From: an uncultured Bacilli bacterium
Lineage (GTDB): Bacteria; Bacillota_I; Bacilli_A; RF39; UBA660
DNA length: 42,934 nt
Assembly (NCBI GenBank): GCA_944368815.1
Contig: CALVXD010000007.1
Span: 1-42,934, forward strand
Reading direction: 5' to 3'
The notes beneath the pieces were generated by a model. That model did no database searches and was not told where the DNA came from. It saw only the letters and a program-made list of their open reading frames with translations. Positions 1 through 42,934 of the stretch are shown here, piece by piece. A program made the translations under genes and the position numbers. How positions within the stretch are numbered: the stretch's first letter is position 1; the number at the start of each line of letters is the position of its first letter.

Positions 1-9
1 CTCCTTTCT
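1..9 (-). promoter_or_regulatory. Shine-Dalgarno-like site of a gene beyond the left edge
   Basis: Read on the minus strand these bases are AGAAAGGAG, a strong ribosome binding site pointing out of the window. They suggest another minus-strand gene starts just left of position 1, continuing the direction of the element genes. Positions 10-120 hold no gene. The only structure there is a short GCCTA/TAGGC hairpin (106-119) after the next gene's stop, without a clear T-run. Confidence 0.35.
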
Positions 10-120
10 GGGTAAGCCCATTTTTAGTTTATTATGAAATTTTATATCTATCAAGAAACTTTCTCTCACTACATATATATTTGTTTGACACTTTTAGTAA
101 CACTGCCTATTTTTAGGCAC

Positions 121-747
121 TCATAATACTTTTTTCTTATTAAAATTATCTTTAATTATCAATGACATTTTTATAATCAATATCATAAACATTATTGATG
201 TTGCATAAGGTTGTCTTGTCATTACAAAAAATAATATTGCAATTGTTTGAATAATAAGTGAAACAATATTAACTATAATTCGTATTTTCTTGTCATCTAT
301 AAAATTATATACAATTTCTACAATTCCAATTATAGATATAAAAATCAAAGTAATAAAGTATATTGTTTTTATAGTATTTCCTATATCAGTACAACTAATT
401 AAAGATACTGTATAAAATTTTTCTCCAATTTTTTGTCCATAAAGTGGTAAAAAGATAAATAAAATAATCATTATATCAAGTAATCCATATACTAAATTAT
501 TTATTTTTTCAATGTTAGAAGTATTTTCATTTTTAGCAATATCTATTATTTCTTCATTTGATAATAGTTCATCAATTGAAACATTAAATATTTTTGATAT
601 ATATTTTAATGAATCAATGCTAGGATAACCTTTCCCACTTTCCCATTTTGATACTGCAGTTCGTGATACATATAATTTTTCTGCAAATTGTTCTTGTGTT
701 AATTTATTTTTATTTCTTAATTCTTGTATTTTTTTGCTAAATTCCAT
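121..747 (-). CDS. Xre-family regulator with C-terminal membrane domain
   Basis: The protein has 208 residues. Residues 1-60 form a helix-turn-helix of the Xre/Cro type (LTQEQFAEKLYVSRTAVSKWE). The rest, from about residue 80, is mostly hydrophobic and can be read as four membrane helices. This layout is common in low-GC Gram-positives for regulators thought to sense membrane or envelope state, but the ligand and target genes are unknown. The ATG at 747 was chosen because AAGGAG lies nine bases upstream; the longer frame from a TTG at 768 would overlap that site. The stop is TGA, which supports standard code use. The polysaccharide deacetylase gene lies upstream on the same strand with a gap of about 100 bases, so joint regulation is possible but not shown. 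Confidence 0.8.
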   Translation of the reverse strand: MEFSKKIQELRNKNKLTQEQFAEKLYVSRTAVSKWESGKGYPSIDSLKYISKIFNVSIDELLSNEEIIDIAKNENTSNIEKINNLVYGLLDIMIILFIFLPLYGQKIGEKFYTVSLISCTDIGNTIKTIYFITLIFISIIGIVEIVYNFIDDKKIRIIVNIVSLIIQTIAILFFVMTRQPYATSIMFMILIIKMSLIIKDNFNKKKVL

Positions 748-854
748 AACTATATTTCTCCTTGACAACTTACTATTTATCTCTCTCTTTAAATTATATC
801 ACAAAAAAAGTAAATCTTATAAAGATCTACTTTATAAATTGTAATTTGTATTAT

Positions 855-2225
855 TTATTTGATAGAAAAATAACTTTTTTCTTTATCTAATTTAACATTT
901 TTTAAAGTAGCCATTTCTTCAACAGTTACAAAAGCATACCCCTCATTTTGTAATTTTTCCATAGCCAGCAAAGCACCATCTACAGATGTTTCATATAAAT
1001 CATGTAATAATACTATTGCACCATCATGGGCATTTTCTACTATATAATTTGCTATTCTATTTGCATCTTTATATTTCCAATCTTCTGTATCAAGATCCCA
1101 TAGAATAGTGTACATATTAGATATTGTCTTTATATTTGAGTTGATATTTCCATAAGGTGGTCTTAAATAAAGTGTTTCACTATTAACTACATTTCTTATC
1201 GCATCATTAGTCTTCTTTATTTCATTTATAACTGCATAATCATCTAGCTTTAAAAGATTTGAATGACTATAAGTATGACTACCAATCAAATTACCCATAT
1301 CATGAGCTCTTTTTAATGTATCCTTATAATCATTTACACGATCCCCTAAAACAAAAAATGTTACACGAGCATTATACTTATCTAAATTTTCCAGCAATTT
1401 ATTTGTACCAATGTAGCTTGGACCATCATCAAATGTAAATGCGATTAACTTTTTATTGCTAAATTCTTTTAAATCTCTATTTCGAGTATTTGAGATATTT
1501 TCTGTTTTACTATATTTTAAATATTCATTCTTTATTATTCCATTTAATTCACTATATGGAATTAATATTCTGACTTCACCTGCTGAATAATACGCAACTT
1601 GATATGGTGGAAATATTATTTCTAATCCATCATCTATAAAATTGAAATGCTCAAAGTTATTTGAATTACTTTCTAACCCACTTTTGACCATATCTTCATC
1701 AAATTCTAAATTATTATCATTACTATATTTCATAACATAATAGTAAGAAAGAGTTGATAATCTTTCTAGAGATTTATCGTTTGCTAAAAAATCTGTAATT
1801 GACACTATCTTATCATCATTTTTATTGTAATAATAAGATTTATCACTTCTCATATAATGATTTCCTCCTGTATATTCATAAACTGTTAAATGAACTCCTA
1901 AAATATCTTCGTTTTCACTTATTTCATAATCAGTTTTAAAATCATATTTCATTGAATTCATATTTTCTAAATCACTTATATCATTTTTAAATTCTTCTTC
2001 TTTGTTTTTTATATATTCAGTTGAATAAGCTAATAAATTTTCATTTTTTACCTTAGGATAATTAATTTCAATCGAGTAATTATCTGTTTCTTTCTTTTCA
2101 TATAAATTATTTTTAGAGTTACTAAAGCATAAGCTAAAAATTCCAATCATCAAGACTATAATCAAACTTAAAAATATTTTTCCAAATTTTGTTAATCTTC
2201 TTTTGTGAATTTTTTTATATTTCAT
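855..2225 (-). CDS. Membrane-anchored polysaccharide deacetylase (PdaC-like)
   Basis: The 456-residue protein has a short basic N-terminus, one membrane helix (about 15-34), an extracellular region resembling DUF4163/DUF3298 (about 50-240), and a C-terminal NodB domain (about 258-445). All NodB motifs are present: TFDDGP near 264-269 (metal and base Asp), SHTYSH near 316-321 (metal His pair), RPPYG near 355-359, the WDLDTEDW segment, and LLHD near 406-409 with the last catalytic His. The family removes acetyl groups from peptidoglycan or other N-acetylated polymers outside the cell. The combination with DUF3298 is that of Bacillus PdaC, linked to lysozyme resistance. The ATG at 2225 has GAGGTG ten bases upstream, so the TTG six codons earlier is rejected. 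It appears to be intact cargo on the element. Confidence 0.85.
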   Translation of the reverse strand: MKYKKIHKRRLTKFGKIFLSLIIVLMIGIFSLCFSNSKNNLYEKKETDNYSIEINYPKVKNENLLAYSTEYIKNKEEEFKNDISDLENMNSMKYDFKTDYEISENEDILGVHLTVYEYTGGNHYMRSDKSYYYNKNDDKIVSITDFLANDKSLERLSTLSYYYVMKYSNDNNLEFDEDMVKSGLESNSNNFEHFNFIDDGLEIIFPPYQVAYYSAGEVRILIPYSELNGIIKNEYLKYSKTENISNTRNRDLKEFSNKKLIAFTFDDGPSYIGTNKLLENLDKYNARVTFFVLGDRVNDYKDTLKRAHDMGNLIGSHTYSHSNLLKLDDYAVINEIKKTNDAIRNVVNSETLYLRPPYGNINSNIKTISNMYTILWDLDTEDWKYKDANRIANYIVENAHDGAIVLLHDLYETSVDGALLAMEKLQNEGYAFVTVEEMATLKNVKLDKEKSYFSIK

Positions 2226-2355
2226 ACTACAACACCTCTTCAAATTACTATTTATCTGTCTGTTTAATTATATCATACTTTTTACATATTTTTTTATTAA
2301 TATACTAATCATAAGATTACTATTTTACTAACATTTTATTTTATATAATATATCA

Positions 2356-2646
2356 TTATATATCAGAATATAATTTCTCAATTAAATCATATTCTCCTCC
2401 TAATTGAGCATATAATTCAGATATTTTATTTTCATATTCTTCTTTCTTATTGTTATATTCAATAAGTTTCTTTTTTTGAAAGAAGAAAGGTTTATTATCT
2501 TCTAAGTGGCCAATTAATGTTTGATAAGACTTTATTCTATTATCTATCATTCTTATATTTATATTTGAATCTTCAATAGCATATCTAATATTTAGTTTTA
2601 ATAATGATTTAAATAACTCATTATCATCATTTTTCTTTTTAGTCAT
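2356..2646 (-). CDS. Small charged, probably coiled-coil protein
   Basis: I do not recognise this 96-residue protein. It is rich in Lys, Glu, Asn and Ile with no membrane segment. Residues about 30-85 (IDNRIKSYQTLIGHLE, then KKKLIEYNNKKEEYENKISE) look like one or two long helices, probably a coiled coil. A strong GGAGGTG site lies just upstream of the ATG at 2646, so it is very likely translated. It is divergent from the double-Xre gene at 2765 with about 118 bases between them, and may be an element accessory or regulatory protein. No function is proposed. Confidence 0.6.
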   Translation of the reverse strand: MTKKKNDDNELFKSLLKLNIRYAIEDSNINIRMIDNRIKSYQTLIGHLEDNKPFFFQKKKLIEYNNKKEEYENKISELYAQLGGEYDLIEKLYSDI

Positions 2647-2764
2647 AATGCACCTCCAATACTTAAATATTTATTACAATTTAATTATATCACTTTTTTA
2701 ACGAATAATCTTCGGTTTCGTAGTTAAAACTAATTTTAATGGGACAATAGTATCGGTGATAGTT

Positions 2765-3214
2765 ATGTTTGATAATAATTTACGATATGCTAGAGAAGAA
2801 TTAGAAATGACACAATCTGAACTGGGTTATATATTTGGTGTATCTGATTCAGCAGTTAGATCATGGGAAACTGCTCACGATTCAATACCTTTACCTAAAC
2901 TAATTAAATTTTGTGATATGTATGATTTCTCATTAGATTTTATATGTGGTTTAATTAGAAAGAATATTACTTATGGTCATTTTAAAACTGACAAAGTTAA
3001 AATTAGTAAAAAATTAAAAGAGTTAAGAAAAAGTTTAAATCTATCTCAACAAAAATTATCTGATGATTGCAAAATATCTCAAACAACATATAGTGGTTAT
3101 GAAACAGGTCATTATCTAATTAATACAACTAATCTTTATTATATTTGTAAAACTTATAATGTTTCTATGGATTGGATTGTTGGAAGAACTAATAATCAAA
3201 AAATAGGCAAATAA
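2765..3214 (+). CDS. Double helix-turn-helix (Xre) regulator
   Basis: The 149-residue protein consists of two Xre-type helix-turn-helix domains in tandem: residues about 5-62 (MTQSELGYIFGVSDSAVRSWE) and about 80-143 (LSQQKLSDDCKISQTTYSGYE). Each ends in the typical pattern (YDFSLDFICG and YNVSMDWIVG). No sensor domain is visible. Such small repressors often control excision or transfer in mobile elements. This is the only plus-strand gene in the element part of the window and is divergent from the 2356-2646 gene, which suggests it may control the intervening promoter region. The ATG at 2765 is preferred over a GTG at 2756 because GGTGAT then serves as ribosome binding site. Confidence 0.75.
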   Translation: MFDNNLRYAREELEMTQSELGYIFGVSDSAVRSWETAHDSIPLPKLIKFCDMYDFSLDFICGLIRKNITYGHFKTDKVKISKKLKELRKSLNLSQQKLSDDCKISQTTYSGYETGHYLINTTNLYYICKTYNVSMDWIVGRTNNQKIGK

Positions 3215-3215
3215 A

Positions 3216-3258
3216 AAAAGCGAGAGTATGCTAAAAAAAATAACATATTCTCGCTTTT
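3216..3258. terminator. Bidirectional terminator between convergent genes
   Basis: AAAAGCGAGAGTATG (3216-3230) pairs with CATATTCTCGCTTTT (3244-3258), a 15-base stem with a single G-T pair. A-runs and T-runs on both sides allow use from either strand. It separates the double-Xre gene from the converging 3257-3652 gene, whose stop codon lies in the stem. Confidence 0.85.
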
Positions 3259-3652
3259 ATAATACATTTAGTGAATAACAATAATCATATACATTTAATT
3301 GTTCATTGATTTTGGTATTTATTTCTTCATTATTAAAGTCATATTGAAAGATATTAAACAGCATTTCTAATGAAAACTTTCGCTTTTCTAATAATGATAG
3401 CTCCATATACTTTGCTGAAATAAATAATAGGTTCTTATATTTAGCAAAGTTAGTTATTACATTTTTAGATTCATGATCTAGTATTAATAATACATTTTTT
3501 AGAAGTTTAATGAAGTTATTAATATCATAAATAGGTGTAAACCCTATATCTTCAAGTAGGTGTATTGCTAATCTAATCTTATCAATTCCTTTTAAATCAT
3601 CAAACATATTAACTAAATCAATAACTTTCTCGGTATTATCATCTAATAACAT
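3257..3652 (-). CDS. Hypothetical element protein, 131 residues
   Basis: I do not recognise this protein. It appears all-helical and soluble, with alternating hydrophobic and acidic segments (IDKIRLAIHLLEDIG near 23-37; INNFIKLLKNVLLILDHE near 44-61) and no known motif. The ATG at 3652 has a strong GAAAGGAGA site upstream. It follows the relaxase gene on the same strand with a 172-base gap (3653-3824) in which I see no gene and no strong promoter. It could be an accessory protein for mobilization or maintenance, but only its position suggests this. Confidence 0.6.
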   Translation of the reverse strand: MLLDDNTEKVIDLVNMFDDLKGIDKIRLAIHLLEDIGFTPIYDINNFIKLLKNVLLILDHESKNVITNFAKYKNLLFISAKYMELSLLEKRKFSLEMLFNIFQYDFNNEEINTKINEQLNVYDYCYSLNVL

Positions 3653-3824
3653 AAATATTCTCCTTTCAAATACGCCATTTAAGGCACTTTATTTAAAGAA
3701 CAGATAAGAGATTAAACCTTAACTTAAAACTCAACTATAAGCATTTAAATAGGGTATAATTTCAAATTTCTGTTTTTCTATTTATCACTCTAACAATCAA
3801 AAAAATCAAGAGTATTTTTTAAAT

Positions 3825-5117
3825 TTATCTACTTAAATCAAAATCATCTTTATCGTATTCTTCTTCATCATAATCTCTAACTCTTTCTTTATAATAATCT
3901 GGTGCTTCAACATAATCAAATAATTCATCTTGTTTAGTTGTTCCTTTAGATATTCTTACAACATCTCCCATATCAAACTCACTATTATCATAACAATCTT
4001 TAACAACATCAGCAGTTTCATCTTTAGTATAATCATTACCTCGTTGTAATAATTTTCTTAAAAATTTCTTTAATAGTTGAAATAGTTCACTTAATCTATA
4101 AATTAAACTTCTATTTTCTTGTTCTAGGTTTTGATTTTCATATTCTAGTTTACTTATTTCTTTCCTATATTTTTGATTTTCTTTTTCTAGTGATTTATAA
4201 CTATTAGCATAACTATCAACTTTATTAAATATTGTTTGTAGTTTAGGTTGCAATTCCATTACTTTTTTAGATTCATTAATAACATTATTCATACTATCAA
4301 AAGTTTCTTTTTCTAAAATAACATGTTTATTATCAAAAGGAATCTTTTTATTTGTTTTCATTTGTTCTTCAAACTCACTCATCGCTTTATCTAATCTATC
4401 ACTTTTAGCATTTAATTCGTGATTTAATTTTTTAGTAAGTTGTTTATATTCTTTTATTTTAATGTGTTTATTATCACTACCTTTAATACCTCGTTCTAGA
4501 TCATAACCTTTTTCAGTTAGACTTTTATGATACATATCTTGTAATTGTGATAGGTGTATTTTATCTCTAATATATTGTTTTTTAGATATGGTATATCTTT
4601 CAGTATTAGTTCTCTTATCCAATTTCTTAACAAGTGGAACAACAACACAATGAACATGAGGTGTTAATTCATCTAAATGGACAGTTGCATGTAAAATTTG
4701 TTCTTTTTTATAACCTAAATCTTTATAAACAAATTCCATACAAGTATCTGCCCATTCTTTTATTTGCTCTCTAGACATACCATCAAAGAAAGTATGAGTA
4801 GCAGTAAAAATTAATTCATCAGCAACACAATTTTTGGAACTATTTAACATTTCATGGTATCTTTTCTTTCTATCAGCTCGTTCAGTTTTCATTCTTTCTT
4901 CGTGTTCTTTTTTATATTCTTTTGTTAGTTTATCAAAACCTTTAGTATATTTCATATCTAGTGGAACAAGTTCTATATTATTTTTACTTAATTCTATTTT
5001 AATATCTTTATTTGATTGATAAGCTTTCTTTTCTCGCTTATTATGTGATCCTATTTGGGCTAAATCAGGTATAGTCATAATAGGTTCACTTCTAAATATT
5101 GCATAATTTAATTCCAT
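3825..5117 (-). CDS. mobV: MobV-family relaxase (Pre/Mob type)
   Basis: The 430-residue protein carries the MobV signature. An N-terminal segment (MELNYAIFRSEP...IGSHNKRE, residues 1-29) holds the conserved HNxR, and residues 147-156 read HLDELTPHVH, matching HxDExxPHxH, which binds the metal. Relaxases of this family nick the origin of transfer of small mobilizable plasmids and elements and begin single-strand transfer, normally relying on another element's secretion channel. Residues about 230-350 are rich in Glu, Lys and Leu and look like a coiled coil, as in other family members. The C-terminal 80 residues are acidic. The ATG at 5117 follows a GAAAGGAG site. An origin of transfer is expected near the 5' end, but I could not identify one with confidence. 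Confidence 0.92.
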   Translation of the reverse strand: MELNYAIFRSEPIMTIPDLAQIGSHNKREKKAYQSNKDIKIELSKNNIELVPLDMKYTKGFDKLTKEYKKEHEERMKTERADRKKRYHEMLNSSKNCVADELIFTATHTFFDGMSREQIKEWADTCMEFVYKDLGYKKEQILHATVHLDELTPHVHCVVVPLVKKLDKRTNTERYTISKKQYIRDKIHLSQLQDMYHKSLTEKGYDLERGIKGSDNKHIKIKEYKQLTKKLNHELNAKSDRLDKAMSEFEEQMKTNKKIPFDNKHVILEKETFDSMNNVINESKKVMELQPKLQTIFNKVDSYANSYKSLEKENQKYRKEISKLEYENQNLEQENRSLIYRLSELFQLLKKFLRKLLQRGNDYTKDETADVVKDCYDNSEFDMGDVVRISKGTTKQDELFDYVEAPDYYKERVRDYDEEEYDKDDFDLSR

Positions 5118-5145
5118 ATATCATTTCTCCTTTCTTTTTAAACAA

Positions 5146-5173
5146 CAAAAAAGATATGTCGTTAAACATACCT
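5146..5173 (-). terminator. Terminator between the endonuclease III-like gene and mobV
   Basis: On the minus strand AGGTATGT pairs with ACATATCT across a six-base loop, followed by TTTTTT. It directly follows the stop of the 5183-6166 gene and precedes the relaxase start. A hairpin just upstream of a relaxase could instead be part of an origin of transfer; the T-run favours a terminator. Confidence 0.6.
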
Positions 5174-5182
5174 TTAATTACA

Positions 5183-6166
5183 TTAATCATCATATCTCTT
5201 GTTATAATGACAATAATTTCTTATCTTACATTTCTCGCAGTTAGGGTGTTCTCCACAAATGTTAGCAGATCTTAATAAACAAAATTGTTGGATTATTGAT
5301 TCTACGATTATCTCATCACAGTTATTTAATTCAGCAATCTTTTTTATAATATTTAATACTTGTTGTTCAGTAGCATTAGCATTTTCAACAATTCCTAGTC
5401 TATGACTACCAAATAATCTTTCTAATTGAGAACTCTTTTTGCAAGTATTAACTCCAACTCTTTTTAAATAATCATAAGCAAAAGCTCGTCCAACTTGTAT
5501 TAATTTATATTTACCACTGTTAAACATATTTGCTATGTCATTAGGTTTTTCTTTACTTACAAACTTATCTAAACTTCCATAATCTTTTTCTATTTGTTCT
5601 AATACCATTATATTTTTAGATAATGCTTTCATTTGATAACTAATCATTGGGTTAGTGCAATGAATCTTCCTTAACTTATTAACTAAAACACTTGGTTCAA
5701 CAACTTTTAAATAATTCTTATTATAATTATGAAATATTTCATCAATAGCATCCATATTTTCCCTAATATTATTATCTCCCCATCTATGATTAGAAAGTAG
5801 AGCAATTATTAATGCCTTTAAATGTTCTTCAAAAGAATATTTTTTACCTTTCTTTCTTGATTTAACATTATTAACTAAATCTTTAATATCTCTCATATAA
5901 TCGTAATTGATTTTTTCCATACTTTCTTTTATAAGAGGGTATATATCTTTTAAATCATTATCATCTAATAAAGTAATATTTTTAACCATTTCATAGTTAG
6001 GATTATATATTTCTTCCTTATCAATACAATTCTTTAATACATCTATAACTTCTGCATTAGATAAATACTTTACTTTCTCAATAGGAAATACAACTTTATT
6101 TACCTTAACATATTTTATCAGCAAAGGAATTAATTCACTATTTTTAAAAATTTCCTTATTTTCCAT
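5183..6166 (-). CDS. Endonuclease III-like HhH/Fe-S protein, probably non-catalytic
   Basis: The 327-residue protein aligns by eye with the endonuclease III fold in its second half. A helical segment (about 115-140) resembles the family core, then comes a helix-hairpin-helix-like stretch (LIQVGRAFA, about 222-230), KKSSQLERLFG (about 243-253) in place of the catalytic-Asp helix, and a C-terminal cysteine cluster at 304, 310, 313 and 319 (C-x5-C-x2-C-x5-C). True endonuclease III uses C-x6-C-x2-C-x5-C for a [4Fe-4S] cluster, a Lys in GRKTA and an Asp in VDTH. Here the Lys position reads Ala and the Asp position reads Ser or Asn. The protein may bind DNA structure without excising bases. The N-terminal 100 residues are unrecognised. 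The ATG at 6166 with an AAAGTGAG site is preferred to a GTG at 6181. Confidence 0.65.
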   Translation of the reverse strand: MENKEIFKNSELIPLLIKYVKVNKVVFPIEKVKYLSNAEVIDVLKNCIDKEEIYNPNYEMVKNITLLDDNDLKDIYPLIKESMEKINYDYMRDIKDLVNNVKSRKKGKKYSFEEHLKALIIALLSNHRWGDNNIRENMDAIDEIFHNYNKNYLKVVEPSVLVNKLRKIHCTNPMISYQMKALSKNIMVLEQIEKDYGSLDKFVSKEKPNDIANMFNSGKYKLIQVGRAFAYDYLKRVGVNTCKKSSQLERLFGSHRLGIVENANATEQQVLNIIKKIAELNNCDEIIVESIIQQFCLLRSANICGEHPNCEKCKIRNYCHYNKRYDD

Positions 6167-6229
6167 AAAAAAATATCTCACTTTCTAAATTTTAGCCTTT
6201 AACTAATAAAGTGAAATATTGCCTTTTAT

Positions 6230-6244
6230 CCTTATTTTATAAGG
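6230..6244. repeat. Palindrome near the element end
   Basis: CCTTATTTTATAAGG is a perfect inverted repeat with six-base arms and a three-base centre, about 45 bases inside the inferred element boundary and outside any gene. It may be a recombinase accessory site or a protein-binding site. In such AT-rich sequence it could also be chance. Confidence 0.35.
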
Positions 6245-6270
6245 TATTTCTTTATTTTTATATTTGGGTA

Positions 6271-6651
6271 TCACTTATTCAACAACACCCATGGAGTCAT
6301 AACATATCTAGGACCATTTTCATCTTCATATCCTTTTGCGGCATTAATAACATAACCAACGCAATCAATCATTCTAATATTCGCACTAAAATCATCAATT
6401 TGTACTTTTGCAGCAGTAGCAGGAACAAATTTTGGTTCAGTAGTCATAATAGTTTTCCCAGCAGCAGCTTGTGGTAATTCATCTAAAGTTCTTTTTCTTT
6501 CTAATTCATCTTGAATATTTGGAATAACAAGTGTCTCCATAAATTTTCTTATAAAAGTTGATTTTCCTGTTCTAACTGCACCAACAACTCCTAAATATAT
6601 GTCTCCTCCAGTTCTTTCAGCAATACTTTTAATAACTTCTATTTTTTCCAT
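6271..6651 (-). pseudogene. spoIVA: spoIVA, 5' fragment truncated by insertion
   Basis: The first 121 residues match SpoIVA, the mother-cell ATPase that forms the basement layer of the spore coat. It has the N-terminal segment (IAERTGGDIYLGVVG), the P-loop GAVRTGKS at 24-31, the DELPQAAAGKTIMTTEPKF stretch, the DCVGY motif and GYEDENGPR. After Trp121 (codon 6291-6289) the homology stops and five unrelated codons lead to a TGA at 6271. The family is about 490 residues long, so roughly three quarters are missing, including the rest of the ATPase domain and the C-terminal polymerization and SpoVM-binding part. The start at 6651 follows a GAAAGAGG site. The gene is either dead or restored by excision of the element, as known for other sporulation genes; the window cannot decide this. 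Confidence 0.85.
6285..6291. other. Junction of the mobile element with spoIVA
   Basis: spoIVA-derived sequence (minus strand ATGACTCCATGG, 6300-6289) ends here. To the left the sequence is unrelated to SpoIVA. The exact crossover could lie a few bases either way because only the right junction is visible. The left copy is needed to define the core. Confidence 0.6.
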
Positions 6652-6683
6652 ATTATACCTCTTCTTTCTTTTTATTCACTAAA

Positions 6684-6712
6684 ATATTATGTAAATAATT
6701 ATACAAATATGA
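6684..6712 (-). promoter_or_regulatory. Sigma-E-like promoter of spoIVA
   Basis: On the minus strand TCATATT (6712-6706) is followed after 14 bases by CATAATAT (6691-6684), close to the Bacillus sigma-E pattern KMATATT-N14-CATACANT. It lies about 33 bases upstream of the spoIVA start. spoIVA is sigma-E dependent in Bacillus subtilis. High AT content makes chance matches likely. Confidence 0.45.
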
Positions 6713-6738
6713 AAAATATAAAAAAATATATATAAATG

Positions 6739-6767
6739 TTGTTAATATTTTTAAAATTTTATATAAT
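6739..6767 (+). promoter_or_regulatory. Sigma-A-type promoter of the 6800 gene
   Basis: TTGTTA (6739-6744) and TATAAT (6762-6767) are separated by 17 bases. A GGAAAGGA site and the ATG at 6800 follow. It is divergent from the spoIVA promoter. Confidence 0.65.
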
Positions 6768-6799
6768 AAAATAAAAGATTATGGAAAGGATACCTATTT

Positions 6800-8449
6800 A
6801 TGAAAGATGATTTTACTACATATAATCAAAAATATATGATTTCCAATTTAGATATAAATTTTTCTAATAATGTTAATTTTGTAATTGTAGATAACTTTAA
6901 TGAATTTGTTGATAGTCAATTTGTTTTTGAAAATACACCAATAAATAATACAATATACATAAATAAAAATTATTTTGACAAAAACAAATCTTTTATTTAT
7001 ATGAAATTAAAAGATTTAATTCAAAATTATCAATTTGAAGAAATAACTTTGTCTTCATCTTTATTAATTACAGAAGATATTTTAATAGAAATAAGTAAAA
7101 ATAAGCATATAAAAAAAATAAATTTAGGTAGTAATAATGATAAATATATTCTTACAAATTACGATTTTCAAATTTTAAATAATAATTTAAATATAGAAAA
7201 AATATATACATATGGAATAGAAGAACAATTATGTGGAATGGACGATGAAAGAATTGGTTATGATTCAAGTGAAGAAATATTTTTAAATTATACTTATTAT
7301 GAGCTAATAAATGCAAATTTAATATTTATAGATTCATATGTAGAAGAGAAACAAATTTGTAATATAAAATATATTCAAAAAGATTGTGATATAATTATAG
7401 ATTATAAATTATGTAAGAATGCAGATGAGATAGTAGATATAATAATAAATTTGGGATATAAAGTAACTTTAACTAATTTTGAATTAAATAATAAATATAA
7501 AAATTCTAAATATTATGGTAAGGTTTTTATAGAAACAGATATAGAAACAATAGATTTAGCAGATTATATTAGAGTAGATAATATTTTAGAAACAAGTTTA
7601 AATGATATTAAAAAATCAAACTTAAGTCCTTTAGAAAAATATATTTGTGTATATAATATGACAAAAAAATTTAAAGAATATAAGATGTTACCAGAACAAA
7701 TAGAAAACGAAAATCCTTTAATGTCAAGAAGTCCATATAAAACTTTTTTTAATGAATATTTTGTATGTACAGGGTATATGTATATGTTAAAAATGTTATG
7801 TGCAAAATTAGGATTTAGTGTTAAAGAGATATCTTGTAGTAATATATATGATAGCGAAAAATCCCATAGTATTATAGCAGTCACTATCAATGATTCTAAA
7901 TATGGATTAAATGCCATATTTTACAGTGATCCAACATGGGATAATGATTTACATAATGATTTATATAATTTTGTTTTAATTTCTCCATGTGAAAGAAAAA
8001 TAATGCAATATGAGTATTCTACTCCATATAAATTATTAGAAAGTAATTCTGAAGTGGAATTTGCTAATGAATTTTTAACAAATCCTAATTCTATCATAGA
8101 TTTAATAGAGTTATTAAAAAGTCTTGATGAAAAGTTTATAATATATTTAAAAAATAAATATCAATTAGGAGAAGAAATAAGTATAGAAGAAATTTATGGA
8201 AATAGAGAAGTAATATATGAAATATATAATTATATAAAAGATAATAACAAAGAAATAGATATCAATACATTAATTATGGCAATAAGTGAGGTTAAGAAGT
8301 TTAGTTATTATAATTTAACTGATGAAGAACTGAATAAAGAAATGGAAGAAACAATATTGTTTAATTCAATGAGACATGATAACTTACTACCTAATATAAA
8401 AAATAAATTTAAAGAATTTATGAATGGTCGAAATATAAAAAGTAATTAA
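6800..8449 (+). CDS. Large protein with transglutaminase-like (papain-fold) motif
   Basis: The 549-residue protein has no signal peptide and is not recognised overall. Residues about 315-385 carry a transglutaminase-like signature: Cys323 in VCTGYMYMLKMLCAKLGF, His356 in KSHSIIAV, and Asp377 in YSDPTWDND. This fits the pattern C-x-G-(Y/F)-A ... H-(A/S) ... D-P-T-W-D of bacterial transglutaminase-core proteins, which cleave or cross-link peptides. The N-terminal half (about 20-270) alternates short strands and helices, possibly a leucine-rich-like or helical platform. The C-terminus is helical and acidic. A second protein with the same catalytic arrangement lies at 12541-13770, and both follow an N-terminal repeat-like region. 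The gene is flanked by its own promoter. Its role is unknown, and neither substrate nor secretion can be inferred. Confidence 0.7.
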   Translation: MKDDFTTYNQKYMISNLDINFSNNVNFVIVDNFNEFVDSQFVFENTPINNTIYINKNYFDKNKSFIYMKLKDLIQNYQFEEITLSSSLLITEDILIEISKNKHIKKINLGSNNDKYILTNYDFQILNNNLNIEKIYTYGIEEQLCGMDDERIGYDSSEEIFLNYTYYELINANLIFIDSYVEEKQICNIKYIQKDCDIIIDYKLCKNADEIVDIIINLGYKVTLTNFELNNKYKNSKYYGKVFIETDIETIDLADYIRVDNILETSLNDIKKSNLSPLEKYICVYNMTKKFKEYKMLPEQIENENPLMSRSPYKTFFNEYFVCTGYMYMLKMLCAKLGFSVKEISCSNIYDSEKSHSIIAVTINDSKYGLNAIFYSDPTWDNDLHNDLYNFVLISPCERKIMQYEYSTPYKLLESNSEVEFANEFLTNPNSIIDLIELLKSLDEKFIIYLKNKYQLGEEISIEEIYGNREVIYEIYNYIKDNNKEIDINTLIMAISEVKKFSYYNLTDEELNKEMEETILFNSMRHDNLLPNIKNKFKEFMNGRNIKSN

Positions 8450-8472
8450 AAAATCCTCGTTTTAAACGGGGA
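8448..8472 (-). terminator. Terminator of the spoVIF-amidotransferase operon
   Basis: TCCTCGTTTTAAACGGGGA (8454-8472) is an inverted repeat with a GC-rich stem and one G-T pair. On the minus strand it is followed by a run of Ts, directly after the amidotransferase stop. On the plus strand the T-run is missing, so its use by the 6800 gene is less certain. Confidence 0.7.
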
Positions 8473-8476
8473 CTAA

Positions 8477-9109
8477 TTAATTATTTTTTCTTTTTTTAAC
8501 TTCATTTATAAAATAATCATATAAAGGTTTCATATTATCCATGTCTTCCGGATGAAATTGAACTCCTAATATAAAATTATCTTGATCTATCCATTCAATC
8601 GCTTCAATAGTATTATCATTGGAATAAGCAGAAATAATAAATGGTTTAGTAACTTTTTCTAATTTATATAAATGTCTTGAATTAACGTCTATACTATTTC
8701 CAAATATATTATATAGTATGGATTCTTTATTAATATTTATTGTATGTTTATCTTTTAAATTATAGTGATTATTTATTTTTACTAAATCTTTTTCTTTTTG
8801 ATTATTACTATATAATCCTATAATTTGATGTCCCATACAAATTCCTAATATTGGTATTTTTCTTTCTATGGCGTATTTTAATATATTAAAATGATAATTA
8901 TATATATCACTACCACCTTGAAATATTATCCCATCACAAATGTCTAAAATATTAGTATCAATATTATCTTCATTATTATAATTTAATATACCAATATAAT
9001 TACATTTATTATGTAAATATTTTAAATTATTTTTAGTTATTGCTTGATAATTTACATTATTTATTTTTTCATCTCTAGCAACAATTCCAATTATTATATT
9101 ATTATTCAT
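8477..9109 (-). CDS. Class I glutamine amidotransferase-like hydrolase (peptidase C26)
   Basis: The 210-residue protein has the triad of the PuuD / gamma-glutamyl-GABA hydrolase family: nucleophile Cys91 in GICMGHQ, and His186 and Glu188 in GVQFHPE. An oxyanion-type GG pair is seen in FQGGSD near residue 65. Family members hydrolyse gamma-glutamyl amides of amines or act as amidotransferase subunits; no synthetase partner is adjacent, so a stand-alone hydrolase is likely. The ATG at 9109 overlaps the spoVIF stop in ATGAATAA and lacks a good ribosome site, which suggests translational coupling. A TTG two codons earlier is less likely. Sharing a transcript with spoVIF and a sigma-K-like promoter suggests use late in sporulation, which is an inference. 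Confidence 0.8.
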   Translation of the reverse strand: MNNNIIIGIVARDEKINNVNYQAITKNNLKYLHNKCNYIGILNYNNEDNIDTNILDICDGIIFQGGSDIYNYHFNILKYAIERKIPILGICMGHQIIGLYSNNQKEKDLVKINNHYNLKDKHTININKESILYNIFGNSIDVNSRHLYKLEKVTKPFIISAYSNDNTIEAIEWIDQDNFILGVQFHPEDMDNMKPLYDYFINEVKKRKNN

Positions 9110-9353
9110 TATCAATAAATTTATCTAAATTTGAAGGAACTTTATCGTTTAATACTGCATTAATAATTTTTTGTTCCTTTTCTTTAGAAACCTCTCTACC
9201 TGTCATATTTGAAATATCATGAATTACTTCTCTTAAAGTATTTTCATCTTTCATATTTCCTTGTTGTAATTTATTAGCAAGTGATAGTATTGTTTCTTTA
9301 TTAACATTAGTTTTTTTCTCTATTTTTTTAAAGAAATTATCAGAAAAACTCAT
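9102..9353 (-). CDS. spoVIF: Stage VI sporulation protein F homologue
   Basis: The 83-residue protein matches the SpoVIF (YjcC) family over its length. The key stretches are FFKKIEKKTNVNKETILSLA (about 7-26), a central DENTLREVIHDISNMTGREV segment, and a KEKEQKIINAVLNDKVP tail. In Bacillus subtilis SpoVIF acts in the mother cell late in sporulation, stabilising the GerR regulator and affecting coat maturation. The ATG at 9353 follows an ideal GTAGGAGGT site. The downstream amidotransferase gene overlaps it by eight bases. Its presence argues that the lineage sporulates, or recently did, through late stages. The identification rests on remembered family features, not a search. Confidence 0.75.
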   Translation of the reverse strand: MSFSDNFFKKIEKKTNVNKETILSLANKLQQGNMKDENTLREVIHDISNMTGREVSKEKEQKIINAVLNDKVPSNLDKFIDNE

Positions 9354-9372
9354 TAAAAAACCTCCTACAATA

Positions 9373-9399
9373 TAATATATGTAGAAAGTATTAATTTGT
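9373..9399 (-). promoter_or_regulatory. Sigma-K-like promoter of spoVIF
   Basis: On the minus strand AC (9399-9398) is followed after 16 bases by CATATATTA (9381-9373). This fits the sigma-K pattern AC-N16-CATANNNTA exactly. It lies about 20 bases before the spoVIF start. spoVIF is expressed late in the mother cell in Bacillus. The pattern is short, so chance remains possible. Confidence 0.5.
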
Positions 9400-9407
9400 G
9401 TTATTAC

Positions 9408-9950
9408 CTATAATTTAAAACCATGTTTTAATGAATAAATATATTTTTTACACATGTGAGGTACTAATGAATTTAAATGTGTAATATCTTTGTTATTAAC
9501 AAGTAATAATTCTTTTTGCATAACATATCCTAGTTTATATTTAAATGGCGCTACTCCTTTTATATAAGATAAAGTGTTCTTTCTATGATTTAATAATTCA
9601 GGAGATTGATTTTCTAAAAAATATAATTCTTCATATAACATTGGTAACACTTCTTCTGATGCTTTTAACTGGTATTTCTTACCTATTTTCTTAAACATTG
9701 TGTATCCGTGAACGTATTCATGAATAGTAATTAATGTAGTAATATCATCTTCTAAAAAAGGAATACACAAAGTGACTTTAGTAATGCAATCATATTCATT
9801 TTTTACAAAAAAGCATCCTATAAAATCAATATATTCTTTTATATCTACCATTATTGCATTATGAATTAAATAATTATATATTGTCTCATCATATAAATTA
9901 TATCTTTTTAAAAAAGAGATAAATTTATTCTCATATAAACTGTTATTCAT
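9408..9950 (-). CDS. Putative HExxH zinc metallopeptidase
   Basis: I do not recognise the family of this 180-residue protein. Residues 77-81 read HEYVH within ITIHEYVHGYTMF, the HExxH zinc motif of metallopeptidases. A downstream Glu-rich segment (EEVLPMLYEELYFLE, about 99-113) could give the third ligand. No signal peptide or membrane helix is visible, so it is probably cytoplasmic. The ATG at 9950 overlaps the stop of der in ATGAATAA, so translation is probably coupled to der. The upstream in-frame start at 9995 would lie inside der and is rejected. A role near ribosome assembly is suggested only by this coupling. Confidence 0.65.
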   Translation of the reverse strand: MNNSLYENKFISFLKRYNLYDETIYNYLIHNAIMVDIKEYIDFIGCFFVKNEYDCITKVTLCIPFLEDDITTLITIHEYVHGYTMFKKIGKKYQLKASEEVLPMLYEELYFLENQSPELLNHRKNTLSYIKGVAPFKYKLGYVMQKELLLVNNKDITHLNSLVPHMCKKYIYSLKHGFKL

Positions 9951-11253
9951 TTTTATTTTTAAATTGCAAAATGATAGGTGTTCCTTCAAAATCAAAATTT
10001 TCTCTAATTTTATTTTCTAAATACCTTTCATAAGAGAAATGAACTAGTCCCTTACTATTAACACTAAGTGTAAATTTTGGTGGCTTAGTTCCAGATTGAT
10101 TGACAAAGTATATTTTTAATCTTTTTCCTTTATAAGATGGCGGTTCATTTAGAAGTACTGCATCTCTAATAACATCATTTAATAAACTTGTTTTAATTTC
10201 TCGTTTACTGTTTTCATATACTTTGATTATCTCTGGCATAAGTGTATGAATTCTTTTTTTAGTAAGTGCTGATAAAAATACAATAGGAACATATGATAAA
10301 AATTTAAATTCATTTCTTACTAATTTTGTAAATGATGATATGTCATTTTTATCTTTAACAGTATCCCATTTATTCACTACTATTACAAGTGCTTTACCTG
10401 ATTCTAAGGCATAACTTGCAATATGTTTATCATGTTCAATAATACCTTCTTCAGCATTTATTACAAGTATGCATACATCACTTCTTTCAATTGCTTTCAT
10501 ACTTCGAAGTACACTATATTTTTCAATATTTTCATAAATTCTTCCACTTTTTCTAATACCCGCGGTATCAATAGCAATAAATTTTTTTCCTTCATATTTA
10601 AATGGTGTATCAACAGCATCTCTTGTAGTTCCCGCAATATTACTTACAATAGCTTTTTCTTCATTTAATAGTGCATTAATTAAACTGCTTTTTCCTACGT
10701 TTGGTCTACCAATAATTGAAAATTTTATTGTTTCCTCTAATTCTTTTTCTTCAGTAATTGGTGTAAAATTTTCTGTAATAATATCTAATAATTCTGTAAT
10801 TCCAATATTATGTTCTCCAGATACTCCTATAACAGTATCAAACCCTAATTCGTAAAAATTATATACATTATCGCTTCTATTAGTATTATCAATTTTATTA
10901 ACAGCCACAATTACCTTTTTTCCAGATTTTTTTAATATATCCCTTATTTTATAATCATTGGCATTTAATTCATCTTTACCATCTACTATAAAAACAACTA
11001 TATCTGATTCATCAATTGCTATTTGTGTTTGAATTTTTATTTCATCGTTAAACAGGTCTTTACTTACATCAATACCTCCTGTATCAATTAAGTGAAATTT
11101 AAAATCCTTATAATTAACGTCTCCATATATTCTATCTCTAGTAACACCTGGAGTGTCTTCAATAATAGATATTCTTTTTCCTACAAGTCTATTAAATATT
11201 GTAGATTTTCCTACATTAGGTTTTCCTACTAAAGAAACAGTTGGTAATTTCAT
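9943..11253 (-). CDS. der: Ribosome assembly GTPase Der (EngA)
   Basis: The 436-residue protein has the two tandem GTPase domains that define Der. The first G domain has GKPNVGKST near residue 10, DTPGVTRD, DTGG and NKID. The second has GRPNVGKSS near 180, GTTRD, DTAG and NKWD. A C-terminal KH-like domain (about 350-436) follows. Der acts in late assembly of the 50S ribosomal subunit in the cytoplasm and is essential in most bacteria. The length equals that of Bacillus subtilis Der. The ATG at 11253 follows AGAGGTG; the in-frame GTG at 11262 lies in that site and is rejected. It forms an operon with the HExxH gene downstream. Confidence 0.97.
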   Translation of the reverse strand: MKLPTVSLVGKPNVGKSTIFNRLVGKRISIIEDTPGVTRDRIYGDVNYKDFKFHLIDTGGIDVSKDLFNDEIKIQTQIAIDESDIVVFIVDGKDELNANDYKIRDILKKSGKKVIVAVNKIDNTNRSDNVYNFYELGFDTVIGVSGEHNIGITELLDIITENFTPITEEKELEETIKFSIIGRPNVGKSSLINALLNEEKAIVSNIAGTTRDAVDTPFKYEGKKFIAIDTAGIRKSGRIYENIEKYSVLRSMKAIERSDVCILVINAEEGIIEHDKHIASYALESGKALVIVVNKWDTVKDKNDISSFTKLVRNEFKFLSYVPIVFLSALTKKRIHTLMPEIIKVYENSKREIKTSLLNDVIRDAVLLNEPPSYKGKRLKIYFVNQSGTKPPKFTLSVNSKGLVHFSYERYLENKIRENFDFEGTPIILQFKNKNE

Positions 11254-11276
11254 AAATAACACCTCTTTCCCTAAAT

Positions 11277-11304
11277 ATTATATCATTAATTAAAATAAAA
11301 TCAA
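11277..11304 (-). promoter_or_regulatory. Promoter of der
   Basis: On the minus strand TTGATT (11304-11299) and TATAAT (11282-11277) are spaced by 16 bases. The -35 box lies inside the terminator stem of the upstream gene (11290-11324), so the two elements share bases. Confidence 0.55.
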
Positions 11305-11324
11305 ACTAAATATAAAGTTTGATT
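11290..11324 (-). terminator. Terminator after the 11306-11782 gene
   Basis: AATCAAACT (11299-11307) pairs perfectly with AGTTTGATT (11316-11324), followed on the minus strand by TTATTTT. The stem overlaps the last codon and stop region of the gene. Confidence 0.6.
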
Positions 11325-11782
11325 CCGTTATTTAAAATTTTTTTATCTTCATCAAAAATTATTTCACTTAAATCCAATAATTTAATAAAATCCTTATCAT
11401 TAATATTATTTATAATATTTAAGTAATAATAGTTATCTAAATAAATTAATTTTTGATTTCTAATATTTGTATTTTCTATTAAGTCAAAATAATTAACTTT
11501 ATATAATATAATATTATTAAAATGAAATGTAATTTTTAGTTCAACAAAGTTATTATTTTTAATCTCTTTTTCCTTTTTTATATTTATTATTAAACCTAAA
11601 AAAACATTCCAATATATATCTAATTTTAATATTCCAGTAATGTTATATTTTTTAAAATATTTAGGTAAAAATTTAACAATAAATTTTTTTAATTCTATAT
11701 TATCAAAAAAGTTTATATTTTCAATATTTTTATTATCTAAAATTAATCTATAATAATTTTTGTCTATAATTTTAAATAGCAT
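11306..11782 (-). CDS. Hypothetical protein between engB and der
   Basis: I do not recognise this 158-residue protein. It is rich in Ile, Asn, Lys and aromatic residues and lacks a membrane helix or known motif. Alternating strands and turns (ILKLDIYWNVFLGLIINIK, about 51-69; VELKITFHFNNIILYKVNYF, about 80-99) suggest a beta-rich fold. The ATG at 11782 follows an AGGTGAC site at good spacing. It sits between two GTPase genes on the same strand but is cut off from engB by a terminator (11814-11848) and followed by its own terminator. It thus seems to be transcribed alone, although I see no clear promoter in the short gap. Confidence 0.55.
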   Translation of the reverse strand: MLFKIIDKNYYRLILDNKNIENINFFDNIELKKFIVKFLPKYFKKYNITGILKLDIYWNVFLGLIINIKKEKEIKNNNFVELKITFHFNNIILYKVNYFDLIENTNIRNQKLIYLDNYYYLNIINNINDKDFIKLLDLSEIIFDEDKKILNNGIKLYI

Positions 11783-11813
11783 TGAATGTCACCTAAAGTA
11801 ATGTATGAAACTT

Positions 11814-11848
11814 AAAAAAAAATGAAACTATTGAATTAGCATAGTTTC
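11814..11848 (-). terminator. Terminator of engB
   Basis: On the minus strand GAAACTAT (11848-11841) and ATAGTTTC (11831-11824) form a perfect eight-base stem with a nine-base loop, followed by a run of nine Ts. The stop codon of engB is inside it. Confidence 0.8.
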
Positions 11849-12412
11849 TATTTTATTTAAAATAGTTTCTTTACCGGATTTTGTTATAGCGGAAAATAGT
11901 ATAATATCTTCATCACTAATATTTAAAGTTTTCATAATAATATTTTTATTTTTTTCATGTAATGATTTTTTTACTTTGTCTATTTTTGTTGCAATTATTG
12001 TAACAGGAATATTATAGTATTTTAAAAAATCATACATCATAACATCATCATTAGTAGGTTTATGCCTAAAATCAACTAGCATAAATACATTTCTTAAGTT
12101 ATGGCGTGACTCTAAATAATCTTCAATGATCATACCAAATTTATTTTTTAATTTTTTACTTACTCTTGCAAAACCGTATCCTGGAACATCGACAATGTAA
12201 AATTCATCATTAATTAAAAAGAAGTTTAATGTTTGTGTTTTTCCTGGTGTAGCTGAAGTTCTAGCAAAGTTTTTTCTATTAATTAATGCATTAATAAAAC
12301 TACTTTTACCTACGTTACTTCTTCCTACTAATAAAAATTCACATTTATTATCTTCAGGATACTGACTTTTTCTAACAGCGGTAATCGGTTGATTAACAGT
12401 ATTAATTTTCAT
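11828..12412 (-). CDS. engB: Ribosome biogenesis GTPase EngB (YsxC/YihA)
   Basis: The 194-residue protein has the complete motif set of the EngB family: P-loop GRSNVGKSS near residue 28, TSATPGKTQ (G2), DVPGYGFA (G3), TKIDK (G4) and SAITKSG near the end (G5). EngB assists maturation of the 50S subunit and is essential in Bacillus subtilis. The length is typical. The ATG at 12412 has a strong AGGTGG site. In many Bacillota it follows lon or clpX, but here it stands alone with its own promoter (12431-12459) and terminator. Confidence 0.96.
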   Translation of the reverse strand: MKINTVNQPITAVRKSQYPEDNKCEFLLVGRSNVGKSSFINALINRKNFARTSATPGKTQTLNFFLINDEFYIVDVPGYGFARVSKKLKNKFGMIIEDYLESRHNLRNVFMLVDFRHKPTNDDVMMYDFLKYYNIPVTIIATKIDKVKKSLHEKNKNIIMKTLNISDEDIILFSAITKSGKETILNKIETMLIQ

Positions 12413-12430
12413 AAAACACCACCTGTAGTA

Positions 12431-12459
12431 ATTATAACAAAAAAAGATTAATAAAGCAA
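12431..12459 (-). promoter_or_regulatory. Promoter of engB
   Basis: On the minus strand TTGCTT (12459-12454) and TATAAT (12436-12431) are separated by 17 bases, about 19 bases before the start codon. It is divergent from the 12481-12509 promoter. Confidence 0.55.
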
Positions 12460-12480
12460 ATTATGGTAAGTAAACTGTGT

Positions 12481-12509
12481 TTGACCTATATAAAGTTATG
12501 TGATAAAAT
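12481..12509 (+). promoter_or_regulatory. Promoter of the 12541-15244 gene pair
   Basis: TTGACC (12481-12486) and TAAAAT (12504-12509) are spaced by 17 bases. A transcript starting near 12516 would exclude the longer reading frame from 12463 and supports the ATG at 12541. Confidence 0.65.
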
Positions 12510-12540
12510 AATACCAAATTTAACTGGTGGAAGTGATTTT

Positions 12541-13770
12541 ATGAATTTTGATTTAGTAACATCAATATTTTTGGATAATGAATTGAGAAAAATAGGAATT
12601 GATAGAAATTTATCAATTATTTCAAAACAATTTACATATTTTAGTATAGAAGAATTATCTGAAATCGAAAGTTTAACTATTCAAGGCATTGATGATATAA
12701 GATTTTTATCATATTTACCATGTTTAAAAAAATTAAAAATATATAGTGAAGATTATAGTAATGTTATTGCGGGTGGTTCTTATCAAGATAGTACTTTATT
12801 TAATAATATAAGTGACTTTAGTGTGATCGAAAGTTTATATCAATTAGAAGAATTAGAAATAGTAAATGATATAAATATACAAAAAATAGATTTTATGAAT
12901 TTAGTTAATTTAAGAAAAATAATAATAGCAAATAATCCTAACTTAACACATTTACTTAATATGGGAAATATGCATTTTTTAGAAACTGTTGTTATGTATG
13001 GTAATAATATAAAGGTGTTTGAAAATTTTGATGAATATTTGGATAATACTTTAGATGCAACGATAAATATATTAGATTCTAATGCATATTTTTCAAAGGT
13101 TAAATCGGTTAGAGATGCTACAAAATTATATGAAAAATCAATAAGTGGTAAAATAAATGTTCAGTTTTCAGAAAAAAGTGGCTTACTTGAATATACAACT
13201 ACTTATTTATCGAATATGACAGAATTGTATACAAAAATAAGAAGAAGATTACAAACTAATAAAGTTTTTGATAAAACAGATGAAGAAAAAATACAGTTTG
13301 TTTATAATTATGGGTTGAAAATAAAATTTGCTCAAGATGAATTAGTAGAAAGACAAAATTTATATGAAGAGATATTAAACAAATATAAAGGAATTCCTAA
13401 TTTTTATAAAAAAAGATTGAGTTTTTTACATAATAGTTATAGTACATTTCATTTTAATTATGGAAATTGTGAAGGAATAGTGAACTTAATGCATATAATT
13501 CTTAGTATACTAGGTATAGAAAGTGAGAATGTGCATTGTCATGATCGTAGATATAATTATTCAATGGTGAATAATCATGCATTATTAAGAATTAAAACAT
13601 TTGATGGTTGGTTTTATTATGATGCTGTATATGATAGAACAAAATTATTATATAAAAAAACATATGATGAAATTTCAGAATATGTAGATTTGTCAGAATA
13701 TGAAAGAGAAAAATCAGAGGAGAATGAATATGGACAACATGATGGAACAAATATTAGAAAATTTAGATAG
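12541..13770 (+). CDS. Leucine-rich-like protein with transglutaminase-like domain
   Basis: The 409-residue protein has an N-terminal region (about 35-165) resembling irregular leucine-rich repeats (YLPCLKKLKIYSED; LYQLEELEIVND; LVNLRKIIIANNPNL; MHFLETVVMYGNNI). A helical linker follows, then a transglutaminase-like core: Cys310 in YGNCEGIVNLMHIILSILGI, His346 in NNHALLRIKT, and Asp361 in YYDAVYD. This Cys-His-Asp order is that of papain-fold transglutaminase-core proteins. No signal peptide or sorting signal is visible. The ATG at 12541 follows GGTGGAAGTG, and the promoter lies just upstream. It overlaps the HD-domain gene by 41 bases, so the two are probably made together. It is similar in plan, but not obviously in sequence, to the 6800-8449 protein. 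Function unknown. Confidence 0.7.
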   Translation: MNFDLVTSIFLDNELRKIGIDRNLSIISKQFTYFSIEELSEIESLTIQGIDDIRFLSYLPCLKKLKIYSEDYSNVIAGGSYQDSTLFNNISDFSVIESLYQLEELEIVNDINIQKIDFMNLVNLRKIIIANNPNLTHLLNMGNMHFLETVVMYGNNIKVFENFDEYLDNTLDATINILDSNAYFSKVKSVRDATKLYEKSISGKINVQFSEKSGLLEYTTTYLSNMTELYTKIRRRLQTNKVFDKTDEEKIQFVYNYGLKIKFAQDELVERQNLYEEILNKYKGIPNFYKKRLSFLHNSYSTFHFNYGNCEGIVNLMHIILSILGIESENVHCHDRRYNYSMVNNHALLRIKTFDGWFYYDAVYDRTKLLYKKTYDEISEYVDLSEYEREKSEENEYGQHDGTNIRKFR

Positions 13771-15244
13771 TTTAGATAATTATAAAAATTTAAAACAAAG
13801 ATTATTAGACTTGTCTCAAGAAAAAATAACTTATTTTAAGGAGCATATAAAGTCTATTAAAAAACAATATATGTATAAAAGTAATATTCATGGTATATAT
13901 CATAGTGAAAAAGTTGCTCTTAATGCATATTTAATTGGTTTAGATCAAAATTTAGATGATGTAGATATGGAAATAATATTAGATGCTGCAATATATCATG
14001 ATATAGGGAGAATTAATGATTTTGAGGATTCTTTTCATGGAATGGCAAGTGCTAATAAAATAGATGAAGTTATTGATAAAGATATATATATGGATTCTAA
14101 TAATTTAAAAATTCTTAAGGCTGTTATGGACTATCATTCACAAAATGATAAAAAAATAAGAATTAATTTTGAAAATTATGAAATAGATAAAAAATATTAT
14201 GAAAGATATATAAAATTAGCAAAAATATTAAAAGATGCTGATGCGTTAGATAGAAAAAGATTTGTTGAACAGTGTAATGTAGCATTAAATCCCAAATTTT
14301 TAAGATTTGATATTTCACATCAATTAATAGAATTAGCAAAAGAAATAAATTTGTTATATTATGAACAAATGGAAAAAATGCATGTAAATGTTAGTGGGTT
14401 AGAATCAATTAAAAGTGACTGTTTACATAGTATTGGATTCGACTATTTTAGAATAAAAAGTATATTAAATTATAGAATATTATCTTATAAACAAATGCAA
14501 ATGCAACAATTAAGTTATCCAAGAAATTTTGATGGTGGTAATTCACAAAAATGGATATCCGTAGTTCCTACTAATTTAATAGATAGAGAGGGAATGGCTT
14601 TTAGTAATTTTATAAAAAGTGGTATAGTTTTTTTATGTGATGAACAACAGTTATATAAGTCATTAAGTTACAATCAAAAAGCAGAGGCTATATTAAAAGG
14701 ATTACCTTATAATAAAAGTAATTATATAGATGAATTATATGCTTTTTTAGAGATACCTAGAGAAGATATTGAAAGTATATTCGTTGTAAATGATTTTGCA
14801 TATAAAGATATACGAAATATAACTTATTTATATAATTCTTTACATTTTGAAACTTTAAAAGACAAAATTATGTATATTTTTGATAATATAAAATATACAA
14901 ATATGGATAATAATAATGAATTATTAAGTTTATTAGAAGAATATAAAAAAGAAACAAGAAATTATGAATATGCTACTTATGAAGTAAGAAGAGATTTAGA
15001 GTTAAGTATATCTGATAAATTAAATAGTCTTTTAATAAAAATTAATAAAATAGTGAGTAAATTAATATATGAATATTATTTAATTGAATTAAATAAAAAA
15101 CAAGGAGAAAAAATAACTACTATTGATGTTGTAAAATATGAACTAAATAAAGAAAATATTAAATATAATATAATAAGCGGAGAAGCAGAAGTTGTATTAT
15201 TAGTTAATAATAAAAAAAGAAAAAAATTAACCTATAATTATTAA
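13730..15244 (+). CDS. HD-domain phosphohydrolase with unknown C-terminal region
   Basis: The 504-residue protein has an N-terminal HD domain (about 45-185). The metal-ligand pattern is visible: His58 in IYHSEKV, His90-Asp91 in AIYHDIGR, His103 in FHGMA, His136 in DYHSQ, and Asp169/171 in KDADALDR. HD proteins hydrolyse phosphate esters or nucleotides; the five-histidine pattern suggests a two-metal site. The C-terminal 300 residues match nothing I know, with a possible globular part (about 255-365) and a helical acidic tail. The ATG at 13730 lies seven bases after GAGGAG. It overlaps the upstream transglutaminase-like gene and is closed by a strong terminator, so the two form one bicistronic unit. 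Substrate unknown. Confidence 0.75.
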   Translation: MDNMMEQILENLDSLDNYKNLKQRLLDLSQEKITYFKEHIKSIKKQYMYKSNIHGIYHSEKVALNAYLIGLDQNLDDVDMEIILDAAIYHDIGRINDFEDSFHGMASANKIDEVIDKDIYMDSNNLKILKAVMDYHSQNDKKIRINFENYEIDKKYYERYIKLAKILKDADALDRKRFVEQCNVALNPKFLRFDISHQLIELAKEINLLYYEQMEKMHVNVSGLESIKSDCLHSIGFDYFRIKSILNYRILSYKQMQMQQLSYPRNFDGGNSQKWISVVPTNLIDREGMAFSNFIKSGIVFLCDEQQLYKSLSYNQKAEAILKGLPYNKSNYIDELYAFLEIPREDIESIFVVNDFAYKDIRNITYLYNSLHFETLKDKIMYIFDNIKYTNMDNNNELLSLLEEYKKETRNYEYATYEVRRDLELSISDKLNSLLIKINKIVSKLIYEYYLIELNKKQGEKITTIDVVKYELNKENIKYNIISGEAEVVLLVNNKKRKKLTYNY

Positions 15245-15265
15245 AAGATATAGGTTAATTTTTTT
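15221..15265. terminator. Bidirectional terminator between the HD gene and yugP
   Basis: AAAAAATTAACCTATA (15221-15236) pairs with TATAGGTTAATTTTTT (15249-15264), a 16-base stem with an A-run and T-run on opposite sides. It serves the plus-strand HD gene and the converging yugP gene. Confidence 0.85.
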
Positions 15266-15947
15266 AATCTCTTCTATTAGTAGCTAATAAAAATAATCTT
15301 AATATTTCTAGCAATGTAGTAACTAGTGCAGCTACATAAGTAAATGCTGCTGCTCTTAACATTGTTTTACTTTGATCTTTTTCTTTTCCTTCCAATAAAT
15401 TTAAGTTTTCAATTTGTTTAGCTGCTCTATTTGAAGCATCAAATTCCACAGGAAGAGTAATTAATTCAAACAATAACATTGCAAGTAATAATATAATACC
15501 AAAAATTGCTAAGTCAAATAAACTGAAAATAATTCCTATAAATACTGCTAAATACCCTAATTTAGATGATAAATTTACAATTGGAACTAATTTACCTCTT
15601 ATTCTCATAAAATTATAGTTATCTTTATCTTGAATGGCGTGACCGCATTCATGAGCGGCAACTGAAGTTGATGCAATTGAAGTACCATTAAATATTTCTG
15701 TAGATAAACGGACAACTTTTCGACTTGGATCATAATGATCTGTTAAATTTCCTTTAATTTCTACTATGTGAATATTTTGTAATCCATTTTCATCAAGTAT
15801 TTTTCTTGCTACTTCAAACCCAGTTAATCCATTTTTATTTTTTACTTTCTTATATTTGCTATAACTAGAACTAACAAATATTTGAGCAACTAATGTTATA
15901 ATTATTCCTAAAAATACAAGTCCATAATTGATTAAAAAATAATCCAT
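15264..15947 (-). CDS. yugP: YugP-type membrane zinc metallopeptidase
   Basis: The 227-residue protein belongs to the neutral zinc metallopeptidase family that includes Bacillus YugP. A membrane helix covers about 5-24, residues 99-103 read HECGH in VAAHECGHAIQD, and three further hydrophobic helices follow (about 125-145, 148-166 and 203-222). The third zinc ligand is probably the Glu in the FDASNRA region near 169-178. Family members are thought to process membrane or envelope proteins, but substrates are not settled. The ATG at 15947 follows GGGAGATGAT. The gene lies 12 bases after the cysS stop on the same strand, so it is probably cotranscribed with cysS. Confidence 0.88.
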   Translation of the reverse strand: MDYFLINYGLVFLGIIITLVAQIFVSSSYSKYKKVKNKNGLTGFEVARKILDENGLQNIHIVEIKGNLTDHYDPSRKVVRLSTEIFNGTSIASTSVAAHECGHAIQDKDNYNFMRIRGKLVPIVNLSSKLGYLAVFIGIIFSLFDLAIFGIILLLAMLLFELITLPVEFDASNRAAKQIENLNLLEGKEKDQSKTMLRAAAFTYVAALVTTLLEILRLFLLATNRRD

Positions 15948-15959
15948 TATATCATCTCC

Positions 15960-17276
15960 CTAAATAATATTTTTTTCAATTAATTTATTTCTATATATAT
16001 CAGCATTTTCAAAGTCTTTTTCTTTTCGATATTCTTGCCATTTATTGTAATTTTCAACATCTTCTTTTGTAATTTCTGGTAAATTGTATACTAACCCTAA
16101 TACACTCGTAATCATTAATATTTTGTTATATAGTAGTAATACATTTTCTCCTTTTTGTCTAATTTCAATATTTAATTCTTTTAATAACTCAAGTAAATAA
16201 GAGATAACATTTGGTGTATTAAAGTCATCATTCATGTATTCTTCAAATTTTTCATCTTTTACATTTTTTTCAATTGAATATGTATTATTTAAAACTAATA
16301 GTAATTTAGCAGATTTTAAAGCATTATATATCTTATTATCAATATTATTTGCTTCATTAAATAATTCATCAGTAAAATTAAGTGGTAGTCTATAATGTGT
16401 TTTAAATAAAGCAATTTTAATTATGTTGGCATCATGCATTTTTATAAAGTCTTTTGCTAATATAAAATTACCTAAACTTTTACTCATTTTTTCACCATTT
16501 ACATTAATATGACCATTATGCATCCAGTAATTTGCTAAATGATTATTATTTAAAGCCATACTTTGAGCAATTTCATTTTCATGATGTGGAAACTTTAAGT
16601 CAACGCCTCCTCCATGAATGTCTATTTTATTACCAAATATACTATTAATCATTACTACACATTCAGTATGCCATCCAGGAATTCCTTTGCCCCAAGGTGA
16701 ATTAAATTGTTCTCCCTCAGTTGTTTTTCTCCATAAAGCAAAATCTAAGGGATCTTCCTTTTTATCATCAATATCTACTCTAGATCCAGCTTCTAATTCT
16801 GATACATTTTGATTTGATAAAATCCCATAATCTTTAATTTTATTAACTCTAAAATAAACATCTCCATCTTTTTCATAAGCATAATCTTTTTCAATTAGTT
16901 TCTCTATAAAAGCAAAAATATCATCTAAGTGTTCTATAACAGTTGGTCTTTTATCAATTTTTGAACAATTGTAGCTTTCTAAATCTTTTAAATAAGCATC
17001 AATAAATTTATTAGCAACTTCTCTTTCAGTTATTCCCATTTCTTTTGCCATAGTAATTATTTTTGGGTTAATATCAGTAAAATTAGATGCATATGTAACT
17101 TTGTAGCCTAAATATTTAAAGTATTTATAAACCATATCAAAAGTTATTACAGGTCGCATATTGCCTATATGTACATAATTATAAACAGTAGGTCCACATA
17201 CATACATAGTAACCTCATTTTCTTTTATTGGTTTAAATTCTTCAATTTTATCAGTTAATGAATTATATATTTTCAT
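15960..17276 (-). CDS. cysS: Cysteinyl-tRNA synthetase
   Basis: The 438-residue protein has the class Ia synthetase signatures. A HIGH-like motif appears as HIGN in GPTVYNYVHIGN, a KMSKS loop in GEKMSKSLGNF, and the zinc-binding residues are present: Cys in MYVCGPT, Cys in GWHTECV, and the His/Glu in KFPHHENEIAQ. It charges tRNA-Cys. It is somewhat shorter than the usual 460-470 residues, with a compact C-terminal domain. The ATG at 17276 follows GGAGGGA; an upstream in-frame start at 17333 would add a hydrophobic stretch absent from the family and is rejected. No T-box leader is seen in the 169 bases before it. Confidence 0.97.
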   Translation of the reverse strand: MKIYNSLTDKIEEFKPIKENEVTMYVCGPTVYNYVHIGNMRPVITFDMVYKYFKYLGYKVTYASNFTDINPKIITMAKEMGITEREVANKFIDAYLKDLESYNCSKIDKRPTVIEHLDDIFAFIEKLIEKDYAYEKDGDVYFRVNKIKDYGILSNQNVSELEAGSRVDIDDKKEDPLDFALWRKTTEGEQFNSPWGKGIPGWHTECVVMINSIFGNKIDIHGGGVDLKFPHHENEIAQSMALNNNHLANYWMHNGHINVNGEKMSKSLGNFILAKDFIKMHDANIIKIALFKTHYRLPLNFTDELFNEANNIDNKIYNALKSAKLLLVLNNTYSIEKNVKDEKFEEYMNDDFNTPNVISYLLELLKELNIEIRQKGENVLLLYNKILMITSVLGLVYNLPEITKEDVENYNKWQEYRKEKDFENADIYRNKLIEKNII

Positions 17277-17392
17277 AAAAAATCCCTCCATATAAAAATA
17301 TAATAAAATTATGTTTAAAATATGTGAAAACATAAATATATGTTTAATTATATCATAATTTATGTAAAAAAATCTTTAATATAATAAAAACC

Positions 17393-17431
17393 ATGACTAA
17401 AATTTCAAAATATAGTATAATTATTTTGAAA
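17393..17431 (+). promoter_or_regulatory. Promoter with overlapping inverted repeat
   Basis: ATGACT (17393-17398) and TATAAT (17416-17421) are spaced by 17 bases. The -10 box sits at the centre of the inverted repeat TTTCAAAATA (17403-17412) / TATTTTGAAA (17422-17431). The arms are perfect ten-base complements. This arrangement would suit a repressor that blocks polymerase binding. The regulator is unknown. Confidence 0.5.
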
Positions 17432-17445
17432 ATGGAGGGAACTAT

Positions 17446-18066
17446 ATGAAAGATAATAAATCTTCAATAAGTGGAATAGACGCGAACATTATTGTATTAA
17501 TAGGATATTTGGGAGGATTATTTTTAACGTGGATAATCAATATTAACTATTTTGCATGGATATTACCATTAATTATATATATAATAGAAAAAAAGAGTGA
17601 GTTTGTAAAAGATCAAATGGCTCAAGCAACAATTTTATATATACTTGTATCAATAATAACATTAATATTTAATTTAATATGGATTATAATGTTTCCAACA
17701 AGTTACAATGTAGGTTTAAATTTAAATAATTTTTCTGGTTCTACTTTAGTAGTATCTACAATGAATATTTTATCAGTAACAATTACAATATTAATTACTT
17801 TAGTAGTAGTAATAACATCTATGAAAATATGGTATTATGAAAATTATAAGATGCCTGTTATTGGATTTTTTGTTCCTAGTTTTAGAAATTTATTAGACAA
17901 AATAATTTCAAATAAAAAAAATAATAATGAAGGAATACATTTAGAAAAAGAAATACAAGATAGTGAAAAAGAAAAAAATGATGACATAGAAGAATATGAA
18001 GAAGTAACAAAAGAAATACCAATAAAGAAAAAAGTTACAAATAAAAAAAGAAAGAAGAAAAAATAA
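17446..18066 (+). CDS. DUF4870-like membrane protein with basic tail
   Basis: The 206-residue protein has about four membrane helices (about 14-32, 35-50, 62-84 and 102-125) and a hydrophilic tail from 140 that ends in a Lys/Arg-rich stretch. The order of the first two helices and the [13 protein letters not shown] segment resemble DUF4870/Tic20-like proteins of unknown function. It follows a GGAGGGA site. Its stop shares a base with the gmk start (TAATG at 18064-18068), so gmk is probably translated by coupling. The basic tail may contact RNA or lipid head groups; this is speculation. Confidence 0.65.
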
Positions 18067-18638
18067 TGAGAAAAGGATTATTTATTGTTATATCAGGCCC
18101 TTCTGGAGTGGGAAAAGGTACTATTTGTGATATTCTCATGAAAAATAAAAATATAGATTTAGAATATTCTGTGTCAATGACCACAAGAGAAAAAAGAGAC
18201 TATGAAAAAGAAGGAGTGCATTACTATTTTACCAATAAAACAAATTTTGAAAATAAAATAAGAAACAATGAATTTGTGGAATATGCAATATATAATAATG
18301 AATATTATGGTACATTAAAAAGTGAAATTTTAAGTAAAATTAATAATGGTAAAAATATAATTAGCGAAATAGATGTTCAAGGTGCAAAACAAATAAAAAA
18401 GGATTTTAAAAATAGTTTATTAATATATTTATTACCTCCTTCAATGAAAGAGTTAAAAAATAGACTTATTAAAAGAGGAACTGAAACAAGTGAAGAAATA
18501 GAAGAAAGATTAAAAATAGCCGTTATTGAAAATAAAAATACTTATTTGTATGATTATGTAGTAATTAATGATAATTTAGAAAACGCAATAAAAGAAATAG
18601 AGAATATTATAAAAAATAAAATAATTGACAATAGATAA
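18066..18638 (+). CDS. gmk: Guanylate kinase
   Basis: The 190-residue protein has the P-loop GPSGVGKGT at 10-18 and GMP-binding residues in [21 protein letters not shown] and the [12 protein letters not shown] segment. The [10 protein letters not shown] motif and the lid ([17 protein letters not shown]) are also present. It converts GMP to GDP for nucleic acid and (p)ppGpp metabolism. The length is typical. It lacks its own Shine-Dalgarno site beyond the AAGAAG in the preceding gene and starts at the TAATG junction. The promoter of murA overlaps its last codons. Confidence 0.96.
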
Positions 18639-18654
18639 TAGTATATGCTACAAT
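18625..18654 (+). promoter_or_regulatory. Promoter of murA
   Basis: TTGACA (18625-18630), a perfect -35 box, and TACAAT (18649-18654) are spaced by 18 bases. It overlaps the end of gmk. The transcript would have a leader of about 75 bases before the murA ATG, in which no clear structure is seen. Confidence 0.65.
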
Positions 18655-18735
18655 AGTTTGGCCAAAAAGGGATGTATATAATATGATAAAAGCACAAAAT
18701 GTTATATTACATATAATAAGTTAGGAGGAAACTTT

Positions 18736-19986
18736 ATGTCTAAAATAAAAATAGAGGGTGGACACTTATTAAAAGGAGTAATTAATATAAGTGGTGCCAA
18801 AAATAGTGCAGTGGCTTTAATTCCTGCTGCTATATTATGTGATGAAGAAACAACAATAACAAATGTCCCAGAAATTTCTGATGTAGATAGTTTAGAAGAA
18901 ATATTAATGTGTTTAAATGCTGATGTAAAAAGAGATAGAAATAGTGTTACTATAAATTCTAAATATGTAGAAAATAAAGTTATTCCAGAAGAATTATCAG
19001 TAAAATTAAGAGCATCATATTATTTTATGGGGGCATTATTAGGTAAATTTCATAAAGTTGAAATGTATTTCCCAGGAGGATGTTCAATTGGGGAAAGACC
19101 AATAGATTTACATTTAAAAGGATTTGAAAAACTAGGGGCCACTATTAGTGAAGTAGGAAATTATATTAAAATAGAAGCAGAAGAGCTAAAAGGAAACAAA
19201 ATATATTTAGATATTCCTAGTGTTGGAGCAACTATAAATATAATGTTAGCTGCTGTAAGAGCAAAAGGAAAAACTACTATAGAGAATGCTGCTCAAGAAC
19301 CAGAAATAGTAAATGTAGCTACTTATTTAAATAATATGGGTGCTAAAATAACTGGAGCAGGTACTAGTATTATTAAAATAGAAGGAGTAAACACTTTAAA
19401 AGGATGTTTTCATGAAGTAATACCTGATAGAATAGAAGCGGGAACATATTTAATAATTGCGGCATTATTAGGTAGTGACTTAACAATAAATAAAATAATA
19501 CCAAGTCATATAGAATCATTAATTTCTAAATTAAAAGAAGCCGGAGTAAAAATGGAAGTAGGAGAAGACTATATAACAGTAAAAGAAGTAGGAAATTATA
19601 AAGCGGTAAAAGTAAAAACTTTAGTATATCCAGGTTTTCCTACAGATTTACAACAACCATTAATACCATTTTTAACTCAATGTAATGGACTTAGCAAAGT
19701 AACAGAAACAATATGGGAAAATAGATTTCAAAATATTCCAGATACTATAAGAATGGGTGCAAATATAAAAGTTAATGAAAATAGAACTGCAATAATAAGA
19801 GGAAAAACAAAATTAACAGGATGTGATGTTAGTGCAACAGATTTAAGAGGAGGCGCTTCTATGTTAATTTGTGGACTAATTGCAGATGGTACAACAACTA
19901 TCGATAATATAAAATATATATTAAGAGGATACGATAACATTGTCGAAAAACTAAAAGAGGTTGGTGCTAAAATAGAATTAATATAA
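18736..19986 (+). CDS. murA: UDP-N-acetylglucosamine 1-carboxyvinyltransferase MurA
   Basis: The 416-residue protein is a complete MurA. Lys22-Asn23 lie in SGAKNSA, the catalytic Cys116 in PGGCSIGERPIDLHLKG, and the DLRGGASMLI segment is near 378. It transfers enolpyruvate from phosphoenolpyruvate to UDP-GlcNAc, the first committed step of peptidoglycan synthesis. The Cys (rather than Asp) at the active site predicts fosfomycin sensitivity. The ATG follows AGGAGGAAAC. In Bacillus subtilis murAA is next to spoIID. Here the SGNH gene, rpmE, the four-gene operon and rpiB intervene, but murA and the spoIID cluster remain on the same strand within about 7 kb. Confidence 0.97.
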   Translation: MSKIKIEGGHLLKGVINISGAKNSAVALIPAAILCDEETTITNVPEISDVDSLEEILMCLNADVKRDRNSVTINSKYVENKVIPEELSVKLRASYYFMGALLGKFHKVEMYFPGGCSIGERPIDLHLKGFEKLGATISEVGNYIKIEAEELKGNKIYLDIPSVGATINIMLAAVRAKGKTTIENAAQEPEIVNVATYLNNMGAKITGAGTSIIKIEGVNTLKGCFHEVIPDRIEAGTYLIIAALLGSDLTINKIIPSHIESLISKLKEAGVKMEVGEDYITVKEVGNYKAVKVKTLVYPGFPTDLQQPLIPFLTQCNGLSKVTETIWENRFQNIPDTIRMGANIKVNENRTAIIRGKTKLTGCDVSATDLRGGASMLICGLIADGTTTIDNIKYILRGYDNIVEKLKEVGAKIELI

Positions 19987-20008
19987 TATAATTTAATGAG
20001 GTAAAACT

Positions 20009-20704
20009 ATGAAAAAAATTATATCTATATTAATTCTTTTTCTATCTTGTTATTTTATATACAATTTAACTATTGATAATGAATTATTCTATCTTTCAAT
20101 TGGAGATGGTATAGCTAAAGGTATAACAGATGACGGTAATGTGTCAGAATATAATTATACAGATAGTATTAAATATTATTTAACTAGTAAAAATAAATTA
20201 AAAGGTTTTAACAACAGTTTTGTGGATAAAGATTATCGAATTACAGATTTACTTAGAATAATTAAATACAAAGAAGAAATAGTAGTTAATAATGATCATA
20301 TATCTATTAATGAATTGTTAAAAAAAGCTGATATTGTAACTATATCATTAGGTATGAATGAACTTTATTATAAAATACTTGTAGATAATAACAATATATA
20401 TAGTTATATCGATGGAATGCTTAGTGATATGGAATTATTGTTAAAAGAAGTAGATAGATATAATCATAAAAAAGTAATAGTATTAGGATATTATAATACA
20501 ACAGATAATAATAAAGATATATTTAATTATGTTAATTATAAACTTAAAAATATAGTTAATAAAAGAGGATTTGAATTTGTAGATGTAGATAAAATAATAA
20601 ATAATAATACTAATTACTTTACAAATAATACTAATTTTTATTTAAATAATGGGGGATATCAAAAAATTTCACAAATAATAGTTGAAAAAATAAATAAATA
20701 CTGA
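20009..20704 (+). CDS. SGNH-like protein with degenerate active site
   Basis: The 231-residue protein has an N-terminal hydrophobic segment (about 3-20, signal or anchor) and a fold pattern like the YpmR/GDSL family. Block I reads SIGDGIAKG where GDSxxxG is expected, so the nucleophile Ser is Gly. Block III reads SLGMNEL in place of G-x-N-D. The last block reads FYLNNGGYQKIS where the family has H-P-N-x-x-G-Y, so the catalytic His is not evident. It is therefore probably a non-catalytic, extracellular or membrane-bound member. The ATG at 20009 follows a GAGGT site, 22 bases after murA, so it is in the murA transcript. A role in envelope biogenesis is inferred only from that. Confidence 0.6.
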   Translation: MKKIISILILFLSCYFIYNLTIDNELFYLSIGDGIAKGITDDGNVSEYNYTDSIKYYLTSKNKLKGFNNSFVDKDYRITDLLRIIKYKEEIVVNNDHISINELLKKADIVTISLGMNELYYKILVDNNNIYSYIDGMLSDMELLLKEVDRYNHKKVIVLGYYNTTDNNKDIFNYVNYKLKNIVNKRGFEFVDVDKIINNNTNYFTNNTNFYLNNGGYQKISQIIVEKINKY

Positions 20705-20710
20705 TATAAT
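20682..20710 (+). promoter_or_regulatory. Promoter of rpmE
   Basis: TTGAAA (20682-20687) and TATAAT (20705-20710) are spaced by 17 bases, overlapping the end of the SGNH gene. Confidence 0.7.
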
Positions 20711-20731
20711 ATTATGCGTATTTATATTTCT

Positions 20732-20745
20732 ATGACATTTGTCAT
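20732..20745 (+). promoter_or_regulatory. Palindrome in the rpmE leader
   Basis: ATGACATTTGTCAT, with six-base arms and a two-base centre, lies between the transcription start (near 20717) and the ribosome binding site. It could be a protein operator or a small leader hairpin controlling L31. L31 leaders with autogenous control are known in several phyla, but I cannot match this one to a named class. Confidence 0.35.
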
Positions 20746-20763
20746 GGCGGAAGGAGAGATAAA

Positions 20764-20976
20764 ATGAAAGCAAATATTCATCCAAATTATGTTGAAGCTA
20801 CTGTAACATGTGCTTGTGGTAATACTTTTACAACAAAATCAACAAAAGAAAATATTAGTGTTGAAGTATGTTCTAAATGTCATCCTTTCTATACAGGAAA
20901 ACAAACTCTTGGTGGAAGAAAAGGACAAGTAGAAAAATTCAATAAGAAATATGGATTTAATCAAGAAACTAAATAA
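20764..20976 (+). CDS. rpmE: Ribosomal protein L31 (zinc-binding type)
   Basis: The 70-residue protein matches bacterial L31. The zinc-type cysteines are intact: two in VTCACGNTF (about 16-20) and two in [11 protein letters not shown] (about 37-43). Zn-type L31 binds the 50S central protuberance and in Bacillus can be replaced by a Cys-free paralogue under zinc starvation. The ATG follows GGAAGGAGAG. It has its own promoter and terminator, so it is expressed separately from murA. Confidence 0.95.
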
Positions 20977-20988
20977 GGTTTCTTTTTT
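20963..20988 (+). terminator. Terminator of rpmE
   Basis: AAGAAAC (20963-20969) pairs with GTTTCTT (20978-20984) across an eight-base loop, and Ts run to 20988. The stop codon lies in the loop. Confidence 0.75.
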
Positions 20989-20989
20989 A

Positions 20990-21018
20990 TTTACTTTAAG
21001 GTGAAAAAATGATAGAAT
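20990..21018 (+). promoter_or_regulatory. Promoter of the unknown four-gene operon
   Basis: TTTACT (20990-20995) and TAGAAT (21013-21018) are spaced by 17 bases. GGAGG and the ATG at 21041 follow. Confidence 0.55.
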
Positions 21019-21040
21019 TATAGTAGATTAGGAGGATAAA

Positions 21041-21526
21041 ATGAATAAAGAAGAACTTGATATAAATTTAATAAAGAAATATGTTTATAATGATAATTCT
21101 GTGTCAACAGAAGATAAAATGTTATTTGTTAGTTTATTTAATTTCTATAAAAAAGCAAACAGGTTAAATAGTCTTGAAAGTATAAAAAATGAATTAAATA
21201 ATTATGAATATAAAATTTATAACATTGATAATAAAAAAATGACTGAAGAAGAAAAAATACGATTAGAAATAGAAAGAATTAAAAGAGCAAAGGTTACAAA
21301 TCCTGAAGTTAAACATACAGTAGATGAAACTATAAAAGAAATTGAGGAACTTTTAAATAATAAATTATATTTTAGTGATAGTATATTACAATACATAAAG
21401 AAAAAAATAGTAGAATTACAAATTTCATTAAAGTTAGATATAACTTTTTTGCAATCAGCATATGATTTATTTTTAGAAAAATATAATAATTTAAAAATAT
21501 CAGAGTACAATATAAGATCAAAATAG
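21041..21526 (+). CDS. Unknown operon gene 1, 161-residue helical protein
   Basis: I do not recognise this protein. It appears all-helical and soluble, with a charged region (about 67-115) rich in Glu, Lys and Ile that may form a coiled coil. There is no motif, signal or membrane helix. The ATG at 21041 has a perfect AGGAGG site. The next gene starts ten bases after its stop. It is the first and shortest large member of a four-gene unit ending at 25596 with a dedicated promoter and terminator. Common bias and layout with the next two suggest a shared complex, which is an inference. Confidence 0.6.
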   Translation: MNKEELDINLIKKYVYNDNSVSTEDKMLFVSLFNFYKKANRLNSLESIKNELNNYEYKIYNIDNKKMTEEEKIRLEIERIKRAKVTNPEVKHTVDETIKEIEELLNNKLYFSDSILQYIKKKIVELQISLKLDITFLQSAYDLFLEKYNNLKISEYNIRSK

Positions 21527-21536
21527 GGGTGAATAA

Positions 21537-23507
21537 ATGAAAAACATATATGAAACACTAAGAGAATATTTAGAGTTAAAAATTAACAATTTAAAACAAG
21601 ACAAAAATCAAGATATTTTAAATTTATATGAAACAATAAAAATCTTTTTAAGTACTCCTAAAAATAAATTAAATGAGCTAGATGATAATGTTCATAAAAT
21701 TATTTGTGTAGAAATTTTAAAAGATCCAGCATTAATAAAAAATTATCGTTTGTTATGTGTTTATAGTAATTATATAGATAATCCATTTTTAAGTAATGAT
21801 CCCCAAATAATAGAAGCAAATAAATATTATAAAATAATTTTTGAAAAATTAAATAATCTTTTAAAAACTCTTGAAATTCAAGTATATAAACTAAAAAGGA
21901 AAAGTGAAGAATCACAAGCGCTAATAAGTGTTTATGAAAATTATTTAACTTTATTTGATACCAATGGTATTAAAAAAAATTTGGAATTAGAAGAATTAAA
22001 TGCTTTTTTTGAATTCCTTAAAAATTCAACTTTAGATAAAGAGGTAATATTAAATTTAATAACAGAATTTTCTAAATTTAATATTGTTTGTCAGGTAAAT
22101 AAGCAAAAATTAAAAATAAGTAGCATAATAAGAGAAATAGATATAAAAGCAAGTGAAGTAACAAAAGAAATTAGTGAAGAAGTGCCATCAACGGCGGAAT
22201 TAAAATCAGAAGGAGAAATTTTTCAGGGAAATTTAACACCAGAGGAAGAAAGAATTTTTAATAAAATTAAAGTTATTATATCAGAATTAAAAGGAGTAAC
22301 AGGGGATAGTTCTTTATTAGAACTTTTAGATGGTGAATTTACAATCAATGGTAGAAAAGAAATATATGAGGTAGCAGGACAAGATAAATGGAAATTAATA
22401 TATGACGATATAACCCAAAATTTATTGCCAAATTTAGGAAGTAATAAAGAAAGCATATTAGCAATATTTGAATATATAATTAATACTTATACTGGTAAAA
22501 AAGAAAAACAACCAGAATCCCCCAATTTAGATATAAAATATGATGATATATTGTTAAAAGAAGAAACTAGAATAAATAAGTATTTGGAATTATCGAAAAA
22601 GTCAAGATTTATATATGAAAGTTATGATGAAGATAAACAAAAACTTATTGATATAGCATATAGTTATCTACAAAAGGGAGATGAAATTGGATTAAAATCA
22701 CTTCAATTAGATATTTCACTTACGGATATTGTCTTCATGAAAAATTTAGATAAGATGAAATCATTAATAAGTGATTGGAAAATGTTAATTGGATTAACAG
22801 ATAAAGAAATTATTTCTTATGGAATAGATGAATATAAAGAAAGTATAAAAGAAACTAGTGATAGCATTGTTTCAATTTTAAACAACTTAGATGGTGATTA
22901 TGAAAAAATCAAAAGTGATGGTGTTGTAAAAACGCCAGAAGAACCAGTAGTAAATTCAAGTGATCAAGAAAATTATGTAATTTTTTTAAATGATGAAAAT
23001 GGGGTTCCAATAGTATTTGATACAATAAAAAAAATATCTGCAAATGATAATTTAGGGGATATTTGTAGAAGTATAAATAATATTGTAAATGTAAATTACT
23101 TTGAGTTTATGGAGAAATATACGACAAGTACTGTTAAACCAATTAGAGATCCACAAATGTATAAAGTAAGAAGAGGAAAGTCAAGGGTTGCATTTATTCA
23201 AGTGCCAATTTCTAGTAAAAATAGAGAGAAAATAAGTAAAAAATTTGAAAATAACAAAAGATTTAATTTAGTATTAGTGGTTGATTTTGGATTTAAATAT
23301 AGTGATTCTAAAAATCAAAGTGTGTATGATGAATTTAATCGAATATATGACATTAATATAAAACAAATAATACAAATGTTTAATTTGTTTGGTAAAGATT
23401 TTAATGATCAAAGTTTTGAAGAAGCACAGAAAATGTTACTGGATGGAATAGAAACAGTAAAAGAAATTGAAAAAGTTTCAAAAAGTAGAGAAAAGAAAGG
23501 AGTGTAA
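21537..23507 (+). CDS. Unknown operon gene 2, 656-residue protein
   Basis: This is a large soluble protein, largely helical to about residue 420, with acidic linkers near 205-235. I do not recognise it as a whole. The C-terminal part (about 485-620) looks globular. Residues about 541-595 (MYKVRRGKSRVAFIQVPI, then NLVLVVDFGFKYSDSK) resemble the strand pattern of RelE/ParE-fold proteins (Y-x-x-R-x-G-K-x-R, then hydrophobic strands). This is weak, and no antitoxin gene pairs with it. The N-terminal part has a stretch (IKIFLSTPKNKLNELDD) loosely echoed in gene 3 (LQKIVNTPKSIVDLNLEE), hinting at distant paralogy. The start at 21537 follows AGGGGTGA. Gene 3 begins two bases after its stop. Confidence 0.6.
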   Translation: MKNIYETLREYLELKINNLKQDKNQDILNLYETIKIFLSTPKNKLNELDDNVHKIICVEILKDPALIKNYRLLCVYSNYIDNPFLSNDPQIIEANKYYKIIFEKLNNLLKTLEIQVYKLKRKSEESQALISVYENYLTLFDTNGIKKNLELEELNAFFEFLKNSTLDKEVILNLITEFSKFNIVCQVNKQKLKISSIIREIDIKASEVTKEISEEVPSTAELKSEGEIFQGNLTPEEERIFNKIKVIISELKGVTGDSSLLELLDGEFTINGRKEIYEVAGQDKWKLIYDDITQNLLPNLGSNKESILAIFEYIINTYTGKKEKQPESPNLDIKYDDILLKEETRINKYLELSKKSRFIYESYDEDKQKLIDIAYSYLQKGDEIGLKSLQLDISLTDIVFMKNLDKMKSLISDWKMLIGLTDKEIISYGIDEYKESIKETSDSIVSILNNLDGDYEKIKSDGVVKTPEEPVVNSSDQENYVIFLNDENGVPIVFDTIKKISANDNLGDICRSINNIVNVNYFEFMEKYTTSTVKPIRDPQMYKVRRGKSRVAFIQVPISSKNREKISKKFENNKRFNLVLVVDFGFKYSDSKNQSVYDEFNRIYDINIKQIIQMFNLFGKDFNDQSFEEAQKMLLDGIETVKEIEKVSKSREKKGV

Positions 23508-23509
23508 TT

Positions 23510-25303
23510 ATGGAATTTGAAAAAATAATCGAAATATTAAAAAAAGAAATTGATAATATAAGTAAAAATAATCAAGAAATATCAAAGTTAGAAGTAGAAA
23601 AAAATCAATTAAAAAAATTACTAATAGAATTACAAAAAATAGTAAACACTCCTAAAAGTATAGTAGATTTAAATTTAGAAGAGTTATCAAAATATACATC
23701 AAAGATTACTGAAGAAGTAAAAGAAAAAATTAATTTTTATTGTTTTATTTTAAAAAATGCTAATGATTTAATTAGTATAACAGAAGAACAAGTTAATTAT
23801 ATTAAAAACTTAATAAGTAATATAATTAATGAACTTAATGTAAAATTAGATAAAGTAGAAAAACAAATAGGACAGAATAAAAAAACAAAAGCAATTGATG
23901 AAATAAATGAATTAATAACTAAAATTAATGGATTGAATGTTAATGATTATTTTAATGCAAAAGATATAGAAGAATTAAGAAAAATATTAGACAAATATAT
24001 TGGAACTGATTTATCGCTTGACGAATATATAGAACTGATTATTAAGATAACTAATACTTCGATTACAAATATAACTAAATGTGATGTTTCTATAATAGAA
24101 GAAAATAATGATGAATTAATAGAAGAAGTTTTAGAAGTTAATAATAATGAAGAGGATATTATAAATTTATTAAAAAAATATAACTATGATTTTAATTTAT
24201 TAAAAGATAAAAATAAAGAATTGATTTTAAAATTTGGTAATGTAAGTAATATGGATTCTATTTTGTCCGTATTACAAAAAAATAATATAAAAATTGATAT
24301 ATCTAGTAGAGAAAACCAATTTATAACATTGTTAACTATGTCAACTTTGCAGATAGTAAATACAATAATTGAAAATATAAAAATAGACAATAAAGAAGAA
24401 TCTTTAATATTAAATCAAATTTTTGATAATTATTTAGATGAAATAAGTTTATTTGTAAAAGGAAAAAGAACGTATAAGAAACCTGGAAAAGGTGGATCAC
24501 CAAGTGATAAAAAATATATGGTTGGTGGCTTTGAACACTATATAAAAAATAGAGAATTTTTATTAAATAAAGGTGTATCAAATATAAATGATCTTATGAA
24601 AAAGTGTTCATCATCTATGGTAATATCACATAATACTTTTGTATCAAAATTTAAAGCATTTGAATTATACCATATACCAACAGAAACAATTTCTTCAACA
24701 TTTAGTTGTATGAAGGCACCAGAACCATTAACTATGTTAGATCATTTTATTGAAGTTGGATGTTTTGATTATGTATTAAGTAATTTTTCTAAGGTTATAG
24801 TTAGTGATTCAATCATATATAGATTAATAAAAGCAAAACAAGAAGGATCAACTAATGCTGATTTATATAGACAATTTGACAAAAAAGTTGTATTGCCATC
24901 AATAATTACTATTGATAAATTTAATGGATATGGAATAAATAAAACAAATGGTGCAAGAGTAGTAGGTCAATATCATCCTGATTTTTCACCCAAATATAAT
25001 GAAATGCTTGGACAAGAAGATAATAATGGTCCATTAGTATTAGTATATAACAATTTCTTTATAAAGCGCCTTGAAGAAATGTGTAAAGAAGATGATTATA
25101 GATATAATTTCAATGGTGTAATTATTTCAAGGTTCAAAGTACTAAGATATTACGAAACAATGATTAAAAAATCAATTGCGGGTACTGTTGATAGTGTTAT
25201 GTATGCAGTATGTAAAGATAGCATTTTAACAGAAGAACAATATAAGACAATAAAAAATTGTGTTGATAAAATATTTAATCCAGGGAGGTCTTATAGAATA
25301 TGA
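23510..25303 (+). CDS. Unknown operon gene 3, 597-residue protein
   Basis: I do not recognise this protein. Residues 1-150 look like coiled coil, 150-315 like short helical hairpins, and 322-340 form a glycine/lysine-rich linker (KKPGKGGSPSDKK). From 345 to 597 is a more conserved-looking part with helical repeats (LLNKGVSNINDLMKKC; HFIEVGCFDYVLSNF) and a final segment (FNGVIISRFKVLRYYETMIK, about 537-556). No catalytic motif, signal or membrane helix is seen. AAAGGAGTG precedes the ATG at 23510. Its TGA stop overlaps the next start in ATGA (25300-25303). It may be the scaffold of the proposed complex. Confidence 0.6.
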   Translation: MEFEKIIEILKKEIDNISKNNQEISKLEVEKNQLKKLLIELQKIVNTPKSIVDLNLEELSKYTSKITEEVKEKINFYCFILKNANDLISITEEQVNYIKNLISNIINELNVKLDKVEKQIGQNKKTKAIDEINELITKINGLNVNDYFNAKDIEELRKILDKYIGTDLSLDEYIELIIKITNTSITNITKCDVSIIEENNDELIEEVLEVNNNEEDIINLLKKYNYDFNLLKDKNKELILKFGNVSNMDSILSVLQKNNIKIDISSRENQFITLLTMSTLQIVNTIIENIKIDNKEESLILNQIFDNYLDEISLFVKGKRTYKKPGKGGSPSDKKYMVGGFEHYIKNREFLLNKGVSNINDLMKKCSSSMVISHNTFVSKFKAFELYHIPTETISSTFSCMKAPEPLTMLDHFIEVGCFDYVLSNFSKVIVSDSIIYRLIKAKQEGSTNADLYRQFDKKVVLPSIITIDKFNGYGINKTNGARVVGQYHPDFSPKYNEMLGQEDNNGPLVLVYNNFFIKRLEEMCKEDDYRYNFNGVIISRFKVLRYYETMIKKSIAGTVDSVMYAVCKDSILTEEQYKTIKNCVDKIFNPGRSYRI

Positions 25304-25596
25304 TAGATTTTCTAAAAAAAACAAATATAAATGAAGATATATTAATTGAAATAATAAAAAATAATAATCCATCGGCATTAAGTAGTTTATCAATTAATGA
25401 AGAAGAATGTATAAAAATAATTAACTATATGAAAGAAATAGGATTAACTTGTATTGATGAATTATTAATAAATAGAATAGATTTGTTTTTAAGTTCATTT
25501 GACAAATTTATAAAAAAATTAAGTAAGTTTAATATCCCTGTATTAGTACAATTAGTTAATACAGATTATGCTACAATTGATATTATAAATGAGTAG
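25300..25596 (+). CDS. Unknown operon gene 4, 98-residue helical protein
   Basis: A small helical protein with repeating amphipathic segments (NEEECIKIINYMKEIGLTCIDELL; IDLFLSSFDKFIKKLSKFNIPVLVQLV). The spacing, with a 'GLTCIDELL'-type turn, resembles the 'GVSNINDLM' turn in gene 3, so it could be a related helical-repeat module. It starts in a four-base ATGA overlap with gene 3 and has a CAGGGAGG ribosome site, so it is well translated and coupled. A perfect terminator follows one base after its stop. Function unknown. Confidence 0.55.
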   Translation: MIDFLKKTNINEDILIEIIKNNNPSALSSLSINEEECIKIINYMKEIGLTCIDELLINRIDLFLSSFDKFIKKLSKFNIPVLVQLVNTDYATIDIINE

Positions 25597-25623
25597 AAAA
25601 GAAATTATTTAGTTTCTTTTTTT
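25597..25623 (+). terminator. Terminator of the unknown four-gene operon
   Basis: AAAAGAAA (25597-25604) pairs perfectly with TTTCTTTT (25613-25620), with further Ts following. It begins directly after the stop codon. Confidence 0.75.
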
Positions 25624-25664
25624 CTCTATATAATGATATAATAGTAATGAAAGAGGGTAAAAAA

Positions 25665-26105
25665 ATGAAAATAGGAATAGCAAATGACCATAGAGGTTAT
25701 AAGAAAAAACAATATTTGACACAATTTTTAGAAAAATTAGGGTATACTGTAATTAATTATGGTACTGATAGTGAAGAATCAGTAGATTTTCCTGATTATG
25801 CTAAAAAATTAGGAATTGCTGTTAGAGAAAAAGAAGTTGACTTAGGAATAGCAATATGTGGTACAGGAATTGGTATGAGTATAGCATTAAATAAAATGCA
25901 TGATATTACTTGTGCTAAAGTGTCTAGTGTTGCTGAAGCAATTTTGTCTAAGGCACATAATGATGCTAATGTATTAGCAATATCTGAAGAAATGGATGAT
26001 GAAACTACTAAACAAGTAGTAATTAAGTTTATAGAAACGCCATTTTCAAATGTAAAAAAATATGTAGTTAGAAATAATAAAATAAAAGTGATAGATAATG
26101 ACTAA
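25665..26105 (+). CDS. rpiB: Ribose-5-phosphate isomerase B
   Basis: The 146-residue protein belongs to the RpiB/LacAB family. Residues 1-12 hold IANDHRGYK with the substrate-binding Asp-His. GTDSEESVDFPDYA follows, and the catalytic Cys65 lies in CGTGIGMSIALNK. Family members interconvert ribose-5-phosphate and ribulose-5-phosphate, and some act on allose or galactose derivatives; single-copy RpiB near sporulation genes is usually the pentose enzyme. The ATG at 25665 follows AGAGGGTA; the frame from 25647 is rejected because it would start upstream of this site. A TATAAT at 25637-25642 may be its -10 box, with a poor -35. It overlaps the DUF1146 gene by eight bases. Confidence 0.92.
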   Translation: MKIGIANDHRGYKKKQYLTQFLEKLGYTVINYGTDSEESVDFPDYAKKLGIAVREKEVDLGIAICGTGIGMSIALNKMHDITCAKVSSVAEAILSKAHNDANVLAISEEMDDETTKQVVIKFIETPFSNVKKYVVRNNKIKVIDND

Positions 26106-26289
26106 AATTATTTTATATGTACTTATATTTCCACTTGTTATATGGAGTTTAGATAGTATAAACATTAATGGAATATTTAAAAAAAATAAAGAATATCAAG
26201 CAAGAGTATTTTATATAATTTTAGCATTTTGTATATCTTATTTATTAGTTAGTTTTTTAAGTGATTTTGTAGGAGTAATGAATTATTGA
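26098..26289 (+). CDS. ywzB: DUF1146 small membrane protein (YwzB-like)
   Basis: The 63-residue protein has two membrane helices (about 3-20 and 37-58) and the central pattern WSLDSININGIFKKN...YQARVFYI, which matches DUF1146 proteins such as YwzB. In Bacillus subtilis ywzB lies close to murAA and spoIID, and here it directly precedes spoIID, so the neighbourhood is conserved. The function of the family is unknown. It starts inside the end of rpiB in the overlap ATGACTAA, without a strong ribosome site of its own, so translation is probably coupled. Confidence 0.75.
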   Translation: MTKIILYVLIFPLVIWSLDSININGIFKKNKEYQARVFYIILAFCISYLLVSFLSDFVGVMNY

Positions 26290-26302
26290 AAAGAGGTAAA
26301 AA

Positions 26303-27229
26303 ATGAAGAAAATTATCTTATTTACCATAATATTAATTTTTATTCCTTTTTTTATTGTCAATATACTTGGTATAAATGAAATAGAAGAAATAGAATTGAA
26401 ATATATAAATAATATAAATGTTAGAGTTAAAAGACTTAGTACAAACGAAATACAGATAGTTCCACTGGAAGAATATATAGTAGGAGTTTTAGCAGGAGAA
26501 ATGCCAGTATATTTTGAACTAGAAGCATTAAAAGCACAAGCAGTAGCATCACGAAGTTATGTTTTAAAAAGATTAGAGTATAATAAAGATAGTGAATACG
26601 ATGTAGTAGATAGTGTATTAAATCAAGTATATTTAGATGATAATTATTTAAAAGAAGCATGGGGAAAAGATTATGTTGTAAATATAAATAAACTTAGAAC
26701 AGCGGTTAACGAGACGATAGATGAATATTTAGAATATGATGGAGAAATTATAGATGCTTTATTTTTTTCTACTAGTAATGGATATACTGAAGACGCTAGT
26801 GTAGTATTTAATTTAGAACTTCCTTATTTAAAAAGTGTAGAATCGAAATGGGATGCACAAACTTCAAGTGTTTTTAATAGCCAAAAAACAATATCATTAC
26901 AAGAATTTTATGAAAAATTAGGCTTAGAATATAAAAGTGAATTAAGTTTTAATGTATTAGAAAGAAGTGATACTAATCGAATAATAAAATTAGAAATAAA
27001 TGGAAATATGTTAAATGCAACTGATGTATATAACAAACTAGGACTTCGTTCAACTGACTTTAATTTAACACAAGTTGGTACAAATGTTGTAATAGATACT
27101 AAAGGATATGGACATGGAGTTGGAATGAGTCAATATGGAGCACTTGGAATGGCAAAAGAAGGATATAACTATATGCAAATATTAGAATATTATTATAGTG
27201 GTGCAGAAATTAAAAAAATTCAAAATTAA
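26303..27229 (+). CDS. spoIID: Stage II sporulation protein D
   Basis: The 308-residue protein is a SpoIID/LytB-type lytic transglycosylase. An N-terminal membrane helix covers about 4-22. The catalytic Glu66 lies in GVLAGEMP, followed by ALKAQAVASRSYVL, and the C-terminal signature YGHGVGMSQYGALGMAKEGYNY is near 270-291. SpoIID, with SpoIIP and SpoIIM, degrades septal peptidoglycan to drive engulfment of the forespore. The ATG at 26303 follows AAAGAGGT. It precedes the SpoIIQ-type gene, the same order as in Bacillus. Confidence 0.93.
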   Translation: MKKIILFTIILIFIPFFIVNILGINEIEEIELKYINNINVRVKRLSTNEIQIVPLEEYIVGVLAGEMPVYFELEALKAQAVASRSYVLKRLEYNKDSEYDVVDSVLNQVYLDDNYLKEAWGKDYVVNINKLRTAVNETIDEYLEYDGEIIDALFFSTSNGYTEDASVVFNLELPYLKSVESKWDAQTSSVFNSQKTISLQEFYEKLGLEYKSELSFNVLERSDTNRIIKLEINGNMLNATDVYNKLGLRSTDFNLTQVGTNVVIDTKGYGHGVGMSQYGALGMAKEGYNYMQILEYYYSGAEIKKIQN

Positions 27230-27230
27230 T

Positions 27231-27258
27231 GTATATAATTTTTGTTTTGGTAAAAAAA
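27231..27258 (+). promoter_or_regulatory. Weak sigma-F-like promoter of spoIIQ
   Basis: GTATA (27231-27235) and GGTAAAAAAA (27249-27258) resemble sigma-F elements (GYATA, GGNRANANTW). The spacing is 13 rather than 15 and one -10 position differs. It lies about 20 bases before the start at 27280. spoIIQ is sigma-F dependent in Bacillus. Confidence 0.3.
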
Positions 27259-27279
27259 TATAATAGAGGTGAAAGAAAG

Positions 27280-27933
27280 ATGACAAAAAGAAAATTAAAA
27301 CCATTTGTATTACCTACTATTTATGCTTTATCAGTAATTATGTTAGTACTTAGTATGTACTTAATTCAATCAATTATTAGTAATTCAATGTTTGATGCTA
27401 ATGAAATGAAAAATGAAATTGAATACGTTGATGGAGAAATTACTGATGATAAGGATCAAGAACTACCTGTAGTATCTACTAAAACAAAAATTAATAGACC
27501 TTATGTAGCAGAAGATGTAACTATTGCAAAAAGTTATTATGATTACAAAGCTGACGCCCAAGAGCAACAAAATGCTATTGTTTATTATGAAAATACTTAT
27601 ATGCAAAATTCTGGTGTAGATTATAAATCAGAGAATGTATTTGATGTACTTTCTATAATGGACGGAGATGTTATAAGTGTTAAAGAAGATAGTATTTTAG
27701 GGAATGTAGTAGAAATAAGACACAACACTGAACTTGTTAGTGTATATCAAAGTTTGTCAGAAGTTAATGTTAAAGAAGGAGATAAAGTTATTTCTGGACA
27801 AGCAATTGGTAAAAGTGGAACTTCTAATATAAATAGTGATATGGGTAATCATTTACATTTTGAATTATATTACCAAGGATTAGTAGTTAATCCTGAAGAA
27901 TACTACGATAAAAACTTAGAAGATTTAGATTAA
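27280..27933 (+). CDS. spoIIQ: SpoIIQ-like membrane-anchored M23 protein
   Basis: The 217-residue protein has a membrane helix (about 13-33), a linker and a LytM/M23 domain (about 115-205). The last metal motif is intact (HLHF, 191-194). The first reads NSGVDY (110-115) where active M23 enzymes have H-x-G-x-D, so the first zinc His is Asn, as in Bacillus SpoIIQ, which is also non-catalytic. The segment VVEIRHNTELVSVYQSLSEVNVKEGDKV closely matches SpoIIQ. SpoIIQ in the forespore membrane joins SpoIIIAH to form the channel across the two membranes. The ATG at 27280 follows AGAGGTGAAAG; the frame from 27229 is rejected. A terminator follows. Confidence 0.88.
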   Translation: MTKRKLKPFVLPTIYALSVIMLVLSMYLIQSIISNSMFDANEMKNEIEYVDGEITDDKDQELPVVSTKTKINRPYVAEDVTIAKSYYDYKADAQEQQNAIVYYENTYMQNSGVDYKSENVFDVLSIMDGDVISVKEDSILGNVVEIRHNTELVSVYQSLSEVNVKEGDKVISGQAIGKSGTSNINSDMGNHLHFELYYQGLVVNPEEYYDKNLEDLD

Positions 27934-27954
27934 GCGGTATTTTTCCGCTTTTTT
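27932..27954 (+). terminator. Terminator after spoIIQ
   Basis: AAGCGG (27932-27937) pairs with CCGCTT (27945-27950) with Ts to 27954. It separates spoIIQ from spoIIID. Confidence 0.85.
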
Positions 27955-27999
27955 CACATAAACTCATAATTAATAAATATAATTTACTAGGTGAATTAT

Positions 28000-28257
28000 A
28001 TGAATAAAAAGATTATGGAGAGAGTAATAGAAGAAAGTGACTATATAATAAAAACGAATAAAACAGTAAGAGAAATAGCAAGTATATTTAAAGTAAGTAA
28101 AAGCACAGTTCATAAAGACTTAAGTGATAGATTATTAGAAATAAATAAAGAAAAATATAAGGAAGTTGCTAAAATTTTACAGTATCACACTGATATTAGA
28201 CATATAAGAGGTGGAGAAGCGACAAAAATGAAGTTTTTACTTAAAAAAAGCAACTAA
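28000..28257 (+). CDS. spoIIID: Stage III sporulation regulator SpoIIID
   Basis: The 85-residue protein matches SpoIIID over almost all of its length. The helix-turn-helix is VREIASIFKVSKSTVHKDLSDRL (about 23-45) and the C-terminal part IRHIRGGEATKMKF (about 65-78). SpoIIID is the mother-cell DNA-binding protein that tunes sigma-E genes and sigK. The ATG at 28000 follows AGGTGA; a GTG at 27991 lies in that site and is not used. mbl begins 44 bases later, as in Bacillus. Presence of SpoIIID supports real mother-cell gene control in this organism. Confidence 0.95.
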   Translation: MNKKIMERVIEESDYIIKTNKTVREIASIFKVSKSTVHKDLSDRLLEINKEKYKEVAKILQYHTDIRHIRGGEATKMKFLLKKSN

Positions 28258-28301
28258 AAATGGCTAAATGTGGTAAAATAAGAACTAGGGATGGTGATTT
28301 A

Positions 28302-29294
28302 ATGTTTAATAAAGACATCGGAATAGATTTAGGTACTGCAAATGTACTTATATATATAAAAGGACAAGGCATAGTATTAAATGAACCAAGTGTAGTGGCA
28401 ATCGATTCAGAAACAAAAAGACCACTTGCAGTAGGAATAGAAGCTCATGAAATGTTAGGGAGGACTCCAGGAAAAGTAAAAGCAATAAAACCAATGAAAG
28501 ATGGTGTAATTGCAGACTTTGAAACGACGGAAGTTATGCTTAATTATTTCATAAAGAAAGTAAATGGTAAGAACTTTTTTTCTCGTCCTAGAATACTTAT
28601 TTGTTGCCCTTCAAACATTACACAAGTAGAAAAAAATGCTATAAAGGAAGCAGCGGAAAGAACAGGAGCGAAGAAAGTATTTTTAGAGGAAGAACCTAAA
28701 GTAGCTGCAATTGGAGCAGGTATGGATATATCTAAACCTAGTGCTAATATGGTAATTGATATTGGTGGAGGAACAACAGATATAGCAATACTTTCTTTAG
28801 GAGGAATAGTAAACAGTACATCGATTAGAGTAGCAGGTAATGCTTTTGATAATGATATAATTAAATATATAAAAGACAAGTACAAACTTTTAGTAGGAGA
28901 AAGAACTGCTGAAGATATAAAGATGACAATTGGTACAGTATTTCCTGGTTCTAAAGTAGAAAAGATGGAAGTTCGTGGAAGAGACTTAGTAACAGGACTT
29001 CCACATACAATAACTCTTACTTCTGATGAAGTAGAAGAAGGATTAAGAGAGAGTGTTTATACTATTGTTAAGGCTGCTAAAAGTATATTAGAACAAACTC
29101 CGCCTGAATTATCTGCAGATATTATAGATAAGGGCATTGTACTTACTGGTGGTGGAGCACTAGTAGATGGATTTAATCAGTTGTTATCACAAGAATTAAA
29201 AGTTCCTGTATTTATTGCTGAAAGTCCACTTACATGTGTAGCGGAAGGAACGGGGGTACTTCTAGATAACGTTCATTTAATTGATAATCATTAA
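28302..29294 (+). CDS. mbl: Rod-shape actin homologue Mbl (MreB family)
   Basis: The 330-residue protein is an MreB-type actin. Phosphate 1 loop DIGIDLGTANVLIYIKG is at the start, phosphate 2 IDIGGGTTDIA near 156, and the adenosine motif LTGGGALVDG near 285. GERTAEDIK is also present. Sequence details (MFNKDIGIDLGTANVL, RGRDLVTGLPHTI) and location after spoIIID identify Mbl rather than MreB or MreBH. It forms membrane-bound filaments that guide lateral wall synthesis. The ATG at 28302 follows GGTGAT; the longer frame from 28260 is rejected. The cell is therefore probably rod-shaped. Confidence 0.95.
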   Translation: MFNKDIGIDLGTANVLIYIKGQGIVLNEPSVVAIDSETKRPLAVGIEAHEMLGRTPGKVKAIKPMKDGVIADFETTEVMLNYFIKKVNGKNFFSRPRILICCPSNITQVEKNAIKEAAERTGAKKVFLEEEPKVAAIGAGMDISKPSANMVIDIGGGTTDIAILSLGGIVNSTSIRVAGNAFDNDIIKYIKDKYKLLVGERTAEDIKMTIGTVFPGSKVEKMEVRGRDLVTGLPHTITLTSDEVEEGLRESVYTIVKAAKSILEQTPPELSADIIDKGIVLTGGGALVDGFNQLLSQELKVPVFIAESPLTCVAEGTGVLLDNVHLIDNH

Positions 29295-29297
29295 TTT

Positions 29298-29319
29298 GAG
29301 TAGATACTACTCTTTTTTT
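29298..29319 (+). terminator. Terminator of mbl
   Basis: GAGTAG (29298-29303) pairs with CTACTC (29307-29312) and is followed by seven Ts. Confidence 0.75.
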
Positions 29320-29325
29320 ATTTGC

Positions 29326-29357
29326 AAAAAAGAATCCAGGTATTATTCTGAATTCTT
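29326..29357 (-). terminator. Terminator of the UvrD-type helicase gene
   Basis: On the minus strand AAGAATTCAG (29357-29348) pairs with CTGGATTCTT (29339-29330), with one G-T pair, and a T-run follows. The stop codon lies in the loop. Confidence 0.7.
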
Positions 29358-31709
29358 ATGTATTAAAACATTTTTGTTATAAGCAATTTCCTTTACGAAT
29401 GTTGATACTTTAGATTTAGGGCAAACTATATATAATTTATTTTTAGTTCTAGTTAGTGCAACATAAAATAATCTTCTTTCTTCAGGAAATAATATGTTTT
29501 CTTCATTATTAGGTTTAATTAACTTTATTAATGGATCATCTTCAATTTTTGAAGGAAATCCATATTTATCGTCGATAGCATTAATTAAAATACATTGATC
29601 AAATCCTAATCCTTTTGAAGAATGAATAGTCAAATATGTAATATTAGCATCTTTACAATTATTACATATTATTTTTTCTTTATTCTTTTTTATAAAATAA
29701 TTATTATTGGTAATAGAATCAATATCTTTTTTATATCTACATAGTAATAATATTTTATCTTTATAATTATTTTTATTGATGTTTATAATAATATCATTAA
29801 TTACTTTAGATTTATTAGTATCTCTTGAATATACATTACTATCTTCATATGTAAATATTTCCACAGGTTTATCTAAATGCTTACTTGATTTTAATCTTTT
29901 TTCAATTTGACTTTTGTTTTTATTAATAAAGTCTGCGGCTAGATCTAATAATTCTTGAGAATTTCTATATGTATTTTCAATTGGTATTACACTAGCATCT
30001 TTCATATATTTTTTAAAATCAGTAAATAAATCAATTCTAGAACCTGCGAAAGAAAAGATCGTTTGATAATCGTCTCCCACTGCAAATATCTTAGATTTAA
30101 ATAAATTAGCAATCTTAGCAGTTAAATTATATCTTTGAACTGATATATCTTGATATTCATCAATAATTATGTATTTGTAATTAACTCCTAAATCTTTTTC
30201 TTTTATATTATTAATATTTTTATATGCTAAGTTAATCATATCTTCAAAATCAATTAAATTATTTTCTTTTAGTTTAGTTTCATAATAATCATAAAAATCT
30301 TCAATAACTTTAAGTTTTAATAAAAGTTTATCATCATGTGTTTGTTTATATAATTCTTTAAAATCATTTTTATCCTTATTACTTCCTTTAAAATAACTAA
30401 TAAATGGTATTAATAAATGGTTTATAAAATCATAGAAGTAAATATCTTCACTAGTATTTTTTAATGTTTCATATACTTCGTTTAAATATCTTTTTCTAAA
30501 TGTATATCCACGTCTTTTTATTTCTTCTCTTAAGGTATTAATAATTTTCTTTCTATCTTTGTTAGAATAACTTATTATAAATAGATCTTTATCAAAGTAT
30601 TTTTTATGATATTCTTTTTTTAGTTTCAATGTTGATAAATAATGTTTTAGTTCTTTTTCGGTAAAACTACTATTATTTCCTAATTCATCTACACCAAAAT
30701 GTTCTATGTAGTTAAATAGTTCATTTTCATATATATAAAAGTCAGGTTTATAAGTTTTATTATTTTTAATATTTTTATTTATACTTTTTTCATATTCATA
30801 ATCAATAGAATTTAAATATAAGAAATTAGCAATATCAACTTCTTCTTTGGATTTTACAATTTCTCCTTTAATTGTTTTATAATAGTTTTTTCTTTTATTA
30901 ACTTGAGCTTCTATATATATTTTTAAATCAGTATTATTTTTAGTATATTTTCTTTTATATAGATAGTCGTGATATTCTTTAAAGTTATTAAAATTTTTAA
31001 AATTATCACTTAAATTTAATATATAGTTAAAAGCATTATAAAAGTCATTAAATTTTTCTTTATCTTTAAACAAAATGTTTTTAATATAATTAATAAAGAT
31101 TTTATATTGACCACTGGTTTCAATAATATCTAATTTTTTATTGGTAGAGGCTCTTAGTAAGGTAAGACCTAATTTATGAAAAGTGTATACATCAATATTT
31201 TCTAATCCAAATCCATTTTGTAATTTATCTTTAATTTCATCACAGGCTTTATTAGTAAAAGAAATAATTGCAATATCCTTTTCTTTATAATTACATTTAT
31301 CTATTAAGTATTTAACTTTAGCGGTCATTGTTGTAGTTTTACCTGAACCTGCGCCTGCTATTAGTAAGAGATTATCTTCTTCACAAATAATTGCTTTTCT
31401 CTGATTATCATCAAGTAAGATATTTTCATCGATATTTTTAAACATATTATCAAAGTATTCTTTATATTCTACTAGTTTACGATTGACGTAATTAGAATTA
31501 TGTCTTTTAATTAACTGTTTTTGATTAATAACAATGTTTCTTAAAAAATTAAAATTGGTATCATTATGATGAATATAAGTGTATAAATATTTATATTTTT
31601 TTAAAAATGTATAGTACATCTTGTTTGTTATATATATATCTTTAGTCATAAATTTTTTATATTTAATAATAAATTTTTCTATTTCTTCATTAATACAAAC
31701 ATCATTCAT
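29343..31709 (-). CDS. UvrD/Rep-family helicase with nuclease-like insertion
   Basis: The 788-residue protein is a superfamily 1A helicase. Motif I is AGAGSGKTT at 118-126, Ia is FTNKACDEI, II is IDEYQD near 516-521, III is GDDYQTIFSFAGS, and V and VI are TIHSSKGLGF and YVALTRTKNKLY near the C-terminus. Between Ia and II, residues about 280-390, an inserted segment has the PD-(D/E)xK pattern: Glu289 in KSKEEVDIANFL, Asp323 in KPDFYIY, and Glu336 in NYIEHFGVDE. Similar inserts occur in helicase IV-like proteins of other bacteria. It probably unwinds and trims DNA in repair or defence against foreign DNA. The ATG at 31709 follows AAGGAG. It stands alone, convergent to mbl and divergent from the VirD4-like gene. 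Confidence 0.85.
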   Translation of the reverse strand: MNDVCINEEIEKFIIKYKKFMTKDIYITNKMYYTFLKKYKYLYTYIHHNDTNFNFLRNIVINQKQLIKRHNSNYVNRKLVEYKEYFDNMFKNIDENILLDDNQRKAIICEEDNLLLIAGAGSGKTTTMTAKVKYLIDKCNYKEKDIAIISFTNKACDEIKDKLQNGFGLENIDVYTFHKLGLTLLRASTNKKLDIIETSGQYKIFINYIKNILFKDKEKFNDFYNAFNYILNLSDNFKNFNNFKEYHDYLYKRKYTKNNTDLKIYIEAQVNKRKNYYKTIKGEIVKSKEEVDIANFLYLNSIDYEYEKSINKNIKNNKTYKPDFYIYENELFNYIEHFGVDELGNNSSFTEKELKHYLSTLKLKKEYHKKYFDKDLFIISYSNKDRKKIINTLREEIKRRGYTFRKRYLNEVYETLKNTSEDIYFYDFINHLLIPFISYFKGSNKDKNDFKELYKQTHDDKLLLKLKVIEDFYDYYETKLKENNLIDFEDMINLAYKNINNIKEKDLGVNYKYIIIDEYQDISVQRYNLTAKIANLFKSKIFAVGDDYQTIFSFAGSRIDLFTDFKKYMKDASVIPIENTYRNSQELLDLAADFINKNKSQIEKRLKSSKHLDKPVEIFTYEDSNVYSRDTNKSKVINDIIININKNNYKDKILLLCRYKKDIDSITNNNYFIKKNKEKIICNNCKDANITYLTIHSSKGLGFDQCILINAIDDKYGFPSKIEDDPLIKLIKPNNEENILFPEERRLFYVALTRTKNKLYIVCPKSKVSTFVKEIAYNKNVLIHKNSE

Positions 31710-31773
31710 AGAACCGCTCCTTATATTAATAATATCATAAAAGAAAATAATCTACTAGATAAAATAAAAATAA

Positions 31774-31802
31774 TTGATAGATTTTACTTAATGTGCTATA
31801 AT
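31774..31802 (+). promoter_or_regulatory. Promoter of the VirD4-like gene
   Basis: TTGATA (31774-31779) and TATAAT (31797-31802) are spaced by 17 bases, followed by GAGGAGG at the start codon. Confidence 0.75.
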
Positions 31803-31831
31803 TAAAATGATTTATTGTGAGGAGGAATAGT

Positions 31832-33850
31832 ATGAAATTTAGAGCAGAACCCAAAGATATTGCAATTTTTTGTGGATTTTGTGTGTTTTTATTATATATT
31901 TGTGCTGTTGGTGTATTAAACGCCAATTCTTTGGCTACTGAAGGTAAAGTATATGGAATAGTACCTTTTAAAGCTTTTACACCTGATTTTATTGGTGCAA
32001 CTTTTACTTTATTTTTAATTGCATTAGTAGGTATTTTTACAGCAGTAGGTTCTTATTTTTTTGATAGAGAAAAGGGATTTGGATTTTCAACAAAGAAAAA
32101 AGATAAGGGATATTCAAGATGGTGTAAAGATAGTGAAATGAAGAAAACATTAAAAGAAGTTGATCCTAAAGCATATTCTGCTGATTCAGCAGGTTTGGTT
32201 GTTATAAATAATGGACATAAGATGTGGGTAGATAATGGTGAAATGCACAATTTAATAGTGGGTGCTACAGGTTCAGGTAAAACACAAATTGTTGTATTTC
32301 CGCTTGTTCAAAGTTTAGCTAAACATGAAGAATCTATGATTATAACAGACCCAAAAGGTGAAATATATGAAAATACAGCAGAGATGCTTAGAGAAAGAGG
32401 ATACAATATAGTTGTTCTTAATTTCCGTGATCCTCAGAGAGGTAACGCATGGAATCCAATGACTCTTCCTTATAACTTATATAAAGAAGGAAATATGGAT
32501 AAAGCAATAGAATTATTAGATGACTTAGCTTTAAATATATTGTATGAAGAAAAGAGTGGAAATGCTGATCCATTTTGGGAAAAATCAGGAGCAGACTATT
32601 TTTCTGGACTTTCATTAGGACTTTTTGAAGATGGAACAGAAAATCAAATAAATTTAAATAGCATAAATTTAATGGCTACAATTGGTGAAGAAAGATTTGG
32701 AGGACCTAATAGTAATTACATTAAGGAATATTTCAATGGAAAAGATCCTTCTAAACCAGCATATATTAATGCTTCAGGTACTGTATATGCACCGGAAGAA
32801 ACTAAAGGTGGTATTTTATCAACTTTTAAACAAAAAATTAAAATATTTTCTGCTCGTGAAAATTTATCTGAAATGTTAAGTTATAGTGACTTTGACATGA
32901 AAGATATTGGAAGAAAGAAAACAGCAGTATTTATGATAATTCAAGATGAAAAAAAGACATTACACCCTCTTGCTACAATATTTATTAAACAATGTTATGA
33001 AACATTAATTGATGTAGCTCAAGAAAGTGGAGGAAAACTTCCTTATAGAACAAACTTTATATTGGATGAGTTTGCTAATATGCCACCACTTAAAGATGTT
33101 ACAACAATGGTAACAGCAGCAAGAAGTAGGTTGATTAGGTTTAACTTTATTATTCAAAACTATGCTCAATTAACACAAGTATATGGTAAAGAAAATGCAG
33201 AAACTATAAAAGGTAACTGTAACATAATGTATTTGATAAGTAATGAGTTAGCGGCCTTAGAAGAAATAAGTAAAATGTGTGGTGAAGTAAAATCAAAAGA
33301 GAAAGATAAAACTGCATCAACACCACTTGTTACAGTAAGCGATTTACAAAGATTAAGTCAGTTTGAAATTATAACTATGCGACTTAGGATGATGCCTTTT
33401 AAAACAAAATTAGTACCTAATTTTAAAATGGATTGGGGAAAAACTTATGGTAAAGCAGTATTTCCTACTAGAGAAAGAAAGCCTGTTGAATTATTTGAAA
33501 TAAGGGAATTTGTAAAAGAAAAGAAAAAAGAAAAAATGAATGAAATGTTATCAGGACCAGATATGGCTTCAATGCTTGGGGGAAGACCTCTTGGTGGTTC
33601 ACCATTCGGAGGTATGGGAGGCCTTCCATCATTTGGGTCTTCTAGTAGTTCAAATGATTCAGGATTTAACGTTGATGATTTGGTTAAAAGAATAGATGCT
33701 AAAATAGCAGAACTTGAAGAAGAAGAAAAGAAAGAAAAAGAGGAACAAGCTAAAGAACAAGAAGAAATTAAAGCAGAACCAACTGATAATGTATACGAAG
33801 ATGGAACTAGTGATGATGCATTCTTTGATGACTTTTTTGCAGACGATTAA
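31832..33850 (+). CDS. VirD4/TraG-type coupling ATPase
   Basis: The 672-residue protein has two N-terminal membrane helices (about 10-30 and 55-76), Walker A GATGSGKT at 144-151, the DPKGEIYE box, Walker B ILDEFANMPPL near 411-421, and the TAARSRLIRFNFIIQN stretch. It matches coupling proteins that dock DNA-relaxase complexes onto conjugative type IV channels (VirD4-like proteins of Tn1549-type elements in Bacillota). After about 560 comes a Gly/Ser-rich, then Glu/Lys and finally acidic tail ending in FFDDFFADD, which is unusual. No other type IV secretion gene or relaxase lies nearby. The ATG at 31832 follows GAGGAGG; the frame from 31817 is rejected. It is a single-gene transcript with promoter and terminator. 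Confidence 0.88.
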   Translation: MKFRAEPKDIAIFCGFCVFLLYICAVGVLNANSLATEGKVYGIVPFKAFTPDFIGATFTLFLIALVGIFTAVGSYFFDREKGFGFSTKKKDKGYSRWCKDSEMKKTLKEVDPKAYSADSAGLVVINNGHKMWVDNGEMHNLIVGATGSGKTQIVVFPLVQSLAKHEESMIITDPKGEIYENTAEMLRERGYNIVVLNFRDPQRGNAWNPMTLPYNLYKEGNMDKAIELLDDLALNILYEEKSGNADPFWEKSGADYFSGLSLGLFEDGTENQINLNSINLMATIGEERFGGPNSNYIKEYFNGKDPSKPAYINASGTVYAPEETKGGILSTFKQKIKIFSARENLSEMLSYSDFDMKDIGRKKTAVFMIIQDEKKTLHPLATIFIKQCYETLIDVAQESGGKLPYRTNFILDEFANMPPLKDVTTMVTAARSRLIRFNFIIQNYAQLTQVYGKENAETIKGNCNIMYLISNELAALEEISKMCGEVKSKEKDKTASTPLVTVSDLQRLSQFEIITMRLRMMPFKTKLVPNFKMDWGKTYGKAVFPTRERKPVELFEIREFVKEKKKEKMNEMLSGPDMASMLGGRPLGGSPFGGMGGLPSFGSSSSSNDSGFNVDDLVKRIDAKIAELEEEEKKEKEEQAKEQEEIKAEPTDNVYEDGTSDDAFFDDFFADD

Positions 33851-33873
33851 GATAATGAAAATTATCTTTTTTT
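33849..33873 (+). terminator. Terminator of the VirD4-like gene
   Basis: AAGATAAT (33849-33856) pairs with ATTATCTT (33861-33868), followed by Ts to 33873, directly at the stop codon. Confidence 0.85.
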
Positions 33874-33941
33874 GTTGTGTGTGTTTAAAATTTGCAAAAG
33901 TTATACATAATATTCATAGGATATAAAGAAAGGGGTATAAA

Positions 33942-36254
33942 ATGTTAGGTAACTTTAGTGAAGAAGCACAAATTATTTTAAATAATGCAAAAGAAGAAAT
34001 GAAAGATTTAAAACATCCATATGTTGGGACAGAGCATTTGATATTAGCAATATTAAAAGAAAGCAATGGGATTTCTAATAAATTAAATGATTATGGGGTT
34101 AATTATAATTCGTTTAAAAATGAAATTATAAATGTAATAGGTAAAGGTACAAAGGAAACAGAATTATTCTTATATACGCCACTTTTAAAAAAAATAATTG
34201 AAAATGCTATAATTGATAGTAAAGACAGTTCTAATGGGGAAGTAGAAATTGAAAATTTATTTTCAGCATTAATTGAAGAAGGCGAAGGTATAGCGATTAG
34301 AATATTTATAAAAATGGATGTAGACATGGATGACATTTATGAATGTTTTATATCTAAAAAAACAAAAAAAGCACTAAATAAAAGGAATAAAAAGTTATTG
34401 ATAGAAGAATTAGGAATTAATTTAACAGATAAGGCTAAAAATGGTGAATTAGATCCGGTTATTGGAAGAGAAGAAGAAGTGAGCAGGGTACTTGAAATAC
34501 TATGTAGAAGAACTAAAAATAATCCTATATTAATAGGGGAACCAGGAGTAGGTAAAACAGCAATAGTGGAAGAATTATGTAATTTAATTGCGTCCAATAG
34601 AGTTCCTGATAATTTAAAAAATAAAAAAGTAATATCTTTAGATATGGCTTCTGCAGTTGCGGGAACAAAATATCGAGGAGAATTTGAGGAAAGAATAAAA
34701 AAGCTATTAAAAGAAATAGAAGAAGATGGAGATATAATCTTATTTATTGATGAAATACATACGTTAGTGGGAGCTGGAGGCGCGGAAGGCGCAATAGACG
34801 CTTCTAATATATTAAAACCGGCTTTAGCAAGAGGGAAAATAAAATGTATTGGAGCCACAACTATTTCTGAATATAAAAAGTTTATTGAAAAAGATGGAGC
34901 ATTAGAAAGAAGATTTCAAAAGATAATAGTAGAATCTCCTTCTAAAGAAAAAACAAAAAATATATTATTAAAATTAAGACCAATATATGAAAAATATCAC
35001 AAAGTAAAAATATCTGAGTTATTAATAGATGAAATATTAAATTTAACGGAAAAATATATATATGACCGAAATGAACCTGATAAATCTATTGATATTTTAG
35101 ATGAAGTGTGTGCTAAAGTGAGTATACAAAATAATAGTAATAAAAGCAAAATTGACTTGTTAAACGATCGGTTAAAAGAATTAAATAAATTAAAGAATGA
35201 TTTTATTATAGAAAATAATTTAAAAAAAGCTTATGAATATCGAAAAGAAGAAAAAGAGATATTGTCAAAAATTAATGAACTAGGGTTAAATCATAACAAA
35301 AAAACAGAATATAAAGAAGTAACAATTAAAGATGTTGCTAATGTTATTAATATTAAAACAAAGATACCAGTTTATGAAATATTACAAGATAATGCAAAAA
35401 TAATTAAAAATATAGAAAATAAATTAAAAAATAATATTATTGGACAAGAAAATGCAATTAATAAATTAGTAAATATTACCAAAAGAATTAAACTTGGATA
35501 TAAAGATAATAAAGTTTATTCACTTATGTTTGTAGGTCCTTCGGGAGTAGGAAAAAGTTTTCTTTCTAAAATATACGCCAAAGAATTAGTTGGAGAAAAC
35601 AATTTTATTAGATTAGATATGAGCGAATATTCTGATTCAATGTCTGTAAATAAAATTATTGGGTCCGCTCCAGGATATGTAGGCTATGATGATAATAAAA
35701 ATATTTTAGAAGAAATTAGAAATAAACCTAATAGTGTGATTTTATTAGATGAAATAGACAAAGCTCATCCTAAAATTATAAACTTGTTATACCAAATATT
35801 AGATGAAGGAGAAATTAAAGATGCTAAAGGAAATACAATAAAATTTAATAATAATATTATAATAATGACTACGAATATTGGATATGAAAATAATAATGTA
35901 GGTTTTAATATTGAACATGAAAATCAAATTTTATCATCATTAAAAAGTGAATTTAAATTAGCTTTTATTAATAGAATAGATGGAATAATTGATTTTAACA
36001 GGTTAAATGAAGAAAATATTAAAAAAATTATAAAAAATGAATTATTAAAATTAAAAAATAAATATTCGAAATACAAAATTAATATATCAAATAATGTAAT
36101 TAAGGAAATAATAAATTTAAGTAATTATGAAGAATTTGGGGCAAGAAAAATAAATAAAATAATAGTATCTAATATTGAAAATATAATAATAGATACTATT
36201 ATAGATAATAAAAAAAAAATAAATATAGATACCATATTAAAAAAATCTAAATAA
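33942..36254 (+). CDS. clpC: ClpC-type AAA+ unfoldase
   Basis: The 770-residue protein is a class I Clp ATPase. A Clp N-domain covers about 1-140. The D1 Walker A is GEPGVGKTA at 199-207, with Walker B LFIDEIHTLVGAGGAEGAIDA. A short middle coil with a UVR-like part (LKKAYEYRKEEKEIL) follows, and the D2 Walker A is GPSGVGKS near 532, with LLDEIDKAHPK. The VGF in NNNVGFN corresponds to the ClpP-docking loop, so it probably works with ClpP. It is shorter than the usual 810 residues. Unusually, no ctsR, mcsA or mcsB lies beside it. The ATG at 33942 follows AGAAAGGGG. The transcript ends in the terminator at 36258-36281, directly before a repeat element. Confidence 0.9.
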   Translation: MLGNFSEEAQIILNNAKEEMKDLKHPYVGTEHLILAILKESNGISNKLNDYGVNYNSFKNEIINVIGKGTKETELFLYTPLLKKIIENAIIDSKDSSNGEVEIENLFSALIEEGEGIAIRIFIKMDVDMDDIYECFISKKTKKALNKRNKKLLIEELGINLTDKAKNGELDPVIGREEEVSRVLEILCRRTKNNPILIGEPGVGKTAIVEELCNLIASNRVPDNLKNKKVISLDMASAVAGTKYRGEFEERIKKLLKEIEEDGDIILFIDEIHTLVGAGGAEGAIDASNILKPALARGKIKCIGATTISEYKKFIEKDGALERRFQKIIVESPSKEKTKNILLKLRPIYEKYHKVKISELLIDEILNLTEKYIYDRNEPDKSIDILDEVCAKVSIQNNSNKSKIDLLNDRLKELNKLKNDFIIENNLKKAYEYRKEEKEILSKINELGLNHNKKTEYKEVTIKDVANVINIKTKIPVYEILQDNAKIIKNIENKLKNNIIGQENAINKLVNITKRIKLGYKDNKVYSLMFVGPSGVGKSFLSKIYAKELVGENNFIRLDMSEYSDSMSVNKIIGSAPGYVGYDDNKNILEEIRNKPNSVILLDEIDKAHPKIINLLYQILDEGEIKDAKGNTIKFNNNIIIMTTNIGYENNNVGFNIEHENQILSSLKSEFKLAFINRIDGIIDFNRLNEENIKKIIKNELLKLKNKYSKYKINISNNVIKEIINLSNYEEFGARKINKIIVSNIENIIIDTIIDNKKKINIDTILKKSK

Positions 36255-36257
36255 AAG

Positions 36258-36281
36258 AAAAGGCTTTGTTTGAAGCCTTTT
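36258..36281 (+). terminator. Terminator of clpC, first copy of a duplicated hairpin
   Basis: AAAAGGCTT (36258-36266) pairs perfectly with AAGCCTTTT (36273-36281) across TGTTTG. The same 24 bases recur at 36473-36496. The repeat element starts at the next base, so the usual longer T-run is cut to four Ts. Confidence 0.8.
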
Positions 36282-36472
36282 CAGGCCGTTGACAAAGTCG
36301 ATTTTTCAAATCGGCTTTGTCAATCGGCTTTTTATATTCCCCACTTTAATATAAAAAAAGAACAATTTTAGGAAATTATCATCTAAAATTATTTGATTTT
36401 TAAAGTTTTACTCCCACTTTTGAAAATTCAATTTTTAGATTTTTTCAAAAAAGGTAGTTTGTCAACAGTCTG
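36282..36472. mobile_element. 191-base repeat element with inverted ends, inserted at a terminator
   Basis: The left end reads CAGGCCGTTGACAAAGTCG (36282-36300) and the right end, on the other strand, CAGACTGTTGACAAA, so the termini are inverted repeats agreeing at 13 of 15 positions. The flanking 24-base hairpin is present on both sides as a direct repeat, like a target duplication. Inside, CCGTTGACAAAGTCGA (36286-36301) pairs with TCGGCTTTGTCAATCGG (36311-36327), a second inverted copy of the end. There is no coding capacity, so it is a MITE-like or internally deleted insertion sequence. It accounts for the 244 bases between clpC and the next gene. IS1182-like elements are known to favour palindromic targets; the family here is unproven. 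Confidence 0.65.
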
Positions 36473-36496
36473 AAAAGGCTTTGTTTGAAGCCTTTT
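36473..36496 (-). terminator. Terminator of the glycosidase operon, second copy
   Basis: AAAAGGCTT (36473-36481) and AAGCCTTTT (36488-36496) repeat the clpC terminator. As the stem carries A-runs and T-runs on both sides, it can serve the minus-strand operon ending at 36499. Confidence 0.75.
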
Positions 36497-36498
36497 TT

Positions 36499-37536
36499 CT
36501 ATGGGATTAGTCCCCATCCTGTAACAACATATCTTCCGCCTTGTGCTTTTGCTGCAGCTGGAGGATTATTATATAATTTGTTATTAATTACTAATGAAGA
36601 TGATTGACCACCATCTAAGTTAGCTGCATTAACAGCTCCATATCTTTCAAATATTTCTACCATATCTCTAAGTGATGCACCATTTATATAGTTTTCTCCG
36701 TCGACAACTAAAAATAGTAATACACCTTCTTTTGTTTGTCCGATAGCTACTCTAGGTGCTTTTCCCCAAGGATCACCAGTAATTTCTAATGATTTACCAT
36801 TAACGATGAGAAATGGTCCAAATTCCATTGCGTCAACAACACCAGCATCTAATGCTTCTTGTCCATTAGCATTACTCATTAATTTAAGTTTACCATCTGC
36901 TGTCATTCCTACTAAATTTCCTCTTGCATCACTATTTCCGTCAGCAGGCCATACAATTTCACCGTCTTTTATTACATATCCTATTGGTATATCAGATCCC
37001 ATTCCATTATCAACAAAACCTCCGCCATTAATACAAACAACTCCACCGTATCTTTCACACATAGTTAAAATTCTTTCTCCATATGTTCCTGCATTAAATT
37101 GTTTGCTTGAAATTAATTTAACTTTTTCTGGTTCGTAAATAGCTACTAAATAACCATCACTACTACCAACTTTTAAGTCGATTACTTTATATAAATCATT
37201 TCCTGGATCTCTAGTTAATAATTCTTTTTGATATTCATTATCATAGTGATCTTTTTCAGAGGTATCAATAACTAAATCATCTAAATTTGAATCTTCATTT
37301 ATTTCCACAAAATAGTTGGAAGCCATAATTTTTTCAATAGTTGCATCACTATAGAATATTTTAGCAAAATATTGATGATTCATAGTCTTCATTGCTGTTG
37401 TAACATAAAGGTTTCTTAATTTATCATAAGGTCCATAAGTAATAAAGAAACATGCTGCTACAATTATATCTAAAATTATAAACATTATTGTGGATTTGTA
37501 TATCTTTTTTTTCTTTTTATTTTTCTTTTCTTTCAT
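36499..37536 (-). CDS. Phosphodiester glycosidase-family (NAGPA) envelope protein
   Basis: The 345-residue protein has a basic N-terminus, a membrane helix (about 16-34) and an extracellular NAGPA-type domain (about 115-345). Key features are GGVVCINGGGFVDNG near 160-174, the IPIGYVIKDGEIV strand pair, the APRVAIGQTKEG segment, and the final AANLDGGQSSSLV signature. NAGPA-domain proteins cleave GlcNAc-1-phosphate diesters in eukaryotes; bacterial members act on exopolysaccharide, teichoic acid or phosphodiester glycans. The ATG at 37536 lies three bases after the stop of the upstream surface-protein gene with a GGAGT site, so the two form an operon. Confidence 0.85.
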   Translation of the reverse strand: MKEKKNKKKKKIYKSTIMFIILDIIVAACFFITYGPYDKLRNLYVTTAMKTMNHQYFAKIFYSDATIEKIMASNYFVEINEDSNLDDLVIDTSEKDHYDNEYQKELLTRDPGNDLYKVIDLKVGSSDGYLVAIYEPEKVKLISSKQFNAGTYGERILTMCERYGGVVCINGGGFVDNGMGSDIPIGYVIKDGEIVWPADGNSDARGNLVGMTADGKLKLMSNANGQEALDAGVVDAMEFGPFLIVNGKSLEITGDPWGKAPRVAIGQTKEGVLLFLVVDGENYINGASLRDMVEIFERYGAVNAANLDGGQSSSLVINNKLYNNPPAAAKAQGGRYVVTGWGLIP

Positions 37537-37539
37537 AAT

Positions 37540-38886
37540 TTACTCCATTTCATACGGACTATTAATAGTACCATTTCCTTTTGTTAAAATGTTTTTATCA
37601 ATACTTATAGTTGGTACAATTTTAGATTCGCTAGTAGAAGTTTTTCCATATAATGTACCATTACCTTTTACAGTGTATACCATTGAATTTGATTTAGATA
37701 CACCGGTTGATAAATAGTAATCTGATAAATCATCATTTAATATGATATCCCCAACACTAAGAACACTAATTTTGGTATCTACTTTTGTATTTAAAGTGTC
37801 TTTGTAATCATAATCATTGTTAGAACCATAAATTCCATTTGACCATTTATTATTAATTATATTATTTTTATATGATAGACTATTTAAATATGTGTTGTTA
37901 AGATAATATGCAAGTGATCCTTTTATTGTATCATTATGATAATATCCATTAGTAGAATATTTATATAAAAGTTCTTCTCCGTCTTCTTTCAAATAATCAT
38001 TTAAAGATAGCTTAATATTATCACCATCAATATCATAAACTCTCCAAATATCTTCTCCTAATTTTACATAACTACCAAATAAATAATTTTCATCTATCAC
38101 ATAAGGATTATTAAGAGTACCATCACCACTAATACTTTTACTGTTACTTTTTAATGTAATTGTAGGTCTTATTCCATAAATATCGCTACCATCTGCACTA
38201 GAAACGTTGCCACTATCATTAACATACCATATATTGTCATTATCTTTTAGTGTAGATAAGTAAAAATATTTATCAATATTTAAATAAGAATCTTTTCCTC
38301 CAGCATTTACATAATCAAACATAGATAAAGTACCAATCAAATTTGTGTCATTAATTTCATCACATGTTATATGCTTTGTATCATTAATATTATCTTTACA
38401 AATTCCATCATTTGTTAAATAATTATATGGAGTGTTAAGTAAATTTTCTAATATTCCTGTATTATCATCATCAGTTTTATTTAACCACATATTCATATAA
38501 GAATTTTCATAATCATTTTCTCCATATGATAAATATGTTAAAACATCATTACTAATTAATTTTACTGTATTATCATTATTAACTTTTATTATTCTCCATA
38601 ATATATTAGAGTACATTAAATAATTGTTATCTACATCATTTTGAAAGTAATAGTCCCCATTAACTTCTTTTAAATTATTATTTTCTTTAACAACCTGTGA
38701 TAAAGTATCTTCTAATTTTATTTCTTCTTTTCTATTTTCTAAGTATAAAGTTAAAAATCTAGTTCCATAAAATATGCAACATCCAATTATAAAACCAGCA
38801 CTTACGAATGAAAAAACTTTTTGATAACTGATTTTTCTTCTCTTTACAACTTTCTTTTCTAAATTTCCATTTGTATCATTTGCCAT
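37540..38886 (-). CDS. Membrane-anchored surface protein with internal duplication
   Basis: The 448-residue protein has a cytoplasmic basic segment, a membrane helix (about 24-44) and a long extracellular part with two similar halves. Unit one starts near MYSNILWRIIKVNNDNTVKLI and ends IRPTITLKSNSKSISGDGTLNNPYVID. Unit two starts YVKLGEDIWRVYDIDGDNIKLSL and ends IVPTISIDKNILTKGNGTINSPYEME. The W-R-(I/V) core and the GTxNxPY end resemble DUF6273-like surface modules found in gut Bacillota. Function unknown, perhaps glycan or wall binding. The ATG at 38886 follows AAGGTGG; the 38943 start lies upstream of its promoter and is rejected. It is coupled with the NAGPA gene. Confidence 0.7.
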   Translation of the reverse strand: MANDTNGNLEKKVVKRRKISYQKVFSFVSAGFIIGCCIFYGTRFLTLYLENRKEEIKLEDTLSQVVKENNNLKEVNGDYYFQNDVDNNYLMYSNILWRIIKVNNDNTVKLISNDVLTYLSYGENDYENSYMNMWLNKTDDDNTGILENLLNTPYNYLTNDGICKDNINDTKHITCDEINDTNLIGTLSMFDYVNAGGKDSYLNIDKYFYLSTLKDNDNIWYVNDSGNVSSADGSDIYGIRPTITLKSNSKSISGDGTLNNPYVIDENYLFGSYVKLGEDIWRVYDIDGDNIKLSLNDYLKEDGEELLYKYSTNGYYHNDTIKGSLAYYLNNTYLNSLSYKNNIINNKWSNGIYGSNNDYDYKDTLNTKVDTKISVLSVGDIILNDDLSDYYLSTGVSKSNSMVYTVKGNGTLYGKTSTSESKIVPTISIDKNILTKGNGTINSPYEME

Positions 38887-38914
38887 TAATTGTACCACCT
38901 TTTCTACTTTATCT

Positions 38915-38943
38915 ATTATAACATTTTCGACATAATTTGACAA
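38915..38943 (-). promoter_or_regulatory. Promoter of the surface protein-glycosidase operon
   Basis: On the minus strand TTGTCA (38943-38938) and TATAAT (38920-38915) are spaced by exactly 17 bases, about 28 bases before the start codon. Confidence 0.75.
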
Positions 38944-38973
38944 TAATCTTATATAAAATCAAATGTATAATTC

Positions 38974-39002
38974 TTTACAATGTTATACAACAATGTTATA
39001 AT
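38974..39002 (+). promoter_or_regulatory. Promoter of the pyrophosphatase gene
   Basis: TTTACA (38974-38979) and TATAAT (38997-39002) are spaced by 17 bases. CAATGTTATA occurs twice as a direct repeat (38978-38987, 38991-39000), covering the spacer and -10 box. This could be a tandem regulator site or simply AT-rich redundancy. Confidence 0.7.
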
Positions 39003-39028
39003 ACCCATATAGAAATGGAAGTGGAAGT

Positions 39029-40660
39029 ATGCAAAAAAAAGATGAAATATATATTTTTGGACATAGAAATCCCGATACAGATAGTGTAACGGCGGCGATA
39101 ACTTTATCATATTTAAAAAATAAATTAGGTCTTAATACAATACCTGTTGTATTAAGTTCGATAAATTTAGAGTCTAAGTTTGCTTTAAATTATTTCAATG
39201 TAAAAGAACCAATGTTTTTAAATGATGTAAATATAAAAGTAAAGGATTTAAAATATACAAAAAATTATACTATAAATGAAAATGAATCAATATTTACATC
39301 ATATTATAAAATGCAGAAAGCAGGAATTAGTAAAATTCCAGTAGTAGATAGTAAAAAACAAATGTTAGGTATAATCAGTATGAAAGATATTGCTAAAGCA
39401 CAATTTGAAGGGAACTATAATTTAGTAGATACTTCATATGATAATATAATAGATGCAATAAAAGGTAAAGAAATACTTAGATACAATGATGAAATTAAAG
39501 GTAATTTATTGGTAGCGGGTTATAGAAGTACTACATTTATAGAAGAAATTAAACTTAATAATAGTGATATTTTAATAATAGGAGATCGTCATAGCATAAT
39601 AGAATATGCAATAAGAAATGGTATAAAATTAATTGTAATAACAGGTGGAAGATCTATAAAAGAGGAACATCTTGAATTAGCAAAACAAAATAATGTAAAC
39701 ATAATATCTACTGATTATTCAACTTTAGAGGCGACAAAATTATTTAGTTTATGTAATAATGTTACAACTATATTAAATGATCGTAAAGTATTATGTATAG
39801 ATGAAAATGAAGACTTAAATAATTTTATAAAGATAGCTAATAAGACAAGATATAGTTATTATCCAGTAATTGGTAAAAATGGAAAATGTATGGGTATACT
39901 TAGATTTTCAGATGTTGGATATGATAATAAGAAAAATGTTATCTTAGTTGACCATAACTCATATGAACAAAGTGCTATTGGATTAGAAGATGCTAATATA
40001 CTAGAAATAATAGATCACCATAATATAGGTACAATAGGTACTAATATGCCAATTAATTTTAGAAATATGCCTGTAGGTAGTACAAATACTATAATATATA
40101 CATTATATAAGGAAAATAATATTGATATTCCTAAGGATATGGCAGGATTAATGTTGTCAGGTATTTTATCAGATACATTAATATTAACCTCTCCAACTAC
40201 TACAGAACTAGATAGAGAAATAGTAAAAAACTTAAGTGAAATTGCAGGAGTAGATTATCAAAAATATGGATACGATATGATAAAAGCTGGTACATCATTA
40301 AAAGGAAAGACAATAGAAGAAATATTATATACTGATTTTAAAACTTATACAGTAGATAATAAAAAGATTGGATTAGGACAAATAATAACAACAAATATTG
40401 AAGAAATATCTAAAGATATAGAAGAATATATAACTTTACTTAACGATGTATGTGAAAGAAATAATTATTATTTTGTAACATTATTTGTAACAGATATTTT
40501 GAAAAATGGTTCTTATCTAATATATAGTGATAGAGCAGAAGAAATATTAAAATTATCATTTGATTTACCAAAATTAGAACAATTAACTTTTGTTGACAAA
40601 TTAGTGTCTAGAAAGAAACAAATGTTACCACAAATAATGAATCAAATGGGAGAAGATTAA
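39029..40660 (+). CDS. ppaC: CBS-type manganese-dependent inorganic pyrophosphatase
   Basis: The 543-residue protein is a family II pyrophosphatase with a regulatory insert. The DHH-type metal motifs are FGHRNPDTDSVTAA near 10-23, DHNSYEQS, IIDHHNIG near 329-336, and the C-terminal SRKKQMLPQ substrate motif. Residues about 70-130 and 235-300 are CBS domains, with a DRTGG-like domain between them, as in Clostridium and Moorella CBS-PPases that are inhibited by AMP/ADP and activated by ATP or diadenosine polyphosphates. It hydrolyses pyrophosphate to phosphate in the cytoplasm. The ATG at 39029 follows GGAAGTGGAAG. Acetate kinase follows 48 bases later. Confidence 0.93.
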   Translation: MQKKDEIYIFGHRNPDTDSVTAAITLSYLKNKLGLNTIPVVLSSINLESKFALNYFNVKEPMFLNDVNIKVKDLKYTKNYTINENESIFTSYYKMQKAGISKIPVVDSKKQMLGIISMKDIAKAQFEGNYNLVDTSYDNIIDAIKGKEILRYNDEIKGNLLVAGYRSTTFIEEIKLNNSDILIIGDRHSIIEYAIRNGIKLIVITGGRSIKEEHLELAKQNNVNIISTDYSTLEATKLFSLCNNVTTILNDRKVLCIDENEDLNNFIKIANKTRYSYYPVIGKNGKCMGILRFSDVGYDNKKNVILVDHNSYEQSAIGLEDANILEIIDHHNIGTIGTNMPINFRNMPVGSTNTIIYTLYKENNIDIPKDMAGLMLSGILSDTLILTSPTTTELDREIVKNLSEIAGVDYQKYGYDMIKAGTSLKGKTIEEILYTDFKTYTVDNKKIGLGQIITTNIEEISKDIEEYITLLNDVCERNNYYFVTLFVTDILKNGSYLIYSDRAEEILKLSFDLPKLEQLTFVDKLVSRKKQMLPQIMNQMGED

Positions 40661-40708
40661 TAAAATTAAAAAAAATATGATATAATGAAATTGAAAGAGG
40701 TGGAATAT

Positions 40709-41890
40709 ATGATAGTATTATCAGTAAATGCAGGAAGTTCTTCTTTAAAATTTACAGGATTTAAAATGCCTGAAGAAGAGGTTCTAATCAGTGGAGTTTT
40801 TGAAAGAATAGGTATAGATAATAGTTTCTATACAATAAAAATTAATGGAGAAAAAATTAAAAAAGAAAAAGATTTACCTAATCATGAAGTGGCAGTTAAA
40901 ACTTTATTAGATGAATTAATTGCTAATCATGTTGTTAATTCTCTAGAAGAAATTGGAGCGGTAGGTCATAGAGTTGTTCATGGAGGAGAAAAATATACAA
41001 ATTCTGTATTAGTAGATGAAAATGTAAAAAATACAATACAAGAATTATGTAATTTAGCACCTTTACATAATCCTGCTAATTTAATGGGAATAGAAGTATT
41101 TAATAAAATATTACCTAATGTTAAAAATGTAGCAGTTTTTGATACAGCATTTCATCAAACAATGCCAGCATCAGCATATATTTATCCCGTACCATATGAG
41201 TGGTATACAGAATATGGTGTTAGAAAATATGGTTTCCATGGAACTAGCCATAAATATGTAAATTTTAAAATATCAGAAGTTTTAGGAAGAAATGATTTAA
41301 AGGTTATTAGTTGCCACTTAGGTAATGGTGGAAGTATTACTGCTATTGATTCAGGAAAAGTTTTAGATACATCACTTGGATTTACTCCTAATGCAGGACT
41401 TATGATGGGAACAAGAAGTGGAGATATTGATGAAAGTATTATTCCATATGTAATTGCTAAAACAGGAAAAACTTTAGCAGAAGTTTCTAACGACTTAAAT
41501 AAACACAGTGGATTTTTAGGAGTTAGTGGAGTTAGTAGTGACTCAAGAGATATCTCAGAAGGAATAAGAAATGGTAATGAACGTTGTATTTTAGCAGAAG
41601 AAATTTATGAAAGAAGAGTAGTAAATTATATTGCTAGTTATTATGCTTTATTAAATGGAGTAGATGTTATTTGTTTTGCTGGTGGTATTGGCGAAAATGC
41701 AATTGATGTAAGAGCAAATATCATTAAGAAGTTATCATGCTTTGGAATTGAATTAGATGAAAATGCAAACAATACAAGAGGAGAAGTTCAAAAAATTAGT
41801 ACTGATAATTCTAAAGTATTATGCTATGTAATTCCAACAGATGAAGAATTAATGATTGCAAGAGATACTTATAATATCGTAGAAAGGTAA
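40709..41890 (+). CDS. ackA: Acetate kinase
   Basis: The 393-residue protein has all the acetate kinase signatures: NAGSSSLKF at the start, RVVHGGEKYTN near 83-93, HNPANLMG, KYGFHGTSHKY near 171-181, HLGNGGSI, GTRSGDIDE, and GGIGENA near 320. It makes ATP and acetate from acetyl phosphate, the energy step of fermentation. The ATG at 40709 follows GAGGTGG; the frame from 40685 is rejected because it begins inside a TATAAT box (40681-40686) that may be its own -10. The pyrophosphatase upstream and the phosphoesterase one base downstream suggest a small phosphate-energy cluster. Confidence 0.97.
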   Translation: MIVLSVNAGSSSLKFTGFKMPEEEVLISGVFERIGIDNSFYTIKINGEKIKKEKDLPNHEVAVKTLLDELIANHVVNSLEEIGAVGHRVVHGGEKYTNSVLVDENVKNTIQELCNLAPLHNPANLMGIEVFNKILPNVKNVAVFDTAFHQTMPASAYIYPVPYEWYTEYGVRKYGFHGTSHKYVNFKISEVLGRNDLKVISCHLGNGGSITAIDSGKVLDTSLGFTPNAGLMMGTRSGDIDESIIPYVIAKTGKTLAEVSNDLNKHSGFLGVSGVSSDSRDISEGIRNGNERCILAEEIYERRVVNYIASYYALLNGVDVICFAGGIGENAIDVRANIIKKLSCFGIELDENANNTRGEVQKISTDNSKVLCYVIPTDEELMIARDTYNIVER

Positions 41891-41891
41891 T

Positions 41892-42848
41892 ATGAAAAGT
41901 ATATATAAACAAATATATAAACAAATAAAAAAATATAATAATATAGTAATTACTAGACATATTGGCCCAGATCCTGATGCACTAGGTTCACAACTAGCTC
42001 TTAGAGATATTATAAAAACTAAGTTTCCTAATAAGAATGTGTATGCAATTGGAAATCCGGCTAGTAGGTTTAAATATTTAGGAACATTAGATAAAATAGA
42101 AAAAATCCCTAATAATTCATTATTAATTGTTTTGGATACTCCTGATATAAAAAGAATAGATGGAGCAGATTTAAAAGATTATAACTATATTATAAAAATA
42201 GATCATCATCCAATAGTAGATAATTACGCAAATATAGATTGTGTAGATGATAATGCTTCTAGTACTTGTCAAATAATATTAGATATGATATTTTGCTTAA
42301 AATTACCATTAACAGAAGAAGTTGCTAAAAACATTTATACAGGAATAGTATCTGATACTGATAGGTTTTTACATGATTATACATCTGCAAAAACATTTGA
42401 TTTAGTAACCAAATTAATTAATAAAATTAGTTTAAATTTTACTAGTGTATATGAACCATTATATATAAGACCACTTGCGGAAATTAAATTTCAAGGATAT
42501 GTTTATCAAAATTTACAAATTACAGATAATGGAGTAGCATATATTAAAATAACTGAAGATTTAATGAAAGAATTTGGTGTAGATTCTGCAAGTGCTGGAA
42601 ATATGATTAATAATTTAAAATATGTCGATGAAATATTAGTATGGGTTTTCTTTTCTGAAGATAAGAAAAGTAATCTAATTAGGGCAAATATAAGATCTAG
42701 AGGCCCATATATAAACGATTTGGCATCACGTTTTGGTGGTGGTGGTCATAAATATGCTTCGGGTGCAAGGCTTACAAGTTGGACTCAAGTAGACAGTTTA
42801 GTTGAAGAGTTAGATAATTTATCTAAACTTTATAAAGAGGAGAAGTAG
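41892..42848 (+). CDS. nrnA: DHH/DHHA1 phosphoesterase, NrnA-like
   Basis: The 318-residue protein has DHH motifs: ITRHIGPDPDALGS near 20-33, LDTPD, IDHHP near 103-107 and SDTD, and a DHHA1 C-terminal domain ending GGGGHKYASGARL near 284-296. This is the bifunctional oligoribonuclease / pAp phosphatase NrnA family, which degrades nanoRNAs and clears 3'-phosphoadenosine 5'-phosphate. The ATG at 41892 follows a GAAAGG site inside ackA, one base after its stop, so it is cotranscribed with ackA. A terminator-like hairpin at its stop is immediately followed by a repeat-element end. Confidence 0.88.
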   Translation: MKSIYKQIYKQIKKYNNIVITRHIGPDPDALGSQLALRDIIKTKFPNKNVYAIGNPASRFKYLGTLDKIEKIPNNSLLIVLDTPDIKRIDGADLKDYNYIIKIDHHPIVDNYANIDCVDDNASSTCQIILDMIFCLKLPLTEEVAKNIYTGIVSDTDRFLHDYTSAKTFDLVTKLINKISLNFTSVYEPLYIRPLAEIKFQGYVYQNLQITDNGVAYIKITEDLMKEFGVDSASAGNMINNLKYVDEILVWVFFSEDKKSNLIRANIRSRGPYINDLASRFGGGGHKYASGARLTSWTQVDSLVEELDNLSKLYKEEK

Positions 42849-42862
42849 AGATACTTCTTCTC
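42837..42862 (+). terminator. Hairpin at the nrnA end, T-run displaced
   Basis: GAGGAGAAGTA (42837-42847) pairs with TACTTCTTCTC (42852-42862) across GAGA, with one mismatched pair. No T-run follows; instead the end of a repeat element starts directly. This looks like a terminator interrupted by insertion. Confidence 0.6.
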
Positions 42863-42934
42863 AGACTGTTGACAAAGTCGTAAGATTTTGAAAATAGTCT
42901 TTTTATTTTTCTAAAAATGATATATAATGAATAT
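42862..42934. mobile_element. Start of a second element with the same end, partial
   Basis: CAGACTGTTGACAAAGTCG (42862-42880) matches the ends of the 36282-36472 element (19 of 19 positions against the consensus formed by its two ends). It follows directly on a terminator hairpin. The following bases differ from the first element and include a TATAAT near 42924-42929, as if a promoter leads into a gene beyond the window. It may be a full insertion sequence. The right end is outside the window. Confidence 0.55.

Follow-up and report, generated by a model that had tools for sequence, protein, structure and literature searches.

A spoIVA gene divided at two sites by elements carrying large serine recombinases, and their inferred excision in the mother cell

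Several elements that reside within sporulation genes have been described, and together with the wider class of mobilizable elements they provide the comparisons for the locus reported here. In B. subtilis, SPbeta lies in spsM and combines a large serine recombinase (LSR; SprA) that is made in vegetative cells with a small, 58-aa factor (SprB) that has a mother-cell promoter, and its excision restores a mother-cell gene (PMC4191935). In the skin element of C. difficile, found in sigK, the recombinase is expressed from a sigma-A promoter (TTTAAA/TATAAT) and the directionality factor is under the control of sigma-E and SpoIIID (PMC5025042). Three further elements, vfbin (in spoVFB), vrin (spoVR) and yin (yabG), also occupy sporulation genes; vfbin and vrin are located in genes expressed in the mother cell and are excised during sporulation (PMC4191935, PMC5025042, PMC10747680). 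The ‘gin’ element in gerE of B. cereus ATCC 10987 is not a phage, relies upon serine recombinases together with GirX, a small factor, and has recently been transferred between strains (PMC5595907). Finally, IMEs offer a parallel in their integrase, relaxase, regulator, cargo and horizontal spread.

The window analysed here (42,934 nucleotides) is the entire contig C7 from the 1.27-Mb genome of an uncultured RF39 gut bacterium, assembled in 71 contigs with a completeness of 91.5%. The original prediction was that the first 121 codons of spoIVA, preceded by a sigma-E-like promoter, are intact and then run into a single element bearing a MobV relaxase. The intact codons, the relaxase and the promoter were all confirmed, but the notion of one interrupting element held only in part, as two were found: element A at codon 121 and element B at the boundary of codons 398 and 399. 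The remainder of the gene, expected in the same orientation, was indeed recovered, but on a second contig (C70) and cut once more. When read directly from the DNA, spoIVA is therefore present in three pieces, with the following features:

6682..6712, minus strand: sigma-E-like spoIVA promoter, TCATATTT-N13-CATAATATT, its CATA conserved in position among relatives
6289..6651, minus strand: spoIVA piece 1, codons 1-121 up to and including the TGG core, matching PF09547 positions 1-123
6289..6291, minus strand: crossover core TGG of attL-A (the Trp-121 codon), common to attL, attR and the unbroken spoIVA of relatives
C70 27732->26891, oriented as piece 1: spoIVA piece 2, codons 121-398
C70 19780->19508, oriented as piece 1: spoIVA piece 3, codons 399-489

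The first piece was identified through the Pfam family SpoIVA_ATPase (PF09547), positions 1-123 of which match an open reading frame at 6271-6651 on the minus strand (E 1.7e-56), with the similarity breaking off at the TGG codon. Profile searches of the same genome located PF09547 positions 120-237 at C70 27738->27385, and PF20439, the C-terminal domain, at C70 19732->19511. Joining the flanks at the two cores (TGG at Trp-121 for the first cut, and CATAT at His-398/Met-399 for the second) yields 489 codons free of stops, and the resulting 489-aa SpoIVA covers the full length of the curated model TIGR02836 with a score of 697 bits (cut-off 460). Neither stops nor frameshifts were found within the pieces, and no second or intact copy of spoIVA, which would have counted against the prediction, was found elsewhere in the genome. 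The split, its cores and the in-frame restoration are thus shown by sequence, and the locus fulfils one criterion of a gene-intervening element, namely a sporulation gene that is interrupted and whose halves can be joined in frame. Upstream, TCATATTT is followed by CATAATATT approximately 40 nt ahead of the ATG; among 63 sequences upstream of spoIVA in the family, 58 have a CATA box at the conserved position, and a published sigma-E promoter of spoIVA in Epulopiscium is of like kind (TCATATCC / ACATATAGTT; PMC3416734).

A first objection is that the split might be an artefact of assembly or binning, which is suggested by the facts that this is a metagenome-assembled genome in 71 contigs and that the spoIVA pieces fall on two of them. 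Against this, element A is found at site 1, at the same nucleotide, in about 35 genomes overall of these uncultured Bacilli, apparently of order RF39, with base-identical junctions in assemblies that come from varied studies, assemblers and hosts; in 11 of these genomes both halves of spoIVA lie on a single contig in the same orientation, around elements of roughly 3.5-44 kb. At site 1, an assembly chimera, which would have refuted the prediction, is all but excluded by these observations.

Element A is represented in the window by its left part, and is completed on C70 apart from an unassembled middle:

1..6288, no strand: left part of element A (remainder at C70 27733-35122)
121..768, minus strand: cargo, helix-turn-helix (HTH) regulator with a membrane part (HTH_3)
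855..2243, minus strand: cargo, PdaC-like polysaccharide deacetylase (PF01522, PF11738, PF13739)
2356..2646, minus strand: gene of unknown function, 96 aa, no Pfam or PHROG match
2756..3214, plus strand: double HTH regulator (HTH_3, two stretches), possibly the repressor of element A
3257..3652, minus strand: gene of unknown function, 131 aa, no Pfam or PHROG match
3825..5117, minus strand: MobV-type relaxase (Mob_Pre; PF01076, E 3.4e-29)
5183..6181, minus strand: gene of unknown function, 332 aa, no Pfam or PHROG match
6267..6274, minus strand: attP arm GTGATACC, 13-15 nt past TGG in nearly all attL copies
C70 27804-29387: LSR-A, large serine recombinase of 528 aa, adjoining spoIVA piece 2
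C70 29573->29394: RDF-A, candidate directionality factor, immediately ahead of LSR-A

The middle is missing because C70 ends, and C7 begins, inside the element; no end overlap was found that joins C70 to C7, or the two contigs of a related genome (G052) to each other. A serine or tyrosine recombinase had been expected near the junction, and a serine recombinase (LSR-A) was found at the far end of the element, on C70. Its Resolvase, Recombinase and zinc-ribbon domains (PF00239, PF07508 and PF13408) all score above cut-off, and its nearest full-length solved homologue is YokA/SprA of SPbeta. A search of IMG/VR for a known phage integrase corresponding to LSR-A gave only recombinase relatives of 29-36% identity, and that identification was rejected. 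By possessing an LSR together with a MobV relaxase, element A fulfils the criterion of an IME (integrase plus relaxase, without a conjugation pore); transfer genes were not found in its assembled parts, with the middle missing from that search.

The attachment sites of element A are conserved at the level of individual bases. Copies of attL read CCNTGG, then 13-15 nt, then GTGATACC, with one variant copy, and copies of attR (including that on C70) carry the partner arm GGTATCAC upstream of TGG, with two variants that have a final T. The two arms form a dyad around the core, as would be expected of the attP of a serine integrase, so that the criterion of arms inverted about a short core that attB shares is fulfilled for element A. 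For element B just the shared core, CATAT, is established.

Element B lies entirely on C70:

C70 about 19781-26890: element B, about 7.1 kb, separating spoIVA codons 398 and 399
C70, overlapping the start of spoIVA piece 3: LSR-B, 546 aa

In LSR-B, PF00239 and PF07508 are above cut-off and PF13408 is just under it. Both LSR-A and LSR-B fulfil the criterion of a large serine recombinase (Resolvase, Recombinase and zinc-ribbon domains within some 500-600 aa), and a recombinase is situated beside the junction in both elements, as a further criterion of intervening elements demands. LSR-B is preceded by a 91-aa open reading frame; no recognisable CATA (mother-cell) promoter was found ahead of it, and no directionality factor was recognised for element B. 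A mother-cell switch for this element is possible, by analogy only, and it is possible that element B lies outside mother-cell control, in which case this genome might perhaps be unable to make SpoIVA. Production of SpoIVA in this genome needs the exit of both elements.

The locus has the structural features of the intervening elements described so far (skin, SPbeta, vfbin, vrin, gin and yin), and the original suggestion of a ‘sporulation-intervening sequence’ is supported in structure, while regulated excision and its confinement to the mother cell are inferred. The differences from each known system are also clear. SPbeta is a phage in a polysaccharide gene, whereas the target here is spoIVA and phage structural genes are lacking: no PHROG or Pfam match to them was obtained among the proteins tested from either element, and the prophage criterion is not fulfilled. 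The skin elements of C. difficile and B. subtilis are prophage-like and target sigK, which is whole in this genome. The gin element has another target and encodes girC and girX separately, whereas element A has a factor-recombinase operon plus a relaxase; vfbin, vrin and yin are prophage-like, occur one per gene, and none is in spoIVA. Unlike other IMEs, element A has a developmental gene as target, and an excision operon with a promoter of mother-cell type. The original prediction cited no described case in spoIVA, and none was found in the literature searched, although subscription papers were mostly outside that search.

Every LSR-A locus examined contains a short open reading frame (34-73 aa) that ends at or beside the start of the recombinase, with the consensus MYETxEFYxxNGxDLKEVLKSCIYNYYxKNK. 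Across 24 unique loci its pN/pS is 0.37, and it is thus under purifying selection. The name RDF-A was given because of its position and size, which recall those of the 58-aa SprB (PMC4191935); a function as directionality factor, and its expression, are inferred from sequence alone. RDF-A has no sequence match to any solved protein such as SprB, and AlphaFold returns one low-confidence helix (pLDDT 70, pTM 0.38). All 19 unique sequences have a CATAnnnTT box 25-34 nt upstream of its start codon, as compared with 3 of 122 controls (Fisher 1e-20 for the comparison of genes) and 0.9% of shuffles, although the Fisher value overstates independence because the 19 sequences are related. The conservation of this reading frame and promoter is established, and the box is the same as that of the family’s host spoIVA promoters. 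About 53 nt upstream of the LSR, within the end of RDF-A, is another promoter, of sigma-A-like type (13 of 23 sequences with <=2 mismatches; 7% of shuffles); the two-promoter layout of C. difficile skin, with its constitutive recombinase, and that of SPbeta match this arrangement. CATA promoters are likewise found ahead of sister LSRs outside obvious sporulation genes, and the box may therefore be a habit of the recombinase clade rather than an adaptation to spoIVA.

The reading that is considered likely is that of an integrative element that intervenes in spoIVA and leaves it in the mother cell, with both the excision and its cell specificity inferred. According to this proposal, two integrative elements would each have been placed in spoIVA by their own large serine recombinase, through attP x attB integration with spoIVA as attB, and the reversal (attL x attR) would restore the exact gene. 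Element A would be switched as in SPbeta/spsM and C. difficile skin/sigK: LSR-A would be present at a low level from the sigma-A-like promoter, and RDF-A, translated just upstream, would be made solely when sigma-E or sigma-K acts on the CATA-type promoter, so that excision would be limited to the mother cell. That cell would make SpoIVA and then die, while the forespore would retain the element. Weighing against the proposal are the negative searches for attP, the youth of the insertions, the lack of a recognisable mother-cell promoter ahead of LSR-B, the CATA promoters of sister LSRs, an internal stop in one LSR-B relative (G081), and the absence of SpoIIIAE from the family.

An alternative is ‘neutral parking’, in which spoIVA is a conserved gene dispensable for growth, the element leaves at random or under stress in vegetative cells for the purpose of transfer, and spores arise from element-free cells. 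This view can draw upon the mobilizable nature of element A (MobV relaxase), upon the sigma-A-like promoter upstream of the LSR, and upon the mixed sites in assemblies (described below), which it can explain without developmental control. It is nonetheless judged unlikely, as the RDF-LSR operon has its CATA-type promoter without exception and this promoter matches that of host spoIVA, and the two best-studied cases place control on the directionality factor and not on the LSR (PMC4191935, PMC5025042).

A survey of related genomes, using the joined SpoIVA as query, identified spoIVA in 254 of 291 family genomes, mostly whole. Element sequence is present at site 1 or site 2 in 21 of the 254 (about 8%), and contigs are broken precisely at the site-1 core in three further family genomes. 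When the LSR-A alignment was scanned against 84,980 species, 30 homologues of >=57% identity were recovered, and all 26 of those with enough flank sit at spoIVA codon 121; none of 50 homologues at 40-44% identity does so. Element A is 99.4% identical in G052 over window positions 1-6721 and 97.9% identical in G269 over 2241-6652, and it is 96-98% identical in G269 and G089, hosts with SpoIVA only about 70% identical; across pairs, identities of 96-99% for element A accompany 70-97% for host SpoIVA. Between G000 and G052 the identity of about 99% is confined to element A, while spoIVA and the flanks diverge (dS of 0 for LSR-A and 0.55 for host spoIVA). For element B, the copies in G192 and G173 are 96-98% identical. 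The recurrence at one exact site and the recent horizontal transfer of both elements are thus shown. Vertical inheritance of the split state was considered and rejected: the divergences of LSR-A and spoIVA do not track each other, and therefore no genome pair proves long-term maintenance.

These data bear directly on simple inactivation with loss of sporulation, the alternative raised at the outset, according to which elements with spoIVA as attB infect, and their carriers are non-sporulating dead ends replenished by horizontal transfer. In its favour are the recent and wide transfer of element A, the small proportion of spoIVA-bearing genomes that are split, and an internal stop in the relative of LSR-B in G081. 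Against it, identity within the LSR-A lineage has fallen to 57% and yet the lineage stays on one spoIVA nucleotide, a fidelity that makes it hard to sustain that all carriers are dead ends; the RDF-LSR operon retains its spoIVA-like promoter; and joined and split forms occur together in several assemblies. Retention of the sigma cascade and SpoIVB, and the undamaged state of the spoIVA pieces, also weaken this explanation, although the latter is weak evidence for lasting function because the insertions are young. Inactivation is accordingly regarded as unlikely but not excluded, since most insertions look young.

With respect to the host, spoIIGA, sigE, sigK (unsplit) and a sigF/G-like gene are all whole in this genome, a SpoIIAA-like gene lies ahead of the sigF/G-like gene, and SpoIVB is also kept. 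SpoIVB occurs in 22 of the 24 split genomes, in all 17 intact ones and in 3 of the 12 that lack spoIVA. SpoIIIAE was absent from all 53 family genomes tested and, as the entire family is without it, is useless as a sporulation marker; its absence implies that sporulation, itself only predicted, is reduced in the family. A published survey predicts sporulation in RF39 Bacilli with an unusual gene set (PMC10868615).

Assemblies in which joined sites accompany split ones, or in which contigs break at the core, number six. Contigs of pieces 1 and 2 end or begin precisely at TGG in G002 and G191; in G141 a joined-site contig and the piece-2 contig share exactly 141 bases from TGG onwards; and the element contig in G390 stops exactly 77 bases past the TGG start. 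In these four, the breaks are the trace expected of an assembler confronted with both joined and split reads. G400 and G386 contain a whole, joined spoIVA plus, on its own contig, LSR-A, with the end of that contig at the core. Mixed strains would look alike, and the six assemblies therefore show mixed sites and not excision itself. The circular form was also sought, and a pattern search for attP was negative in 386 family genomes and IMG/VR.

If the preferred reading of mother-cell excision is true, spoIVA, a central morphogenetic gene, joins the short list of those rebuilt by programmed DNA excision. What is new is the choice of spoIVA as target, the filling of two independent sites together, the mobilizable, non-phage carrier and the breadth of its spread; about 35 natural examples are available at base resolution, with two sites in one gene. 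As spore formation in the carriers’ group is merely predicted (PMC10868615) and the elements are transferable, they could serve as a test of sporulation for uncultured bacteria, in which joined-site reads would mark mother cells. The element family is consistent with, and supports, the idea that mobile DNA persists by ‘parking’ in genes used only by a cell without descendants. A bolder reading would posit, in these uncultured gut Bacilli, a fast-moving family of non-phage elements specialised in mother-cell genes, for which spoIVA offers two independent sites, both fillable at once, with double splicing at the DNA level required in the mother cell ahead of spore formation, and with sister recombinases likewise placed in a SafA-like LysM gene and a D,D-carboxypeptidase gene. 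Taken jointly these propositions fall a little short of an even chance; were they true, DNA excision would form a lineage-wide layer of sporulation control carried on horizontally transferred elements.

Element A, apart from its HTH regulators, also encodes a replication-initiator-like HTH protein, a PAP2 protein and an IS110 transposase, the last of which, with an apparent start of an ABC-transporter gene, adjoins the assembly gap; the other products of element B are a small resolvase, an HTH regulator, a protein with a macro domain, and unknowns. In the 332-aa protein of element A, a C-terminal cysteine cluster resembles, by eye, that of FeS DNA glycosylases.

The smallest copy of element A, the mobilizable element found in spoIVA at Trp-121, occupies almost all of a 3496 bp contig (L146) and measures 3,323 bp from core to core, encoding between its two cores only a 344-residue ORF (Fic-like, as judged by eye), the candidate directionality factor RDF-A and the large serine recombinase LSR-A. 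Elsewhere, the cargo of element A includes a PdaC-like polysaccharide deacetylase (window 855-2243), through which the host envelope might be altered.

At site 2 of spoIVA (codons 398/399), a relative of LSR-B, the recombinase of element B, carries an internal stop in one family genome, and that insertion may be incapable of excision:

L114 (G081 C52), 370-2007: LSR-B relative with an in-frame TAA

Two bins (G388 and G406) harbor a whole, distant spoIVA (59% and 46%) alongside a split spoIVA or fragment, and are possibly mixed.

SpoIIIAE (PF09546) was not detected in any of the 53 family genomes tested, in which SpoIVB, and usually SpoIVA, were found; we take this non-detection to mean that the set of engulfment-channel genes is either reduced or diverged. 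The genome containing the window (G000) also carries sigE, sigK and SpoIIGA.

In that same genome, in addition to the split spoIVA, a D,D-carboxypeptidase gene (PF00768) lies in three pieces, and appears to be a second doubly interrupted gene:

C20, 13992-14279 (L138): gene piece
C67, 60-356 (L137): gene piece
C67, 319-2013: large serine recombinase of 564 aa, whose gene overlaps the middle piece at its start
C30, 13355-13495 (L139): gene piece

Sister recombinases, 40-44% to LSR-A, lie directly against the 3' portion of a gene with LysM repeats (loci L191, L194, L198, L202, L203, L205, L206, L212, L213, L214, L215 and L218), most of them preceded by a small ORF and a CATA-type (mother-cell-type) promoter similar to those of LSR-A. 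This gene is probably another interrupted spore-envelope gene; its L214 copy matches the SafA family, and a SpoIID-like gene comes next in L212, L214 and L215.
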